Assembly (NCBI RefSeq): GCF_010993705.1
Contig: NZ_WOFO01000005.1
Coordinates: 1 to 64,000 of the forward strand
Direction: 5' to 3'
DNA length: 64,000 nt
From: Cyclobacterium sp. SYSU L10401
GTDB lineage: Bacteria; Bacteroidota; Bacteroidia; Cytophagales; Cyclobacteriaceae
Shown here: positions 1 to 64,000 of the stretch, piece by piece
Position numbering within the stretch: position 1 is the first letter of the stretch
How the letters are laid out: each line of letters begins with the position of its first letter
Made by a program: the position numbers and the translations under genes
The notes under the pieces: model-generated
Databases searched by the model: none
What the model was told of the DNA's origin: nothing
Seen by the model: only the letters and a program-made list of their open reading frames with translations

Positions 1-735
1 GGGATTGATCACACAGTTGTAGTGTTGGGCGAATTCCTTGAGTGAACGGTTGATATCGGGTTCATATTTGCTGGCACGGGTCACGGCAGACTTCAGGTTG
101 TCGGATACGATTGCCTTGGGAACTCCTCCGTAAAATGCCACAGCATGGTTCAAGCTCGGTATCAGGTCTTCCCTTTTCTGGCTCATGGTAGCCTCTACGT
201 AGGTATGCAGACTGTAGGGCAGGGTGGCCACAAAAACTTCCACCTCCCGCAGTTCTCCGGTCTCTTTGTCGACGATATGCATTTTGGTACCGGCATAATC
301 AATGAAAAGCTCCTTTCCGGGCTCATGGTCGAGCTTCATGGAACCTTTGATCTTGGCATATTTACGGTTGTAGTGTTCCATAAACTGCGTATAGCTGTAA
401 GGTTCTTTGGCCTGAAGGCTGTAGTCCCTGTAATGATACAAAAAGGTAAAGCCGGGATGGTCGCGGGCATGGTTTACTTTTTCAAAATACCCCATCAGTT
501 CATCGAACCTGGGGTTTTTGATGGTGGTATGAGAGGGAAAAAGCTCCGCAAGGGATCCGGTTTCGAATTCCAACAACTCCTGAAGGCTGTATTCGCAGGC
601 CTTGAAAAGCTTCATGTAGGCATTGACGGTATTACGGGATATACCCAGGGTTTTCCCAATTTTGCGGTTACTGTCCCCGTCAAGGTGAAGTGTGATGATT
701 TGTTTGATATCCATAGGATCAAGTTGGTTGGCCAT
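1..735 (-). CDS. istA: IS21-family transposase IstA, copy A (3' part outside window)
   Basis: DDE transposase of an IS21 element, open at the left edge so that only about the N-terminal 245 residues are present. The ATG lies at 733-735 and the reading frame is uninterrupted. An N-terminal HTH (residues about 8-35, with RNTVNAYMK) is followed by the start of the rve-type catalytic core: LFIDYAGTKM, and then SDNLKSAVTRASKYEP, which supply the first two acidic catalytic residues. It resembles the second IstA at 1019-2566 in layout but differs clearly in sequence, so they are two different IS21 elements. A matching IstB should lie beyond the left edge. Five terminal repeats lie directly upstream (783-915). 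Confidence 0.85.
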   Translation of the reverse strand, partial: MANQLDPMDIKQIITLHLDGDSNRKIGKTLGISRNTVNAYMKLFKACEYSLQELLEFETGSLAELFPSHTTIKNPRFDELMGYFEKVNHARDHPGFTFLYHYRDYSLQAKEPYSYTQFMEHYNRKYAKIKGSMKLDHEPGKELFIDYAGTKMHIVDKETGELREVEVFVATLPYSLHTYVEATMSQKREDLIPSLNHAVAFYGGVPKAIVSDNLKSAVTRASKYEPDINRSLKEFAQHYNCVINP

Positions 736-782
736 ATCGTTTTTTGATTACGATATAACCGGTTTAACATGATCTTTCAAAG

Positions 783-915
783 TGGCACTGTTCGAACCGA
801 TATGACTGGCACAAAACGAACCGTTTTAGGTCCGGACCTGCTTCAGTAAACTGGCACAGTTTAGACCGGAATCACTGGCACGCAAAAACCGGAATGGGTG
901 GCACAAGACGAACCG
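783..915. repeat. Terminal repeat array of IS21 copy A
   Basis: Five copies of a ~17-bp motif, TGGCAC-N5-7-ACCG, begin at 783, 807, 852, 875 and 899, in the same orientation. They sit between the istA start and the point where the neighbouring istB is broken. Multiple terminal repeats that bind IstA are known for IS21 elements. The outer end of the element must lie near 916-925, just past the fifth repeat; the exact terminal CA/TG could not be fixed. Confidence 0.75.
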
Positions 916-919
916 TTAT

Positions 920-967
920 ATCCAACCTCATCTGGGACATCTGGTTAAGTGCGGTGCTTTGTGTCAT
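920..967 (-). pseudogene. istB: istB 5' fragment of IS21 copy B, interrupted by copy A
   Basis: Reading the minus strand from an ATG at 967 gives MTQSTALNQMSQMRLD, which looks like the usual IstB N-terminus (an AAA+ helper ATPase for transposition). After about 16 codons the sequence runs into the terminal repeats of IS21 copy A, and no further IstB sequence follows. The start lies 51 bp downstream of the copy B istA stop, as expected for an istA-istB pair. Copy A therefore appears to have inserted into istB of copy B and inactivated it. The fragment is short, so this rests on position as much as on sequence. Confidence 0.6.
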
Positions 968-1018
968 TTTGCGTGTTTGTTTTATGTGAAAATTATTGTC
1001 GTTGCTTATCGGTTTCCT

Positions 1019-2566
1019 TTATTTAAAATTTTCGCTTCCCCTTATATTGGCATGTTTTATCTCCTTTTGGGGAGTCTGTTCCTCCTGGAGCGGCAGGGTG
1101 TCCAAACCGCTCCTGAGAATCCGTGTAATCACGGAATAGTTGAAGATATCATATCCTGTGGCTCTGCGGACTGCGTTTATAAGCCTTTCCCTTCCGGCCT
1201 TCCTGTCATAACCTAATATGCCCAGACAGCTTTTATAGGCCTGCTCGGGATAGGTATAACTTTCCAGGATCACCCTGATGTAGTTGTGGACGTCGGGATC
1301 TACCCCCTTGGCCCAATCAAGGAAAAAATCGGGGTTCCAGTCACTGACGAACCTGTGTGAAGAGGGCATGTGTTCCTTCACGGTGGTATATTTGCTTCCC
1401 CCGGTGCTGCGTTTATGGTAGGCGATCCTTTCGTTGTTGTAATACACCGATACATGGCTTTGGGAATAGGCTATTTTAACTTTTTTGCCGATAAACCTGA
1501 ACGGTACCGAATAATAGTGATTGCCCTCCTTGAGATGTATATGGCAAAACTTCGGTACGGTGGCCTGCTTATATTCTTTAAGCTCATATCTTTCCGTGGC
1601 AAGCGGCTTCAGTGCGGCTTTCTCTTCGGTATCGAAAAGTTCCTTTCTGCTTTCGGGCCTTCGCTGGAAGGGGGTGCTGTTGTAGACCAGGAGAAGCTCC
1701 ATGATGGCCCTGTTGAGCGATGGAAGATCATGGAAGACCCTGTTGCGCAACGGGGCGTAGATCCTGGAATAAACAATGCTTACGGCCTTCTCAACCAATG
1801 ACTTGTCCTGAGGTTTCCGGCTTCTGGCGGGAAAAACAGTACAGCCGTAATGGTTGGCAAAATCAAGGAAGTCGCTGTTTATCAATGGTTCGTACCTGTC
1901 TGCTTTTGTTACGGCACTTTTGAGATTATCGGGGACAAGGGCCTTCGGAACTCCGCCGTAGAACTGCAGTGCATTGTCGGAGGCGGATATAAAGTCCTCT
2001 TTTTTCTGTGATGGGACGGCTTCCACGTAAGTGTACTGACTGTACCCCAGGGTGGAAACATAGGTTTCAACCTCTTTTATCTCCCCGGTCACGGCATCTA
2101 CAAGGGAGAAACGATCCCCCGCATAATCGATGAAGAGCTTGTCACCAGGAATATGTTCCATGTGCATGCTGGCTTTCCTGCACGAACCCCATTGTCTGAA
2201 GTGCTCGCAAAATTGGGAATAGCTGTAACCGTCCGGATGTTTTGTTTTATACTCGCCCCAAAGGTTCCAGCGGTTTACCCCGGTCCTTTTCAACTCTTCC
2301 AGCATGTGTGGAAAAAATGCCTCCATATCAAGGAATCTGGAACCGGAGGTATGATCGGGTTCTGCAAGAAGGGCGTTTAGTTCCTCGTCTTCCATCTTCA
2401 GGAGTTCGGAATGGGAAAACCCCTTGGACTCGATCAGCTGCAGGTACTTCTTTACCGTATTACGGGCAATACCAAGGGTTTTGGAAATTGTCTGTAGGGC
2501 CATACCGTGGTCACGGTGGCGGATAATCTGTTTTAATCTACTCATCGTTATCGTCGTTCCGGCCAT
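1019..2566 (-). CDS. istA: IS21-family transposase IstA, copy B
   Basis: Full-length (515 aa) DDE transposase. N-terminal HTH near residues 10-45 (IRHRDHGMALQTISKTLGIA, then RNTVKKYLQ), then the rve catalytic core with LFIDYAGDRF (first D, ~residue 146), VPDNLKSAVTKADRYEP (second D, ~212) and KPQDKSLVEKAV (catalytic E, ~260), followed by a C-terminal beta-barrel-like region. The MAGTTITMSRL start fits other Bacteroidota IstA proteins. It should cut and join the element ends with IstB as helper, but its istB is truncated at 920-967, so this copy probably cannot move unaided. Five terminal repeats lie upstream at 2661-2804. Confidence 0.92.
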   Translation of the reverse strand: MAGTTITMSRLKQIIRHRDHGMALQTISKTLGIARNTVKKYLQLIESKGFSHSELLKMEDEELNALLAEPDHTSGSRFLDMEAFFPHMLEELKRTGVNRWNLWGEYKTKHPDGYSYSQFCEHFRQWGSCRKASMHMEHIPGDKLFIDYAGDRFSLVDAVTGEIKEVETYVSTLGYSQYTYVEAVPSQKKEDFISASDNALQFYGGVPKALVPDNLKSAVTKADRYEPLINSDFLDFANHYGCTVFPARSRKPQDKSLVEKAVSIVYSRIYAPLRNRVFHDLPSLNRAIMELLLVYNSTPFQRRPESRKELFDTEEKAALKPLATERYELKEYKQATVPKFCHIHLKEGNHYYSVPFRFIGKKVKIAYSQSHVSVYYNNERIAYHKRSTGGSKYTTVKEHMPSSHRFVSDWNPDFFLDWAKGVDPDVHNYIRVILESYTYPEQAYKSCLGILGYDRKAGRERLINAVRRATGYDIFNYSVITRILRSGLDTLPLQEEQTPQKEIKHANIRGSENFK

Positions 2567-2660
2567 ACTTTACAGTTAAAATGAACCGCAAAGCAAACGA
2601 TAACTGAACAAATCCAATGGTCAGTACTGCCGTTCTGTCTATGTTGACCACCAAGAAGCG

Positions 2661-2804
2661 GTGGTCAGAATGGCCGGAATGGCAGTGGTCAACATCACCG
2701 GAAAAGGACCTTGGAAATCTTGATTATCCCCTAAATAGAGGTGGTCACGATCGCCGGAAAAAGGTGGTCAGCATCATAGGAACAGGTGGTCAAGATGAAT
2801 AGGA
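2661..2804. repeat. Terminal repeat array of IS21 copy B
   Basis: Five copies of an ~18-bp motif, GTGGTCA-NNAT-NNN-(C/T)(C/A)GGA, begin at 2661, 2685, 2741, 2764 and 2786. A partial inverted copy (TTGACCACC) is at about 2644. The spacing pattern (two close, a wider gap, then three at 22-23 bp) matches that of the unrelated-sequence array in IS21 copy A. The element probably ends just after the last copy (near 2805-2811), where IS3-like coding sequence begins. Confidence 0.7.
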
Positions 2805-2807
2805 ATC

Positions 2808-3049
2808 TACAGTTAATGGAAAAGCCACTTTGACTCCTGAACAGAAATAGATCACCCAATTAAAGAAAGCACTGAAAGAGGCTGAGATAGAACGTGACAT
2901 CCTAAAAAAGGCCGTCGGCATCTTCTCCAAGAGCGACAACAAATATTCCCGTTCATGAAAGACCATCAACATGAATTTACTGTCGGGAAGATGTGTGAGA
3001 TCGTTGAAGTATCACGGAGAGGCTATTATAACTGGTTAAACAGAACTGT
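2808..3049 (+). pseudogene. IS3-family transposase remnant (end of OrfA, start of OrfB)
   Basis: In one plus frame the sequence reads an IS3 OrfA C-terminus: LTPEQK, a TAG stop, then ITQLKKALKEAEIERDILKK (the leucine-zipper segment), ending in a stop near 2958. An OrfB-like start follows at 2955 (MKDHQHEFTVGKMCEIV, then SRRGYYNWL) and breaks off near 3045. The 5' part of OrfA and nearly all of OrfB are missing. IS21 copy B ends exactly where OrfA is cut, so it probably inserted into or next to this element. Confidence 0.75.
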
Positions 3050-3256
3050 CAGATTTTATCGTTGCTTTTTCACTTAAAGACATACCCCTTAAGTACCTTT
3101 TCTTAAAGTGTTTTTATTCTGGTCGGTATGTAATGGTTTGCGCTGTTTGCCTCCTACTTATTTATAGTGTTGATTTATTCGGGTAGGCTGGTCACCTCAC
3201 TCCCCAAAATTAGCCCCTTCATTTTACATTACCTATAAATTTAGGATTTGAGTCAA

Positions 3257-3676
3257 TTATTGGCGGTTTAAAACCTCATCCCAAAAATTTTGACATTTTA
3301 CAGGATGTTCATCCATCCGATCCCAAACTAATATTGCTTTATCATTTATTTTATCATATGCAATTATAAAATCATGGTCAACAAATTCTCTTTTATTTTC
3401 ATGAAACATTGTAGCTAAATAGCTTGCGTAAAGTTGAATATTATCATAGTGCTTATATTTTGGGTATCCATCATTTTTGCAGGTAAATATCATGTATTGT
3501 TGAAAATCTTTTGACAATTCATTTTTTCTAAATTCTTCGGATATAGTTAAAAAATTTCTATCGCTTTTTAACCAATCCAACCAATTAAAAATCAGATCTA
3601 CAGTTCCTCCATCAACATGATTAAATTTAAGAGTAATATCTTTTCCAATTTGCTTTAAAAATAAATCTTTATTCAT
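3257..3676 (-). CDS. Hypothetical protein
   Basis: A 139-residue protein from the ATG at 3676; an upstream ATG at 3742 would add 22 hydrophobic, poorly coding residues, so I prefer the internal start. It is soluble, has no signal peptide or membrane segment, and is rich in aromatic and charged residues (LIFNWLDWLK, VDHDFIIAYDKIND, ILVWDRMDEHPVK). I do not recognise the family. It stands alone between the insertion sequences and the McrBC operon, AT-rich like its neighbours. Confidence 0.6.
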   Translation of the reverse strand: MNKDLFLKQIGKDITLKFNHVDGGTVDLIFNWLDWLKSDRNFLTISEEFRKNELSKDFQQYMIFTCKNDGYPKYKHYDNIQLYASYLATMFHENKREFVDHDFIIAYDKINDKAILVWDRMDEHPVKCQNFWDEVLNRQ

Positions 3677-4030
3677 TTTAGTACGCTTTAAAATTAATAG
3701 ATTGGTTAAACAATATATAATAAATCCATTTTCTATCATCACTCTAATTGGATTTCAACCAAGGATTCAAAAAAACAATTTAGCGTTAAATTTTTAAATT
3801 ATTCTCACGCTTCAGTTAAGGTTATTTCCTGTCATTGTTTTAATCTCATTTTCAAAAATCTCGATATCATTTTACAAATTTATCCTCCAAAACTGCAAAT
3901 AATAAGCTTCGATCAGATCTAGAAAATGAATGAATTTTACCTTAGCCTGGTAAAAAAAATTAACGGGGTGAAATTATAACTAAAACTATTTTTGACCTAA
4001 CCGCTTATCACTTTATTTTAAAAAACAATT
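3677..4030. other. Non-coding spacer, nothing recognised
   Basis: AT-rich stretch between the hypothetical gene and the mcrC stop codon. I see no tRNA-like fold, no repeat shared with the rest of the window and no clear terminator. Confidence 0.4.
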
Positions 4031-5347
4031 CTACACCGGCGTAGTCAGTTGGGGTAATTTCACCCCCACTTTCCAAGCCTTCTCATACTGTTCCACCTCC
4101 AACTGATGAAGGTTGTTTATTTCCATACTCTCTGAATTCTGATTAGGAAAAACAATCACACATTCCAGTAATTTATTAGGGTCCCTTACCCCTGCTTTTT
4201 CCCGGATAGCCTTACTCCTTGCATAGCCACTCACCTGCCGGATATCATTATGCAAACCCTGATGGCTTTTACCAATATATTGGGGCTTGTATTTGGCATC
4301 TATGATTTTTACATCCGTTCCATCCACGTACAAAAAATCCAACTCGTTTCCATACGTCCTCTGGTGGTAGGCTATTTTGGAGCCATATTCATCCTTCAAC
4401 TTCCCCAACACATACAACTCAAACAGCTTACTCATATCAATCCAATAAGGAGGAGTTAAAATGGTTTCCTGTTCTTGGATTGTATGGAGATTATAGCTAA
4501 AGCGCTGAAGGATCAGCCGGGCCAGTTCGATGGCCTTTTCGTAGTTTTTGTAGAAAGGATTGAATTTGAAATGCTTGATTTCATAAAGCTGCACCTCTTC
4601 CGAGACGGTTTCAAAGGCAGGTTGAATAAAACAAAATGCCTCTTCAAAATAGGAGGCGGAGTCCAGCCCCTTGACGGTAGCCAAATACTTCCTGATAAAA
4701 GTCAGGGTCTTTTTTAGTAGGCGGTTTTCCAGTCCGTCCACGCCAAATTCCTCATATAAGCAATGAGTATTCAGGTTTTTACTCTTGACTAGGTTTTGCT
4801 TGATGGTCTTCGAGACCAACACTTTCCCCTTGACTTTAGCGTATAGGTTTCGCTCCACTTTGTAGTAGCTTTTCTTCAAGCCTTTGCGGACAATGTCCTT
4901 TAATTGATTCAGAAATTGGATCATGATTAGGGGCGAAATCAAATCCTGATACTTCTGCAGTGGAATCCAGGGTTGGTCAAACTTGATTTCAAATAGCTCC
5001 TGCGTATGATCGCGAACTTCCGGTTCTTCAAGTGCCTGAAACAACATCTTCAACACATCCACTCGGACGAGTTCCTCTGGGTTTTGTATACTTTCTTCTC
5101 CAGATTCCTCGTCAAATTTTGTGTTTAGCTTAGAAGCTACATAGATCCAGTGTTTGCCCTCGTGCTGGGGAATCCAGTCTGCCCCCACATAGTAAGTAGT
5201 GGAAATTGTCATTTCTTGACCAGCTACTTTGAACGCCGCGCAACTTCCGTCTGTGCGCTTTTTCTTAAACCGGATCTCCTCCGAGAATTCATCTTCGGGA
5301 AAGTCAAAGGAGTTGGTTATATGTTCACGTAGGGAATAAGGTGTCAT
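4031..5347 (-). CDS. mcrC: McrC-like nuclease subunit of type IV McrBC restriction system
   Basis: Nuclease partner of McrB; it cuts DNA carrying modified cytosines when McrB translocates with GTP. The 438-aa length is normal for McrC. The C-terminal PD-(D/E)xK core is visible as FELYVLGKL (~309), NELDFLY (D337) and IIDAKYK (D350, K352), the last two giving the D...D-x-K catalytic set. The N-terminal ~250 residues form the usual McrB-contacting and structural part. Its start overlaps the mcrB stop by 4 bp, so the two are translationally coupled. It is the last gene of the pair; no specificity subunit follows. Confidence 0.92.
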   Translation of the reverse strand: MTPYSLREHITNSFDFPEDEFSEEIRFKKKRTDGSCAAFKVAGQEMTISTTYYVGADWIPQHEGKHWIYVASKLNTKFDEESGEESIQNPEELVRVDVLKMLFQALEEPEVRDHTQELFEIKFDQPWIPLQKYQDLISPLIMIQFLNQLKDIVRKGLKKSYYKVERNLYAKVKGKVLVSKTIKQNLVKSKNLNTHCLYEEFGVDGLENRLLKKTLTFIRKYLATVKGLDSASYFEEAFCFIQPAFETVSEEVQLYEIKHFKFNPFYKNYEKAIELARLILQRFSYNLHTIQEQETILTPPYWIDMSKLFELYVLGKLKDEYGSKIAYHQRTYGNELDFLYVDGTDVKIIDAKYKPQYIGKSHQGLHNDIRQVSGYARSKAIREKAGVRDPNKLLECVIVFPNQNSESMEINNLHQLEVEQYEKAWKVGVKLPQLTTPV

Positions 5348-7341
5348 AGTTTACTCAATTCCTGAATCAGCTTTTGCACAGGGTCATTCGACTTGGTATC
5401 ATCGCTCCGCAAAATTCCATCCTTTACATATTCCTTGAGGAGTGGAAGCACTTCGTACCTCATCTTTATTTTGATCTCATCGTTTGCTTCTTGCTCTACT
5501 TTTTTATCAGTCAGAAAGTAGCTGTGCCCTATCCAAACATCCTCTGGCCTGAAGTCCGGCATTAAGGTGTCTGCTCGCTTTGGGCTAGCTTGCGTGTAGA
5601 TCACCTCTTGGTAGTTTGACACAAAGAACTTGGAGACCTTTTCAAACATTTCCTTGGCCAACGCATTCGAGATCGGGTTGATTGACGGCAATACATCTAC
5701 AAAAGCAAACCTTCTTCGAATCGCATAATCGATATGCCCCACACTGCGGTCGGCAGTGTTCATTGTCCCTATTAAATAAAGATTCCTGGGAAGGCTTAAA
5801 ATCCTACCTTCTGAGGCATCCAATTCCCCTTCATCTCTTAAAGAATACATACTTTCCACACTTGTTTCTTTAGGATTTTCGGGATCAAATCGATATTCCA
5901 GAGCATAGATCAATTCGCCCAATACAGATGGCAAATTGGCACGGTTAATCTCATCAATAATCAAAACATAATTGGAAGATTTGTTATTTAAGGCTTTTAG
6001 GGCGAATTCAGCCAAGACTTTATTAACAACCTTATATTCTGTTTTATTTTCATCAGTAGTTTCAACCACAATCCCTCTAACAAAATCCTCGTAAGTATAA
6101 GCCGGATGAAATTGTATTAGCTTTGATTCACCCTTAGAAATGAGATTTCTATTGTTATATTCCACTTCTCCCTTCAGATCAAAGTGGGTATCCATCCAAA
6201 TCATGAATTCGTAAGAAGTTACATCAACTGCAAACTCCACTTTTTTCTTTTGAAAAAAACCTTGAATAAGTAGGTTCTTTTCAATTGGACTTTTTCCACT
6301 GCTATTCACCCCAAACAAATTGAGCATATTAGTCATATATTTTTCACCATTCGCTGGAAAAAACTTATTCGGATAGTAGCTACTTAAAATTTTGATCATA
6401 TACCCCCATCCAAATGGGAACTCATCGATGCCATCTAAATTCTCTTTTGAAACTAAATCAGACAGAAATCCCCCTACAACTTTTATTCCTTCCTGAGGAG
6501 TATTTACGCCTTCAAAAGCCTTCAAACTCCTGAAATAGGTTTTGTATTCATCATCCTTTTGACTGAAGTAGATTAAGTACGTTCGGGAACTTCCAGGAGA
6601 ATACCCACCTATATTAGAAAGGCCTCTTTCAATCCACCAACAAAAATTATCTCTTCCTCCAGTTCCAATACAATAAGACTCTAAACTGATATTTCTAAGT
6701 TCTTCTTTTGGAAATTTAGATTGAAACTGGGTCAACAATCTTTCTTTTTCAAGCCTTTTTGCTTGAACATCAGGGCTACTTCCATTAAATTCCTTAAAGA
6801 AAGAATTAATTAATTCTTTTGGACTTCCAAGATCTTGCGGTACTATTAATTCTTTAGCAATTTTTTTTGCCATCCATGTCTTTCCTGTACCTGGAGGTCC
6901 TTGGAGGATAATTTGTTTTTTGTAGGTTAGTAAACTTTCAATTTTACTATTCATGAAAAGAGCCTTTAAATCAGAAAATAATTTATAAATCAAATTAAAA
7001 TATTTGCCATGGACTTCGTGGAACTGTTTTCCCTGACCACCATAGGTTTCCGATTTTAAAGAAAAATCATTGAGAAAAAAAAGATCCTCTATTTGCAATG
7101 CTTTAACGAAGTCAAAATCATCTGCTAAAGATATTTCTACCCTTTCCAAATCAGTAATACTTTTAACTTTCGCTACTGCTTCAATGGATTGCCCTTTAGT
7201 GATACATATTAAGTCACCTGAAGAAACACCATTCATCAATTCTTGAACCTCTAAACCTGCAAAAGAAATATTATATTTTTTAAAAATAGGTATTAAATCA
7301 ATTTGCTTACCCCAATTAGAACCAATTCTCCAAATTTTCAT
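5344..7341 (-). CDS. mcrB: McrB-like AAA+ GTPase with EVE/PUA-like N-terminal domain
   Basis: AAA+ motor and recognition subunit of the McrBC system. Residues 1-~105 (start MKIWRIGSNWG, then SGDLICITKG) look like an EVE/PUA-type fold that would read the modified base. Walker A is GPPGTGKT (148-155), Walker B VLIIDEINRAN (459-469), sensor 1 GTMNTADRS (525-533), and an arginine-rich RRRF follows at about 542. About 220 residues are inserted between Walker A and B (centred on DNFCWWIERGL and TYLIYF), a winged insert seen in other McrB-like proteins. It overlaps mcrC by 4 bp. The EVE-like assignment is from pattern only. Confidence 0.9.
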   Translation of the reverse strand: MKIWRIGSNWGKQIDLIPIFKKYNISFAGLEVQELMNGVSSGDLICITKGQSIEAVAKVKSITDLERVEISLADDFDFVKALQIEDLFFLNDFSLKSETYGGQGKQFHEVHGKYFNLIYKLFSDLKALFMNSKIESLLTYKKQIILQGPPGTGKTWMAKKIAKELIVPQDLGSPKELINSFFKEFNGSSPDVQAKRLEKERLLTQFQSKFPKEELRNISLESYCIGTGGRDNFCWWIERGLSNIGGYSPGSSRTYLIYFSQKDDEYKTYFRSLKAFEGVNTPQEGIKVVGGFLSDLVSKENLDGIDEFPFGWGYMIKILSSYYPNKFFPANGEKYMTNMLNLFGVNSSGKSPIEKNLLIQGFFQKKKVEFAVDVTSYEFMIWMDTHFDLKGEVEYNNRNLISKGESKLIQFHPAYTYEDFVRGIVVETTDENKTEYKVVNKVLAEFALKALNNKSSNYVLIIDEINRANLPSVLGELIYALEYRFDPENPKETSVESMYSLRDEGELDASEGRILSLPRNLYLIGTMNTADRSVGHIDYAIRRRFAFVDVLPSINPISNALAKEMFEKVSKFFVSNYQEVIYTQASPKRADTLMPDFRPEDVWIGHSYFLTDKKVEQEANDEIKIKMRYEVLPLLKEYVKDGILRSDDTKSNDPVQKLIQELSKL

Positions 7342-7425
7342 TCTTATAAAATTAATTACTAAGGTTTTGTTCTTACAGTATATTAACGATAATTGTCAAG
7401 CTATAGTGACTACACCTAAGTGGGG

Positions 7426-7869
7426 TTAAACCTGTTTGAAGTTATTTAAAAGATTTTCGTAATCATCTATATATATCGTAATATCTTTTAATTGTCTCCT
7501 AATTTCTGTTAATTTTTCTTTCAAAACCTCTAGCTCTATTTTGCTTTTAGATTCACTTATTGCCGTATCAATTAAAATATGTGAGTATACATAGGCAAAT
7601 AAATTTACCCTTTGAAACTCTTCCAATTCATTTTTGGAGTATTCTTCAAATTTCTTAAATGAATCTGAAATTACTCTCATCTTCTCCTTATCGTCAATAT
7701 TTGATGACAAATGATTTTTCGAAGAGAGTATTTTGTTATAATAATTTGAACGTTGCCCTCTACCAAAATATAAAAATCCATTCGAATGCTTTATTTCAAC
7801 ATAATCCGTATCGGTACTCCAGCCTGAGCAGCGAAACCTGTTTAAATTTACTTCTAATATTGAATTCAT
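7426..7869 (-). CDS. Hypothetical protein with C-terminal coiled coil
   Basis: 147 residues, soluble. The N-terminal 40 residues contain VEIKHSNGFLYFGRGQRSNY; the C-terminal third (ELEVLKEKLTEIRRQLKDI) should form a coiled coil. No known family recognised. It lies 84 bp upstream of mcrB on the same strand and could be co-transcribed with it. AT content is high, as in the other island genes. Confidence 0.55.
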   Translation of the reverse strand: MNSILEVNLNRFRCSGWSTDTDYVEIKHSNGFLYFGRGQRSNYYNKILSSKNHLSSNIDDKEKMRVISDSFKKFEEYSKNELEEFQRVNLFAYVYSHILIDTAISESKSKIELEVLKEKLTEIRRQLKDITIYIDDYENLLNNFKQV

Positions 7870-8077
7870 ATTTCTAAATTGATTTAATATTAATTAATAA
7901 ACTATTTATAAGTACACAATATATTATCTACTATAATACTGTCTGATCCGGGAATTACTCTATTCATCCGCGCCTAATTCATTATTCTATTCCAACTAAT
8001 TCGTAGCATTCCTATGAATTAAATATATGACCACAATATGGGTATTAAGCGCACAACTCACCTTCTAATGTTTGATA

Positions 8078-8290
8078 CTATATTATCATTTTTTGAGAAT
8101 TAATTAAGCCAACTAAAAACGAAAAAACTGGTATACAAATCATTTCCTTATGAATATTCCAAGAAGCAGAGTATTCATCCTCTACTTGATTACAAATCTC
8201 ATCCGAGGAATTTAACCCTTCTACTCCTAAAGAATTTATATCCAGTTTCTGAAAAGAACGAATAATTTGATTGATTTCTTTTTCGGTCAA
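8078..8290 (-). CDS. Small hypothetical protein
   Basis: 70 residues beginning MTEKEINQIIRSFQKLD, with an acidic middle and a hydrophobic tail (IPVFSFLVGLINSQK). No family recognised. Gaps on both sides are over 200 bp, so it may have its own promoter or be a remnant. The case for a real gene rests only on an ATG start and reasonable composition. Confidence 0.35.
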   Translation of the reverse strand: MTEKEINQIIRSFQKLDINSLGVEGLNSSDEICNQVEDEYSASWNIHKEMICIPVFSFLVGLINSQKMII

Positions 8291-8629
8291 AGTATATGCT
8301 TATTATTGAAAATTTGCTATGGAGTCATATGAAAGTCCACTAAATAATATTTAATTTAAATGCTTTTTTCAAAAGTAACATTTTTCTCTGTAAATAGAAT
8401 TTTAATTACTAAATTACTTCATTTAATATTATCATTTCTAGCATTACAAAGTATATTATATCTTATTCCGGCAATTCTTCAAAATAAAGTAATTACCTCT
8501 AAAATTAGGAGGACAGAGTACTTTTTCTGAAACTTGCATTTGACCAAATCAAATAGGTATAATCGTAATGGCTAATTCGGCCAATTAAATGTCAATATTT
8601 TTAAAGAGAGATTCTGGTTCATTAGCTAC
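8291..8629. other. Non-coding spacer downstream of the MADS-like operon
   Basis: About 340 very AT-rich bases after the PP2C gene. No gene, fold or repeat recognised. A terminator for the long upstream operon would be expected here but no convincing hairpin with a T-run was found. Confidence 0.35.
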
Positions 8630-9346
8630 CTAACGGTTTATTATTTCACTTACAATTCCTAATGAAAAGTTGTCAGTAGCTTCTGATAAAAGTCTAAGCT
8701 TTAATCGCTCAAGCAATTCGTCTGTTGTAGAGGATGATCTTAGAATATTTTCGATTTGAATGCCATCAAATAAGTCGTGAACGCCATCAGAACAAATCAG
8801 GAAAATATCTGAATTTAAGAGATCTGGAATTATCTCTATTTCGGCTTGAGATGTATTAACATTACCCTGTATTGATCTAGTTACCACATGTCTGTATTTA
8901 GAGAGTTTAATAGGGTCAACATTAGACCCTCGCTCGACTAAGTCATTAACTAAGCTGTGTGAACTTGACTCAAAGAGCAGTACTTTATCACGGAATTGAA
9001 AAATCTTCACATCACCAACCCAAAAACAAAATGCGCACGAGTCATAAATGATTATACCACCAATTGTGGCTCCCATATTACTTGAAAGGGAGGCTTTTTT
9101 TTGACGTATTGCTAAGTTGGATTTGTTGATTGCCTTCTGAATTTGAAAAGAATCAGGTTTATCAACTGTTGAAATGAAAGTGCTTATGCTTTCAGCAATA
9201 ATTTTAGCCGCCATATCACCATTTTCGTACCCACCCATTCCATCTATCACCGCAAATAAATAGCAGTTTTCAGCAAAGTGTTCTTCAAGAATTAAATCCT
9301 GATTAGTTGCTCTTCTTCCTTTATGTGAATAGGAGATAGATTTCAT
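8630..9346 (-). CDS. PP2C-family serine/threonine phosphatase, last gene of MADS-like operon
   Basis: Metal-dependent protein phosphatase that removes phosphate from Ser/Thr. All PP2C motifs are visible in 238 aa: GRRATNQD (D17), VIDGMGGYENG (D35-G36), GATIGG, WVGDVKIFQF, LICSDGVHDLF (D about 182) and TDNFSLG (D about 227). No membrane segment. The start overlaps the upstream ATPase gene by 4 bp, so it belongs to the operon. An obvious substrate is the double-kinase protein encoded three genes upstream (inference). PP2C is not one of the eight mad genes as I remember them, which makes its presence here notable. Confidence 0.88.
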   Translation of the reverse strand: MKSISYSHKGRRATNQDLILEEHFAENCYLFAVIDGMGGYENGDMAAKIIAESISTFISTVDKPDSFQIQKAINKSNLAIRQKKASLSSNMGATIGGIIIYDSCAFCFWVGDVKIFQFRDKVLLFESSSHSLVNDLVERGSNVDPIKLSKYRHVVTRSIQGNVNTSQAEIEIIPDLLNSDIFLICSDGVHDLFDGIQIENILRSSSTTDELLERLKLRLLSEATDNFSLGIVSEIINR

Positions 9347-12300
9347 TGTTCACCAGTTGCTTGAATAGTAGCACCACCATGTTTTGTCACTCGTGGCCGT
9401 GTTGAAATTTTTAAAGGTTTAGCCGAAATACTTCGCTCAGTTGCCTTAGTGGCCCATAGAAAGCCTTCACCTGGAGATAATGAACTCATATCTGATGGAG
9501 AAAGACTGGATAACTGAGTGACTGATTTTTGAATATGCTTCAACCACTGGGGGCTGTTAAACTTATGAAGTAGAACGATTGAACTAAGCTCGATAATTTC
9601 ATTTGGCAAGCTTGGAGGGTCTTGACTCGCAATCATGATGCTAACACCTTTGTGTCTCATCTCTCTAATTGCGGTAACTATGTTGCCAGTTAAATCCTTA
9701 TTATCCATGTATTTGTGTGCCTCATCAAAAACGATAAACTTATTAAAGTGCTTTCCATTTACATTTTTAACAGCTGAGAAAATATTCAGCATTATCACAA
9801 ACAGGCCCAGGGCCTCATCCTTGACAATAAACTCGTCTCGGAGGTCAACAATGATTAATCTGCCTGGCTTTAGGGTGTCTCGTAAAATGAATTTATCATC
9901 AATGTACTCACGAGCGAAGCTCAATTTCTGTTTTGCTAATGCTTTTTGATTGGTGGATAGTAATAAAGAATCCTCAACTGCTTGAGCAATACCATCAAGA
10001 GTCAAATCACGTCTAAGTTCTTTCATGATCGCCTTGAGTTGCTTGATGTACGTGGAATCATTCCCAATTGCGCCAAGAAGGAACATCCAATCTTGAACGT
10101 TTAACTCTTTTGAATTAAAGGCAATAGGCAATACTTCAATTGATGGGTATTCTGCTTTCCTTTCTTCTATTTTGTCCTTTGGAGTCAAGATAATCACATC
10201 TTCAATGCTGTCCGGTTCAGCTCCGTATCTTTCACGAAGTTTTGAGAGTTCTGTTTTTTTATCGTTGGGGCTTTTCATTGAAGTGAACTCAGGCTCATAA
10301 TCCATGCTTTCGCTATAGTGAAATATTACTCCTGCTAGTGGTGCTGGAAGTAGGTTTATATGGTTGAATTGCTTCAATACCATCTCTGAGATTGTACCAA
10401 TAGTGTAGCTTTTACCGCCACCTTGGACACCAAATAGGCTGATAGTGTTAGTTTCACTAAGGTCAATTGCTATTTTCTTACCATGAATGCTTTCGCCAAG
10501 GATTCCATATTGGTCGCTTGGAGAATTTTTACCAATAAGAATGTCATAATCCGGTGGTGTAACATTGAATTGATCTTCGTTGGAAATAGGTTCAGAATCT
10601 TCTAAACCAACCTGATTATCAATTGATGTAGAGGGACTTGCTGATGTAATATCGGGAGAATCATCTACTGGTATTTCGATTCCACCATCTTCATGATCCG
10701 GCTTGTCATCCTTCTGATCTATCGGTTCTTTGGATTTTAGTTTTTGGATGAATGGCCTAAGCTTGGTATTAATACCAACCGCTTCACTTAACTCACTATC
10801 CAGTTGATGATCTTCAAGACGTTTTGTGTTTAAATCGGAATCCGGATCAAGAATTTGTTCAATTAACTTATCTCCAAATGTGAAGAATGTGAGATCGTTG
10901 TCAATTTCTTCTTTATAATACTTTTGATCTGCCGAAAAATTGAAAATCAAACCAAGTTGCTTAAACCTCAACTTGAACCCTTGATGAAGCAACTGCAAAA
11001 ACGCATTATAACTTGCGAAAGCATTTTCTGTCAAATATTCATAACGATACGCACGTTCAATGTAGAAGCCTAAGAGGGACTTTAACTCCTTATTTTTAAT
11101 CTCTCTGTCCAGTCTATCAAAAGACATTTCATATTCTGGGTCAAAGTGCAGTCTTAGAGCAGTTATTGTGTTCTCAATTTGCTCTTTCATCTTACTCTTT
11201 AAATCTCCGTTCTCAGCAGATCCAATACTTTTTCTGCACTTTATCTCAATTACAGTGAATTGTATTTCTCTTGTTTCCGGATCAATCGAGACTAAAAGAT
11301 TATCAGCTCGGCTTTTACTTTCTGATGGGAGATTTTCAAATAGGTTATGGTGTAAATCAATTGGAATTAGAAATGATTCTTCTAAAAGCCCTTTTTTTTC
11401 CAAAACCCTCTTGGTGAAAGCTGAACCGATTACCTCAAATGCTTTGTTCTTTGAAGAGTTTAATTGGAGTACTAATGAACTGGAAACTGCTCTGAGATCT
11501 TCAAGAAGAATCTTAACCTTCTTCTCATCCTCTGGTTTATGTATATCAATGTTGAACTCCTGAAAATGCGGCCCGAGTAGTCCAAGAACTTCAGATGTCG
11601 GTCTTGTTGTGAGATAAGAGGATATTCCTGTTATCTCTTCACCAGGAACAAAGTCTAATAAAAATGGAATTTTTCCATCCTTAGAGGGTTGATCGAAAAC
11701 CTGAGGACCAAGATTTTTATCAAATGTTATTACCCAATCAGAAAAATCATGCAGATGGGTAAGAAGGACTTTATCCTTATCGTTCAAACGAAGCTGAGTA
11801 GAAGGTATTGATTCCGTGAATCTTGAAGCTAATGCCCCGGCGATGAAAGATTGAAGGTTATTGAAAAGACTGACACCACAAGTACCTGAATCTTTATAAT
11901 CTGGCATTACCTCATTTCCCTGCAAATACCTATTCCATTTAATTTCAGATCCGATATCATTTACAGCAATCGTTGGAGTTGCGATAAGACCATTCAAATA
12001 GAAATTACGATCAAGTTTATGTGGTTTGATCAGTTCTACAGTAATTGGAAATGGGCTTATTAGAAAGCTTAAATGAGAAGAATACTGAGAAGGAGATTTA
12101 AGATAATCCGAGATACTATTGATTGAAAATCGCATCTTGGGAAATAGACGATTGGCTGAAGGTTGTGAGAATGCCTCAGCTTCTTCAGATATATTTGATT
12201 CTGGATTAATCAGGGTGCGAAGAGCTTCTCCATGTTCAATTATTTTGTCATCTCCTTTGAAAATTCGAACTTCATATTTTATGTTCTGAAAGTTCGTCTC

Positions 12301-14757
12301 TCTTTCTAATTCTACCAAGGAATCTGCAAAAACACCTGCATCACCAGCATTTATTAGATTTATAATCAGTTTGTCGGTATAAGGGTGTTGGGATAAATAA
12401 TTTTTGATGTGGCGAACGACCAACTTTTGACTAATCTCGGTTTCGACATAGTTGTCTTTAGTGATGTTAAAAAGTTGTCTGAAATAGTGCTTCATTTGAC
12501 GGGATACAGACGTCATCCCATTTTTGGACTCTTCTGAAAGTACATTGAGATAAAAGCCCCAACCAAATGCTAATTCACCGGAGTAGTGATAGCTTTTAAA
12601 TGTGTTGGGTTCAACTAGAACCAAGGGATTGTTTTCTGGAGATAACTGACCCTCGAATAATTCTGATAATCCTTTATTCCATGCGGACTTATAACCTTCA
12701 TATTCACTTGTGCTTTTTTCCCATGTGAGGAATACATCAATCAACTGCACCCACCAGGCTAGTCTTAAAGGATGAATAGGGGATAAAAGAAGCGCCTCAG
12801 TTGGCTTTCCATCTGGCAGCTTCGTTTTTATTTTAACCATATCAAGCATTTGAACTTCAGCAAGAAAATCCTGAATGGTAGATTTCTCATCATCAGTTGT
12901 TTCTTCATCTGAAATCTGACTGTGAAGTTTTGCAATCCAAGTGGTAAGTTTTTGGATGTATGTTCTTATTGATTCAGAAATGAACATGATGTTGGTGGTC
13001 TCAAATACTCCGTTTTCATCGTCATTCGAAGATTTAATTTGATCGAAGATTTCAGATCGTAGTTTGAGAATGTCTTGCGGTATTAGTGTAGAAATTTCAC
13101 TTGGAATGAAACTTATGGATTCAAAAACTACTGCAGAAGAATTGCTCTTTAAAGTTGCCTTCACATGACCAATGCTGCTTCCGTTTTTTAGAAATGCATC
13201 TTCAATACTTCTGAGTTTTGAAGACAAATTGACCTGATAATTATGCTTGTCAGAATAGTTAATGTGAAAGGTCGAAGTATGCTTAGTGTAATCTGTGAGC
13301 CAGATATTTGATGTTTCAGAAGATTGAGGTACTTCAGGGTCTGAGCCTGATCTTAACTTGTCAATTCTGAATTTAAAAAACGCCTGTAGGACATTGTTTA
13401 GTTTGTCTTTGCGCTGGTTTTCTTCTCGTTCGGTGTTTTCTTCAACTACATAGTAAAAATCGTCTGAATCACAGGTTAACTTATACGGAAAGCTGCTCTT
13501 GGATTTACTTTGATCTTCTGATTTAGAAGCTTCCCAAGCGGATTGAATTTTTATGTCTTTAAAATCGTCATCTCCATTAAGGATATTTCCATGTTCATCC
13601 TCAGCCCATATTTTAAAAAAATATGAGCCTTCTTCCATTGTATTTGGACTTAACTCAACGGTAGCTTCTCGGTATGGCCTGTTAGAATTTGAGTTTTTGA
13701 TTTTGCGAAGCACTTGTATTTCCTCACCAGCTGCACCATCTACAGCCATTAAAATCACCTTAAAGTATTTCAGGTCTGAAATGTCTTTTGGGTTTTGGTT
13801 CGTTGAGAAGCGAACCTTGACTTTTGAAGTTGAGTTTGGCTGTGCTTTTAAAACGTTTTTCCCTTCTTCAATTGTGAAATCTGTAGACCTAATTTCCTCG
13901 GTAGTAAGTTTAATATGAGTGAAATCAAGATCAGGAATTTGCCAATTAGAGAAATTGAGATTAGGATAGCTTTTGTAAATTATCCTGCATATGTCTTCTG
14001 AACTTCTTGCATCACTTTCTGACTTTATGAAATTCACTAAATCTTTCTGAAGCGTATTGGGTTCGAGAGGTAGTTCAGCTATTCTGTCGTATAAGGGTTT
14101 ATGAAAAGAGCCTAATAGGGATATACTTTCAAGGTTAAAATTGAGCCTTGAACGTATTTTATCATGTTCCTTAATCAGCGTGCAATCAGGGATTAAGTCT
14201 AATAGGTAGATGTTGTTTCCGATTGTTTCTGCATTGTAACCTTGCTCTTCAAGAGAGAGCAGATAATCGATAACATAGACAGCATCTCCATGAAGAATAT
14301 CTAGATAACCAAGTATTTCATTTTTGATAATATGATTAAATTCTGACGGTACACTATTAAGTAACTCTTCCTTGAGTTTATGCTCAATACCTTCAAGTGA
14401 AATATCTTTGAAAGTTGCGTTTCCATAAGAGTCTTCGGCGGCTGTTCTGCTATTAGATGGAATTAATACAAGGAGTGGTGCATCCTGCTTATTTCGAAAC
14501 TCTATGAGTTTGGTAGCAGTGATAAATCTGGAGTCCGAGCTGGATTGCTCAGAAACGATGAAAGTATTAATGTTAGGATATTTTTCACGAATCAATTCCC
14601 ACAAGAACTCCAACTCGGACATTCCAAGGCCAGTGATTTTCATGCAATGTCCTTGAATCGCCTTACTTAAATCATCATGATACAATTCCAGTATCAAGTT
14701 AATGATTCGCTTATAATAGGTATTTATAGATGAGGTTAATTCCATTCTACTAAGCAT
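9343..14757 (-). CDS. mad8: Giant ATPase with PD-(D/E)xK-like region and C-terminal HerA/FtsK motor; MAD8-like
   Basis: 1804-aa soluble protein. The C-terminal 400 residues are a HerA/VirD4-type ATPase: Walker A GVQGGGKSYTIG (~1441), Walker B FIVFDEAHKYM (~1675), then IMIASQDPPSLP as the sensor region. Around residue 1150-1180, ADNLLVSID followed by FTVIEIKCRKS gives a plausible PD-(D/E)xK nuclease core (D...E-x-K). A Ser/Asp-rich linker (~1330-1400) separates the two. The long N-terminal part has no motif I can name. I match it to the methylation-associated defence ATP-binding protein MAD8 and note likeness to DptH/BrxHII-type proteins. It overlaps the gene before by 8 bp and the one after by 4 bp. 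An internal Met5 is an alternative start. Confidence 0.8.
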   Translation of the reverse strand: MLSRMELTSSINTYYKRIINLILELYHDDLSKAIQGHCMKITGLGMSELEFLWELIREKYPNINTFIVSEQSSSDSRFITATKLIEFRNKQDAPLLVLIPSNSRTAAEDSYGNATFKDISLEGIEHKLKEELLNSVPSEFNHIIKNEILGYLDILHGDAVYVIDYLLSLEEQGYNAETIGNNIYLLDLIPDCTLIKEHDKIRSRLNFNLESISLLGSFHKPLYDRIAELPLEPNTLQKDLVNFIKSESDARSSEDICRIIYKSYPNLNFSNWQIPDLDFTHIKLTTEEIRSTDFTIEEGKNVLKAQPNSTSKVKVRFSTNQNPKDISDLKYFKVILMAVDGAAGEEIQVLRKIKNSNSNRPYREATVELSPNTMEEGSYFFKIWAEDEHGNILNGDDDFKDIKIQSAWEASKSEDQSKSKSSFPYKLTCDSDDFYYVVEENTEREENQRKDKLNNVLQAFFKFRIDKLRSGSDPEVPQSSETSNIWLTDYTKHTSTFHINYSDKHNYQVNLSSKLRSIEDAFLKNGSSIGHVKATLKSNSSAVVFESISFIPSEISTLIPQDILKLRSEIFDQIKSSNDDENGVFETTNIMFISESIRTYIQKLTTWIAKLHSQISDEETTDDEKSTIQDFLAEVQMLDMVKIKTKLPDGKPTEALLLSPIHPLRLAWWVQLIDVFLTWEKSTSEYEGYKSAWNKGLSELFEGQLSPENNPLVLVEPNTFKSYHYSGELAFGWGFYLNVLSEESKNGMTSVSRQMKHYFRQLFNITKDNYVETEISQKLVVRHIKNYLSQHPYTDKLIINLINAGDAGVFADSLVELERETNFQNIKYEVRIFKGDDKIIEHGEALRTLINPESNISEEAEAFSQPSANRLFPKMRFSINSISDYLKSPSQYSSHLSFLISPFPITVELIKPHKLDRNFYLNGLIATPTIAVNDIGSEIKWNRYLQGNEVMPDYKDSGTCGVSLFNNLQSFIAGALASRFTESIPSTQLRLNDKDKVLLTHLHDFSDWVITFDKNLGPQVFDQPSKDGKIPFLLDFVPGEEITGISSYLTTRPTSEVLGLLGPHFQEFNIDIHKPEDEKKVKILLEDLRAVSSSLVLQLNSSKNKAFEVIGSAFTKRVLEKKGLLEESFLIPIDLHHNLFENLPSESKSRADNLLVSIDPETREIQFTVIEIKCRKSIGSAENGDLKSKMKEQIENTITALRLHFDPEYEMSFDRLDREIKNKELKSLLGFYIERAYRYEYLTENAFASYNAFLQLLHQGFKLRFKQLGLIFNFSADQKYYKEEIDNDLTFFTFGDKLIEQILDPDSDLNTKRLEDHQLDSELSEAVGINTKLRPFIQKLKSKEPIDQKDDKPDHEDGGIEIPVDDSPDITSASPSTSIDNQVGLEDSEPISNEDQFNVTPPDYDILIGKNSPSDQYGILGESIHGKKIAIDLSETNTISLFGVQGGGKSYTIGTISEMVLKQFNHINLLPAPLAGVIFHYSESMDYEPEFTSMKSPNDKKTELSKLRERYGAEPDSIEDVIILTPKDKIEERKAEYPSIEVLPIAFNSKELNVQDWMFLLGAIGNDSTYIKQLKAIMKELRRDLTLDGIAQAVEDSLLLSTNQKALAKQKLSFAREYIDDKFILRDTLKPGRLIIVDLRDEFIVKDEALGLFVIMLNIFSAVKNVNGKHFNKFIVFDEAHKYMDNKDLTGNIVTAIREMRHKGVSIMIASQDPPSLPNEIIELSSIVLLHKFNSPQWLKHIQKSVTQLSSLSPSDMSSLSPGEGFLWATKATERSISAKPLKISTRPRVTKHGGATIQATGEQ

Positions 14758-16309
14758 TTAATTCGTAACGTGGTCTAATTCTTTGAAGAATGTAGGCATC
14801 ACTTAGATCGTTATAAAATCCAATTTGTCTGAGTTTCAATTTGAACGCCTCCACATTTTCTTTAAAGGCTAAATGAGTATTCAGATCTGCATCTTTAAAG
14901 CGGTCTTCAGAAAGTCCGTTTATTATTAGACCATACCGATCTCTGATTTTTTGGATCAATTCTTCAATGGATAAACTTTTAGTATGAAAGTCCTTTCCGT
15001 CTGATTCTAAAACCAGAATTTGAACAAGTGTTTCAAGCAAGCGGGTACCAAGAACGTATCTTCTTGGATGTTTCTTACTCCGTCCTTGGGCCATAATTCC
15101 TCTCTCATTATTTTTTTGAGAGAGGTTGTCTATTAATTGCATGTGGTAGCGGAACTGGTAATTACCTCTTGCTTTTAAGATAAGCTCGATGTATCGGTCA
15201 AAATAGGTTTCTTCATATTTCACCAAGTCTTGAATTAATTCCTTGTCATCATCATCAAGCGTACTATACAGGATATCCCATTGAGTTTCAAAATAGATTT
15301 CAAATTCTTGGGGTTTATTTTTCAGAAGTTCTAGGGCTTTGCCCAAATGTTCTGAATTGGTTTTTTCCAGTCTTAGTCGTCTAAGTGCAGCGTTTACCTG
15401 GAATGTGGACTTGATATAGTCATTAACATTGTTGCCCAAATTTTCAGCTTCCTCAGCTGACATTTTTGCAATTCTACTCTCAAAATCGTCAGTTGCATCA
15501 ACCACAATACTCCAGTCGACTCTTGAAGTATCCGTACCATTTTCCACCATTTGAGGTAAGGTGAAAATCAGTTTTTGGATATAGATAGATAGATGAAAAG
15601 AAGTAATAGTTTTTAGGTATTCAATAAGTACATTTCTAGGGAGTTTTTCCTTATAAACCAAGAGACGCCTCACATCATCACAATACAGTTCTGCTTGCTC
15701 ATTTAAAAGTGGTCTTATTTGATTTAAACTGGAACTACTATCAAGGAATCCGGGCTTTACATTCTTAATGACATGAAGCAATCCAAGACTGTCAACATCA
15801 AGCTCGTTCCCTAGATTTATTTTGCTTGTAGTTTGATCCCAGCCTTCCATAAGAAAGCTTTTCAAGTCATCCCGAACGGTAGGGTTCGCACCAAGCATAA
15901 GATAAACCTGATCTGCAGTATTATAGTCTCTTGTATTAGTCGCATTTCTTACCCTATAACTTTCCAAGTGGATTGGTCTTAAAGAGGAGATTTTCTCTTT
16001 GTCTAAATTCCCTCTATAAACCATGTTGACCAAATTACTGCGCATCCATAGCACTGCTGCTTCCGGGTTGTTGTTAAACCCAGTAATAGAACCTTCCTCC
16101 TCAAGTTTAGAAAATACACGCTTTAACGTCTCAAGGTCAATAAAGGAATTACTCCCCGCTCTGGCTCGCTGCTTGGGACGAATTCCATTATGCTTTAATA
16201 GCATGAAAAGATTTACCAAAGTGTTGTCAATATTCACCGCCTTGGCATCAGCTGTAAATATCAGCTCGTTGCGAAATATGCTCTCTTCTTTATTCAGTTT
16301 AATTGCCAT
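14750..16309 (-). CDS. mad7: MAD7-like protein of unknown biochemical role
   Basis: 519 residues, soluble, largely helical in appearance, with no catalytic motif that I can see. It begins MAIKLNKEESIFRNELIFTA and contains an early helical region that could be winged-helix-like (ETLKRVFSKLEEEGSITGF). The MAD7 name is from its position between the NERD-kinase gene and the HerA-type ATPase gene and from overall character, not from a diagnostic motif. It starts 2 bp after the kinase gene stop and overlaps the ATPase gene by 8 bp, so it should be made in step with both. Confidence 0.65.
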   Translation of the reverse strand: MAIKLNKEESIFRNELIFTADAKAVNIDNTLVNLFMLLKHNGIRPKQRARAGSNSFIDLETLKRVFSKLEEEGSITGFNNNPEAAVLWMRSNLVNMVYRGNLDKEKISSLRPIHLESYRVRNATNTRDYNTADQVYLMLGANPTVRDDLKSFLMEGWDQTTSKINLGNELDVDSLGLLHVIKNVKPGFLDSSSSLNQIRPLLNEQAELYCDDVRRLLVYKEKLPRNVLIEYLKTITSFHLSIYIQKLIFTLPQMVENGTDTSRVDWSIVVDATDDFESRIAKMSAEEAENLGNNVNDYIKSTFQVNAALRRLRLEKTNSEHLGKALELLKNKPQEFEIYFETQWDILYSTLDDDDKELIQDLVKYEETYFDRYIELILKARGNYQFRYHMQLIDNLSQKNNERGIMAQGRSKKHPRRYVLGTRLLETLVQILVLESDGKDFHTKSLSIEELIQKIRDRYGLIINGLSEDRFKDADLNTHLAFKENVEAFKLKLRQIGFYNDLSDAYILQRIRPRYELNA

Positions 16310-16311
16310 AA

Positions 16312-19300
16312 CTATAATTCCATTGGTTCAATGTAAAGTCTGCTCTCTTCATCCTTACTAATTCTGTAAAACTCCATGTTGTCACTGGTAACTACAACTT
16401 CATTGTAGCTAAGATTTTCCAGAAGGTTTTTGAAAATGATCAATTCAATAAATTTCCCTCTCAGGTCATTCAATGAAGGACTAAAACCTTGTTGAATGAA
16501 ATATAGCATTTCGTACAAATCCAAAGAAATAGTAAGCTTGATGTGCTTTTTAGACCTATGTCTGAAAGTGAGGCTGTCCGGTTCATACTCTAAATATTTA
16601 ACCAAATGATCCGTTCTATTCACGTACAACTCAAAATCATCTAAGTCAAACAAGCGGAAAGATTTACTTAAAGGATCTCTGATTTCGGTGGATGCCAATA
16701 CCAAATAGTCCTTATCAATTCCAGGATTATCGCACCCTTCATTTAGAGAAATAGCTCTTGAAATACTGGCTTTTGTGTAGTTCTCAGCGTCACCTTTTTC
16801 AAGAACTTTTACGAACTTGTAAACCGAGTGGTACGGTAGACGGAGTAAGTAGGAGGGAAACTGTGCTTCTTCTGAAGCAGCATCACCTTTTACAAAGCCA
16901 TTTTTAATAGTCAGTAATTCTGATTTCCCTTCAAAATATTGATGACGAATGAAGTTCTTTTGGATACCACGGATTCTCTTAACATTCGTGTCATCTTGTT
17001 CATGAGCTGGCACCCATATTTTATTGTTGTTAAACTCATCAATTAAGTCAATCCCTCTTTCAGCAAATTCCAAATAATCATTCGATTGGTGATTTCCAAA
17101 GAATAAATCGCGATCTCTATCAGGAATAGCGACTTCTCCAATGTCAGTTTCACGGAGCAGTTTTATTAGCCTATCCTGATTTCCTGAATCCTCAATAGAT
17201 GGGTCGGTAATGTTAAAATAATAGTGCTGCCAATAATTCTCGGGTATATCAATATTTTCAGCATACAATTTTTCTATATCAGAACACTCATGATCTCTGG
17301 TAAGCGAGAAAGCAATAAAAGATCTTAGATCACGCATGGTAATGTGCAGTTCTCTCTTGAGCCCAGCAGTCCTGAGTAGCCATTCCATTCGTGAGATGAC
17401 TTCTTCACCCATCGCAGGATCATTGAAGGAATCCACATTATACTTAATAAAACACTTATTCGCTAAATCACAACCTTCACATTTGGTCCAAAGCTCTTTT
17501 TTGGTGAGTGCCTTGATTTGCTTTCTAAAGAGGCTTGGTTCTTTATCATCTAGCGCAGCAACGGATCTTAGGTTTAAATTGATAATCATCAACCCGCCAG
17601 GCAAGTTGTGATGGCCTTCGTTGTAGAAGTAGTTTTCAATAGTATCATGTAAAGGTTTGTGCTTGGTGGAGGTCTTTAAGAACTCAACTAACCTACCTTC
17701 ATTGATTGCTATTATTCTTCCTTCTTTAGCATCGTTGTAGTTTGCCGTGTTTTCGAACGGTTCAAAAAAGGATTCTAAAACGTCATTATTGGCTCTTTCA
17801 TCTTCATCTTGTGAACCATCATAGTTACTTTCGAAGTTGATTCCATTGATCCTAAATTTTGCACCATTTTTATGTTCCTGATGATTTAGTTCTTTGATAG
17901 CGTTGTCATACTCAATACGTTTGATGAAGGCGGTTTTACCATCACCAGCGTTTCCAGTGATAATAAGCAGCTTGTATTTCCCATCAAGTATATCCGGGAG
18001 AAGTTTTTTATCAAGTTTCGATGGAGTGTAAGTCAGCTTGTCAAATTCATTGACATTTTCACTTGCCCTTGTACCAAAGTTTCCGTTTCTGGATTGACTA
18101 TATAAGGAATTGATATACTCAATAAAATCAAGCCCTTTCACTTCAATTTTATAGGCATTTAACTTTTGCTTGTGTTCTTCAAAAACCTGAAGCAGCCCTT
18201 CGTGTAGGCGTTGAATATTGCCATCAGTAAAATTTCTCGCTCCTCCTTTCCAAAAGGGCTTATAAATGATAATCTCGCTATCAACTTTAAGCGTTAATTC
18301 AATCATTTCTCCAAGTGAAAGGCTGTTGCGATAGGTTGAAAGTTTATCCTTAAAGCGGTCGAAGTTGTTTAGGATCGTCTTCTCAAGTTCGAAGAAAGTG
18401 GCCATCTTATCAAACAACTTGACTCTCAATCCTGGTTGAGAAATCATCAACTCTACGTGATAAAGCTGATTGTCATTTGTGATGGATTTCTCTTCATTTA
18501 TGCTCGCCTCCAAAATGCCGTCTTCTCCGATCTCAATAAGCGCATCCATCATTTGTTGGGCGTTCTGGAAACGATTTTCGACTCTTGGATTGATCGCTTT
18601 ATGAATGAAGCTGGCGAATGCTTTGGAGATCCGTGGTTCTATTTCCTTAGGATTGACTGGGTCAATACTTAAAACAGGCATTTTTTTGGGTGCCCAAGGA
18701 TATTGCTTGCAGATTAACTCATATAGAGTTATTCCTAAGGCAAACGTGTCAGCAGAAGTATCCCAGTTCACTTTATAGCCATCAGTGATTAAGTCTGGAG
18801 CCAAATAGGGATTAGTACCAACAAAATCCTGATTATCATTTGCGAAAGAAGCCACATTAAAGTCAATGAGGACAAACCTCTTTTGGTTATCCCAAACTAT
18901 ATTTTGAGGTTTAATATCTCTGTGCAAAATCGGCTTTTCAAGACTTTGCATAGAAACCAACGCACTCAGAATATCCTGAGCCACTTGAAATACTCGGTAT
19001 ATAGGTAGTTTGGCATCAGTTCGAGCATAAACACTCAAATTTTCACCATCCAAATACTCCATAACTGTATAGAATTGGCCACTTGGAGCTTCATCATTCC
19101 AAACGAATTTCACAATGTTATTATGACTCAACTCCTTAAGTGCACTATACTCGTCAATTACAGAATTGGCATTAACGCTTTCGTGAAAAAGTTTTAGTGT
19201 AAAATATTTATCCTGCAAACGGTGCTTGACTTTGAATACGCGTGAATAGCCGCCTTTGCCTAGAACTTGATGTATGATGTAAACTCCTAACCGATCTCCC

Positions 19301-20787
19301 TCTTTCAAGTCATAAGTATCAATCGAAGGAATCTGAGGCGAAACAGTGCTTCGCTTTGATTCGACAGCACTATCGCCTTCTTTCATAGAATCTTCTATGA
19401 ATTGTTCTATCTGTTCGATGCTGTCAACACGCTTCAAATCATCCGTTAGGATGGTTTTATTGCAAAGTGCATCAAGCCATTTTGGAAGTGCTTTATTAAG
19501 GGAACTAGGCAATTTTTCTGATGGGAGCTGACCGCCTAGTTTATCAAGATCATAAGGTGTGTTGAATGGTTCTTCGCCTGTGAATAGCCAATAAGCCAAT
19601 ACACCTAACGAATAGATGTCTGATGCCCTGGAAGCATCTCCAACGGTGAGTTCAAGCGGGTGGTAGGGGGTAGCATTGGATTCGTTGATGGTTGCCATCA
19701 CCGTATATCCTTGCTGGTTATGGTCTGTGAAGTAGGATTTCCCGAAATTTCCCAGATACGCATAACCGCTACTCATGTAGATGTTGTCAGGGTTGATGTC
19801 TCTATGGAAGATATTCTCTTTATGGGCTTCTTTTAATGCAGCCATTACATTTCGGAGAATGCCAATTTTTTCCTGAAAAGTGAAGGTCTTAGATCGAGCT
19901 TCGGCACGCAATGAATTTTCGTCTAAGAAGTCTGAAATCTCATAAAAAAGATGGTTTTCTTCATCTATCTTAAACTCCACATTAAGTATGAACGGTTTTG
20001 CCTTGATTTTATGCAAAGCCTTATATTGGTTTTTAATGATGTCCTCTTGTTTGAGCAGTTCAGGTTGTGAAAACCCGGCTACTTGAAGAGAGTATTCTTT
20101 TACTCTCTTGCGAATAGAAGAGGTCACACCTTTTGGTTTTACTAAGTATTCAGTACAGTTCGGTAATACCTCTAAAATCTCAATGATTTCATAACCTTCA
20201 ACTTCACGCTTTTCATCGGGTGCTTTCTTGCTTTGACTACCATCTAGGTACTTGACAATGTCTTGATAGATATCCTGAATATCATTTTCTTGCTTTCCTA
20301 CCTGATCAGGATCTATTAAAAAATAAATTAGGTTGTCATTGAGCTGAAAAGTTAGCTTACCTGCTTCTTGCCAAAGTGAAGGAGCATAGGTGTTTGGGTA
20401 AGACAGGGAAACCATGTTTTGAATCCATGCTCTTCCCCAAGAAGAATCGTTTTCCTTGAGTTTGGAGGCAAGAATGGCTGTTTTTTGCCTTCCAGTTTTT
20501 AGTGGGTTTTGTCTTTGACGATCATTGACATACCAATAATTATCATCCCCCTCAATGCGTCCTTTCCAGTCTTTATTCTCAATGTTGTAAATGGCATGAG
20601 GAGTAACTACCAACAAGTCATACTCCCAATATTGGGTACGGTTGTTTCTGGGATTGGTAGAGGCTATTTCTACATTAGGCACTAAAAAGTAAGTGTCAGG
20701 GAGATTTACTTCCAGATAATCAAGCAAACGCTTTTCTCCGGCATTTACAACCGATTCAAAGTAGGGAGGTTTTATGATTCTTGCCAT
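16312..20787 (-). CDS. mad6: NERD - pseudokinase - kinase - P-loop protein; MAD6/PglW-like
   Basis: 1491-aa signalling protein. Residues 1-~120 form a NERD domain (YWEYDLLVVTPHAIYNIENK). A first kinase-like domain (~240-480) has HRDINPDN (~330) but GNFGKS where DFG is expected, so the metal-binding Asp is missing. A second kinase domain (~500-770) has GKGGYSRVF, LKLF (ATP Lys), HRDIKPQN (~620) and IDFNVASF, all that catalysis needs. Near 940, ITGNAGDGKTAF is a Walker A, opening a STAND/AAA-like ATPase half; a CxxC...C cluster (CEGCDLANKC) lies at about 1100. PglW of the Pgl/BREX-2 system shares NERD plus kinase. It overlaps the upstream gene by 16 bp. Confidence 0.82.
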   Translation of the reverse strand: MARIIKPPYFESVVNAGEKRLLDYLEVNLPDTYFLVPNVEIASTNPRNNRTQYWEYDLLVVTPHAIYNIENKDWKGRIEGDDNYWYVNDRQRQNPLKTGRQKTAILASKLKENDSSWGRAWIQNMVSLSYPNTYAPSLWQEAGKLTFQLNDNLIYFLIDPDQVGKQENDIQDIYQDIVKYLDGSQSKKAPDEKREVEGYEIIEILEVLPNCTEYLVKPKGVTSSIRKRVKEYSLQVAGFSQPELLKQEDIIKNQYKALHKIKAKPFILNVEFKIDEENHLFYEISDFLDENSLRAEARSKTFTFQEKIGILRNVMAALKEAHKENIFHRDINPDNIYMSSGYAYLGNFGKSYFTDHNQQGYTVMATINESNATPYHPLELTVGDASRASDIYSLGVLAYWLFTGEEPFNTPYDLDKLGGQLPSEKLPSSLNKALPKWLDALCNKTILTDDLKRVDSIEQIEQFIEDSMKEGDSAVESKRSTVSPQIPSIDTYDLKEGDRLGVYIIHQVLGKGGYSRVFKVKHRLQDKYFTLKLFHESVNANSVIDEYSALKELSHNNIVKFVWNDEAPSGQFYTVMEYLDGENLSVYARTDAKLPIYRVFQVAQDILSALVSMQSLEKPILHRDIKPQNIVWDNQKRFVLIDFNVASFANDNQDFVGTNPYLAPDLITDGYKVNWDTSADTFALGITLYELICKQYPWAPKKMPVLSIDPVNPKEIEPRISKAFASFIHKAINPRVENRFQNAQQMMDALIEIGEDGILEASINEEKSITNDNQLYHVELMISQPGLRVKLFDKMATFFELEKTILNNFDRFKDKLSTYRNSLSLGEMIELTLKVDSEIIIYKPFWKGGARNFTDGNIQRLHEGLLQVFEEHKQKLNAYKIEVKGLDFIEYINSLYSQSRNGNFGTRASENVNEFDKLTYTPSKLDKKLLPDILDGKYKLLIITGNAGDGKTAFIKRIEYDNAIKELNHQEHKNGAKFRINGINFESNYDGSQDEDERANNDVLESFFEPFENTANYNDAKEGRIIAINEGRLVEFLKTSTKHKPLHDTIENYFYNEGHHNLPGGLMIINLNLRSVAALDDKEPSLFRKQIKALTKKELWTKCEGCDLANKCFIKYNVDSFNDPAMGEEVISRMEWLLRTAGLKRELHITMRDLRSFIAFSLTRDHECSDIEKLYAENIDIPENYWQHYYFNITDPSIEDSGNQDRLIKLLRETDIGEVAIPDRDRDLFFGNHQSNDYLEFAERGIDLIDEFNNNKIWVPAHEQDDTNVKRIRGIQKNFIRHQYFEGKSELLTIKNGFVKGDAASEEAQFPSYLLRLPYHSVYKFVKVLEKGDAENYTKASISRAISLNEGCDNPGIDKDYLVLASTEIRDPLSKSFRLFDLDDFELYVNRTDHLVKYLEYEPDSLTFRHRSKKHIKLTISLDLYEMLYFIQQGFSPSLNDLRGKFIELIIFKNLLENLSYNEVVVTSDNMEFYRISKDEESRLYIEPMEL

Positions 20788-22130
20788 GATTCGATTTCTT
20801 TTTCAACTAGTTCAATTGCTTCCTTTTCCATAAAGCAGGCATCACTTAGGTTAATCATACATTTTTCTACCTTTTCAGATATTGCTCCTTCTATGTCATG
20901 AAATATTGGAACTAGGAAGCTGGAAATCTGATGATTGTCAATGTGTTTTTGAACGCTACCATATTCAAGAGATTTCAATAGGTTTTGACCTACTTTAGTT
21001 TTCAAAAAACAGTATATGTAGTAGTTCTTGTTGTCATTTTCATTTGGCACAACTCTCACAAGGTTGTTAGTTGCTGATACTCCATCAAGGAATTTTGTAA
21101 TGTAGGATAGATACCCTATTGTACCTGCATCTTGAATGGCGATCCATCCATCGCGAAGAATATAGTTGTCAATATTCTTCATTTTTCGGCTTAAAAAACT
21201 TTGGAAATTTGGGTATTGATTTAATAAATCTGAGCCACTTAGAAATGGAACTCCTTTATCTGGATTGTTTGTTCTTATCCTCTTGAATATGCCAGGAGTG
21301 AAAACTTGATCTGAAAGTTCCGAAATTGACTTTAGTTCAATATTATTCTCGTTTAAAACACGATAAAACCCTTCTATAGAATTTGTATTATATGTAGCCT
21401 CAATTCTTGAATTATGATTAGTTCTTGAGGAGATTTTTGCTTTGTATATAGTTTTGAATTCAATTGAAGGAAGTTTTTCTTCCATCATTTCAATAGCCTC
21501 CCTCAATAACTTATTCGATTCTGCACGAAGGTTTGAAGCTTCAATAATTAGGCTATGGATTTCTTGTTGTTTGGTTTGGGGGAGAATTGGGATTGGGAGA
21601 TCGGCAAGCATTTCTTCTGTAATAAATGGCTGTGCATTTCCACTTATATGTCTTCTTGCAAGATGAAAACCATATTTACTAGCTAAAAAGCTATATAGGT
21701 ATCCGTTTTCAACTTTGCCGTTTGAAATAATTCGAATGACATTGTCAGAGCCTATCGAACCTTCAACCTCTTTTGAAGCAAACGAAAAGGCACCAACGGT
21801 ATTTTGACCAACACGACCAGTTAATATCATTCCCTCTTTCAAAAAACCCTTTCCTTCTTTCCAGAATTTCTTTGAAGCATAATTACAGCTAGACAAGGGG
21901 TTTGAGGATGTTATATCAGTATTTCCCAAGTAGGGTATTCCATTCTCTTTATCAACATAAATTCTTTTACTTCTTCCAGCACAAAAAATATCGCTTGACA
22001 AAGCTCCGAGTGTTTCATGATTCATGGACCTGAAGAAACGATCATAAACCACCCCATCAGTCAAATGAAAGTCTGAATTTAGCCTATAACTATCGAAAAC
22101 ATACTTTGAATTAACTCTTCCTACTCTCAT
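20772..22130 (-). CDS. mad5: HsdS-like specificity subunit; MAD5-like
   Basis: DNA target-recognition subunit for the methylase encoded just upstream. The 452 residues hold two target-recognition domains, each followed by a long helix: the first ends in ITEEMLADLPIPILPQTKQQ and a coiled coil (~190-215), the second in HQISSFLVPIFHDIEGAISE (~415). Both TRDs contain the usual IPYLGNTDI / VPFLSGSDL strand. The two halves would read a split recognition site. It overlaps the methylase by 4 bp and the kinase gene by 16 bp. No HsdR translocase is present, as expected for MADS rather than classic type I restriction. Confidence 0.85.
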   Translation of the reverse strand: MRVGRVNSKYVFDSYRLNSDFHLTDGVVYDRFFRSMNHETLGALSSDIFCAGRSKRIYVDKENGIPYLGNTDITSSNPLSSCNYASKKFWKEGKGFLKEGMILTGRVGQNTVGAFSFASKEVEGSIGSDNVIRIISNGKVENGYLYSFLASKYGFHLARRHISGNAQPFITEEMLADLPIPILPQTKQQEIHSLIIEASNLRAESNKLLREAIEMMEEKLPSIEFKTIYKAKISSRTNHNSRIEATYNTNSIEGFYRVLNENNIELKSISELSDQVFTPGIFKRIRTNNPDKGVPFLSGSDLLNQYPNFQSFLSRKMKNIDNYILRDGWIAIQDAGTIGYLSYITKFLDGVSATNNLVRVVPNENDNKNYYIYCFLKTKVGQNLLKSLEYGSVQKHIDNHQISSFLVPIFHDIEGAISEKVEKCMINLSDACFMEKEAIELVEKEIESWQES

Positions 22131-24145
22131 ATCTTATCACCATTTAAAAATTTGAAATAAGACTCAGTGATTTTGGGGAGATCATCATCCAATTGCTTTA
22201 ACTTTTCTCTTCTAGTTTTTACTTCGGAAGTACCGTCTTTCTTGTTCACTATATATTTTGTTTCGGTATCAAAAAGCAACTCTGCACCATCTTCATCACG
22301 CAAATAAATTTGGTTACCTCTGCGATCCTTGCCTAGCTTTTCAGCAATGGCCATAAAGACTTCATAGTCTTCTGCACTGTCTTGGGCTAGTTGGCGCTCT
22401 AATTCTGTCTTTTTCTGCAAGAAGAGTAGGGAGGCTTGCACCCCAACCTGTGGTAGAAATGCCTCTACCGCTAAATCTACAGAGGCAAGTATCTTATACT
22501 TATCCAATATCCATTCACGCACAGGTAAAGTGTTGGGGTTTCCAAGAATACCATCCGGCAAAACGATTCCCATCTTCCCGCCTGGCTTTAAATAGTTGTA
22601 GCAGGCTTCAATGAACAGTACTTCAGGAGCATCACTGTATTTCGATAAGAAGTATTGACTGGCTACTTCTTGCTCTACCTTCACTTTAGCCCCAAATGGT
22701 GGGTTGGTAAATACCATATCAAACTTACCACGAGCGTCATTACCATATCTCGACTCCATATCCTTCATATCGGATAAGCTTTTGTTGATAGAGGCGTTGA
22801 TTTTCTGAATCTCCTCAGGATGCTCCCAATTGGGATAGGCAAGGGAATTGACATGAAAAATATTGGCATGTCCATCTCCAGCCATTACCATGTTCATTCG
22901 TGCGGCTTTTTTTAAATCTGGATCAAAGTCAAAACCGAATATGCATCGCTCTGCATATTCACGTACACGTTCATTTACTTCAAGTGAATTGAATTTCTCA
23001 GCCAACAAAGGGCCTTCAAGATTAGGGTGAAGTTCCGATGCTATTTGCTTTCGCACATGGTCTAATGCCATTACCAGGAATCCCCCTGAACCACAACAAG
23101 GGTCTAAAATTCTATCTGTTTCTGTAGGATTCATCATCTCGACCATAGCCTTAATGATGTTTCGTGGTGTGAAGAACTGACCCGCTTCTTGCTTTAGCGT
23201 ATTACTCACAATCGTTTCATACGCCATTCCCTTTACGTCAACTGATGCGTCAAGGAACGAGTATTTAGCAAGTTCACCAGCGATAAAGGCTAAGCCTTTA
23301 TCAGTTAGTCCAATGGCTTCATTGCCATCAAAAACTTCAGAAAAGATTTCATCCGTTTTCAACTCTTCGAACAAACCCTTAATTCGTTCAGCCACGGCCT
23401 TTCTACCTTCTTCTGTGTTTTGTTCTTTTACACCTACCCAAAACTTCCTTCGGTAACTATCTTCAGAAGGCATAAACTTTCGCTTTTCGTCATATAGCTT
23501 GCAGAAGATCAGGTTAAGCAACTGCCAGAAAGCATCTTTTTTTCTCCCTTCATTGCCATAAATATAATCGTGCGAGCGTTTAAATACCTTTATCAAGGAG
23601 TCATTAGCGGGCTTCTTGCTTGACGATCGATCAGCCCTGTCCATGTCATCCAATGTTTCTCCTTCGCCCGGGAAATCTGAGAGGTCCACAAACTCATAAT
23701 CAAAGCCAATTGCGTCCTCTACCTTTTGCTTGTAGTGGTAATGAGATCCATTTGCCCACAGCCCAAATTCACAACTCTTTATCGCACCCATGGCATTTTC
23801 CAGTGTTGGTTCTACTCCCTTCTTTTTATCGTTGTCTTTAACCTTATCATCTTGGACAATACAGATGCGGATAATGAAATCTTGCTCGTGTGGCTTACCT
23901 TTTTCAAAAACTACCAGCTCAACTTTTTGCTTCTTAGCTTTCCCTGTATCAGGATCAGTATAAGTGATGGAGAAATCACGTTCCATATCAGACAGGTCAA
24001 AGCCATATTCCTCATTAAGCATAAGGATTGCAGATTGCAGGTTGGTCTCCTGGGCCTTAACCTTCTTAATTTCACCAGAAAGTATGCATACCAGTTGGTT
24101 ATCTTCTAAGACAATATCTTCTTGATCAAGTACTTCTGTTGACAT
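22127..24145 (-). CDS. mad2: N6-adenine DNA methyltransferase (HsdM-like); MAD2-like
   Basis: 672-aa SAM-dependent adenine methylase, expected to mark self DNA at the site chosen by the HsdS-like subunit. Motifs: GQFFTPRNIIKAMVEMM, ILDPCCGSGGFLVMALDHVR (SAM-binding motif I, ~343-362), FGFDFDPDLKKAARMNM, and the catalytic DMVFTNPPFG (~480). The N-terminal ~170 residues carry an additional type I M-like region. It shares one base with the stop of the HTH gene upstream and overlaps the specificity gene by 4 bp. It is longer than a minimal HsdM and lies at the head of the long operon. Confidence 0.88.
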   Translation of the reverse strand: MSTEVLDQEDIVLEDNQLVCILSGEIKKVKAQETNLQSAILMLNEEYGFDLSDMERDFSITYTDPDTGKAKKQKVELVVFEKGKPHEQDFIIRICIVQDDKVKDNDKKKGVEPTLENAMGAIKSCEFGLWANGSHYHYKQKVEDAIGFDYEFVDLSDFPGEGETLDDMDRADRSSSKKPANDSLIKVFKRSHDYIYGNEGRKKDAFWQLLNLIFCKLYDEKRKFMPSEDSYRRKFWVGVKEQNTEEGRKAVAERIKGLFEELKTDEIFSEVFDGNEAIGLTDKGLAFIAGELAKYSFLDASVDVKGMAYETIVSNTLKQEAGQFFTPRNIIKAMVEMMNPTETDRILDPCCGSGGFLVMALDHVRKQIASELHPNLEGPLLAEKFNSLEVNERVREYAERCIFGFDFDPDLKKAARMNMVMAGDGHANIFHVNSLAYPNWEHPEEIQKINASINKSLSDMKDMESRYGNDARGKFDMVFTNPPFGAKVKVEQEVASQYFLSKYSDAPEVLFIEACYNYLKPGGKMGIVLPDGILGNPNTLPVREWILDKYKILASVDLAVEAFLPQVGVQASLLFLQKKTELERQLAQDSAEDYEVFMAIAEKLGKDRRGNQIYLRDEDGAELLFDTETKYIVNKKDGTSEVKTRREKLKQLDDDLPKITESYFKFLNGDKI

Positions 24146-24867
24146 TATGCAATGGATTTTAGTAGTTCGTTAATTTCTTTTCTTTTATCTCGTCTGGAGG
24201 CATAGCGTAACAGCTTACTTTTATTCACATTGTACTTAGCAAATGCCTGTACGTAAAGTTTGTCAATGTCTAAGCCAATAGGCTCTAAAAACTGTTCGTA
24301 CTCAAACCATGCATTTACCAGGATTGCTTCAATGCTGGGGGAAAGATAGTCACCTGATCGTTCCGTTGGTGTCTCAGAGATCAACGCCGTTAAAATGATA
24401 GCTTCATTCTGTGGGATTATGTACCGGACAGTTGTTTCCTTATCGGGTTGCAGATAAACTGGCTTACTGAATGCCCGCATTTCATTGAATAATAGATCCA
24501 AGCCATCCTTATTAAGAGCTAGGAATACCCAGTATTTGGATATGTGATCATTTCCAATATCATTCAACAAGAAGGTATCCCACATCACTATTTCACCTGA
24601 ATAAATGCCTTTTATTCGATTGTAAAGCCGTTTGGATTTTAAGCTTAGTTCAGGAGAAAATTCAGGTTTAAAATCGAAGGTATATAAACCTCTACCAATC
24701 TGATAAATGAGTTTGTCTTTTTTCAGTTGATTGAGCCTCCAGGCTATAGTACTACCAGACAAATCAGGAAAATGCTCTTGAAGGGTATCCGTGATTTCTT
24801 TGGTAGTAAACTCCCGTTTACCTGAAAAATGTATTTTAAGACTATGTGCTAGATCAGTGTTTTTCAT
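24145..24867 (-). CDS. mad1: Winged-helix protein (DUF6577/AbiEi-like), first gene of MADS-like operon; MAD1-like
   Basis: 240 residues. The N-terminal ~70 form a winged helix (FTTKEITDTLQEHFPDL, GSTIAWRLNQLKKDKLIYQI, GRGLYTF with the typical beta wing), and the rest resembles the effector-like domain of DUF6577 and AbiEi-type proteins. It probably represses or tunes its own operon: a good Bacteroidota promoter begins 11 bp upstream of the ATG, and an imperfect palindrome lies just beyond. It is followed directly by the methylase gene. The MAD1 label follows from position and the HTH. Confidence 0.75.
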   Translation of the reverse strand: MKNTDLAHSLKIHFSGKREFTTKEITDTLQEHFPDLSGSTIAWRLNQLKKDKLIYQIGRGLYTFDFKPEFSPELSLKSKRLYNRIKGIYSGEIVMWDTFLLNDIGNDHISKYWVFLALNKDGLDLLFNEMRAFSKPVYLQPDKETTVRYIIPQNEAIILTALISETPTERSGDYLSPSIEAILVNAWFEYEQFLEPIGLDIDKLYVQAFAKYNVNKSKLLRYASRRDKRKEINELLKSIA

Positions 24868-24877
24868 GAAGATAAAA

Positions 24878-24908
24878 CAAATATAGTTTTAAAAATTAAA
24901 ATTCAAAA
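24878..24908 (-). promoter_or_regulatory. Bacteroidota-type promoter of the MADS-like operon
   Basis: On the minus strand TTTTG (24904-24908) is separated by 18 bp from TATATTTG (24878-24885), a good match to the Bacteroidota -33 TTG / -7 TAnnTTTG promoter. The predicted start lies only a few bases before the ATG at 24867, so the mRNA would be nearly leaderless. Confidence 0.55.
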
Positions 24909-24912
24909 CTTT

Positions 24913-24935
24913 GGCAAATAATAATTTTTATTGCC
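24913..24935. promoter_or_regulatory. Imperfect palindrome upstream of the MADS-like promoter (possible operator)
   Basis: GGCAAATAAT and its mirrored half ending in ATTGCC form a 23-bp imperfect inverted repeat (outer GGCAA/TTGCC) immediately upstream of the -33 box. This is a natural place for binding by the winged-helix protein that opens the operon. Inference from position only. Confidence 0.35.
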
Positions 24936-25099
24936 GAAAAAATAATATAGGATTAGGTTGTAAAAAATGATTTTTATAGGCTCAAAAATCCTTTTTAAAA
25001 ATTAAATTTTAATATCACATCATCCAATTAACTATGACCGCCAAAATTCCAAAAATTTTAACATTCCTGATTTTTTTGGAGTTATTCCCCATCCGTTAC

Positions 25100-25240
25100 T
25101 TCCCCAACCCTCCAAACAATTCCTTAAACATCTTCCCGGGATCCACATTAACGGTCCAGGCTATCAGATAGAATTCGTCTGATCAGAGCTTGGCGAAGTC
25201 ATTGGCTGTTACTGGGTACGTTGCATTTGCCGATCGCATA
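25100..25240 (-). pseudogene. Decayed copy of the 72-aa HTH regulator found intact at 53917-54135
   Basis: The minus strand reads TANDFAKL, a stop, SDEFYLIAWTVNVDPGKMF, then KELFGGLG, against TSNDSAKLRADELYLIALAI and DPGEMFKELFGGLGLKGK in the intact gene. The 5' half with the HTH is missing and one codon has become a stop. Nucleotide identity is high over ~140 bp. It is not expressed as a functional protein. It marks a duplication or recombination event linking this site with the right-hand one 29 kb away. Confidence 0.8.
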
Positions 25241-25304
25241 TTAGAAATAGGAGTGCCCAAAAGTATATCGTTTTACTGACCTTTTCCTTTAATAAAAATT
25301 AAAA

Positions 25305-25341
25305 TCTCCCCCTGGTCAAATCTTTTGAATCCAGGAGGAGA
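25305..25341 (-). terminator. Rho-independent terminator of the 25363-25878 gene
   Basis: CTCCCCCTGG (25306-25315) pairs with CCAGGAGGAG (25331-25340), with one mismatch and a 15-base loop. In the minus direction the hairpin is followed by a T-rich run. It lies about 25 bp after the stop of the minus-strand gene. Confidence 0.65.
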
Positions 25342-25362
25342 ATCTTAAGGCCAAAATTAATT

Positions 25363-25878
25363 TTACATATCCTGGGCAGGACGGAGATAATATACAAATA
25401 CTACCCCTTCATAGGTCATTCTGACCAGACGTGCAGTGATTTGGAAGTGCCTGCCTTTATACTTACCAGGAAACAATAAGGATTGGATTGGAACACCAAG
25501 CTCAAAGTCCAACTTCATTTTGACCTTTAATAAGCAGTTTGATTCCCCTTCTTCCATTTTAAAGAAAAAAACTGTACCTGCAAAAGGCAAATCCAAATAG
25601 GGATGAATGCTATGCTCGAAATCCCCGTTCTGATAAAAGTAATTTTCTATCCGTTCCTTCATGTGGGTCAGTTGCGTTTCCAATGCATCCAATGAAATCT
25701 CGACCTTTGCACAGGTGTATGCTAAAGATGGAACCCGATTATTACCTTCCTGGGTAAAGCGGTTGTCTGCAATGAATGAAATTAGTTGGTGATATGGATG
25801 CCTACGGCTAAACATTTTCCAAAGAAAATCACCCATGTGAAACATTTCCTCATAGAAATCTAACAATTCCTTTTTCAT
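25363..25878 (-). CDS. Hypothetical protein, PilZ-like size, unknown function
   Basis: From the ATG at 25878 (MKKELLDFYEEMFHMGDFLW) the protein has 171 residues; an upstream ATG at 25926 would add 16. No signal peptide or membrane span. A central helical segment (SLDALETQLTHMKERIENYF) precedes a strand-rich C-terminal half ending VRMTYEGVVFVYYLRPAQDM. No family recognised. It is a single gene with its own terminator downstream (25305-25341). Confidence 0.6.
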   Translation of the reverse strand: MKKELLDFYEEMFHMGDFLWKMFSRRHPYHQLISFIADNRFTQEGNNRVPSLAYTCAKVEISLDALETQLTHMKERIENYFYQNGDFEHSIHPYLDLPFAGTVFFFKMEEGESNCLLKVKMKLDFELGVPIQSLLFPGKYKGRHFQITARLVRMTYEGVVFVYYLRPAQDM

Positions 25879-26046
25879 ACAATAAAATTTTGATTTGACA
25901 ATGTCGGAAGGGATTTTCCCCACCAAAACATAGGGGGGTATACTTCACCATGGGTACGGGGGCAAAAATTATTTTTCAATTTTTTTTAAGAAATTAATTT
26001 TATTATTCTGATAATCATATATTTATGTAGATTTTAATTGGATTTT

Positions 26047-26895
26047 ATGATGAACCAATCCCTACAAAATCCCGGAAGAGAAGCCATAATAAAAGAAGTA
26101 TCCCAGGACACTTCAATAAGTCTTATTGTTCCCACCAATCTTACCAATCCCGATCCCATAGTATTGGCATTAAAAAATCATTTTAAATCAAAGGACCTTA
26201 GAATCTCTTACGAAAGGGATAGAATGCCATCCACTAAACCAGGTTACTTCAATACCAGCATCACATTGAAAAGCCTTGATCGGTCTTTATTAATAATCGA
26301 TACCTTCATAAAGGCGGTTAGGGTAAGAAATCATCAGATATTAATAGCAGGGGAAAAAACTTACGTTAAAATTAACGATGAAAAAGTTGAAATTAGGTTT
26401 TGGGAAAAATGCCGGAGTGAAAAAATAAAAAAGGGCTCCTATGATGGTCGAGAACTAATACCGACGGGTCTCCTTTATATTCAGGTGATAGACATATGGT
26501 TGAGGAAGGAATGGGGGGACACGCCATACTCGTTACTGGAAGAAAAGCTTGCCCGGGTAATTGGGGGGATTGAGTTTTTCGCCGAGGAGAATGCTAAAAA
26601 AACCATCGAAAGGAATATTTTGAAAAAAAGAAACGAAGAGGAAGAAAGGCTTAAAAAAGAAATCAAGCAAAAGAAAGATGACGAACAGAAAAGGTTTTCG
26701 GAATTGTTGCAAGAAAGTAAGCGGTGGGCCGAATCACAGCAACTGAGGGCTTATCTTAATTCTATTGAATCAAGTGGTTCTCTGAAAGAAGATTTGTCGA
26801 CCTGGCTAGAATGGGCTCGATCAAAAGCTGATTGGTTGGACCCAATGATTAAGAAGGAGGATAAATGGATGGAAGGATTCAATCATGAAAAATAA
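26047..26895 (+). CDS. Hypothetical protein with central coiled coil
   Basis: 282 residues from the ATG at 26047 (a TTG at 26038 is in frame but less likely). The N-terminal ~150 residues are mixed alpha/beta, with VLALKNHFKSKDLRISYER and DRSLLIIDTFIKAVRVRNHQ. A strongly charged coiled coil (NILKKRNEEEERLKKEIKQK, ~195-230) follows, then a Trp-rich tail. Function unknown; the layout recalls small phage- or island-encoded accessory proteins but I cannot name one. It is the last gene before the tRNA-Ser scar at 27066. Confidence 0.6.
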   Translation: MMNQSLQNPGREAIIKEVSQDTSISLIVPTNLTNPDPIVLALKNHFKSKDLRISYERDRMPSTKPGYFNTSITLKSLDRSLLIIDTFIKAVRVRNHQILIAGEKTYVKINDEKVEIRFWEKCRSEKIKKGSYDGRELIPTGLLYIQVIDIWLRKEWGDTPYSLLEEKLARVIGGIEFFAEENAKKTIERNILKKRNEEEERLKKEIKQKKDDEQKRFSELLQESKRWAESQQLRAYLNSIESSGSLKEDLSTWLEWARSKADWLDPMIKKEDKWMEGFNHEK

Positions 26896-27065
26896 ATTTC
26901 CCACAAGACAGCTCCAAGTAAGGAGAATTATGCGTAAATTTTTCTTACTTATACCGTTCATCACAAAAATCCCTTCGAACCCAAGAATTTATTTTATGCG
27001 GAAAAATCGAGACCTATTTAATTTTACGATTTTAAATGTCTGATTATCAATATATTGAAATGGAT

Positions 27066-27087
27066 GTTCGAATCCCTCCTCCTCTGC
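27066..27087 (+). other. 3' end of a tRNA-Ser gene, probable att site of a genomic island
   Basis: GTTCGAATCCCTCC, directly followed by TCCTCTGC, matches the T-loop, T-stem 3' half and acceptor 3' half typical of bacterial tRNA-Ser. No D-arm, anticodon arm or 5' acceptor precedes it, so it is not a tRNA gene. Integrases often use tRNA 3' ends and leave such duplicates at the far end of the island. It is followed at once by a strong terminator, as intact tRNA genes often are. No integrase gene is in the window. Confidence 0.6.
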
Positions 27088-27091
27088 TGAG

Positions 27092-27132
27092 AAAAACCCT
27101 AACTACTTTAAATATAGTAAGTTAGGGTTTTT
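27092..27132 (+). terminator. Strong bidirectional-looking terminator after the tRNA-Ser fragment
   Basis: AAAAACCCTAACT (27092-27104) and AGTTAGGGTTTTT (27120-27132) form a perfect 13-bp inverted repeat around a 15-base AT-rich loop, with a T-run on the plus strand. Confidence 0.75.
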
Positions 27133-27142
27133 ATTTTTTAAT

Positions 27143-27166
27143 CAGGGGCGAATTCAGGGGCGAATT
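27143..27166. repeat. Tandem 12-bp direct repeat next to the putative att site
   Basis: CAGGGGCGAATT occurs twice head to tail with no gap. It lies 56 bp after the tRNA-Ser fragment, a spacing that would suit integrase arm-type binding sites. That role is inference. Confidence 0.55.
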
Positions 27167-27435
27167 TGCTTATCTTTTAGACCATAAATCTTAATAAATT
27201 AAAATTTCCGCTCATTCAAATCCTCCAGGAATGAATGTTGCCTCTTCAAGTTTCAGCCCTTTTGTGTTTATCTGAAGTTGTCTGTAATCTGATAGACTTT
27301 ATCAGATATGTCAAAATAAGGTAACCTCTCCCTGGCCTGATCCTTTCATCTAAGCTTTTTGCCTATGTAGTCCTTTTCTGTGTAATGTTGGGGTGGCTTT
27401 AAAAATTTAATCGCTGCTGAATATATTTTGTCGTT

Positions 27436-27495
27436 ATTACTTTTTGCTGCAGAGCCTGTCCCGGGCAGCGAAGCGAATCGGGATCAAAAAGTAAT
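27436..27495. repeat. Long imperfect hairpin downstream of the IS110 element
   Basis: ATTACTTTTTG (27436-27446) and CAAAAAGTAAT (27485-27495) are perfect 11-bp inverted repeats; inside them TCCCG (27459-27463) pairs with CGGGA (27479-27483). It lies 70 bp past the transposase stop. It could be a terminator-like or dispersed palindromic element. Confidence 0.55.
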
Positions 27496-27565
27496 CAACC
27501 TGTCCTGATAACTCAGGGAAACCCCGCTCCGTATTCTAAGGTTAAAACAAGGACAAAAGGAAATT

Positions 27566-28561
27566 TTATGCGGCATATTTGAAAGTGTCTACATAGCTGG
27601 ATTTTCGGTTGATTACAGCGAAAGCTCTGGCAATGATTTTATTTCTAATGATGTTGAGTGTACTCATTTTGTTTTTCCCTTCATTGACTCTTCTTTCATA
27701 ATATTTCTTCATTTCTGTATTGTATTGGATGGAGGTGCTTGCACACATCGTCAACAGTGACTTAATCCTTTTGTTGGCTAATTGGCTTGTCTTGGTTTTT
27801 CCTTTGAATGTCCCTGACTGATTGGGGAAGGGAGCTGTACCAGCGTAACTGGCGAATTTTCTCCAAGTACTAAACCTAGAGAATCCTTCTGTCAAAATAA
27901 TAAGTGTTAGAGCGGTCTGTGGACCCACTCCCTTGATTGAGTTGATCAGGTTATATTGCTCAGTCAGAAAGCTGTCTTTTTTAAGAAGCTGCTCCATTTC
28001 ATTTTCAATGGTTTTGATTTGTTCATTCAAGCAGGCTATAACTGTTTCATGGGAGCTTTGATAAACTTTCATACCATTTTCAGGTATCACAGAATCATAT
28101 TCTTTAAGCCGTGTTTTAAAAGCTGCTCTCTCTTTAACCAGCCTTTCCCGGTAGGACAGCAGCTTTTTTAAGCTAAGAATAGTCTGGGAGGGGAGCACAG
28201 TTGGAGTGATTTTTTCCTGCTTTTCGTAGAGATATTCTGCAATATCTTTCGAATCTGCTTTATCTGATTTTCCTCTTCTTATCCCTAAGGAACGCTTGAG
28301 CTCAAGGCCGGACATGATGTAGAATGGCAACCCGTATCTCTCAAGAAACGAAGCAATTTGTGAAGAATAGATACCGGTGGATTCGAATCCAAAAAGAAGC
28401 TCTTTGGCCAATACCAAGCCGGAGTTTTCCATGACCCATTCCACAAGCTCCAAATACCCCTTTTCGTTGTTTGAAAAGGTAGCATGAGAATGATTGATTT
28501 TAAGGTAGGCATCAAGAGTAGATTTACTTATATCGATTCCGATAATTGATTTGAAATTCAT
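27566..28561 (-). CDS. IS110-family transposase (DEDD recombinase)
   Basis: From the ATG at 28561 the protein has 331 residues (an ATG at 28585 would add 8). The N-terminal RuvC-like DEDD domain starts SIIGIDISKSTLDAYL and continues with LLFGFESTGIYSSQI and KADSKDIAEYL; the C-terminal Transposase_20 domain contains INSIKGVGPQTALTLIILTE and FASYAGTAPFPNQSG, including the Ser expected to be the nucleophile. IS110 elements move without terminal inverted repeats, guided by a bridge RNA encoded in a non-coding end. The frame is intact, so the element may be active. Confidence 0.92.
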   Translation of the reverse strand: MNFKSIIGIDISKSTLDAYLKINHSHATFSNNEKGYLELVEWVMENSGLVLAKELLFGFESTGIYSSQIASFLERYGLPFYIMSGLELKRSLGIRRGKSDKADSKDIAEYLYEKQEKITPTVLPSQTILSLKKLLSYRERLVKERAAFKTRLKEYDSVIPENGMKVYQSSHETVIACLNEQIKTIENEMEQLLKKDSFLTEQYNLINSIKGVGPQTALTLIILTEGFSRFSTWRKFASYAGTAPFPNQSGTFKGKTKTSQLANKRIKSLLTMCASTSIQYNTEMKKYYERRVNEGKNKMSTLNIIRNKIIARAFAVINRKSSYVDTFKYAA

Positions 28562-28587
28562 AACTTGACTATTAAAGTTTAACAAAT

Positions 28588-28730
28588 GAGAGTTGCGGAA
28601 ACTAAAACCTTTAACAGGCCTTGAAGCCTAAAATTCTAACTGGTTATTTGGCAACTCAATTAAGAATGGGGACTGATACGGAGAATAGGTCACTAACCTT
28701 GCCGCGGCGAAAGTTCACCCCATTCTTTTT
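28588..28730 (-). ncRNA. Candidate bridge RNA of the IS110 element
   Basis: The non-coding DNA just upstream of the transposase start folds into two long-armed stem-loops: GAGTTGC (28590-28596) with GCAACTC (28651-28657), and AGAATGGGG (28663-28671) with CCCCATTCT (28718-28726). In IS110-group elements the bridge RNA lies here and has two internal-loop arms that pair with target and donor. The assignment is from position and the two paired arms; the loop guides were not matched to flanking DNA. Confidence 0.5.
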
Positions 28731-29210
28731 TAATATATTAAATATTTGAATTGACTCTAAATCAGATAGATATTACATCCATTTTTCACCTAGTAATTCT
28801 ATAATGCAAACCTAAAGGCCACGGCGGACACGCGCTATTGTGTATCTTTTGGCTAAAATCCGTACACTTCGCTCACAGAAGCAAACTCCTCTGGGTTTTG
28901 GATGAATGATATTTATAAAGATGGCATGTCATTCCAAAACCCCTCGTCAGACATGCTTCTGCCTTTGCCAACCCGCAGTCCTGATTTCTTATAATCTGCA
29001 AGACGGAAGTGAAAAGCTCTCTCCTATTCTTGTCACTACCTTTATGGTAATTATTTTGGGATGACTCCACTTTCCAGTCAAGTATAAGCGTAGTGAGGGA
29101 TTTCGAAGCAATTCACTGTCCGCCCTACGGTCAGTTTCTTATGAGCAAAATGCTTAATTTTAGCAGTTCAGCCACGCTAATACAATTTTATAGTGCGTTT
29201 TTATTCATTT
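28731..29210. other. Intergenic region, no gene supported
   Basis: It holds a small minus-strand ORF (28873-29070, 65 codons) with no recognisable content. I treat it as non-coding. No repeat or fold stands out. Confidence 0.35.
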
Positions 29211-30056
29211 TCAGTCTTTTATCGTCCACGTTGTACAGTTCAATAGACCGCCATGAAGTCCGATTTCATAGCAATTAATCGTCTCAATTATCCTGTCTGG
29301 AAAAATCTCCTTGAACTTATTGTAAACTTCTTGGTCTTTGTTTTTCTCTGTTTCGAATATTGGCAGCACAATCAGGTCATGGACTTCCAAGTAGTTTACA
29401 TAGCACCCAATTGCATGGTCAGGGTAAGTTTTTTCTTTGTGGTCAAGAAATGGAATATCGATATAGTCAATTCCTTTCTCTTTTAGGACTTTGTTAATTC
29501 CGTCCTTCCAATATTTATATTCTTGTTCTCGCTCATTTCCAAGTAGTGTATTTTTATCAACAAATCGAACCATCCCATCTGCATGACCTGTCATATCAGA
29601 TTTAATTTGTGGAATAACGATTATTTCGACTTCAAGAAGTTTTTCAATTTCAGCAATCAGTCGGCTTTTACTTGAATATTCTGGGTTCTCGTCAAAAATT
29701 CGGTCAGTAATAATTGCTCTATCTGACCAATTCACAACATTTCCACCGTCAAGGTTGATTTTGGAAAATTGAGGGTTCAGGTTGTTGGCTTTACAAACTT
29801 CTTTTGGATTTGATTGAAGTTCTAACTCGTCTTTTAGGTAAGACGGCTCATAACGGAATTGTAAAAACTTTCCCTTTTCAATCTGAATTGGCATGTAGTC
29901 TCTGCACCAAATGTCTTTTGTGGCTTTTAAGAAATCATACTTTATTGAATGCTTGTCAAGAAGTCCAATTAAAGTATTGCAGGTCTTTGTAAATCTCTTG
30001 TCATCCTGCAGATTTTCTGAAAAATATACCGTATCTGTTTCTTTACCTGTGACCAT
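29211..30056 (-). CDS. Agmatine deiminase / peptidyl-arginine deiminase (PAD_porph) family protein
   Basis: 281-aa guanidine-group-modifying hydrolase. Landmarks of the family appear in order: DIWCRDYMPIQ (~48), INLDGGNVVNWSD (~100), TGHADGMVRFVD (~159, catalytic His and Asp) and GLHGGLLNCTTW (~268) with the catalytic Cys. It is shorter than most agmatine deiminases (~340-370 aa), with less N-terminal sequence, so substrate is uncertain. No signal peptide. It overlaps the next upstream gene by 14 bp, suggesting a two-gene operon. Confidence 0.82.
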   Translation of the reverse strand: MVTGKETDTVYFSENLQDDKRFTKTCNTLIGLLDKHSIKYDFLKATKDIWCRDYMPIQIEKGKFLQFRYEPSYLKDELELQSNPKEVCKANNLNPQFSKINLDGGNVVNWSDRAIITDRIFDENPEYSSKSRLIAEIEKLLEVEIIVIPQIKSDMTGHADGMVRFVDKNTLLGNEREQEYKYWKDGINKVLKEKGIDYIDIPFLDHKEKTYPDHAIGCYVNYLEVHDLIVLPIFETEKNKDQEVYNKFKEIFPDRIIETINCYEIGLHGGLLNCTTWTIKD

Positions 30057-30585
30057 CTAATAAAAATCTTGTCCATTCAGTTTGTTTGTCTTCTCGATAA
30101 AATCTGGCTGGAGTGGTTAAAGCCTTGAAAGCAATCCCTTTGTTTTCACAATGCTTTTGGATGTTTAAAAGCTGCCTTTTCATGTTCGGTATATCAGAGA
30201 AAGTTTTTCTTGTAAAGCAAACCCTCTTCAGGTTTGGAAGAGTGTCAATAAGTGCTATGATGTCTTTCCATCGAGTTACTTTGTTGTCGATGTAGCCGTC
30301 ATAGTAATTGGTTTCTTGACCTTCTTCAACTTTAATTTCTTCAATCAGGTCAGTAAGGTCAATTTTATGTTGCTTAATAAAATCTAATTTTTCCTGCTTA
30401 GAAGCACCTTTTAAGTCTGTCTTGCCAAAAGCTGTTGGAAGGAGTCTCCACAAATAGTTTCTGGTTCTACCATAGAAAAATTCAGCGTCATTGTCCGCTG
30501 TTTCTGGATTAAAGGTTCCGATTATCATCGTTTCTGCTTTTGGATTTATTTGGTGGTCTAAAAATCTATGTTGAACTGTAATCAT
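30043..30585 (-). CDS. Uracil-DNA glycosylase superfamily-like protein
   Basis: 180 residues. TMIIGTFNPET followed by FFYGRTRNYLWRLLP matches the opening strand and motif of the UDG superfamily (MUG/DNA-deoxyinosine-type). NLKRVCFTRKTF and ALTTPARFYR fit a later strand and a degenerate active-site loop. The usual catalytic Asp or Asn is not clear (GTFNPET has N), so activity is uncertain. It overlaps the deiminase gene by 14 bp, so the two are co-translated. No link between their functions is apparent. Confidence 0.55.
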   Translation of the reverse strand: MITVQHRFLDHQINPKAETMIIGTFNPETADNDAEFFYGRTRNYLWRLLPTAFGKTDLKGASKQEKLDFIKQHKIDLTDLIEEIKVEEGQETNYYDGYIDNKVTRWKDIIALIDTLPNLKRVCFTRKTFSDIPNMKRQLLNIQKHCENKGIAFKALTTPARFYREDKQTEWTRFLLDGHR

Positions 30586-30765
30586 ATCGTTTCTTTAAAT
30601 GCACTACAAAATTCAAATTTAATACAAAGAAATTAACTATCCATGTGCAACAAATCATTCTAATACATTGATATTAAGATATTTATATAATCATTTCCAA
30701 CTAAATTACTTTTAATTTACCGAAAATTTAATTAAATTAAGGTATTATTTTTAACTATTGAAGCC

Positions 30766-30996
30766 ATGAAATTTCTCATCAAACTAATCCTCGTTTCCTT
30801 TATTGGCATGGTAGCCATGTTCGGTGCCCTGGGCAGCGAGAACGAATGGCCAGGTCTGATAGTGGCCATTACGGTGTGGGTTTGGTTTATTTATTCCCTA
30901 TCTAAACCCAAGGAATACAATTCTGACAGAAAGATCAGGGAGCTGGAGCGCAGAAACGAGGAGCTTATGAGGAAACTGGAACAAAGAGGTCACTAA
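30766..30996 (+). CDS. Small membrane protein with C-terminal coiled coil
   Basis: 76 residues: two adjacent hydrophobic helices (FLIKLILVSFIGMVAMFGAL and LIVAITVWVWFIYSL), then a charged coiled coil (KIRELERRNEELMRKLEQRG) expected in the cytoplasm. No family recognised. Unlike nearby island genes it has balanced GC. It is single, with a 180-bp upstream gap in which a promoter could lie. Confidence 0.6.
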   Translation: MKFLIKLILVSFIGMVAMFGALGSENEWPGLIVAITVWVWFIYSLSKPKEYNSDRKIRELERRNEELMRKLEQRGH

Positions 30997-31048
30997 TAAT
31001 CGGGTCCAGTAATATTTTTCTTTCAATACCCCAAAAGCGGCAATACCA

Positions 31049-31288
31049 TCAAAGGTCCAGTTTCAAGCCCTCAATTTCCAATTCTTTAATATGCATACCG
31101 GCCAGAATCAAGTCATCCCCTTCGATGGCTTGCAGGATTTTTTGAATCAATTCATTTAGCTGTTTTCCCTTTTCCAATCTTTCAAAGGGAAAGGGATCCA
31201 GGTTCTGGTCTATCAGCTGGTTGATCTTCCGTTCAATCTGAACTTGCCGGTTTTTCAATTGCATTACGATCAGGGAGATATCTTTCAT
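31049..31288 (-). CDS. Small helical hypothetical protein
   Basis: 79 residues, fully helical and soluble, starting MKDISLIVMQLKNRQVQIER, with a second helical hairpin GKQLNELIQKILQAIEGDDL. No family recognised. It runs towards the small membrane-protein gene, converging with it 52 bp away. GC and codon use are like the neighbouring housekeeping-type small genes. Confidence 0.5.
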   Translation of the reverse strand: MKDISLIVMQLKNRQVQIERKINQLIDQNLDPFPFERLEKGKQLNELIQKILQAIEGDDLILAGMHIKELEIEGLKLDL

Positions 31289-31507
31289 TGTTTATTATAT
31301 TAACATTATACCGTCAATAATTTAAACATTAAAATTCGGTTTTTCTTCACCAGCAACCTTTTTCTCTGTTTAACAAACTCCACCAATAATGAACCTTTAA
31401 AAGGTAATTTCTGCTTCTGGTGTATCCCACTTAACAGAAATAGGTATAGGCCACTTATCCATGCTCCTGATGCTAAAAATCCGCTTGAGGTCTTTTTTTC
31501 AGGGTTT

Positions 31508-31677
31508 CGATTTTTTCACCCCCCCTCCTTTCGGAGCAGCTACGTTTTTGCTGATATAGGCCGCATGGGTTTTCCCACATTGATCCGGCTCTTTCAGTGA
31601 GGTAACTTCAAATACCATGTATTTCTTGCCGTAACAGCCGTCTATATGGTCTTTTTGGATTTCCCCCACGGTAATTT
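31508..31677 (-). pseudogene. Decayed copy of the 85-aa gene at 33914-34171
   Basis: The minus strand reads VGEIQKDHIDGCYGKKYMVF, EVTSLKEPDQCGKTHAAYIS and KNVAAPKGG, closely matching DHMVDYDGKEYLVFEVASLK and EPDQFGKTHTAYISKKVAAP of the intact gene. The N-terminal third and start codon are absent. It lies 2.3 kb from the intact copy, in the same orientation. Confidence 0.75.
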
Positions 31678-31705
31678 TAAAAAAGTTAGAACACTTCCTC
31701 AGGAA

Positions 31706-31770
31706 ACCCTATTTTTTGATCGTGCGATGCGTACCCTTGGTAGATGGACCACTGTTCTCATCTTTTCATA
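31706..31770 (+). pseudogene. Decayed copy of the small ORF at 34204-34386
   Basis: The plus strand reads DRAMRTLGRWTTVLIF, against SERAKRTLGGWTAAPIF in the 60-residue ORF. Most base differences fall at third codon positions of this plus frame, which suggests the ORF was once under protein-level constraint. The rest of the ORF is lost here. Confidence 0.5.
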
Positions 31771-31846
31771 GAGCAAACTACATCAAACTCGTGTTCCAAG
31801 GCTCTATAAATACCAATTCAACTGAAATTGTAAAGAATCATTTTTA

Positions 31847-32596
31847 TCATATCTTCTCTTTTAATTCTCTTCCTAATTGCTGATAATATTCATCTGACAT
31901 GCCGTGCGCGGTTGGATGAGGAATAAAAACATAGGAGGTTGGGGAGCCTACAAAAACTTTGGCCGTTTTTTCTGAAGTAATTTTTAATTCCAGCAAATCA
32001 CTTCCGTCAAGTCCCGCGATGGCTTTATACTTATCGCCATAAGCTTTCCCATAAAACACAACCATTTTTGGTTGGTTTACTTTAATGAGCTCTTGAAGTC
32101 CCTGTATCCTGGGCTTTTCATTTTCCTTCTTATAGTTTTCCCTTGTGAAGTTTTCATCACCAAGCCATTTGGTATATTTGAAATCATTGGCATTTGGCGA
32201 GGGCAAAGGGAATAGCTCCAGCAGGCAATTATCTGATTTAAGACGTCCCCAACCGTTACTTTGCTTTTCTTTGATTTTTTCCGCTGAATAAGTCTCAGCT
32301 TTGTAGGACAGCAAGAGTTTAATCAAACCTTGCCAGGTTCTTTGAACAGCGGGGTTGCCATCTCTGAACAAAAAATCGAAATTCTTTCCCTTATCATCCG
32401 TTATCCTATAGTGGAAATCATATGCATCTACTACCTTTCCAGCCCCCAATGCTTTCCATACTTCCAGCCTTGACTTTATTTCCTCCAGGGTAGCACCACC
32501 CCCTTCTTCCATGCCAATGAACCAGATATCACTTTTAAGATTACCGTAGCCGTAAAAGTCCTTAATAAAGCTGTCAAGTTCTTTTCTTAAATCCAT
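31847..32596 (-). CDS. Hypothetical protein, possible UDG-fold member
   Basis: 249 residues. IWFIGMEEGGGATLEEI near the N-terminus, CLLELFPLPSP in the middle, MVVFYGKAYGDKY (~170) and YVFIPHPTAHGMS (~225) follow the order of strands and a terminal H-P loop seen in uracil-DNA glycosylase-fold proteins, but no single active-site motif is exact. No signal peptide. A single gene flanked by spacers. The fold call is tentative. Confidence 0.55.
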   Translation of the reverse strand: MDLRKELDSFIKDFYGYGNLKSDIWFIGMEEGGGATLEEIKSRLEVWKALGAGKVVDAYDFHYRITDDKGKNFDFLFRDGNPAVQRTWQGLIKLLLSYKAETYSAEKIKEKQSNGWGRLKSDNCLLELFPLPSPNANDFKYTKWLGDENFTRENYKKENEKPRIQGLQELIKVNQPKMVVFYGKAYGDKYKAIAGLDGSDLLELKITSEKTAKVFVGSPTSYVFIPHPTAHGMSDEYYQQLGRELKEKI

Positions 32597-32918
32597 AAAA
32601 TAATTATTTTGAATAGAAAATATTTTTATTCCTCACTTTAAAAAACAAAGCTAGATGGCTAAAATAGGGCTTTAATTAGGAAACCTACATTTTTTTTAAA
32701 ATTTTAGCTTTGTAATCATCTGACCGAAGAATTATTGTCCGAATTGGGAATAGTTAAAAGCATAGGGATAACGATAAAATCCCTTTTTTGGAGATGGTGC
32801 AGAGAAAAATACCTGAACCGAAGCTAAGTGGTAACCCGATTCCACCGGTGAAGCGAAAAAGCCCAACTAAACTCATTAAACAGTTCTCAAAAAAGATATT
32901 TTAAATTGCATGGGTAAA
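32597..32918. other. Intergenic region with one dispersed repeat copy
   Basis: 322 bases, no gene. The stretch 32815-32870 resembles one at 35412-35455 (see repeat entries). Otherwise featureless. Confidence 0.4.
32815..32870. repeat. Dispersed intergenic repeat, copy 1
   Basis: Contains AAGTGGTAACCCGATTCC and a trailing GGTGAAGCG...GCCCAACTAAA. The copy at 35412-35455 shares GAAG-GTGGTARCCCGA and a GGTAAGCCCCAATAAA-like tail. Both lie between genes. Confidence 0.4.
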
Positions 32919-33776
32919 TTACACTTGCTTAGGCATTTCAACGCTGATCAGTTTATCAAAGAGATCTGTTTTTAAAACGGAAAGGTTGTTCTTCCAAAGC
33001 TCACCCTCGTATTTTACCTCTACCAAACCAAAGTATCTCATAAAATTTTCAAAAACACGATAGGTAAAACAATTTTCACAATCAGCAATTCGGTTGCTAT
33101 AAGGGGGATCGGGAACATTGAGCAAATCCGGAAATGCCTTAAAATATTTTTGGGTATAAAAGCTAACCTTTTTCCAATCCTGGCCGTACCTGCTTACTAA
33201 AATGAGGGAAAACCCAAAACCCATTTGGCCTATACCGTTTTCTCCAAACCCATCAAAATAGGCCCAATTGAACTTTTCCCCATAGGTTCTTATGATCAAT
33301 CGTCTTAGCGCACCATCATTTTGTATGATTTTTTGTCCCTGCTTGGTCAAACTCAGTTTATTTGATCGTTTTTTCACCAGTCCAGCGATGATAAGCAATA
33401 TCCTTGATAAAGTAATAGCAGGTACATCTGCTTCCCGAAGTTGTTTAGGTGATCGTAGTTCAAAATATTTGTCCTTAATTAGACCTAGATCATAGATATC
33501 AGCCACCACATTCAACGGAAGGAATCCCAACTTTGTTAATTTAAGCTCACCCTTATCCTCAATTAATGTAGCGAGGTATTTAACCTGATTTAATAATGGT
33601 ATTTTTCTGTAATCGGCAGCATCCAATTTCTGCAAACTAATTGGACTGCTTCGTTCAAAAGTAAAGTGCAAAATCGAATGCATTTCTGCTGGTGAATACC
33701 CCTCAAAATCTGGGATAGGCCGGTTATTTTGTTCATTCATTAATCTATTCAGGTGCTTTTGCAGATCTTCAAGCAT
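32919..33776 (-). CDS. Hypothetical protein with winged-helix-like segments
   Basis: 285 residues. Two stretches look like winged-helix modules: LATLIEDKGELKLTKLGFLP (~65-90) and GLVKKRSNKLSLTKQGQKII (~130-152). The C-terminal half is aromatic-rich (FTYRVFENFMRYFGLVEVKY). No catalytic motif. I have seen similar proteins as stand-alone hypothetical proteins in Bacteroidota but cannot name a function. MLEDLQKHLNRLMNEQ is the likely start; Met14 is an alternative. Confidence 0.6.
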   Translation of the reverse strand: MLEDLQKHLNRLMNEQNNRPIPDFEGYSPAEMHSILHFTFERSSPISLQKLDAADYRKIPLLNQVKYLATLIEDKGELKLTKLGFLPLNVVADIYDLGLIKDKYFELRSPKQLREADVPAITLSRILLIIAGLVKKRSNKLSLTKQGQKIIQNDGALRRLIIRTYGEKFNWAYFDGFGENGIGQMGFGFSLILVSRYGQDWKKVSFYTQKYFKAFPDLLNVPDPPYSNRIADCENCFTYRVFENFMRYFGLVEVKYEGELWKNNLSVLKTDLFDKLISVEMPKQV

Positions 33777-33890
33777 TTTTTCCTTTTGAAAATAAAATTA
33801 AAAAGATAAAGCCACATGTTTGGCAAAGCAAGAGGAAGTTTTTTTCAGCCTACGTTCAATGAAATTTCGTAAATATGGTCTGAAAGGAAA

Positions 33891-33912
33891 AAAAAGCCCC
33901 GCAGGGCTTTTT
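33891..33912 (-). terminator. Terminator after the 85-aa gene
   Basis: AAAAAGCCC-CGCA-GGGCTTTTT is a perfect hairpin with A/T runs on both sides, ending directly next to the stop codon of the minus-strand gene at 33914. Confidence 0.75.
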
Positions 33913-33913
33913 A

Positions 33914-34171
33914 TCAAGATTTCGATTTCTTCGACCTCCCGCCTTTCGGAGCCGCTACCTTTTTGCTGATATAGGCCGTATGGGTTTTTCCAAATTGGTC
34001 CGGCTCTTTTAGGGAGGCGACTTCAAATACCAGGTATTCTTTGCCGTCGTAATCGACCATATGGTCCTTAAGGATTTCCTCCAATGTTTCTTTGGAGATG
34101 GATACCCGGATAATGTTGAGGTCCTTTACCTGGGTTCCTTTGCCGATGTAGGTTTTTTCAAATTGTGACAT
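33914..34171 (-). CDS. Small conserved protein of unknown function
   Basis: 85 residues, starting MSQFEKTYIGKGTQV. A strand-rich body (DYDGKEYLVFEVASLKEPDQ) ends in a basic, Lys/Ser-rich tail (PKGGRSKKSKS) that may bind nucleic acid. A decayed paralogue lies at 31508-31677. It is divergent from a second small ORF at 34204, and this pairing is preserved in both copies. A strong terminator follows. I do not recognise the family. Confidence 0.7.
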   Translation of the reverse strand: MSQFEKTYIGKGTQVKDLNIIRVSISKETLEEILKDHMVDYDGKEYLVFEVASLKEPDQFGKTHTAYISKKVAAPKGGRSKKSKS

Positions 34172-34203
34172 GACTTTAACTGTTTAAGGTTTGAAATTTG
34201 ATT

Positions 34204-34386
34204 ATGCTCAAGAGAACGGGGGCTGCCAGGGAAACCCAAGCCAAGGGCCGGGCGAAAAAATTGCGGAAGGCTTCCTTTGGAATACCCAATTTTTCCGAAC
34301 GGGCGAAGCGCACCCTTGGCGGGTGGACCGCTGCCCCCATCTTTGCATGGATCATAATTCACAACCGGGAACAGGATAGGCCATGA
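34204..34386 (+). CDS. Small basic ORF, divergent partner of the 85-aa gene
   Basis: 60 residues from the ATG at 34204 (a TTG at 34198 is in frame). Very basic N-terminal half (MLKRTGAARETQAKGRAKKL), then a Trp-containing hydrophobic segment (WTAAPIFAWIIIH). The matching remnant at 31706-31770 differs mainly at third positions, which favours a real coding sequence. It lies 32 bp from the start of the 85-aa gene, so both could share one regulatory region. Function unknown; a short membrane-active peptide is possible. Confidence 0.4.
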   Translation: MLKRTGAARETQAKGRAKKLRKASFGIPNFSERAKRTLGGWTAAPIFAWIIIHNREQDRP

Positions 34387-34607
34387 CATTTGAAAGGCTT
34401 CCATAAAAAGGGAATTAGGAATGGTCCTTTGCAGTAACAGGATTTATCCAACCATAGAAAACAGGGGAATTTGAGGGACAAGGACGAACGGCTATTAAAG
34501 ATTATGAAATTTGAAGTTACCACGGAAAGTATGAAAAGGTGAAATAGGAATACCCTATCCAACTTATACAGAAAAACTGTATGATAGTGCATAGAGGCCT
34601 AATTAAT

Positions 34608-35275
34608 CTATTCCGAAACCGGATCCAGAATTCCCGGGTGATTGTTTCCGGGTTTGTTCACCTCTTTGGATATTTTATATGCCTCCATGGAATCGGCCGG
34701 ATAAGCGTTCAACAATTTTAGCAGATCCTTGGGGTTTTGACCGGGATCCAACCATAATTTTTCTTCTTCCCTGGTCAAAATCACTGGCATTCTGTCATGG
34801 ATTTTTTCCATCAATTTATTCGGCGCAGTGGTGATAATGGAGTATGAATTATACGTTTCGCCTTCAGGGTCCTTCCAACTTGACCAGAGCCCGGCGAAAA
34901 AAAACACCTCTCTTTCGGGAAGATAAATCCTGAATGGCTGCTTTTCCTTGCCCTCCTTTTTCCATTCAAAAAAACTGTCAGCCAGGACCAGGCACCTTTT
35001 ATTGTTTACCAACAGGGGTTTAAAGGAAGGTTTTTCAAGCAGGGTCTCTGAGCGGGCATTTATCATTTTATATCCGACCTTTTTATCATATGCGGCACCA
35101 AACCGAAATGGAAGACATCAATCAGATCAGGTTTATCTGAGGTTACCACAGGAGCCAATTGCGATGGTGCAATATTGAAAGATGGCTTCCAGTTTTTGGC
35201 CTTTTCGGACAACCTCAACTTCAATTGGTCCTCTACCTTTTTTAGGTCTTGCTTTTCGGAGTATCTGCCACACAT
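34608..35275 (-). pseudogene. SRAP/YedK (HMCES-type) abasic-site protein gene broken by a frameshift
   Basis: SRAP proteins use Cys2 to form a covalent bond with abasic sites in single-stranded DNA. The first ORF (35063-35275, MCGRYSEKQ...HFGLVPHMIKRS) carries the catalytic Cys2; the second (34608-35066) carries MINARSETLLEKP, ADSFFEWKK and the HDRMPVI catalytic His. In a third reading AYDKKVGYKM leads straight into INARSET, so a few bases are missing after GLVP, where SWA usually stands. Stop and start overlap as ATGA, so reinitiation could give two pieces. A sequencing error is also possible. Confidence 0.8.
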
Positions 35276-35411
35276 AGTTCCAGTTTATGTTGAGCATCCA
35301 ATTTACAAATAATAGGACTACCTATTTACCTTCCCTCCTGGTATTTGGCTTAGGGATAGCAATGGAAATCCTTTTTGGGGAGGAAAATGCCGGGAAAAAA
35401 GATTGGAATGA

Positions 35412-35455
35412 AAACGAAGTGGTAGCCCGACCCGAAGGGTAAGCCCCAATAAATT
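35412..35455. repeat. Dispersed intergenic repeat, copy 2
   Basis: Contains CGAAGTGGTAGCCCGACCCG then GGTAAGCCCCAATAAA, similar to the copy at 32815-32870. Confidence 0.4.
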
Positions 35456-35469
35456 AACATCATTCCAGG

Positions 35470-35769
35470 TTATCCCTTTAACTTTTCCTTTAGGTTTTTA
35501 TAACATTCAATTGCCAATAACCTAACCTCTTCCTCTGAACGGGAAATTGGAAATTCCAGGCTCCTGTGCATGACAGCCATATAGGTGGCGGAAAACTCAT
35601 CCATCTCGTCATCTGAAACCCCCATTAACCTTTGAATCAGATCCAAAATACCCAAAAAATGACAGTAACCGGCATCCAGGTTCAACCTGTCCAGCCCCAA
35701 AATCAACTGATTGTGTTTCAGGTCCTGAAGGATCAACTCAATAATCAACTCGTCCAGGGTAATATTCAT
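35470..35769 (-). CDS. Small acidic helical protein, unknown function
   Basis: 99 residues, entirely helical (LDELIIELILQDLKHNQLIL, then GILDLIQRLMGVSDDEMDEF), acidic and soluble. No family recognised. It has housekeeping-like base composition and lies between the SRAP pseudogene and a decayed HTH gene, as a single gene. Confidence 0.6.
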   Translation of the reverse strand: MNITLDELIIELILQDLKHNQLILGLDRLNLDAGYCHFLGILDLIQRLMGVSDDEMDEFSATYMAVMHRSLEFPISRSEEEVRLLAIECYKNLKEKLKG

Positions 35770-36067
35770 CTTATTATCCAGTTATCCAGGTTTTTCGGTT
35801 GCTAGGTGGCCCTCTCTATTGGGATTTTCTGTCAGGCAGCTTTACAAAATTCAAAAATCCCTGACCCCTACCCTATTCTGATAAGGGATAACTTATTTTC
35901 TGAACATGCACAGGTGCTGGTTGAAAAAAGAGGAAAATGCTAACCGATCCCAGATGGCCACCAGCATAAATTTTCTCTACTACGGATATATTACTTAAAA
36001 TCCCTTATTTCCTTATAGCCAATTCTATGGAAATGGTTAATTTTGATCAACGACAGAAAGCAACAAC

Positions 36068-36172
36068 ATGCCAGGAAAAATCCATTAAGGCCGCAATATC
36101 AAACGTTTCCGTGAAATGCATAAGCAGGAAGCCCTGGCCCATGAGTTGGGTGATGACTGCTCCCAGCGACAT
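36068..36172 (+). pseudogene. Decayed XRE-type HTH regulator fragment
   Basis: From the ATG at 36068 the frame reads MPGKIH, a TAA, GRNIKRFREMHKQEALAHEL then GDDCSQ and a stop. Intact Bacteroidota regulators of this kind read KIHQGRNIKRFREML...KQEALAHELGDDWSQ, so the CAA for Gln has become TAA, two residues are lost after REM, and the C-terminus is gone. Confidence 0.65.
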
Positions 36173-36190
36173 TAAAATACAAAAAAGAAA

Positions 36191-36229
36191 ACCCCGGAAA
36201 AAGCCTAAAAGAGACTATTTTCGGGGTCT
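36191..36229 (+). terminator. Hairpin terminator after the decayed HTH gene
   Basis: ACCCCGGAAAA pairs with TTTTCGGGGT (one bulged G) over an ~18-base loop, with a short T-run after it. Confidence 0.5.
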
Positions 36230-36365
36230 TTGACTTAAGTTATCTTTACTTAATTAATTGAATTTCAGCTATATTATTATTTAGAAAGAAGCGCTGTTTC
36301 TTAGACTTCTTCCCCAAAAATCTCGTTGTGCTCCCTCGCAATGGGTTCATCTCTGTTTTGAGTTT

Positions 36366-37037
36366 TTATTTTGACAAGACTGCACTATAGTGATCAATGA
36401 ACTTTTCTTTCAAAATATATACACCACTAATTTGTTTAGTTCCCATCCCTTCTTTAACCCAAAGAAGGGAATCTTCACCAAGATCTATAAACACCGGTCT
36501 CAAAACTCCTTCCCAGCTTTTAGGAGGATATTTCCATTTGAAAAACTCTTCATTGCGACTTTTTTTTCTCCAAATATCAATTCTAGGATGACTTAAACGA
36601 ATATTGATAGTTTCAGGGTCTTCCCAGAATTCTTTGGAAGTTAGATTGTCTCTGAAAATTATTCCATTTATTACCCATACCATTTGTTCACCATAAAATT
36701 GCTCTCTTTCTTTAATTAATTCCTTTGAGATTGGGGAATTTTGAAATTCAATAACAACTCCCTTGTCTGTACGAACGTCCGCAAAATGCCATTTTCCTGT
36801 TTGGTCATCACAACAGACTTTCTCCTGCCAATCTTTAGGAAAATTATTTTTCCAATTGCGATGCCATTTTGTTTCGTTTTCCCACCAGGGGTCACAATTA
36901 CAGTTACTATCATGCCTCCAATGGTGAATTATGATAGGCCCACAAACCGGAGTTACCTGAAAACCACAGGCTTGGCATGTCCCCTTAATTCCTTTTCTGG
37001 CTTCAGTTCTTTCGTTATCAACTAACGCAAACCTCAT
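36366..37037 (-). CDS. CoiA-like nuclease-domain protein
   Basis: 223 residues. A small zinc-finger-like start (GTCQACGFQVTPVCG, then HHWRHDSNCNCDPWW) leads to the CoiA-type PD-(D/E)xK core: ETKWHRNWKNNFP, FADVRTDKGVVIEFQNSPIS (D...E-x-Q catalytic strand) and REQFYGEQMVWVING. CoiA proteins are known from competence and from phage or mobile-element DNA processing. It is shorter than classic CoiA (~300+ aa) and stands alone near the RT gene. Confidence 0.75.
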   Translation of the reverse strand: MRFALVDNERTEARKGIKGTCQACGFQVTPVCGPIIIHHWRHDSNCNCDPWWENETKWHRNWKNNFPKDWQEKVCCDDQTGKWHFADVRTDKGVVIEFQNSPISKELIKEREQFYGEQMVWVINGIIFRDNLTSKEFWEDPETINIRLSHPRIDIWRKKSRNEEFFKWKYPPKSWEGVLRPVFIDLGEDSLLWVKEGMGTKQISGVYILKEKFIDHYSAVLSK

Positions 37038-37543
37038 TTTCTCTATGTTTTGTGCTCATCCTCTTTTAAGAGTTCATCCAAACCCCAAGAATGGTTGTGA
37101 AAACTACACAATTTCCAAATCAACTTGAGTCTGTCTTTCACTTTACTTGGAAATCTGGATTTGTTTGTTCATTTGGAAGACTTTCTAACCCATTATTTGA
37201 TCAATACGACTTATCCCCTCTTTAAATTGAATTCGAACTTGCTTTTTCCGGATTACAACCACCAATTCTAGTTCCAGGTTTCTCGTTTCTTGGTTGCTCT
37301 GTCTATTCATGCCGCAAGTTTAGCCACAAACCGGCTTCCATGGAAGATCGGGTTCCTCTGACGGATACATTTATCCTCTTGTTCTTCAAAAAAATGGTAT
37401 TATAAAGATTCTATAAATAGATGCTTTTTATACTGTCAAAGCATGAGATAGACTTTTTATATTGATTGTATGCATTATTTGAGTTCTCATTTAGGTTCTT
37501 CCCACACAACACTTAAAATAAATATATTTAAACTTATTCCCAG
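37038..37543. other. Non-coding region downstream of the reverse transcriptase
   Basis: About 500 AT-rich bases with no supported ORF. It lies 3' of the RT gene on the RT strand. No strong hairpin was identified by eye. Confidence 0.4.
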
Positions 37544-39124
37544 TCACAGCAACGATTTACTTTTTCTAATCCTTTCCCGTATTGCTTTATTGAATATACG
37601 TTTATGATTTCTGATCTGATTTTCGATTGCAGGCTCCTCCATAATTTTTGCCGCTCTTTTGGCGTAGGTCAGGTAATTTCCTTTGAATGGAGGGAATTGG
37701 ATGTCTGATTTAAAATAATAGTAGCCGAAAATATTCTTGACCAATTTTTTGCGCTTTTTGGTTGCGTTGGATTTTTCGAGATTCAGACTGGTATAAATTT
37801 TATACAACTGACGTTTATAGACAGCGACCCCCGACCTGTCGATTTCGTCCTTCTGGAATTTCTTTGTGGCTATCTTTACCTTCTTTTTAACTGACGTTTT
37901 CATCCGTCGGTAAAATTTTGAAAGATTCTTTGATGCAATCAAGGTCTTGAACCCATAAAAATCAAATCCCAGGTAATTCAAAGGGGTGGTATCGACCAAA
38001 TCATGTTCTTTCTTTAAAAATCCCTTTATAATCGATTTTCCTGTTGTATCGGTGCATTTAATAAATCGAAATATCTCGGTTTTATCAGTGCTGATTGAAA
38101 CCTTGCTTTCTAAAATCAACTTTGTAATATACTTATTTGCCCATTCTTCTTCATCCACTGGAACTACAATCAAGATATCATCCGAATACCTGCGATAATA
38201 CCCATTTCTTTTTTTGACGATTTCCTTGACAACGTTACGATCAAATTCCAAAAGGTATAAATTCGCCAATGTGGCAGAAATAGGTAGACCTTGGGGAATG
38301 CCCTTTCGGGTTTTATCTGCTTTAGAGTAAAATGGATTTTTGTAGACCTTTAACTGTCCCGACTTTATAGCCTGGCGAAACTCCGCCGGATTTTCAAAAA
38401 AACATTCAGTTCCCTTTTTTCGGTTTTCAGCAAGCTTTTTTTCATCAAATCCTGCCTTCCTTCCATTATTGGATTGAAATATTCTTAAGTCATCCTTTAA
38501 TATGTAGGAGAAATTGGTGCATGCTCGGAATACCTGATAGTGGTCCCTAGGAAGTTCCTTTTGTTCTAATAGATTGGACCAGGAGGCCTTCAGAAGTTTA
38601 TGATTAATTCCGCTGAAAAATTTCTCGATATCAAATTTTAGGACTGCGCACTGTTTATTCTTTTCTGCTTTGGTTTTTATGTGTTCAAATGCTTCGTGTG
38701 CAAAGTGGATTGTGCTTTTGTTCTTGCCCGGACTGTTCGGGTCAGGAATTTGCCTGTATGCGGTAATACATTCTGATACCTCTGGTTCTGTCGCTAATAC
38801 ACCTTCATACAAAACCTTAAGTTTGTCAGCGTAGTATGCAAATATTAAACTGTCCAAATGCGATGCAAAATGAAGGGGTCTTATTTTCGCATTGCTTTTT
38901 CCGGTTGAGGCAGTATGGCATCTTTTTTCTGTTACCGGATCCTTTTTGTATCTTCTTTCTTTAATGTTGGCATGTATAAGGGGGAAAAAGGAATGGTGCG
39001 CTACGTATCTGGGGTTGCTGATTTTTTTAAAAACATAGTCTCCTTCCGAATCCAAATTTAATTTTGGACTTAAATGAAGGTAACCCCTGTTTCTAAACCA
39101 TTTTTCTCTTATCCCAATCCTCAT
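37544..39124 (-). CDS. Solitary reverse transcriptase, candidate defence RT
   Basis: 526-aa RNA-directed DNA polymerase. RT motifs in order: RPLHFASHLDSLIFAYYADK (~80-100), AVLKFDIEKFFSGI (~165), GIPQGLPISATLANLYLLEF (~280-300), YYRRYSDDILIVVP (~308, catalytic YSDD), and LNYLGFDFYGFKTL (~400). There is no maturase X domain and no endonuclease domain, so it is not a group II intron RT; the C-terminal ~110 residues are Lys/Arg-rich. Such stand-alone RTs with non-coding flanks belong to the unknown-group/DRT defence families (for instance DRT2 or DRT9); I cannot assign a group from sequence alone. Location in a defence island supports the role. Confidence 0.85.
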   Translation of the reverse strand: MRIGIREKWFRNRGYLHLSPKLNLDSEGDYVFKKISNPRYVAHHSFFPLIHANIKERRYKKDPVTEKRCHTASTGKSNAKIRPLHFASHLDSLIFAYYADKLKVLYEGVLATEPEVSECITAYRQIPDPNSPGKNKSTIHFAHEAFEHIKTKAEKNKQCAVLKFDIEKFFSGINHKLLKASWSNLLEQKELPRDHYQVFRACTNFSYILKDDLRIFQSNNGRKAGFDEKKLAENRKKGTECFFENPAEFRQAIKSGQLKVYKNPFYSKADKTRKGIPQGLPISATLANLYLLEFDRNVVKEIVKKRNGYYRRYSDDILIVVPVDEEEWANKYITKLILESKVSISTDKTEIFRFIKCTDTTGKSIIKGFLKKEHDLVDTTPLNYLGFDFYGFKTLIASKNLSKFYRRMKTSVKKKVKIATKKFQKDEIDRSGVAVYKRQLYKIYTSLNLEKSNATKKRKKLVKNIFGYYYFKSDIQFPPFKGNYLTYAKRAAKIMEEPAIENQIRNHKRIFNKAIRERIRKSKSLL

Positions 39125-39580
39125 AATTTAAAAAACACCTCGCGGGATGATAGGCGTATCTAACAGCAATCTTACACTTCCTTCGAAGCCGGACCGGTAC
39201 CCAAATTCTTGAGTCACGCTTATTTTCAATTATGTTAAACGAATAAAGAAGAAGCAAATGAAATATTTACTTATGAACCTACTTATGATATCCGTCATAT
39301 ATGCAATCAGCTCCGATGCCAATCAATTTCTTGATGCACCAACCTTGAAGCTCCTCAACATTACTCTCCTCAATGGGATTCTAATTATAAGGAAGTTTCC
39401 AAAGAAGTGGAACCATTACATAGTTAATCCATTACCTATTACCCTATGGCAATAGTCAGCCTAATAAGGCCGTACAGTCCTAAACCAGACGATTGCCTAA
39501 GCACATTTCTCCGCGAGGCTTAGTTCAAATGTAATAAATATTTTGTATGTTCGGCATATAATTAACTGTTTACTTTTAGC
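39125..39580 (-). other. Non-coding region upstream of the reverse transcriptase, possible RT-template RNA
   Basis: 456 bases between the RT start and a divergent gene. Defence RTs of the DRT2 and DRT9 kinds use a structured RNA encoded at this position. The part nearest the RT (39125-39230) is more GC-rich than its surroundings, consistent with a structured RNA, but I found no long perfect hairpin. A 65-codon plus-strand ORF (39258-39455) is probably spurious. The call is inference from context. Confidence 0.35.
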
Positions 39581-40720
39581 ATGGAAAATTTTGTACTTGG
39601 AGATATAGTAGCATTTAAATCTCATCCCTACTCATCAATTCAAAATTCAGTTTTTGAAACAGTGATAGCAGGAGAATCATTATTAACGCCACCGCTGATG
39701 GTTATAGGGGAAATTTTGATGCACAACAGAGGAAGCTATGATCCTAAAGATGGAGAGGAGATACACAAGAAGGGTTCCAAAAGTTGTAAATGCTTTTGGT
39801 TCAACCATGACCAATACCAATTTGAAGACGCCTGGATTTCAGAAAAACAGCTTAAACTTATTCAAAAATCCGAAGTCGTAAGTCAGGAGGATTTACTTTA
39901 TTCAAACGTGATTTTTAAAACTGCGTCGCTTGAAACAGGAAAGAAGAAATCATCACTTTCCTCCAAAAATGGAGTTCAAACGAGGGTAGATAATCATATT
40001 TTGTCGTTTGTTGCGCCTACAATGCAAGTCATCAGCGTAAAAAAGGCTGAGGAAAAAGACCCAAAATATGATGAAAAGACTGGAAAGCAGGCTCGCATTA
40101 CCGGTAAATACTTAGCCAAATGCAAATGGTTTAATCCAAAGGGTCATAAATTTTCTGAAAAATTCATGCCGCTAGCCGTATTAGAGCGTGTTCCTTTTTA
40201 CGGTTCTGAAATATTGGAAAAAATTTCTGAACTGGTCAAAGAACAAACCACGCTACACATAATAAAATCCGGGGATAAAATTCCCATTTTACTTCAAGTC
40301 AGCTCTTCCTTTTGTCTAAATGGTAAATATTACCTGCAAGGATTCGATTTGGTTAGAAATAAACCTGATACTTTTTTGGTTGAACCCAATATTGATTTTC
40401 CAGAAGCCATCAGTCCTATTGTTGAGTCTTGGCCAAAATTTGATAGCCAAAATGAAATTATCTCAATAGATGAGTTTTTAAATGCTCACTTTGGAGATTA
40501 TAAATACTTTAAAATTAGATATGCCTCTTTTCATGGGGAAGTAACAAGCAGGACAATTGAAGCAAAATCCATTTCAGATTATGAAGTTTTTAAAAATCCA
40601 GGTGACACAAGTAAACAAAGCATCAAACATTTTGTAGGACATTGTTTACTTCGAAATGCTGAAAGACGCTTTAGATTAGAGAGAATCCAATCGATTCAAG
40701 TGCTTAATATCAAAAAATAA
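39581..40720 (+). CDS. Protein with two YodC-like modules and a WYL-like C-terminus
   Basis: 379 residues. Two similar N-terminal modules each end in a Cys-x-Trp-Phe strand: VLGDIVAFKS...KSCKCFWFNHDQYQF (1-~95) and SFVAPTMQVISVKK...LAKCKWFNPKGHKF (~125-195); they resemble the small YodC/DUF2158 fold. The C-terminal ~90 residues (KIRYASFHGEVTSRTIEAKS, then HCLLRNAERRFRLERIQSIQ) match a WYL-type ligand-binding domain, common in regulators of defence loci. No HTH is visible. It is transcribed away from the RT gene, sharing its upstream region. Confidence 0.65.
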   Translation: MENFVLGDIVAFKSHPYSSIQNSVFETVIAGESLLTPPLMVIGEILMHNRGSYDPKDGEEIHKKGSKSCKCFWFNHDQYQFEDAWISEKQLKLIQKSEVVSQEDLLYSNVIFKTASLETGKKKSSLSSKNGVQTRVDNHILSFVAPTMQVISVKKAEEKDPKYDEKTGKQARITGKYLAKCKWFNPKGHKFSEKFMPLAVLERVPFYGSEILEKISELVKEQTTLHIIKSGDKIPILLQVSSSFCLNGKYYLQGFDLVRNKPDTFLVEPNIDFPEAISPIVESWPKFDSQNEIISIDEFLNAHFGDYKYFKIRYASFHGEVTSRTIEAKSISDYEVFKNPGDTSKQSIKHFVGHCLLRNAERRFRLERIQSIQVLNIKK

Positions 40721-41049
40721 TTAATAGGATTTATTCCCAAATATCTTCAATTGTTCTAAATTATAATTAAAATAGAATTTGGAACATAAACTTTTAGAAT
40801 ACTGGACGAAACTTGGATAGATCGAACAACTATTTAATCCTTCACTGATGTGGAGAATTATATGAAATTGGCTGAGTTGAATGACCTGAAAGAAAATGAC
40901 TACAACCTGAACATCCCGCTGTAGAAAATATCATCGAAAATAATTTGTCTAGCTTGGAAGTGGGGCTATCAGATTCGAAAACTGCATGGGATGCCAACAT
41001 GCTGGCTGAGGAAAAATTTAAAACTATTCTTTAACGATTTATTAAGAAA
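40721..41049. other. Intergenic region with type I methylase (HsdM) tail fragment
   Basis: 329 bases holding the fragment at 40844-40924 and, in another frame, an open stretch to 41034 (NNLSSLEVGLSDSKTAWDAN) of unknown origin. Confidence 0.45.
40844..40924 (+). pseudogene. Fragment of an HsdM-type methylase C-terminus
   Basis: The frame reads KLAELNDLKENDYNLNIPL then a stop. HsdM proteins carry a near-identical EI-ENDYNLNIPRYVDT stretch near their C-terminus. Only about 25 codons survive, so a type I restriction locus may once have stood here. Confidence 0.5.
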
Positions 41050-41604
41050 ATGGAAGAATTGAATTTATCGAATGCAAGGCACTTAATTATTAGAAATTAT
41101 GCTAGGTGGTGTGCTTTTTCGTCAACGAGATCCGGGAGCCCGCTAAAATCACGTGCCGACATATACCCTTTAATAGATACTCCAGAATACGATAAGGTGC
41201 TGAAAGGATACAGTCCCATCACCAAGCAAGAGTTCAACCAATGGCACGAAAAAAGTGTCTTGGAAATAAATTTGGCTAGACCAGAAATGTGTATTGGATG
41301 GGCTGCCAAGCTGGTTAATGTCTATTTAAAGACAATGGTATACCTGGCATCAATTGGCAGACCGGGGTTGCCTCAACATGTTCATCCACCAATAGACGGT
41401 GGATTATTAGACGGTATCAGAGAAAATTATAAAAAAAATGATGCCATAATGACTAAAACCCATTCGGTCAAAAAAATTAAAGATATAAAGAACTATGTTC
41501 AATATAGGGTTATTATTGAGGGAATAGAATTAATAGCAAAGCAGGATTCCTGCAGCTTACTGGAGGTCGAAAAACTTTGGAAAGGCACAGAATTTAAATC
41601 CTAG
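41050..41604 (+). CDS. Hypothetical protein of unknown function
   Basis: 184 residues, soluble. Conspicuous motifs: NARHLIIRNYARWCAFSSTR (~8-27), NQWHEKSVLEINLARPEMCI (~65) and GWAAKLVNVYLKTMVYLASI followed by GRPGLPQHVHPPIDGGLLDG (~82-125), where the His and Asp could form a site. No family recognised. It lies just after the HsdM fragment and may be a leftover accessory gene of that locus. Confidence 0.6.
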   Translation: MEELNLSNARHLIIRNYARWCAFSSTRSGSPLKSRADIYPLIDTPEYDKVLKGYSPITKQEFNQWHEKSVLEINLARPEMCIGWAAKLVNVYLKTMVYLASIGRPGLPQHVHPPIDGGLLDGIRENYKKNDAIMTKTHSVKKIKDIKNYVQYRVIIEGIELIAKQDSCSLLEVEKLWKGTEFKS

Positions 41605-41720
41605 CTTGCATGATCAACAAGAACTATAAAAATGTTTTTAGTTGCCGCCAAGATACCCCATACACCACCGATGCTGGAAATTTACCCTAAGGGTAAAATT
41701 TCATCCTTTTGAATTTATAT

Positions 41721-43448
41721 TCATACCAACCTCCCTCTATCCGTGCTTATCCTAAACCAAAAATTTCCGATTTCAATCTTGGATACGCCGATCAATTGGG
41801 CTTTGCCAATTACTTTTTCTCCATTTGCTTTAAGACCCGAATTAGAGTCCAGGTCATAAATCCAGGTATCATTTTTTTGATTGATAATTGCGGCATGACG
41901 CCTGCTAATCATGTTCCCTCCAGGCAAGAAGATGTCATTGTAATAATAACCATCTCTTCCAATTTTAATTATTGACTGAAAATAGGACTTGTTGATCAAT
42001 TCGGGAATATTTGAATCCACAATAAATAATTCGGAAGCAAGCACCTTTTCAAACCTACTTTCCATGAAAAGGAGCTTTGATTTGATATGTGGTTTTCCTT
42101 TATAGGTAGAGCTTTGTACAGATTCTGGTTCTGTACAAACCTCCTTGTTGTATTTTGCAAAAGGATTATTATTAGTTGAAAAATTCATTTTTGCCATTTG
42201 GTTTCTACTTACCAAAATTAGGATCTCGCATAAAAGTTGGTTATTTGTCAAAAAAGCCGTTTTGGGAAAGATCCTCAAAAGTTCCTTGGTAAGTTGAATT
42301 CCAGCTTCATAGCGACCAGTCAAATAAAAGCATTTCAACAAGAGGTTCTGTGCGGTCAAATCATTTGGATTCCGGTGCAGATGGTCTGAAATAAGGGAAA
42401 TGGCTTTTGGGAAATTCTTTAACTCCAATTGAATCTCACCCAACTGTCTTTGAATATTCAATCTGGGGTTGATATTCAACGCTCTTTCAAATGCTTTCCC
42501 AGCGAGATCAATCCTATTTCTGTTTAGGTATAAATTACCAGTAACTTCCAAAATATTGAGGTTAAGGGGAAAATGTTTTAAGGCATATTCCACAACTCCC
42601 TGGGCTTTGCTCCATTTTTTCAATCTTATCAGTCTCCGGATTTTTTCAGCCAAAATCCCCGCATCAAGCGTTTCCTTTTTGAATACGAAGGGCACTTGTT
42701 TTGCCTCAATGGCTTCAGCAAAATCTGCCATCGATTGAAATCTCAATTCGGGCTGGATATGGATCGCTTTAAGTAAAATATCCTGTTGCCATAAGGGAAG
42801 GTGAGAAATAGGAAAATCAAGCGATTGATGTATTTCAATAATTTCAGGAAGCATCATACCCCAAAAGGGGTTATGTCCAAGCAATGCCTCCAATAGAGTC
42901 ACTCCTAGACCATAAACATCTTCTCTTCCATCCACATTTGAGTTTTCCTGCCGCATTATTGCTCCTGGGCTCATATAGGATAGTGTACCACCAAACTTAT
43001 TCACCATACCAAAATCTGATATTTTAGGCATTTCGTTTTCTGAAAAAAGGATATTGGGAGGTTTAATGTCCTTATGAATCATTCCACTACTATGAATTTT
43101 TTCCAGACTAAGTGCTAATTCTTTGATCCAATCAAATATTTTTTCAGGTTGGATTTTTTTGTTCCTGATTCGGTCATGTAGGCTTCCTCCTGAACAAAAT
43201 TCCATTACAAAGAATAGCTGTGAGTTTGCCCAAAAGTGATGGTGATAGGTGACAATATTTGGTAATTTTAGTTTAGCTACCTGCTGGATTTCATGAATGA
43301 TGTCCGACTGATCCGGATTTTCGGTTTTTAATTTTTTTATGGCCCGCAATTCTCCGGTAATATTTTCCTTTACCAAAAACACCTGTCCAAAACCTCCCTG
43401 ACCTAGGTTCTGGACAAATTTGTATTTTTCGTCAAAGATTTTTTCCAT
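41721..43448 (-). CDS. Ser/Thr protein kinase with TPR region and FHA domain
   Basis: 575 residues. Kinase domain 1-~255: LGQGGFGQVFLV (P-loop), AIKKLK (ATP Lys), MIHKDIKPPNIL (catalytic loop), ISDFGMV (Mg Asp), YMSPGAI. Residues ~270-400 are TPR-like helical pairs (GKAFERALNINPRLNIQRQL). The C-terminal ~95 residues are an FHA domain: IIKIGRDGYYYNDIFL then MISRRHAAII and DLDSNSGLKANG, a phosphothreonine reader. No membrane span. It is a single gene 362 bp beyond the DUF3644 operon on the same strand, and may control partners by phosphorylation and FHA docking. Confidence 0.9.
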   Translation of the reverse strand: MEKIFDEKYKFVQNLGQGGFGQVFLVKENITGELRAIKKLKTENPDQSDIIHEIQQVAKLKLPNIVTYHHHFWANSQLFFVMEFCSGGSLHDRIRNKKIQPEKIFDWIKELALSLEKIHSSGMIHKDIKPPNILFSENEMPKISDFGMVNKFGGTLSYMSPGAIMRQENSNVDGREDVYGLGVTLLEALLGHNPFWGMMLPEIIEIHQSLDFPISHLPLWQQDILLKAIHIQPELRFQSMADFAEAIEAKQVPFVFKKETLDAGILAEKIRRLIRLKKWSKAQGVVEYALKHFPLNLNILEVTGNLYLNRNRIDLAGKAFERALNINPRLNIQRQLGEIQLELKNFPKAISLISDHLHRNPNDLTAQNLLLKCFYLTGRYEAGIQLTKELLRIFPKTAFLTNNQLLCEILILVSRNQMAKMNFSTNNNPFAKYNKEVCTEPESVQSSTYKGKPHIKSKLLFMESRFEKVLASELFIVDSNIPELINKSYFQSIIKIGRDGYYYNDIFLPGGNMISRRHAAIINQKNDTWIYDLDSNSGLKANGEKVIGKAQLIGVSKIEIGNFWFRISTDRGRLV

Positions 43449-43810
43449 GTAATATTCTCGTACTAATTAGATTCTAAAATTTAGTTATTTGATAATTTCC
43501 TCATTAATAAACCGTCACAATATTATAATCCAAGGCTCGTGAGTTTATACTTTTTCCTTGATACTTTGTAGACTTATGTACCACTATTTACCCCTCATGG
43601 ATACCTCTGAGGATATCAAATAAACTAAAAATTCCGCTTCCTATGGATAATTTCCCAAATGAATGTTCCATCATGATTTCAAATCTTCCACACTTTAAAA
43701 CAATCAGTCAGGAATAACGAATAGGCGCAAATTTGACCAACCAGTAATTCCTTATTTTTCGGTTTAGCCATTATTCCAAAAATAACTTTCAAACAGATTC
43801 ATTCTGCAAT
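43449..43810. other. Intergenic region with EVE gene fragment
   Basis: 362 bases between the DUF3644 operon and the kinase gene. It holds the EVE fragment at 43674-43751 and nothing else that I recognise. Confidence 0.5.
43674..43751 (-). pseudogene. Fragment of an EVE-domain gene
   Basis: About 78 bases match the 5' end of the intact EVE gene at 44797-45204, including the codons for WLVKFAP and RYS, with a frame broken by a stop. It lies on the other side of the DUF3644 gene, so copies of the EVE 5' end flank that gene. Confidence 0.7.
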
Positions 43811-44800
43811 TTAATTATTCTTCTTTTTTGTATAATGCTTATCAAATTCCTTCCATATATTACTGCTGTAATATGCCTTCTTCAGTGACCTCGGGTTATC
43901 AGGATCTAACTTTCTTTCGTGGTGTAGCTTATCATCTATTTTGATTTTTTTCATCAGGATATTAAAGTCATGATTTCGTTTAAAATTAGAATACCGCTCT
44001 TTTGCTTTCAACCTAACTTCATCATAGGTTAAAGGAAATTTTTTCCTGATATCTTCTTCTTTTACATTTATTGAAACCCCCTTAGGATCATACTTAAAAC
44101 CTATTCCGTCAAAACTATTGCTCTTAGAGAAATTGATATCTATAGAAATCGCAATGTCAAATTCCTCGTCTTCTTTATTTTGGTTATCAATTTTATTTTT
44201 AACAAAGGCTAGGTAATTCTTTACCTCATCAGTAACCAAACCATCCGATACTAGTTTAGAATCCACATATGCCAAAGGCATTAAGTAAAAATTGTAAACT
44301 GACAAATCTACTTCCAGATCCCATTTTTTGATGATGTGCAAGTAGTTCTTGATAGTGGCAAATCCCAACTCCTGAATTTCTTTGGAGATAAATTCCTCAT
44401 TATGAAAGTGAATGGCATTATCTCTCAATTCCACCAACCCCTCAATACTTGCCAAGTGATTTTCAGTTAACTTAAAACCCTTTTTTTCCAGTTTTTTGAT
44501 AACATCAAATAGACTGATCGTCATCGGATTTTGGCTGCGACTTAGTTTTGGTTTCTTTCTGGTTTTATGTGGAGTTTTGTCTTTTTTTGGAACAGGTTCC
44601 ATTACATATAGACTTTTCATCTGATAAGAGGAAGATTTTAATAATTGCGCTTTGAAAAGTAGTTCTATCGCATTGGTAGCCAAAATGGCAAAAGTCTCCT
44701 CCCGATAAGAAAAATTCGGCTTATTGTAAATCTCAATAGCCGATAGCATAGAGTTAACAGATTTATCCAGTAAGCTGCGATAGGTTTGATTGATTCTCAT
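43811..44800 (-). CDS. DUF3644-domain protein
   Basis: 329 residues. The DUF3644 signature is clear in the N-terminal half: ATNAIELLFKAQLLKS (~43), SLFDVIKKLEKKGFKL (~95) and GLVELRDNAIHFHNEEF (~122), an arrangement of helices with conserved R-N...H-F recalling HEPN-type domains. The C-terminal half is charged and helical. It overlaps the EVE gene by 4 bp and is the last gene of the five-gene operon. A HEPN-type RNase effector role is a reasonable but unproven guess. Confidence 0.82.
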   Translation of the reverse strand: MRINQTYRSLLDKSVNSMLSAIEIYNKPNFSYREETFAILATNAIELLFKAQLLKSSSYQMKSLYVMEPVPKKDKTPHKTRKKPKLSRSQNPMTISLFDVIKKLEKKGFKLTENHLASIEGLVELRDNAIHFHNEEFISKEIQELGFATIKNYLHIIKKWDLEVDLSVYNFYLMPLAYVDSKLVSDGLVTDEVKNYLAFVKNKIDNQNKEDEEFDIAISIDINFSKSNSFDGIGFKYDPKGVSINVKEEDIRKKFPLTYDEVRLKAKERYSNFKRNHDFNILMKKIKIDDKLHHERKLDPDNPRSLKKAYYSSNIWKEFDKHYTKKKNN

Positions 44801-45204
44801 GCTTTAGCCAAAATTAAAATCATTTCAAACTCCTCTCTATTTAATCTCATCACTGCCAGCCGTTGCTGCTTGATCAATCCTATTTCAGACAGCTTAGGCT
44901 CACATTTTATTTTCTTTAGACTAACAGGATTCTCCAAACTTCTAACAGGTTCAAAGGTTACGGATATCCACTTGCTATCTGTTGTAGTAGGGTCTTGATG
45001 TGCCTCTTCAATTACTTTCATCATTCCCAATACCTCATGTCCTTCCTGACTATGGTAAAAAAGTGCTTGATCTCCTAAGCTCATCAAGCTAAGGTTATTC
45101 TTCGCCTGTGGATTTCTTACGGAATAGATTTCAAATTTTCCATTCTTCAAGACATCCCGCCAGGAATAGCGAAAAGGAGCAAATTTGACCAACCAATAGT
45201 TCAT
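44797..45204 (-). CDS. EVE-domain protein, likely reader of modified bases
   Basis: From the ATG at 45204 the protein has 135 residues, a complete EVE domain: MNYWLVKFAPFRYSW, FEIYSVRNPQAKNNL, MSLGDQALFYHSQEGHEVLG and KWISVTFEPVRSL. EVE domains (PUA superfamily) bind modified bases and often sit with McrB- or HEPN-type effectors. It overlaps the PLD gene upstream (2 bp short of it from this start; the ATG at 45213 overlaps by 8 bp) and the DUF3644 gene downstream by 4 bp. A broken copy of its 5' end lies at 43674-43751. Confidence 0.88.
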   Translation of the reverse strand: MNYWLVKFAPFRYSWRDVLKNGKFEIYSVRNPQAKNNLSLMSLGDQALFYHSQEGHEVLGMMKVIEEAHQDPTTTDSKWISVTFEPVRSLENPVSLKKIKCEPKLSEIGLIKQQRLAVMRLNREEFEMILILAKA

Positions 45205-45205
45205 A

Positions 45206-46477
45206 CTATTCAAATGACTTATCCTTCATTAATACATATAGCGGATAGAGTTTTTCAAAATCATCCAAAACCGTATCTACAATATAATCATCTTTCAATC
45301 TTTTATCTTCAGGACTGATTTTATTTCCAATAATGAAATAATCAGACTTCCAATTATCTCTTTTTACAAAATCATGAAGCGCTTCTGAATCCTTAAATTC
45401 ATTTAAAAATTTTTCCTCCTCACCAATTCTTATCCAATAATCGTTACCTAATTGACGGATTAATTGAAAAAACTTCTCCTTGTAACCTTTATTATTCATC
45501 TGTGATTGAAAATAAGCCCGATCCTCAATACTATCCCCCGATTTCCCAAACCTTAGCCAGACACCAACATCATCAAAATGAATAATAACCTGAAGTCGGG
45601 CAAAAAACAACGGAGTTTTATCACCATATTTTTTGATTTCACTTTTTGATCTTCCATAGTGAATCCAAAGTGAATTCAGTTCATTTGAATTATGGAAGCT
45701 TAACTCTGTACTGGCTACTATATCATTTTCTAAATAATGTTTATCCAACTTCCAGGGTTTGGATTGTATTTCAGGCCAAAGTCTATCGTTAAGGTTAAAT
45801 AACCTTTTCCTTACACTTTTTCTTAACTCATTTACAATTGGATCATTTTCCTTAGATGAATTTTCCGGAGAAAATGTTAGGTGATGCTCTTTCGAAAAAT
45901 ATTGCCCTTCAAAATTTATAGATTCAATGTTAAACTTACCTTTTAAAATATCCTGCAATAGTTTGATCTCTTTTTTATCCCTTTGCTTCTCCATAGCCTT
46001 TCTTTCAAAAAGTGATTGAAATATTGGCAAACGCTCCTTGGAAACTAAATACCCCTTGGCAAACATCTGATCAAACCAATTCTTGTATTCGATAAATGAA
46101 TCCTCATCATCGAAAGAATGAAACAGTTCTTCATTTCTAAACCAACCTCCTTGAGTAAAATTGCCAGAACCAATGAAGCCTCGAACAAAACCCTTACCTT
46201 TCAACAGGTAAAGTTTTGGATGAAAAAAGTTATCCGCATAAAGTCTAAAAGACCAGTTTCCTTCTTCATGACCATCAATTAATTTTTCAAAAGCGGATAA
46301 TTGACTGGGTAGGTGAATACCGATCAAAAAATTGAGTTTTGCTTTTGGATTCACATTTCGCAACAAAAGCTCTAAAGCAGGGAAACTCACGCTTGCAGAT
46401 GCCAAAAACACCTCGTCAGCGTTGGAAAGGAGCTTTTCTCCTCTTAAAAGTGAAATACTTAGCTTTTTATTTAACAT
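45206..46477 (-). CDS. Phospholipase D-family protein (putative nuclease)
   Basis: 423 residues. One PLD catalytic motif is visible: FFHPKLYLLKGKGFVRG and GFIGSGNFTQGGWFRNEEL (~105-135), giving His-x-Lys and a Gly-Ser-x-Asn motif of the type found in nuclease members that dimerise. It has no signal peptide, so it acts in the cytoplasm, presumably on DNA. It overlaps the methylase by 11 bp, in the middle of the operon. The C-terminal ~250 residues are unrecognised. PLD-type nucleases serve as cleavage subunits in other defence systems such as DISARM. Confidence 0.82.
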   Translation of the reverse strand: MLNKKLSISLLRGEKLLSNADEVFLASASVSFPALELLLRNVNPKAKLNFLIGIHLPSQLSAFEKLIDGHEEGNWSFRLYADNFFHPKLYLLKGKGFVRGFIGSGNFTQGGWFRNEELFHSFDDEDSFIEYKNWFDQMFAKGYLVSKERLPIFQSLFERKAMEKQRDKKEIKLLQDILKGKFNIESINFEGQYFSKEHHLTFSPENSSKENDPIVNELRKSVRKRLFNLNDRLWPEIQSKPWKLDKHYLENDIVASTELSFHNSNELNSLWIHYGRSKSEIKKYGDKTPLFFARLQVIIHFDDVGVWLRFGKSGDSIEDRAYFQSQMNNKGYKEKFFQLIRQLGNDYWIRIGEEEKFLNEFKDSEALHDFVKRDNWKSDYFIIGNKISPEDKRLKDDYIVDTVLDDFEKLYPLYVLMKDKSFE

Positions 46478-49400
46478 GCCATTTTTTTATCTCATACAAC
46501 TCCAAATAATCATCCGACTTCCCTAACTTCCGCAAATTGGCCTTCTGGGCAGCAGACAGCTTGGGATACCTGCGGGCAAACCAATCTTCAACTGCTTGAA
46601 TATCCTCTGGATTCAAACCATAGGCTTTATAGACCAATTTGTCTATTTCTATTTGCTCGTGGCTGGCATAGTCATATCGAGAAAAGTCTTTCTGTTGGTA
46701 TATGATTTCTTTAACAAATTCTTTAATTTGATCTAAAACCTTTTGGTTACCCAGATTCAAAACAAAAGCAGCAATATCATCTCCACTAGTATCTACAGTA
46801 TGCTTTATGAAATTTTTAAATATGAACTTAGCGAATTTTGAAGACAAAATTCCAAGTAATTTTTCATCTTCAACCCCTTCACAAAATAAACCCGACCCCT
46901 TCGCCTCAAAAACCCCCTTACTATTTAAGCGAAATGTTGGTGCGTATATACCTGATATAGAAAAGGTTAAGCCTTTTTTGAAAAAATATTTCTCATTTTT
47001 CCAAGCTACTCCTGGGTTATTTTTCATATCCAAAATAGCACCTTTAGCCCAGTTGATAAAAAATTGAGTAGGCACATAATAATTAGGTAACCATCCATCA
47101 TCCGAGTCAGACTCTCCACCTTTTTCAAAGGGCACAAAACACTCAGTTAAATTATTCCAATCCTTATCAAGACCATTTATTTTCTCATTTCTAGATAAGG
47201 TAGATAATTTATTAGACGGGAAAACCATCCAGGCTTCTATTTTATCATAAGATCCTTTTGTCCCTAACTTAACTCTAACATATTTCTTATTATTTCCTGT
47301 AGAAATCCCGTGAGGTGCGGCACCTATATCTCCAAGTTTTACCAGTTCTATATTTTTTTCATTCAACTTTAATTTACGGACATTAACCTGCTTTCCAGCA
47401 ATCTCTTTTAATTGACTTTTAGGTGAAATTAATTTGTCATTCCCATCATTCATCAAAGCAAAGAGTTTCGGACTTGCTACAAAAAATGGTAAGTTGCTAT
47501 TCGTCCTAATTAAAGATTGAGGATAATAATAAATAGCATATTCTTCGTTGGATACTTGCAAATTCATATCTGACCCTTCAAAATCTGCTCCACGAGTTTG
47601 GCCCAATACCTCCACAAAGTGCTCGTAATTGTCATGTATAGAAATATTCGTCATATCGGCCATTAGGCAGATATGTTTATCGTCAATTTCCTTTTTGTTA
47701 TTCCGCTCGGCCACCATCACAGCGGTATTGACTGTAGCACGAAAAGTATCCGGGTGTACCCGGATCATTTTGTGCACATAGTTCTGCATAAGCTTCTTGC
47801 GTAATTTCAAGTGGCTTTTGATGGTCATAAAGGTGTCGCTGACGATATAAGCTAATACTCCACCATGCTTGAGCGGAGTAAGCTTATTGGCATCATTTAG
47901 GAATCTTGCAATAAATGCTCCGTATGGATCCTTGCTTTCTATATCCAAGGCTGATCGCACATCCTCGCTGATTTTGACACCTCCATATGGAGGATTTCCA
48001 ATCACACAATCAAAACCATCATCCTTTAGCTCGGGATAGAAAAAGTCCATATTAAAGAATGGCGCGGCAAGTGTGCTGTGGGTAAACCATTCTTTAAGTA
48101 AAACAGGATTCTGACCTGGTATTGATTTTCCTGTTACTTGTTTGGCAAAGAAGGGAAATGCCTGATCTAATACATCTATAATTTCATTAGTAATTTTTTC
48201 ACGTTCTTCGTGACTAATATCCGGCTGGTAATATCGTGCCCTTGCATCTGTGAGCCTATCTATGGCATCATTAGAGAATAGATCAACTTGAATATTTTTT
48301 AGACTATCCGCACAAATGATTTTGGTCTCGATATTTGGCATTGGTGTTATACCATTATGTGTATTTTGGTCAATAAGCAAGGATATAAAAAATCGAAGTT
48401 TGGTAATCTGAACTGCTAGTGGCTGAATATCTAACCCATATATACTGTCCCGAATTATTCCAAGTTTTCTACTGTAATCATCCAAATGCTTTTTAAGTAC
48501 TTTTTCGAATTGTACCCTTTGTGCAGCATCCACATTTTTTAACTTTAGCTTTAGCCAGCGCTCATTATCAGGGTCTACTAGTTTCAGAATATCAACCATC
48601 CTATGCAACATAACCATGGGAAAGGCACCCGATCCACAAGCAGGGTCAAGTACCTTATATTTGTCCAAAGCTTCTACTATAGCATCACAGAATTTGGTTT
48701 CTGAGGTATCCACCTCCTGCTTATAAATCAGATTAGAAATGGACTGTTTAGCATTTTCTATTTTTCTTACGTTTTCTACCAAATACTTAGTCAGATACAG
48801 GAAAAGGCTATCGTTTACCATTTCTAATATCACCTTTCTAGGTGTGTAGTAACTACCTGTAAGTTTACGGATACTTTTCTTGATGCTGTCTTCCAAGTTA
48901 GGATCTAATTCTGCCAATAGATTTTCGAATACCAATCCAAGCATTTCTGGATCCAAAGCTACATCCTCTTCATATGGTGTATTTTCATCCAAAGTGAATT
49001 TGTATGATTTCAAGATCCCATTAAGTCCTTTGTGCTCTACCTTTTGCACCTCTTCCCGGGCAGTTTTACCTCTTCCAACATGTACCTTTTCTTCAGTTTC
49101 AATTCCATAAAATAGGAAGTTAGGGATCTGAATGGCGCCATCCTCAATACTCTCTTTAGCATTGTCTTCTTCCAATTTGTCAAAGATCCCTCCATTGAGA
49201 TATGGGATGTCTGTCAACCAATTCAGGGCAAAATCAGAATGAAGGTAATTGGTCCACTTAAAGTCTTTTAAAGATTTCTTATCAGCTTGATTGAGCGCGT
49301 TAAAAAAAATGTTTTGAAGGATGCCCCTATAGTAAGAATTGCTCTTCAAAAAATTCTTTTCACTAATGTCATGAACCAGCGGATATTTGTTTCCTTCCCA

Positions 49401-50237
49401 ATCTTCAAGCTCTAGTAATTCTTTTCTGATCAAGCCTTTTTCTTTGACAAACCAACAAAAGAGGGTTCTTGAAAGCAACCTTACCAAAAAGTTTTTCCCA
49501 TTCTCCTTTTTGTCTAAATAGTTTGGGCAGAAAGGTAAATTGATATTTTCTAAAGCATAATAAAACCAATTTTGAAGATCAGCATAGAATTGGTCATTTA
49601 GCGTCTGAAGGGCAAAAACAGATTGCCAATATTGATAGAGTTTTTCAAAGGAATTAATTTTAGCCTCATCTATTTTTAATCCATCAAAACCCTTCCCATC
49701 ACCTAGAATAATTTTTAAATGGGCAGCATGCGTGTTTTCAATAAATACGTCCTTAAGCATGACCACTTTCCCAACTTTCTCCCCCTCATTTTTTTGATGG
49801 ACAAATGGTAGCCTTTCCGAATTTGCAAATGCCAAGCACCTATTATACCTGAAAACCACAGCCACAGGAACTCCCAAGCTTCTCCTGTTAAGCCATCTGG
49901 TAATTTCAGAGAGTCTGCTTCTGCTTGGGTTATCTATATTCAATTCTACCCCAAAAACTAGAATGGAATCGTATTTTCCTCTTTCAATCTCCTTTTCTGT
50001 TTCTTCAAGGCTGGAATTTTCCCCCTCCTGTCGAAAAGTTTTATCAGAAAGTTTTCCCGCAAAATATATCGATTCTAAATCGCTAAGTTTTTCAGAATCC
50101 TTATCCTTAAAAGCTGCTTTTGTGGGGATAGGTTTTTCGGTGGGTGTTTGAAGGTTCAAATTCAGGGATTCTTCAAAAAACTGGCGGACTCCCTTTCCAA
50201 GGTCAATATGCTGATCAAAATAAGTGTTTAGGTACAT
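46467..50237 (-). CDS. Eco57I-type adenine methyltransferase (type IIG/ISP-like)
   Basis: 1256 residues. SAM-binding motif VLDPACGSGAFPMVMLHRM (~528-546), GSYYTPRKVILEMVNDSL just before it, then IYGLDIQPLAVQITKLRFFI (~605), and the catalytic DCVIGNPPYGGVK (~745). The ~500-residue N-terminal part has the layout of Eco57I-family proteins (YLNGGIFDKLEED). The C-terminal ~350 residues with KLGDIGAAPHGISTGNNK resemble a target-recognition domain. I could not find a convincing PD-(D/E)xK nuclease. It starts 8 bp after the helicase stop and overlaps the PLD gene by 11 bp. It probably marks self DNA. Confidence 0.87.
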   Translation of the reverse strand: MYLNTYFDQHIDLGKGVRQFFEESLNLNLQTPTEKPIPTKAAFKDKDSEKLSDLESIYFAGKLSDKTFRQEGENSSLEETEKEIERGKYDSILVFGVELNIDNPSRSRLSEITRWLNRRSLGVPVAVVFRYNRCLAFANSERLPFVHQKNEGEKVGKVVMLKDVFIENTHAAHLKIILGDGKGFDGLKIDEAKINSFEKLYQYWQSVFALQTLNDQFYADLQNWFYYALENINLPFCPNYLDKKENGKNFLVRLLSRTLFCWFVKEKGLIRKELLELEDWEGNKYPLVHDISEKNFLKSNSYYRGILQNIFFNALNQADKKSLKDFKWTNYLHSDFALNWLTDIPYLNGGIFDKLEEDNAKESIEDGAIQIPNFLFYGIETEEKVHVGRGKTAREEVQKVEHKGLNGILKSYKFTLDENTPYEEDVALDPEMLGLVFENLLAELDPNLEDSIKKSIRKLTGSYYTPRKVILEMVNDSLFLYLTKYLVENVRKIENAKQSISNLIYKQEVDTSETKFCDAIVEALDKYKVLDPACGSGAFPMVMLHRMVDILKLVDPDNERWLKLKLKNVDAAQRVQFEKVLKKHLDDYSRKLGIIRDSIYGLDIQPLAVQITKLRFFISLLIDQNTHNGITPMPNIETKIICADSLKNIQVDLFSNDAIDRLTDARARYYQPDISHEEREKITNEIIDVLDQAFPFFAKQVTGKSIPGQNPVLLKEWFTHSTLAAPFFNMDFFYPELKDDGFDCVIGNPPYGGVKISEDVRSALDIESKDPYGAFIARFLNDANKLTPLKHGGVLAYIVSDTFMTIKSHLKLRKKLMQNYVHKMIRVHPDTFRATVNTAVMVAERNNKKEIDDKHICLMADMTNISIHDNYEHFVEVLGQTRGADFEGSDMNLQVSNEEYAIYYYPQSLIRTNSNLPFFVASPKLFALMNDGNDKLISPKSQLKEIAGKQVNVRKLKLNEKNIELVKLGDIGAAPHGISTGNNKKYVRVKLGTKGSYDKIEAWMVFPSNKLSTLSRNEKINGLDKDWNNLTECFVPFEKGGESDSDDGWLPNYYVPTQFFINWAKGAILDMKNNPGVAWKNEKYFFKKGLTFSISGIYAPTFRLNSKGVFEAKGSGLFCEGVEDEKLLGILSSKFAKFIFKNFIKHTVDTSGDDIAAFVLNLGNQKVLDQIKEFVKEIIYQQKDFSRYDYASHEQIEIDKLVYKAYGLNPEDIQAVEDWFARRYPKLSAAQKANLRKLGKSDDYLELYEIKKWHVK

Positions 50238-50245
50238 TTTTTTCG

Positions 50246-53200
50246 TTAATTATTTTGTACTGCTATCCAGCAGATTAAGTCAAAATTCTCAGCTTGGTAT
50301 TTTTCATCCAAAAAAGCTTGTTCTTCTTCATCATTTGAGCTGCTTTTAGTAAAGGTTATATCTCCGGCAAAAATATCATCCATCGTGTTTTCTATTTCCC
50401 TACCTGCCTGAATGTCCAACCAGTGCAAGAGGCTTTTCGAATAGTGCTTTAGGACCAATTCATCCCCGGCATCCAATCCTTTAGGTAGTTGCCTTTTGCT
50501 TAATTTTTGAGATTGGAGTACTGCAAGGATTTCTTTTGGATTTTTGAATACTACTTGTTTTTCATTATCCAGATACATCAGGTGTAATTCCTTATACTGA
50601 TGGTCTACAACACCTGAAGGTTTGGCTGGATAACCCATCAATGCTACCATTCCCTCAGGGATGGCCTGATGAAATAAATCCGGATTTGCTTTGAAACCGG
50701 TAAAAACGCCGTTTGGAATTGCTTCCAGTTCTTTCTTTTTGCTTTGCAACAACTGGAATAACTCCTGACGGAAATTCTCCATGGATAAGTCTGCAAAAGA
50801 AAAATTCTTTACATCATCTCCCTCTATTTCTTCAATTTTTTCAGCCATCTGCCGCAGCATTTTTGCTTTCTGAAATTCTTTGGTCATTTCACTGCTGGCT
50901 TTTTCACCAATCCTTTCATTGAAGCCCTTGGGCACTTCCGAACCAGCGAGTTTCATAGCGGCCACTCTGACTTCTACCCTGTGTTGGAGATTGAGGTAAG
51001 TATTTATGTCATCAGTTGGCCAGAAATTGACGGCTGAAATACCATCCTGCATATTGGGGGACCCAATTCTATCAATACGTCCAAAGCGCTGCACAATTCG
51101 AACTGGATTCCAGTGTATGTCGTAATTCACCACTAAATCCGCATCCTGTAAATTTTGTCCTTCGGAAAGACAGTCGGTAGTGATCAGAATGTCGATAGGA
51201 TTCTGGATTTCTTCATCTACCGAGGGTTTGTGTGATTTGATGTAATCCTTCCAAGCTAAAAAGTTCTCCCAATCACTCACTGCTTCATTTTTGTAAAATT
51301 CAGGCCACTCCCTTTCCATATAAAGTTTGGTAAATGGGGCAAATCGTTCCAAAATTGGTTCGAATTCTCCATATGGGATCTCTTCTCCTGAAACAAAACT
51401 TTTCCCTCCTGTCACTACAGCCAGTTGCTGAAATCCACGTTTCTTCAATTCATCAAAAAGATACATTGCCGTGTCCTTGAAAGTAGTAAATACAATCAGT
51501 TTTTTATTTCCACCGTTTCTTTGAGCTTTTTGCTTTTCCCTGATAATTTTGATAAGCTCTTTCAATTTATTGTCTTTGCTTTGGTCTCCGGTTTCGTCTT
51601 GAATTTCATCTTCCAGCCTTTTCAGGTTTTCCTTAAGCAATTTGAGCTTATTGACATCCGACTCTAAGTCTTCAATAAAATATTCCAGATTACCCTGTGC
51701 ATCAATGTCCTGAAGTCGGATTTCTCTTTTACCAAGGGTAAACTCTTCCTCTTCCTCCATTTCCTCTTCCGTAATCCCAAGATCACCATCCAATCGAACC
51801 AGAGCGTCCGTTTTGATTTTAGTTGCCTTATAGTTTAAGCTAACATCAAGTGCATTTTGATGATGGGCCAAAATCCTCTCCAAAGTAATCTGAAAGGATT
51901 TCCAAGAAGATTCAAACCGCTTGATCATCAGAATATACATCATTTTGACCAAAAAGCTATCCTGAATCCTCGCATCTTCAATAGCGCTCACTCTAAAAGT
52001 GGAAGGTATGGCATAAATACTTGGTTTATAACCAGCCAAGACATCTGGCAGGGCCTCTTCCAAAGATTCAAAGCTATTGATATCTCCAATATTTTTAGGA
52101 CTGCAATACTTATTGACTGCACCGTTGTTTTTAGGAAAATCAAGCCCATCGATTTTTATCAAGTCACGGGTTCTTGAAACCACCATTGTATCTGTTAACC
52201 TTATAAAACTATCCCCTAATCTGGAAATAAGGTGATCAATATTTTCATCAGGATTATTGACCCAAGAAATAAACTCTCTATCTGATTCCCTGAACAAAGC
52301 ATCTAGGCTTGGCACACTAAGTGATTCCTTAAATCCATTGTTTTTCCCTTTTACAAATAGTTTGAATTGATTTTTTATATCTGCCAGTTTTGTATTAATG
52401 GGAGTGGCAGAAAGCAAAAGCACTTTGATATCAATATTTTTTTTGATAATCTCCTCCATCAAAAATTGATACCTGGCTGAAGAATCATTTCTTAAGTTAT
52501 GTGACTCATCTATAACCAGCAGTTTCGAACCATCACTTTGGAAATAGTCTTCTATTTTGAGTCCGTCATCTTTTTTTTCTAGACGATCATCTTGCAGATC
52601 AGTATGCCATCGGATGGTATAATCCAACTTATCAACCTCAAATCTGGACATTTTTTTCCTTTGATACTTAGTCCAGTTTTGGTGTAATTTCTTTGGGCAG
52701 AGTAAGATAACTTCGTGGTTTCTCATTTGAAAAAATTTCATTACAGCTAACGCCTGCCAGGTTTTCCCCAAACCAACAGCATCGGCTAAAATGGCCCCAT
52801 TATAGTTTCGGAGCATTTTGATAAGACTTAAGACTCCTTTTTGCTGAAATGGATAAAGGGTTTTGAAAACGGCTGTATTTTCAAGACTCCCTATTTGGGC
52901 CCTGAATTCAGGATCTTGGTCAAATTTTAAAAAATCATTTTTAAACAGTTCGAATAAGACCTTGTAATAAATCTGTTCCGGGGTATATTTTTTATGATAA
53001 TCCTTAATCAATCCTATTAGATAATCTTTGAAAAGAACCTTTTTGTCATCTACTATGATGTGATCTTTTGCATAACTATGGTCCCACAGGCTATTAAACC
53101 AATCCTGCATTTCTTTGTAATCACTACTCCCTCCGAAATCGGCTGTATTTAATTCTATGTTGGATGAATACTTTAGCCCCATCCCTGCCTCTGTCATATT

Positions 53201-53617
53201 TGAACTTCCCACGATATGAAAATTTTTCTGGGGATCATTGGAAGCCTCTTGAAATAAATATGCCTTTGCATGGCAGAAATTAGGTTTGAGGGTTTTTATT
53301 TTAACCTTGTCTTGTTGTAAAAATTTAATGGCTAAATCAGAATCTTTTAAAGAATTTACTCCGTTTTTTATGCTAAGATTATCTGAAAGTAACTGGTAAA
53401 CTTTTTCCTTGGTGCTTTCAGTGGTTACCAGATCCCCAATAAGCAAATTGTATTCATCAACGAATTCATCAAAATGCTCTTGAAACCTCGCCAGTCCGGA
53501 AGGTGAAAAATATCCAGTAACAGCATTGACCATTCCTTTATTCTTAATGTATTTTTTAAAAAACTCAAAAAGTTTTGTTGGATGGTTTTTTTGTATTGAT
53601 TTATTGTCTATTAGCAT
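50246..53617 (-). CDS. SNF2-type helicase with N-terminal PLD domain
   Basis: 1123 residues. The N-terminal ~190 residues form a PLD module: KPNFCHAKAYLF (His-x-Lys, ~112) and FHIVGSSNMTEAGMGL. The SNF2 motor follows: ADAVGLGKTWQALAV (motif I, ~280), LLVIDESHNLRNDSS (DESH, ~368), VLLLSATPINTKL (~398), ITTDCLSEGQNLQDADLVVN (~820) and VRIVQRFGRIDRIGS (motif VI, ~845). An acidic stretch lies near ~630. It is the first gene of the operon and should translocate on double-stranded DNA. Fused PLD plus SNF2 recalls the parts of DISARM (DrmD and DrmC), but the DrmA and DrmB partners are missing. Confidence 0.88.
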   Translation of the reverse strand: MLIDNKSIQKNHPTKLFEFFKKYIKNKGMVNAVTGYFSPSGLARFQEHFDEFVDEYNLLIGDLVTTESTKEKVYQLLSDNLSIKNGVNSLKDSDLAIKFLQQDKVKIKTLKPNFCHAKAYLFQEASNDPQKNFHIVGSSNMTEAGMGLKYSSNIELNTADFGGSSDYKEMQDWFNSLWDHSYAKDHIIVDDKKVLFKDYLIGLIKDYHKKYTPEQIYYKVLFELFKNDFLKFDQDPEFRAQIGSLENTAVFKTLYPFQQKGVLSLIKMLRNYNGAILADAVGLGKTWQALAVMKFFQMRNHEVILLCPKKLHQNWTKYQRKKMSRFEVDKLDYTIRWHTDLQDDRLEKKDDGLKIEDYFQSDGSKLLVIDESHNLRNDSSARYQFLMEEIIKKNIDIKVLLLSATPINTKLADIKNQFKLFVKGKNNGFKESLSVPSLDALFRESDREFISWVNNPDENIDHLISRLGDSFIRLTDTMVVSRTRDLIKIDGLDFPKNNGAVNKYCSPKNIGDINSFESLEEALPDVLAGYKPSIYAIPSTFRVSAIEDARIQDSFLVKMMYILMIKRFESSWKSFQITLERILAHHQNALDVSLNYKATKIKTDALVRLDGDLGITEEEMEEEEEFTLGKREIRLQDIDAQGNLEYFIEDLESDVNKLKLLKENLKRLEDEIQDETGDQSKDNKLKELIKIIREKQKAQRNGGNKKLIVFTTFKDTAMYLFDELKKRGFQQLAVVTGGKSFVSGEEIPYGEFEPILERFAPFTKLYMEREWPEFYKNEAVSDWENFLAWKDYIKSHKPSVDEEIQNPIDILITTDCLSEGQNLQDADLVVNYDIHWNPVRIVQRFGRIDRIGSPNMQDGISAVNFWPTDDINTYLNLQHRVEVRVAAMKLAGSEVPKGFNERIGEKASSEMTKEFQKAKMLRQMAEKIEEIEGDDVKNFSFADLSMENFRQELFQLLQSKKKELEAIPNGVFTGFKANPDLFHQAIPEGMVALMGYPAKPSGVVDHQYKELHLMYLDNEKQVVFKNPKEILAVLQSQKLSKRQLPKGLDAGDELVLKHYSKSLLHWLDIQAGREIENTMDDIFAGDITFTKSSSNDEEEQAFLDEKYQAENFDLICWIAVQNN

Positions 53618-53916
53618 TTGTTTGAATCAATTTGAAACTTGAAAAATAAAGACTTAGGTTTTTACACTTTTAAATATCGATTTTTTAATTTAAAAGGAGA
53701 AACTTAATACAGATTTAGTGGTCTTTGTAACCCAATCATTCAAAATAACTAGAATTGCTCAATTTAAGATAGTGGATACTCCGGTTCAAATTCCCGAAGA
53801 TTGGTAATTAAAAAATACCTTTTTCCCATATGTACTGAAAAACTCGAACCTTCTGGAATTGGATAATATAAACTCCATTTCATTTGATGCTTTTTATGAG
53901 AATCTATGCCGTTTCA
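53618..53916. other. Intergenic region upstream of the helicase operon
   Basis: About 300 bases containing the operon's promoter region; no box could be picked out with confidence. No other feature seen. Confidence 0.35.
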
Positions 53917-54135
53917 TCATTTCCCCTTCAACCCCAACCCCCCAAACAACTCCTTAAACATCTCTCCCGGATCCGCATTGATGGCCAGGGCGATGAGGTA
54001 GAGTTCGTCGGCTCGGAGTTTGGCGGAGTCGTTGGAAGTTAGCTGGGTGAGCCGGGATTTGCTGATGCCCGTGCGCCTTGAAACTTCCGCCTTGTTTACC
54101 GTCCTTTTGGCTAAATACAAGCCCAAATCTGTCAT
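53917..54135 (-). CDS. Small XRE/Cro-type HTH regulator
   Basis: 72 residues forming one HTH: LGLYLAKRTVNKAEVSRRTG then ISKSRLTQLTSNDSAKL, followed by a C-terminal extension DPGEMFKELFGGLGLKGK. It probably binds a palindromic operator as a dimer. A decayed copy is at 25100-25240. It lies upstream of the helicase operon on the same strand with a 299-bp gap. It may regulate that operon or the divergent small-peptide cluster. Confidence 0.8.
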   Translation of the reverse strand: MTDLGLYLAKRTVNKAEVSRRTGISKSRLTQLTSNDSAKLRADELYLIALAINADPGEMFKELFGGLGLKGK

Positions 54136-54318
54136 GGATGTATCGTTTTAGAATACATCAATTTAGCTATCCGATACTTTTGTTACTAAAGATCAAATAA
54201 CTGTTTTGAAAATAGGTTTATTTTCTATATTATTGTTTAGAAAAATGAAACAATCGTTTTACATTTTAATACACCTAAGGTTCGGGATCTTAGAGTCCCC
54301 CGGTCCTGATTGAGAGTT

Positions 54319-54645
54319 ATGGAGAAAAAAGAATCGTTTACCTGCCCACATTGTGACAAAAAGCTGCCCTTTCGGGTAATCCTGAAAGTCAAAAACGATC
54401 ATGCCTTTGCCTGTCCCCGTTGCGGGGGAGCTGTGGTTCCGCAGAAAACCAAATCCTTCACCTGGGGCTATGTGATCGGATTTTTGTCATTTGTGGTACC
54501 CGAACAAATTGTATTCTACCTGCACGAAGATATTGTGATGGCATTCCTGGTCGGATTCGTCCATGCCCTCACCGCATTTGGCCTGGTATCCCTTTACCTC
54601 TATTACAATACCAAATTTTCAAAAGCCATTTCCTTTTTTATTTGA
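54319..54645 (+). CDS. Zinc-ribbon membrane protein
   Basis: 108 residues from the ATG at 54319. Two CxxC knuckles (CPHCDKKLPF and CPRCGGAVVP) form a zinc ribbon, followed by two membrane helices (YVIGFLSFVVPEQIVFYL and MAFLVGFVHALTAFGLVSL). It is 24 bp upstream of the bacteriocin-like peptide gene and likely in the same operon. Function unknown; such proteins may act in maturation or export. Confidence 0.65.
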   Translation: MEKKESFTCPHCDKKLPFRVILKVKNDHAFACPRCGGAVVPQKTKSFTWGYVIGFLSFVVPEQIVFYLHEDIVMAFLVGFVHALTAFGLVSLYLYYNTKFSKAISFFI

Positions 54646-54669
54646 TTCATTCACTAAAACAAAACAACT

Positions 54670-54933
54670 ATGAAAACTAAAATGAAAAGTCTGCTTATCC
54701 TGATTGCCATTTGTGGCAGTTTTGCAATGGGAAGCGTAGAACAAGCCGCGCCTAAAGAAGGAGAAGTTTGGGCGGGTATTAGTTACCTGGCCGCACGAAG
54801 AGGCGCTTCGGCTGAAGCTGGATTGGCCATCAATGCCATTGGCCTGATAGATGCCGCCGCATGGGGCTTTGGTGTTGGTATGGTGGCTGGCCCTGCAGGA
54901 GGGATGATCGCAGGAGCCACTGCCGGTATGTAG
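54670..54933 (+). CDS. Bacteriocin-like small peptide with hydrophobic leader
   Basis: 87 residues. A hydrophobic N-terminus (MKTKMKSLLILIAICGSFAM) resembles a signal peptide. The rest is rich in Gly and Ala with GxxxG-type helix-packing motifs (GFGVGMVAGPAGGMIAGATA), as in class IIb and circular bacteriocins. It is immediately followed by a SpoIIM/DUF95-like gene, a protein family required for maturation in circular bacteriocin loci. No processing ABC transporter is in the window. A bacteriocin role is inference. Confidence 0.55.
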   Translation: MKTKMKSLLILIAICGSFAMGSVEQAAPKEGEVWAGISYLAARRGASAEAGLAINAIGLIDAAAWGFGVGMVAGPAGGMIAGATAGM

Positions 54934-54939
54934 TGAGCC

Positions 54940-55458
54940 ATGAATGCTAAACCCCTTACCCTATCAGCGGCCGCCGTCTACCTGACAGGGCTGCTGGTAG
55001 GGTATTTCATTGATTCCGATTTTGATTTGAGCCTACCGGAAGTCCAGCCATCGGTAGCAATGATGGCGGATTCCAAATCAAAGTTGTTCTGTTCCATTGC
55101 CGGAAACAATATATCAGTAGCCTTGATTAATATAGGTGGTGGTTTTTCCCTGGGTGCCATTTCCTTGCTGAATACTTTCTACAATGGTGTCGTATTGGGT
55201 TATACCCTATCTGTGGCAGGGGATAATTTTTCACTTGCCTTAATTATAAGACACCTGCTCCCCCATGCCATCGAAATCGCTGCCATCATTCTTTCGGGTT
55301 CACTGGGGTTTTACCTCGGACTATATCTACTTAAAAAATTCATCCTTGGAAGGAGTCATCAATTTGACTACCAAAAATTTTTGATCCTGTCAGCCACTAC
55401 CCTGGTCATCCTATTATTAGCCGCTGTTTTGGAAGTATATGTTAGTTTCTCCGGATGA
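54940..55458 (+). CDS. SpoIIM/DUF95-family membrane protein
   Basis: 172 residues with about four membrane helices. The family core is seen in AGNNISVALINIGGGFSLG, then SLLNTFYNGVVLGYTLSV and LPHAIEIAAIILSGSLG, the conserved N-N and H-E residues of the SpoIIM/DUF95 fold. It starts 7 bp after the bacteriocin-like gene. Members of this family act in circular bacteriocin production and immunity, and as SpoIIM in sporulation, which does not apply here. It overlaps the next gene by 4 bp. Confidence 0.75.
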   Translation: MNAKPLTLSAAAVYLTGLLVGYFIDSDFDLSLPEVQPSVAMMADSKSKLFCSIAGNNISVALINIGGGFSLGAISLLNTFYNGVVLGYTLSVAGDNFSLALIIRHLLPHAIEIAAIILSGSLGFYLGLYLLKKFILGRSHQFDYQKFLILSATTLVILLLAAVLEVYVSFSG

Positions 55459-56000
55459 GAAAATACCTGCCTTATATCGTTCTATTTACCCTTTCCGTCC
55501 TGTTTTACTGGATATCCAGCAGGTCTTATGCCCTTCAGTCCGGTGAACTGGAAAATATGGAACTGTTCCGATTGTTTCGGGGAATCAGCAACCTGATTGC
55601 CCTTTTTGTGCCTTTGATGCTTTTCGTATTCTACATGCTGACTTCCGGCCTCATGTTCACCTTGCTGGATGAAAAATTTAATTCCCAAAAGCTGTCCTTT
55701 GTGATTACTATATCATTCATCCCCATTATCCTCAACTGCCTGATTTACCTGTTGGTGTTGTATGGGATCGAAGAAAGCGGTACCCTTTCTGAAATCTTGA
55801 ATCAACCCTCCTTTATGGGATTGGGGCTGTCGGATATGGAGGAACTGAGTTATATTTTTTGGCTGGGGTTCTACTTGTTTTTTGCCATTATGTTATGGCA
55901 TGAGTTCGAACTGGGAATTGGAAAAGCCATTGCCATAAGTTGTACCCCTACATTATTGGTAGTACTCGGTAAATATTTTTTAAATCAGTTGCAATCTTAA
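55455..56000 (+). CDS. Multi-pass membrane protein (Yip1-like)
   Basis: 181 residues with five predicted membrane helices (for instance YLPYIVLFTLSVLFYWIS, IALFVPLMLFVFYMLTSGLM, FVITISFIPIILNCLIYLLV, YIFWLGFYLFFAIMLWHEF). The pattern fits Yip1-type integral membrane proteins. It overlaps the SpoIIM-like gene by 4 bp, so it is part of the same operon and could assist export or immunity. The family call is tentative. Confidence 0.6.
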   Translation: MRKYLPYIVLFTLSVLFYWISSRSYALQSGELENMELFRLFRGISNLIALFVPLMLFVFYMLTSGLMFTLLDEKFNSQKLSFVITISFIPIILNCLIYLLVLYGIEESGTLSEILNQPSFMGLGLSDMEELSYIFWLGFYLFFAIMLWHEFELGIGKAIAISCTPTLLVVLGKYFLNQLQS

Positions 56001-56228
56001 ATGCCATTGAAATAAAAAGTTGGGTAGAATTTTAAAAAAAAATGCAATCAGCCTTCTAGTAACTTATATTTTAAACTAGATTGGTAATTTAATCAAATCC
56101 TCTGGGCAGATCACTTTCCTCATGTAAGGTGTTCTCAATTTCATAAGTTTAAGATCCTTCTGGAAAAAGAGATTTTGGAAATTATTGAATTAAACAATTT
56201 TTTATTAACTTACTTTTTAACAATTTTA

Positions 56229-56987
56229 ATGGTAAACATGAATAACACAGGTCTAGATTTGATTGGATTAAAAGTTGGAGAAAAATTCTTCAATTTAAAT
56301 CAATTTGCTTTCCTTTTTTTAACAAATGATCTTACTAATGAAAATGTTGATAATTTCACAAAAGGTCAACCACTTGATAATACTCAAATTTTTTTGACAT
56401 CAAAGCAAATTTATTATTGGGCAATTGTATTGTCTAAAATAGTTGAAACTATCGGAGATAAAATTTCTGCTGAAGAATTAATTATTCAAACCGAAGAAGG
56501 CTTCAGGAAAGCAGTGGTTGATAATCAACAAAGAATAACCACATTTTACAATACTTTTGGAATTGAAAGTGAAAAAGAAATATTCACAATTATTTGTGAT
56601 AATTTGGCAGAAACTTTTGGATTGCCTCCTCTTTTCTTTGAATTTGAAGAGATTCAATTAGAGGCAAGTAAGACTTATAATGAGTTAGTCGAGGACGATT
56701 TAATTAAGGATCCTGTTGATTTACCAATTGGAGGCCCTTTTTCTATTATTGTGTTAGGCTTAATCCCAATTGGATTTAGTTATGTTACAGGAAAGGGGAA
56801 GGAGATAAAGTTGGAAATCAAGGCCTTGTTGTGGGAATTTGAAATGAAGAAAGAAAAGGAAAAGAGGGAATACCATTTTTTCTTAAAACTGCATAAGATT
56901 CTTAATGCCTTAAAAAAATTACCAGATTTATTTGAGGACAGTGAAAGAGAAAAAAATAATGAAGATGAGGACGATTTGCCAGCTTGA
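56229..56987 (+). CDS. Hypothetical protein, AT-rich
   Basis: 252 residues from the ATG at 56229 (a TTG at 56175 would add 18). An N-terminal region with LIGLKVGEKFFNLNQFAFLF, a central helical part, one hydrophobic stretch (GGPFSIIVLGLIPIGFSYVT), and a very charged tail (REKNNEDEDDL). It could be membrane-tethered near residues 180-200. AT content is higher than in the cluster upstream, a hint of separate origin. No family recognised. Confidence 0.55.
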   Translation: MVNMNNTGLDLIGLKVGEKFFNLNQFAFLFLTNDLTNENVDNFTKGQPLDNTQIFLTSKQIYYWAIVLSKIVETIGDKISAEELIIQTEEGFRKAVVDNQQRITTFYNTFGIESEKEIFTIICDNLAETFGLPPLFFEFEEIQLEASKTYNELVEDDLIKDPVDLPIGGPFSIIVLGLIPIGFSYVTGKGKEIKLEIKALLWEFEMKKEKEKREYHFFLKLHKILNALKKLPDLFEDSEREKNNEDEDDLPA

Positions 56988-57128
56988 AATGTCCTATTAT
57001 CCTTGAGCTGAAATATTTTAGATGTCACTTTATAAATGGGTGTAATTTTTTATCATTTTTCTAAAGGTTTATTATCTAAATTAATTGACAAAATTGAGAT
57101 CCCATCCAATAATTTTACAAATGAAGAC

Positions 57129-57782
57129 CTATATTAGGCCTTCATCTGCAAAACTAAGGTAGGAAGCATCGGTAAAGATCAAATGGTCCAGGACCGGTAT
57201 TTCCAGGCTTTTTCCGACTTCAATCAGCCGCTGCGTAAGCCTCTTGTCCGATTCGGAAGGGGTAAGATTTCCGGAAGGGTGATTATGCACCAGGATCAAT
57301 CCCGAGGCAAGGTAATCCAAGGCCTTCTTGAAGATCAACTTGGGATCCGCCAAGGTACCGTGCGTCCCTCCTGAACTGATCTTATGGAGTTTGACTACCT
57401 GGTTATTCCGGTTCAACAAAACGATGTAAAAATGCTCAACCACTTCATCGAAGAGATACGGTTTCATACAATTGTACACATCTTGTGAACAGTTGATTTT
57501 GATTCTTTTATCCGGTTGTTCAACCATCCTTCTTCTTCCCAGTTCAAAGGAAGTGACTAGTGCGGTGGCCCGGGTATACCCTATTCCGTCAATCTTCAAC
57601 CATTTTTCAAGGTCCCATTTGGCCAATTCGCCCAGTTTATGGTCTGCTCTGGCCAATATCTCCCTGGCTTTGTCCACCGGAATATTGGCAATGGCAGCGA
57701 TGATATGATAGTCTGTCATGGCGGATTTTCCCTGGTTGTAAAGCATCTCGGTGGGTTCTGATAATAAATTGAATCGTTTCAT
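57129..57782 (-). CDS. radC: RadC-family JAB/MPN domain protein
   Basis: 217 residues, the usual RadC length. The N-terminus has a helix-hairpin-helix (KIDGIGYTRATALVTSFELG, ~65-85), and the C-terminus the JAMM metal site LILVHNHPSGNLTPSESD (~162-180). FYIVLLNRNNQVVKLHKISS is the opening strand of the MPN domain. Its exact function in cells is unsettled. A hairpin overlaps the stop codon (57121-57144). Confidence 0.92.
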   Translation of the reverse strand: MKRFNLLSEPTEMLYNQGKSAMTDYHIIAAIANIPVDKAREILARADHKLGELAKWDLEKWLKIDGIGYTRATALVTSFELGRRRMVEQPDKRIKINCSQDVYNCMKPYLFDEVVEHFYIVLLNRNNQVVKLHKISSGGTHGTLADPKLIFKKALDYLASGLILVHNHPSGNLTPSESDKRLTQRLIEVGKSLEIPVLDHLIFTDASYLSFADEGLI

Positions 57783-58179
57783 AATGTACTTACCGACTTT
57801 AAAACTCCTGGCACTGGAGGGCTAAAGGAATGATAAGCCCATCCCATGGGGAGTTTTTCACTAAGCACAAGGAGGAACGGAATAAATCATCTCTGTCGGT
57901 CACCTCCTATTATGCCGTAGTTCCTTGGTATATCTCAGACAGTCAATTCGGATGCATGTGAAAAAATAGCCCATAAATTGGTGAGTCATTGATTTGGTCA
58001 ATTTATATGTATTGGACTAATCTATGGGTCAGATTTGATTTGAGACAAAAACTAAAAACTGAGGATTCAAAACACCGAAAAAAACCTCCCCTGTCATAAA
58101 CGAGGGGAGTATTAACCAGGGATAAATACCTATTCTAGGGCCTGCAGATAAAGTGTAAATTGGCTAAAGGATTGGTAAT
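57783..58179. other. Intergenic region with terminator-like hairpin
   Basis: About 400 bases. The only recognised element is the hairpin at 58086-58109. Right of it the dead IS1182-type transposase begins. Confidence 0.4.
58086..58109 (-). terminator. Terminator-like hairpin
   Basis: CTCCCCT (58086-58092) pairs with AGGGGAG (58103-58109) around a 10-base loop. Read on the minus strand it is followed by a run of Ts. Confidence 0.55.
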
Positions 58180-59762
58180 ATGAAGGATTTTTCGGAAAGT
58201 AATGGGGTACGAGTGCAAGTAATTATGCGAAAGACCCTCGAAAGGCGTGCACCGCGCAGTGAATATACCAGCCCCAGACAGCTTTCTCTCAGCTGGTTTG
58301 AGACTCCTTTTTACAATTTGCTTGATCCCAACAACCGCTGCGTATTTCTTTGTACGCAGATTCCAGGGGATAATCTGGTAAGCCTTTTCTACAGGCATAA
58401 CCCCGCAAAACAGAGTAGTAGACCTGCGTTAAACCTCAGGGTATTGATAGGATCTTTGATCATCAAGCATATTCTTAATCTTGATGACTGGCAAGCGGTC
58501 GCCCAAATTACGGAAAACATGTAACTCCAATACTTTTTGGGCGACTGTTCCTATTTCAAAGTAGCTCCCTTCGACGCATCATTGTTTGTCGACATCAGAA
58601 AGCGTCTCGGACAGGTGCTCATCGGGGAGATGAATGAAAGGATTCAGGATTTTCCATAGAAAGGGACGTCAAAAGGAAGGAAAAGAAAGGTAAGGGAGGA
58701 AAGAACAAATGCGGAGGCCCTCCCGACGGGGAGACGCAAATCAAGTGGGAGCTTATCTATGATTCGACAGTCTGCCCACAGAATATCGCTTATCCTACCG
58801 GTCACGGGCTGCTAAATAAAGCCTGGGAGATCACCGAAGAGCTCATAGATGTTCTTCACGGGAAACAGCCGCTGGGAAAAAAGCCGATGACTTATGGGGA
58901 AACTGCCAGGAAAGCCTTCCTAAAGGTAGCCCAGAATAAGAACCCATCGAAAAAAACAATCCGAAAAGGGATAAAGTCAAAGCTCCAATACCTAAGGAGA
59001 AACTTCAAAACAATTGAAAAACAGCTGGACCGATTTGAGGATTTTCCGCTCGATCATAAACCCCAGCGGAAGTATTAGATCATTTGGACGCTATACAGCC
59101 AGCAGTTGATGATGTTTGAAAGCAGGAGCCATCAGGTGGACGATCGGATAGTCAGTATCCACGAACCCCATGCGCGTCCTATCGTGCGGGGAAAAGCGGG
59201 GGCAAAAACCGAGTGCGGGGCCAAGATCCATATTAGTATAGTGGACGGTTATTCATTTCTGGACACGGTATCCTAGGACGCTTTCAACGAAGGAAGGCAC
59301 CTCAGCGATTATGTGGAAAGGTACAGGGAAAGGTTCGGGTTCTATTCGGCCCTGGTTCTGCCGGACAAACTGTACTGCAGCCGAGAGAAACGGAAATGGC
59401 TGAAGGAAAAGGGAATCAAGCTGGCGGCCAAACCCTTGGGCAGACCATCGGTGAAGGTACTGGAAAACTACGTAAGTTCCGGCAAGAGGAACCCGGAAGA
59501 AGGGAAGTTCGGGCAGGCAAAGAACGGCTTCGGGATAAATCAAATCAGAGCCCGGCTCAGAACTACCAGCCAATCGTGGATCGCCTCCATTATATTAGTG
59601 CTAAACCTGGTCAAATTGGCCGGGGACGCACTCCCATGGCTGAGTTTTTCAGCATGGCAACACCTTAAATCCGTACTTACGCAGGCCTTAGAGTCCGTTT
59701 TGAGACCTCGGGAACCAAAAAACCAGCTCAGATTACCTTCTGGGGTGGTTCTCGAACATTGA
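58180..59762 (+). pseudogene. IS1182-type (IS5-like) transposase pseudogene
   Basis: Fragments in different frames line up with one transposase. 58180-58521 holds the DUF772-type start (SSRPALNLRVLIGSLIIKHI) and is ended by a TAA where a Tyr codon would continue into LQYFLGDCSYF. Middle pieces are out of frame (58887-59078). FESRSHQVDDRIVSIHEPHA then RPIVRGKAGAKTECGAKIHI follow near 59115-59250, and RFGFYSALVLPDKLYCSREK and PLGRPSVKVLENYVSSGKRN near 59313-59480. Several stops and at least two frameshifts make it inactive. Inverted repeats were not identified. Confidence 0.85.
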
Positions 59763-59904
59763 ACTGGTTGAGTTTTTCAGCAAGCCCCAAATAAGACTTC
59801 AGGTAGCTAAACAAGAAATTATTGTAAAATCATTAAGTTTTTTATAAAATAGTTGGGTTTATATTTGAAAATAAAGTAAATTCAACTAACAAATTTTAAA
59901 TCAT

Positions 59905-60336
59905 ATGGTCAAAGGAAAGTCAGAACACATAAAAAGTTGGAAATTAATCACATTTGAAGATGCTCATATACAAGGTTCAGGAGATAGTTTTTACAGTTCT
60001 TTAATTGTAGATGGGATATCTCCTTATCTAAACCTCGAAGTTGATCTCATTCCTTTGGTGTATTCAAAAACTCCTGAATATTGGGGAATAGAGGTTGTCG
60101 GATGTTTAAGAAAGTACGCTCTGCCCGGAATACTCCCCTTTGAGAAGGTTTTAACGCTTGATTTTCCTATTGGTACTAAAGGGATTGAGATCATTGGAGC
60201 AAATGGACAGGTTGAAAGAATTGATTGTTCATTTGAAGTAAGATTCAATCCGGATGGTGGAGATAAGGTTCTTATTGTCAGTGATAGGCAAATTTCAATC
60301 AAAAACAAAAAAGATACGGACGGGGATAAAAAGTAA
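59905..60336 (+). CDS. Hypothetical protein, first gene of a biosynthetic operon
   Basis: 143 residues, soluble, beginning MVKGKSEHIKSWKLITFEDA and strand-rich to the end (FEVRFNPDGGDKVLIVSDRQ), with a charged tail. No family recognised. A TATATTTG -7-like box lies at 59860-59867, 38 bp upstream of the ATG, a reasonable operon promoter. It is followed by a cupin/JmjC-like gene, so a small partner or substrate role for the modifying enzymes is possible but unproven. Confidence 0.6.
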   Translation: MVKGKSEHIKSWKLITFEDAHIQGSGDSFYSSLIVDGISPYLNLEVDLIPLVYSKTPEYWGIEVVGCLRKYALPGILPFEKVLTLDFPIGTKGIEIIGANGQVERIDCSFEVRFNPDGGDKVLIVSDRQISIKNKKDTDGDKK

Positions 60337-60352
60337 ATTTGGGCATTCAATT

Positions 60353-60886
60353 TTGAAGGAAACAGACTTTGACCTAGATGTAAGGAATCTGGTCCCATAT
60401 ATTGAGAATATTGATTTGGACTATGTATTCCAAAGATGTAGAGATATCAATAAGGATCAGCTTCGTTTGGTAAAAAATGGAAGGATTTTAGAATATAAGT
60501 TACAAGACCTGAACCTCACTTGGATTACAAATCATAAAGTAACCATAGTATTAGATGCTATTGATACTGAAGACACTGTTCTTTGTAAATTGAGGGCTCT
60601 GTTAGAAAATTTACTAGAAAGGACGGTACACTTAAACTTGTATTTTACACCTCCCAACTGCCAAGGTTTTAGCGTTCATAGTGATCAGCATGACGTTTTG
60701 ATTGTTCAGCTTTCTGGGGAAAAGTATTGGTGCATTTATCCTAAAGACATTGAAAGCGGATCATTTGATCAATCATTTCCTTTTCGACTGAAAAAATATG
60801 AGTTCCTCAGAATTAGCAAATCAGTAATACATGGGGCGTTCACAAAAGCAGAACATTCCCTACATCTAACAATTGGAATACATTGA
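60353..60886 (+). CDS. Cupin/JmjC-like (Fe(II)/2-oxoglutarate oxygenase-type) protein
   Basis: The key motif is GFSVHSDQHDVLIVQLSGEK then YWCIYP: His-Ser-Asp is the HxD metal pair, as in JmjC/cupin-4 ribosomal oxygenases, and VIHGAFTKAEHSLHLTIGIH supplies the later His. I took the TTG at 60353, which gives ~177 residues and avoids deep overlap; an ATG at 60254 would overlap the upstream gene by 83 bp. It should hydroxylate a protein or peptide side chain. It overlaps the PP-loop gene by 4 bases (TTGA), so they are coupled. Confidence 0.65.
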   Translation: MKETDFDLDVRNLVPYIENIDLDYVFQRCRDINKDQLRLVKNGRILEYKLQDLNLTWITNHKVTIVLDAIDTEDTVLCKLRALLENLLERTVHLNLYFTPPNCQGFSVHSDQHDVLIVQLSGEKYWCIYPKDIESGSFDQSFPFRLKKYEFLRISKSVIHGAFTKAEHSLHLTIGIH

Positions 60887-61347
60887 GTGCAAGAAAATCA
60901 CTAAATAAAACTTCTATACTAGTCTGTTTTTCTGGTGGTGTGGATTCTGTTTTAATGCTTTCAAAAGCATTACAAGAGTTTGAGGTAGTAGAATGTCTAA
61001 CTATTTCATATCCTGAAAGGTCGTTTAATGAAATTGAAATTCTTGAGGAGTTTCGATATAAATATCCGCTGAGATGGATCGAAGTAAATTTAGTAGTCGA
61101 ACCCACTTACCAAACAATGCTCTCTTTAGCCATTGATATTTGCGCAGAGCGAGGCATTGACAATATTGGGATAGGAGTAATTAAAGATGATTTGAAGTCT
61201 AGTTACGGACAAGTCTATACAGGAACTAAAGAGTTTTTTAGACAAATCATTAAGGTGTCCAGGTTGGAAAAGCAAAAAAAGATTGAATTATGGCTGCCAT
61301 TGCTTAATTACACGAAAGAAGATGTTCTGAGAGAGACCAATAATTAA
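60883..61347 (+). CDS. PP-loop ATP pyrophosphatase (QueC-like), short
   Basis: 154 residues. ILVCFSGGVDSVLMLSKAL (~12-30) is the SGGxDS PP-loop, followed by CLTISYPERSFNEIEILEEF and a C-terminal LPLLNYTKEDVLRETNN. It is shorter than QueC (~220 aa) and has no C-terminal zinc cluster, so it may adenylate some other carboxylate or amide. The start is TTG at 60883, in the TTGA overlap with the gene before, which is unusual and should be seen as provisional. It lies 12 bp from the glycosyltransferase gene. Confidence 0.65.
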   Translation: MSARKSLNKTSILVCFSGGVDSVLMLSKALQEFEVVECLTISYPERSFNEIEILEEFRYKYPLRWIEVNLVVEPTYQTMLSLAIDICAERGIDNIGIGVIKDDLKSSYGQVYTGTKEFFRQIIKVSRLEKQKKIELWLPLLNYTKEDVLRETNN

Positions 61348-61359
61348 AATCAATAATGA

Positions 61360-62322
61360 ATGACCTTAGATGCAATTGTCATTATATCGAATGGAGATTC
61401 TGTTAAGTGCAATAATCAATTATCTACTTTACCATCAACTTTACGTAATTCTTCTCGGATTGTAATAGTGAACGATGGCAGTAGCTCAATCGAAATCAAT
61501 AAATCCATTGACCTGTTTGATTTGACTATTGTAAATGATGAATTATGGGAATTACTTAGGGAGCAGAACTTAGATTTTTTGCCAGATTGTTCTAAAAAAC
61601 TGAGAATAGGTACTGGAACGTGGAATACACCTGTTGCAAGAAGTGTTGCTCAATTAATTTGTAAAATATTTCAATTAGAGAAAATACTTTTTCTTGACGA
61701 TGATTACATATTTAAAGGTGAAGAAAAGAACCTATTAGAGCTCATCTCCTCTGGTTTGTCAAGAAATATTCCGACTCTTCTACTTTCCAATGGCCATTTG
61801 GACAACTCATCCTTGAAGAGGTTCAAAAATAAAATTTCTAAAGTACCAAATAAATATGATGATTATTATGATGGAATAGGAGGCTCAATCTTAATACCCA
61901 AATTTAATAAGCCTTTCTATTTTCCAAAACTCTATGGCGAAGATATTTTTTGGATACACTCCTTCGAAGACTTTTTTGCATCAAAATCGAGTTTCTACCA
62001 TAATTCAACAAAAACTGACTTCTCTAGAATGTTATTTGAGGAGACCGACATAGTCTGCTTCCATGTATTTGATTTTTACTCGAATCATCATGACTTATCA
62101 TCGCTACCTTTAATAGGTATTAGACGCGATATTAAACGCATTCTTGCATATCGTTTATCCAAATTATCAAGTGTAGCACAAAACGTATCTGCTACAATTG
62201 ATAAAGAATTTTTGGAAACCTGTAAAACAAACTTGAATGGACAAAATATCGATGATCTGGCTCATAAAGTAATCACCGAATTGACCAACAATAAAGAATG
62301 GAATGAGTTTTTTTCTAACTAG
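61360..62322 (+). CDS. Glycosyltransferase family 2-like protein
   Basis: 320 residues. SSRIVIVNDGSSSIEINKS (~32) resembles the nucleotide-sugar binding strand, LEKILFLDDDYIFKGEEK (~107) the DxD-like metal motif, and GGSILIP with YGEDIFWIHSF (~180) a later acceptor-site acidic motif. No membrane span, so it acts in the cytoplasm. It overlaps the PIG-L gene by 20 bp. The acceptor is unknown. The family call is moderate, since overall similarity is weak. Confidence 0.65.
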   Translation: MTLDAIVIISNGDSVKCNNQLSTLPSTLRNSSRIVIVNDGSSSIEINKSIDLFDLTIVNDELWELLREQNLDFLPDCSKKLRIGTGTWNTPVARSVAQLICKIFQLEKILFLDDDYIFKGEEKNLLELISSGLSRNIPTLLLSNGHLDNSSLKRFKNKISKVPNKYDDYYDGIGGSILIPKFNKPFYFPKLYGEDIFWIHSFEDFFASKSSFYHNSTKTDFSRMLFEETDIVCFHVFDFYSNHHDLSSLPLIGIRRDIKRILAYRLSKLSSVAQNVSATIDKEFLETCKTNLNGQNIDDLAHKVITELTNNKEWNEFFSN

Positions 62323-62950
62323 CAATAAGATTTTGATTCTTTCTCCTCATATAGATGATGCGTGTCTATCAGCAGGTGGTTTTATTTCCAGATTCAGTAA
62401 AGAAAAGGATATCCATATATTAAATATTTTCTCAAAAAGCTCCTTTACACATTTCGGTGTAAATGAATTATCCTTAAACACCAGAATTAGAAAAAGGGAA
62501 GAAAAAAATGCTTATCGCCAATTAAAAGTTAACATTTACTTAACAGAAATAGAGGATTGGTTCACATCGGATTTATTGAAAGTTGAAAGAGATCCGATTC
62601 TTATCAAGAATAAGATTATCGACTTTATTCAAAATTTGAAACCGGACACTATTCTCTTACCTTCCGATATGTCCTGTGATGATCCAGATCATCAATTTGT
62701 GCATTCAATAAAGGATCTTATTTATCCCTTAGCCAAAATCTACTTGTATAACAATCAGCCATACCTATCAAAAGTAGAACAAGGTTTGTACAAAATGACA
62801 GGGTACAAAAAAACAATCAAAGTATTGTATGATTTCAGTGTGAAGAGAAATATGTTGCTTGCTTACAAGACTCAATTGCTAAAAAATGAAATAGACGGAG
62901 TGATTCAATTTGACAAGAATAATGGGGGGGAATTATTCTATGAAGTTTAA
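62303..62950 (+). CDS. PIG-L/LmbE-family deacetylase
   Basis: 215 residues. ILILSPHIDDACLSAGGFIS (~11-30) is the PHxDD zinc motif, with Ala where Glu usually stands, and DDPDHQFVHSIKDL (~130) carries the HxxxH-type second site. Members remove acetyl groups from N-acetyl sugars. It overlaps both neighbours (20 bp before, 11 bp after with the start used there). The missing Glu may lower activity or be a variant of the family. Confidence 0.82.
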   Translation: MSFFLTSNKILILSPHIDDACLSAGGFISRFSKEKDIHILNIFSKSSFTHFGVNELSLNTRIRKREEKNAYRQLKVNIYLTEIEDWFTSDLLKVERDPILIKNKIIDFIQNLKPDTILLPSDMSCDDPDHQFVHSIKDLIYPLAKIYLYNNQPYLSKVEQGLYKMTGYKKTIKVLYDFSVKRNMLLAYKTQLLKNEIDGVIQFDKNNGGELFYEV

Positions 62951-63719
62951 GGATCGACACAAAAATGTTTCAAGATATTTCACCAACGTGGATGATTACA
63001 TGAGTTTATACTATTGTAACGACTGTGAGAATTCTGAAGTCTTAAGTTTGAAGAGCAAGATGCACAGATCACCATTCTCTTTAAGAAAAAGAAAAAATAA
63101 AACGGCTATAGGTGATATTGACATCTTGGATGAAGTATTGATATCTGACTGTTATCACCTGAATGATTTGAAATTTGATAATGAGATTAATGTACTTGAT
63201 ATCGGAGCTAATATAGGTGCCTTTGCCTGGTCTATACAATCAATTTTTGATATTGCTAATCTTATTTGTATAGAGCCTGACGAATCGTTCGATTATTTAG
63301 TTGAAAATTCCAAGCCGAAGCAGGTAGAAAAAGTATTTTGCTTAAAAGGCGCTTGTGGTTTTAAGAAACACGGTTACTACACTGCGAATATAAATAATTC
63401 AGGGGGAGGTAAATGTTCTAGCATTTACACCTTTGGCGCAGAAAAGGTAAAAAGCATAAATCTTAAAAAGGTACTTCAACATCTAAAAATAAATGATTTG
63501 CATGTGGTTAAAATTGACACCGAAGGCATGGAAGTCCCAATTTTGCTTGAGTTGCTGAATATTGACTTACGTATAAGAAATGTCTTAATTGAAACACATT
63601 CTGACGAGGAACATGAACTGGTATTATCCTTGATCAAAAAATTTGGTCATAAAGAAATATATTTGTTAAATGAGGTAAAAAGCTCTGAAGGTCATTTTAG
63701 AATTCTACATTCTCGGTAA
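62940..63719 (+). CDS. FkbM-family methyltransferase
   Basis: From the ATG at 62940 the protein has 259 residues (an ATG at 62910 lies within the PIG-L gene). VLDIGANIGAFAWSI (~86) is SAM motif I, LICIEPDESFDYL motif II and HVVKIDTEGMEVPILLELL the FkbM signature (~195). It methylates a hydroxyl, often on sugars or polyketides. It is the last gene of this plus-strand operon before a convergent gene. Confidence 0.85.
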   Translation: MKFKDRHKNVSRYFTNVDDYMSLYYCNDCENSEVLSLKSKMHRSPFSLRKRKNKTAIGDIDILDEVLISDCYHLNDLKFDNEINVLDIGANIGAFAWSIQSIFDIANLICIEPDESFDYLVENSKPKQVEKVFCLKGACGFKKHGYYTANINNSGGGKCSSIYTFGAEKVKSINLKKVLQHLKINDLHVVKIDTEGMEVPILLELLNIDLRIRNVLIETHSDEEHELVLSLIKKFGHKEIYLLNEVKSSEGHFRILHSR

Positions 63720-64000
63720 CTAGCTCTGCGCATTAAGTAAAAATGAATAGCTTTTACGGTGCTTAACTATTGGGTTCAAATTTAATGTCTCCCTGGTATT
63801 CAATAGATATTCTGAAATATAAATTAGCTTTTTTTCCCATTGGGATGACGACAGTTTTGAGCCTTCGTATTTGAGAAATGGATTTCTATTATGAAAATCT
63901 ATCATTTCCTTGGTTGTGTAAACGTGTGCTGGCGAATAATACTCGGAAGCGAAGAATAAACTAATCGCTGGCGTCTTAGATGCCACATTTTTCTCAACTT
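63720..64000 (-). CDS. Partial CDS at right edge, function not recognised
   Basis: Open at the window edge with no start needed inside: the frame runs VEKNVASKTPAISLFFASEY and on through KEMIDFHNRNPFLKYEGSKL to a stop at 63720. About 93 residues, the C-terminus of a longer protein. It converges on the FkbM gene. No family recognised; sulfotransferase-like or glycosyltransferase-like context is possible. Confidence 0.5.
   Translation of the reverse strand, partial: VEKNVASKTPAISLFFASEYYSPAHVYTTKEMIDFHNRNPFLKYEGSKLSSSQWEKKLIYISEYLLNTRETLNLNPIVKHRKSYSFLLNAQS

Follow-up and report, generated by a model that had tools for sequence, protein, structure and literature searches.

A PLD-SNF2 helicase paired with a methylase bearing a DUF4391-like domain: a putative restriction-modification core with exchangeable cargo in Cyclobacterium

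Type I and type ISP restriction-modification (R-M) systems combine a helicase, a nuclease and an N6-methylase with exchangeable specificity, a domain make-up that they have in common with the locus described here. An SNF2-type helicase and a PglX-like methylase are likewise found in DISARM class 1 and in ARMADA (PMC12458937), and DISARM has a PLD nuclease nearby, termed DrmC (PMC9142583 and PMC12458937), just as a PLD gene lies close by in the present locus. Two further precedents are PrrC, an extra gene embedded in an R-M locus (PMC3874165), and the EVE-PLDc fusion proteins, for which modification-dependent restriction has been predicted (PMC7641849).

The locus lies within the window (the whole 64,000-nucleotide stretch of Cyclobacterium sp. 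SYSU L10401 DNA that was analysed) and comprises five minus-strand open reading frames, whose positions and organization as one operon, as proposed in an earlier note on this DNA, were confirmed; the defence-like character suggested there was also borne out. The first gene, ‘HEL’ (50246-53617, minus strand, 1123 aa; Pfam PLDc_2, SNF2-rel_dom and Helicase_C), encodes an N-terminal PLD nuclease module (HxK...GSxN...E) fused to an SNF2 helicase. The second, ‘MTA’ (46467-50237, minus strand, 1256 aa; Pfam Eco57I and N6_Mtase), encodes a PglX/type IIG-like N6-adenine methylase with the motifs GSYYTP, DPACGSG and NPPY; the catalytic motifs of both proteins are intact. Three cargo genes follow, all on the minus strand: a stand-alone PLD gene (45206-46477, 423 aa; RE_NgoFVII at 4.5e-8, and PLDc_2), an EVE gene (44797-45213, 138 aa; PF01878 at 1.6e-34) and a DUF3644 gene (43811-44800, 329 aa; PF12358 at 1.4e-37). 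From HEL to DUF3644, the spacing is an 8 bp gap and then overlaps of 11, 8 and 4 bp. The EVE frame may alternatively begin three codons further in, with an ATG that lies 1 nt past the PLD stop. Promoter-like sites (25, against a shuffled mean of 36.3, found with a sigma-70 consensus that may not suit this phylum) and terminator-like sites (3, against 7.6) were both below shuffled expectation. Upstream of HEL, and within conserved flanking sequence, a small putative XRE-type HTH gene (53917-54135, minus strand, 72 aa; an open reading frame assigned to its family by eye) marks the right edge of a variable block, which falls at 53920-53924 in five same-genus genomes.

We read this operon as a probable two-gene, ATP-dependent R-M core accompanied by a three-gene cargo cassette, and assign that reading a probability of roughly 0.6. 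The earlier note had instead put forward a possible undescribed five-gene defence system, taken here to mean that five obligate proteins would act as one machine, and had proposed co-occurrence across genomes as a check. When co-occurrence was searched from each of HEL, PLD, MTA, DUF3644 and EVE, the outcome was negative for the set of five, which was found together only in the window’s own genome among the retrieved loci, and positive for HEL with MTA. Across 199 retrieved loci of at least 3 kb (overlaps and duplicates included; some matches were left out, among them the majority of the 103 plasmid records with a HEL match), PLD, EVE or DUF3644 accompanied HEL or MTA at own-genome loci only; for PLD, 44 places were matched and 32 besides the window’s own were retrieved. 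The five-protein machine would suit the overlapping frames and tight spacing, and both of the other genomes of the phylum with DUF3644 (G106 and G137) also hold HEL, but either on a different contig from DUF3644 or some 500 kb away from it. Against it, the PLD/EVE/DUF3644 tail accompanies this core at no other retrieved locus, DUF3644 is located away from the pair in those relatives that were inspected, and the closest relative identified, whose HEL is 80% identical, has a Schlafen gene in the cargo slot instead, so that we consider this reading very unlikely. It is the core pair, rather than the set of five, that seems to be kept together.

Recurrence of that pair was evident from both sides. 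In a search with MTA of 395 Bacteroidota genomes, HEL adjoined MTA at 16 of 18 other retrieved loci (a contig-end piece, G872:C67, was left out of the count), with small genes intervening between the two at 6 of these 16; the exceptions were one MTA without HEL (L173) and one locus that was cut off (L178). The corresponding HEL search of the same number of Bacteroidota genomes yielded 28 loci beyond the window, 26 of them as longer regions, the other two being on short contigs (G177:C126 and G213:C253). Nine of the 26 carry MTA, 14 a stand-alone DUF4391 gene and one neither (L038, where HEL is present with no MTA within 4.7 kb downstream and no DUF4391), and two (L046 and L055) end at a contig edge; MTA or DUF4391 is thus present at 23 of the 24 loci of this search with an assessable flank. 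The short G213 stretch (L029) also shows DUF4391. At the five free-standing DUF4391 loci examined, type III-like genes follow. As judged from these neighbourhoods, the recurrent unit is HEL together with a DUF4391-like domain, which is here fused to the methylase.

More widely, the HEL family spans several bacterial phyla and an archaeon, with relatives on cyanobacterial, lactobacillar and archaeal plasmids, and an exact-peptide-pattern scan of genome contigs returned a single relative, in Lunatimonas lonarensis (L007). No description of the HEL and MTA pair was found in the literature searched, in which most subscription journals lay outside coverage; PDC-S19 (see below) has no mention there. 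In the same literature, the sole paper mentioning DUF4391 concerns, by its title and abstract, saccharibacterium host range, and Eco57I, SNF2, phospholipase D and defence are mentioned jointly only in lanthipeptide work.

The likeness between the N-terminal approximately 200 residues of MTA and DUF4391, which is new here, is suggested by profile comparison. A profile of the N-domain built from 25 sequences (the 27-locus set described below, without L043 and L172) matched DUF4391 with an hhalign probability of 80-89%, the match covering residues 85-145 of the window’s MTA. Its score was 46.7, as compared with at best 27.9 for other MTA and HEL segments and at best 17.4 for 30 column shuffles. 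Among 22 MTA N-domains, 6 were matched by the Pfam DUF4391 model at E<=1, with 1.7e-7 as the best value; the window’s own MTA was matched neither by that model (E<=0.1) nor by a purpose-built DUF4391 model (E<=0.01). It is counted as DUF4391-like because relatives and profiles provide the connection, and it is through these relatives that the window, too, can be said to place a PLD-SNF2 helicase next to a DUF4391-like domain. A structure prediction for the N-domain (mean pLDDT 40.1, from a two-row alignment) was discarded. Matches to type IIG models had raised the separate possibility that MTA begins with a nuclease of type IIG, for which no conserved catalytic set was seen, because R106 is the only one of the first 199 residues conserved at 90% or more in a 27-row alignment.

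The two ends of MTA differ in how they have diverged. The 27-locus set excluded loci with a helicase broken over several frames (L039 and L054), a methylase cut at a contig end (L045 and L169) or no helicase (L173 and L178), and kept four whose methylase is shortened (L057, L180 and, truncated by a contig end, L043 and L172). All 27 aligned HELs have the PLD HxK/GSxN and SNF2 motifs. After further removal of L043, L172 and L057, 24 loci (276 pairs) remained, for which HEL identity correlated with MTA N-domain identity at rho 0.84, with residues 201-400 at 0.43, with the methylase core at 0.38 and with the C-terminus at 0.21. In the clearest example, L177 and L179, identity is 94% for HEL, 92% for the MTA N-domain and 23% for the MTA C-terminus, which makes them a natural pair for mapping specificity. 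L179 and L180 (HEL 95%, MTA C-terminus 16%) were set aside as the lead example because the L180 methylase, which at 1005 aa is short and whose end is overlapped by a frame of 181 aa, may be broken. C-termini retained blastp similarity in five of seven tested pairs, with none for the window and L007. Gauged by these identities, the MTA C-terminus is largely exchanged, while divergence of the N-domain tracks HEL; the variable C-terminal region is predicted to act in target recognition.

Turning to the cargo, the stand-alone PLD belongs to an HPK-GSxN clade (8 of 33 aligned homologues), and EVE, a PUA-like modified-base reader with solved relatives 1zce and 2gbs, is closest to stand-alone EVE proteins and is the sole EVE match in the genome. 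DUF3644 is a candidate HEPN-family RNase-type toxin. It matches PADLOC PDC-S19, which we take to be a one-gene candidate, at 406.6 bits. Nine of the 14 best Foldseek chains for its model are titled HEPN or MntA-HpeT (best E 0.88, none <=0.001), and four more (7bxo and 5yep) are presumably HEPN toxin-antitoxin entries; the model has a mean pLDDT of 49 from a two-row alignment, and the fold match is suggestive only. The HEPN-like nature that the earlier note considered possible was supported by the Rx4H motif, present in 6 of 6 aligned rows (residues 126-131, where model helix 113-131 ends), and by the listing of DUF3644 among HEPN families in PMC3710099.

At other pairs, the slot holds Schlafen, DUF1016, KilA-N, ABC/SMC-like, McrBC, GmrSD or SIR2 genes. 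Defence- or toxin-type cargo is present at 18 of 27 loci if ABC/SMC-like ATPases are counted and at 13 of 27 if they are not; cargo is dispensable, because 7 of 27 loci have none that was recognised though the flank is present. It is possible, if doubtful, that the cargo genes, all three, simply travel along independently, sharing a promoter but lacking any functional link with the core: near relatives differ in cargo, DUF3644 and PLD both occur apart from the core elsewhere, and DUF3644 has a PADLOC candidate label of its own. The same kinds of cargo (DUF1016, KilA-N and ABC/SMC-like) nevertheless return at the slot, several of them inside the pair, active-type PLD relatives adjoin type I R-M genes in four of seven cases, and PrrC is a known precedent, all of which argue for a tie.

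For the preferred reading of an R-M core with cargo, we infer the following working. The variable C-terminus of MTA would recognise a DNA sequence, at which MTA would methylate adenine in host DNA, while its DUF4391-like N-domain would be the docking site for HEL, the predicted motor and cutter of the core. Unmethylated sites would activate HEL, whose SNF2 motor would pump DNA for cutting by the N-terminal PLD module. The cargo would provide a back-up layer: EVE may read the modified bases of phages that escape restriction and guide the second PLD nuclease, and the HEPN-type DUF3644 may cut RNA and bring the cell to a halt should the core be blocked, comparable to PrrC beside EcoprrI. A broader proposal, to which we give slightly better than even odds, is that PLD-SNF2 restriction helicases dock in general through DUF4391, which would serve them as an adaptor (free beside type III-like genes, or fused to Eco57I-type methylases), and that the fused form represents an unnamed, phylum-crossing class of two-gene R-M system, which changes target via the methylase C-terminus and back-up killing via cargo in fixed slots. 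What looked like a one-off five-gene curiosity would then be replaced by a rule, in which the HEL family keeps DUF4391 while methylase, specificity and killing cargo are exchanged; a domain of unknown function would gain a testable one, and the cargo variants would provide a series of naturally occurring back-up effectors that are interchangeable.

How, then, does the locus compare with described systems? The recognition of a DISARM-like helicase and methylase pair without DrmA or DrmB held up: no DUF1998/MZB domain (PF09369, detected in 8 of 14 control genomes) was found genome-wide, and DrmB was not among the matches listed when those window proteins that were submitted to PADLOC were scanned. 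The same genome-wide absence bears only indirectly on ARMADA, which is defined by a YprA-family helicase. Reduction of a DISARM, ARMADA or BREX locus to a degenerate or minimal form, with only its helicase and methylase kept, could account for the HEL match to DrmD (139.7 bits) and the MTA match to BREX-1 PglX (101.9 bits), and for the enzyme types noted above for ARMADA and class 1 DISARM; these scores are far under the curated thresholds of 610 and 500 bits, respectively, however, and the pair is found repeatedly with a signature of its own, namely PLD fusion and DUF4391-like domain. PglZ, which in BREX accompanies BrxC/PglY beside PglX, matches only on contig C9, whereas the window is on C17, and the DUF499 (PF04465) of BREX-related (Hma) systems, present in 1 of 14 control genomes, was not found in this one. 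Such a reduction thus appears quite unlikely. Nor did any of the nine scanned window proteins match DUF3780, a further difference from the DUF499-centred, BREX-related type 2 systems (PMC12839542).

Unlike DISARM class 1 and ARMADA, the window has PLD fused to the helicase and no MZB/DUF1998 protein was found; as compared with DISARM class 1 (ARMADA methylases being outside that comparison), its MTA has the DUF4391-like N-domain. With respect to the EVE-PLDc fusions, PLD and EVE stand side by side here, but as separate proteins within the operon of another system. Type I and type ISP enzymes rely upon a PD-(D/E)XK nuclease, whereas the nuclease here is a PLD, and the functions are split into a nuclease-helicase and a protein that joins the putative docking domain, methylase and specificity. 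The C3a139 loci of PADLOC (‘HKD+Snf2’, matched by HEL at 246.7 bits), as seen at plasmid loci L058-L060, share the helicase family, the PLD-SNF2 layout and the DUF4391 partner. In loci of that type, N6_N4_Mtase and ResIII/RE_endonuc genes come after DUF4391 (by Pfam at L049, L053 and L059; by annotation at L058 and L060), and DUF4391 is a separate gene, whereas in the window its counterpart forms the N-domain of an Eco57I-type methylase.

An earlier note had described five closely packed minus-strand genes in the window, HEL (50246-53617), MTA (46467-50237), PLD (45206-46477), EVE (44797-45213) and DUF3644 (43811-44800), and had proposed the set of five as a possible undescribed defence system. 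The coordinates match exactly, and consecutive genes are separated by a gap of 8 bp and then by overlaps of 11, 8 and 4 bp. Pfam models identify the products, in order, as a PLD plus SNF2 helicase, an Eco57I/N6 methylase, an NgoFVII-like PLD protein, an EVE domain and a DUF3644 domain. PADLOC labels HEL as C3a139 ('HKD+Snf2') and the DUF3644 gene as PDC-S19, and MTA matches its type IIG, PglX and DrmMI models.

Across the 199 loci fetched with a length of 3 kb or more, a count that includes duplicates, the five genes were found as a set nowhere beyond the window's own genome, and combinations of PLD, EVE or DUF3644 with HEL or MTA, or with one another, occur at four loci only, all of that same genome. 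PLD is matched in 43 of 390 family genomes. For DUF3644 the counts are 4 of 390 in the family (the other three being partial matches) and 3 of 365 in the phylum; each total includes the window's genome. EVE, DUF3644, HEL and MTA were absent from all 32 regions fetched around PLD matches, and the DUF3644 genes on two fetched plasmids lie apart from any HEL and MTA pair. Besides the window's genome, the DUF3644 matches in the phylum come only from G106 (DUF3644 at L182 and L203, HEL at L131) and G137 (DUF3644 at L183, HEL at L040), both of which hold an unlinked HEL, about 500 kb away or on a different contig. This two of two compares with a background of about 25 of 394, and two genomes are too few to show whether the genes are linked or these genomes are simply rich in defence genes.

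It is the pair of HEL and MTA that recurs. HEL matches (E<=1e-60) are present in 26 of 395 phylum genomes and MTA matches (E<=1e-30) in 19 of 395 class genomes, own genome included in both counts; HEL adjoins MTA, directly or across small genes, in 16 of the 18 other MTA loci fetched, the exceptions being L173, with no adjacent HEL, and L178, which is cut off. When 26 HEL loci were fetched as longer regions, nine carried an MTA, 14 a stand-alone DUF4391 gene and one neither, while two ended at a contig edge. At the locus with neither (L038, G194:C8), the HEL-family match begins at residue 208 of the window's protein and is followed by a KilA-N gene, with no methylase on the 7.8 kb contig; this is either a degraded or a different arrangement. 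Plasmids also carry relatives of the pair, both in bacteria (Planktothrix, Parabacteroides, Lactiplantibacillus) and in a haloarchaeon, Natrinema. The HxK, GSxN, Walker A and DExH motifs are kept in all 27 aligned HELs and motif I (DPAxGSG) in all 27 MTAs, of which 26 also retain NPPY; the one that does not is a shortened Planktothrix protein of 711 aa (L057), whose plasmid-borne pair (13998-19580) is perhaps broken.

One or more genes of a defence or toxin type lie beside or inside the pair in 18 of 27 loci if ABC/SMC-like ATPases are counted, and otherwise in 13. PLD, EVE and DUF3644 take this position in the window, and a Schlafen gene does so in Lunatimonas lonarensis (L007), with further Schlafen genes upstream in L168 and, by annotation, L061. 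Between the pair genes stand DUF1016/YhcG (L040, L043, L172, L181 and, by visual inspection, L180, where it spans two frames) or KilA-N (L171 and L174). Elsewhere the slot holds ABC/SMC-like ATPases (L044, L165, L168, L176 and L177, and by similarity L179 and L180), McrBC (L167), GmrSD with OLD (L175) or SIR2 with HerA (L174). Recognised cargo is absent from seven of the 27 (L037, L164, L166, L170, L057, L062 and L063), and L041 and L042 end too early to judge. Modification-dependent restriction occupies the slot at two other loci (McrBC in L167, GmrSD in L175); should EVE recognise modified bases, as has been suggested, the window would make three.

Among 33 homologues, the window's PLD belongs to an eight-member clade with HPK...GSxN, and type I restriction-modification genes adjoin four of the seven other members (L094, L100, L115 and L117). 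The remaining 25 of 33 form an HxN-for-HxK PLD-like clade in the family (for example L095, L104 and L122), with no N at the GSxN position. EVE, the sole match in its genome, has Atu2648 and Rpa0253 as its closest solved structures. PMC3710099 lists DUF3644 among HEPN proteins and reports an overlapping HEPN family from restriction-modification operons. All six aligned DUF3644 sequences keep R-x4-H, which a low-confidence model places at a helix end, as described for HEPN proteins (PMC3710099); the Foldseek list is headed by HEPN entries, without significance.

A DUF4391-like domain links two arrangements of HEL, as a stand-alone gene in one and as the MTA N-domain (the first ~200 residues) in the other. 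Behind the other HELs, directly or after one small gene, lies a DUF4391 protein of 221-252 aa (12 of 12 tested match PF14335), followed at three loci tested with Pfam by N6_N4_Mtase and ResIII/RE_endonuc genes; the annotation shows comparable genes at L058 and L060. The MTA N-terminus profile matched the DUF4391 profile at 87.4% (score 46.7), at 89.5% in the reverse direction and at 79.9% with separate alignments; against the score of 46.7, controls scored at most 27.9 (other MTA/HEL segments), 16.0 (the reversed segment) and at most 17.4 (30 column shuffles). When 22 MTA N-domains were compared with the Pfam DUF4391 model, six matched at E<=1 (best 1.7e-7); L043 has an E-value of 3.5e-6, its 27.5 bits lying below the cut-off of 29.9. 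A purpose-built model gave 36 matches at E<=0.01 among 6061 ORFs, in which many loci are counted twice; judged by locus and length, these are HEL-locus DUF4391 genes, MTAs (L043, L044 and L165 among them) or a truncated MTA start (L016). The window's own MTA is in neither the Pfam list (E<=0.1) nor that of the purpose-built model, and its probable placement with the DUF4391-like MTAs rests on alignment to the others. A helicase tree with 39 rows gathers the 12 helicases that accompany a stand-alone DUF4391 gene into a single group (100% SH-aLRT). Next to this group stand L040-L044 and L165, helicases of the MTA type, three of which (L043, L044 and L165) are paired with the MTAs matched by the purpose-built model; long branches leave the deep part of the tree unsure.

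Across 276 pairs of loci, which are not independent and make the coefficients descriptive only, N-domain identity follows HEL identity with a Spearman coefficient of 0.84, as against 0.43 for residues 201-400, 0.38 for the methylase core and 0.21 for the C-terminus. HEL, N-domain and C-terminus are 94%, 92% and 23% identical between L177 and L179, and 80%, 61% and 12% between the window and L007. With blastp, C-terminal similarity (26-33% identity across 117-254 residues) appeared in five of seven pairs tried, so part of the C-terminus is a conserved framework; none appeared between the window and L007. The pattern is what would be expected if a target-recognition part were exchanged on a constant docking part.

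The operon lies within a variable block, and at the homologous place in G458, of the same genus, the sequence equivalent to window ~26.9-53.9 kb is missing. Of 11 other same-genus genomes searched, the five whose right flank was fetched have in common a right edge at 53920-53924, 300 bp before HEL, where a small HTH gene ends; about 3 kb from it G635 has a PbeA-like gene (1117 bits), and some 10 kb from it G511 has a type I restriction enzyme. An imperfect direct repeat (25102-25217 and 53931-54048; 119 columns, 81.5%) flanks the block, its copy near 54 kb being, as read from the sequence, the end of the HTH gene. Downstream of the operon by 362 bp is a minus-strand kinase-TPR-FHA gene (41721-43448) with a mad6/PD-T4-6-like kinase part. 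Beyond it lie a DRT2-like reverse transcriptase (37544-39124, minus strand), which scores 442 bits with PADLOC Drt2 but only 351.6 where the NCBIfam cut-off is 390, and next to that its WYL/YodC partner, an RTasWYL-YodC protein (39581-40720, plus strand; 357 bits). Left of the block, a minus-strand MADS-like operon (9343-24867) comprises mad8 (the C-terminal portion of a protein of 1804 aa), mad7, a PglW/mad6-like kinase, a specificity subunit, a methylase and an AbiEi-like gene; its specificity gene is divergent in G458 (150 bits, versus 1416 and 3355 for two neighbours).

The likeness to DISARM without DrmA or DrmB, as first remarked, holds on both counts: a pair of SNF2-type helicase and PglX-like methylase is described for DISARM class I and ARMADA (PMC12458937), and DUF1998/MZB was not found in the window's genome, whereas those systems have DrmA/DrmB or YprA. 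An HKD-helicase is also present in DUF499-centred type 2 systems (PMC12839542); unlike these, the window's genome yielded no DUF499. For cargo, EcoprrI/PrrC offers a precedent (PMC3874165). We file the locus as probable ATP-dependent restriction-modification, a kind of system already known; the literature searched held no description of its gene arrangement or of the DUF4391 link.
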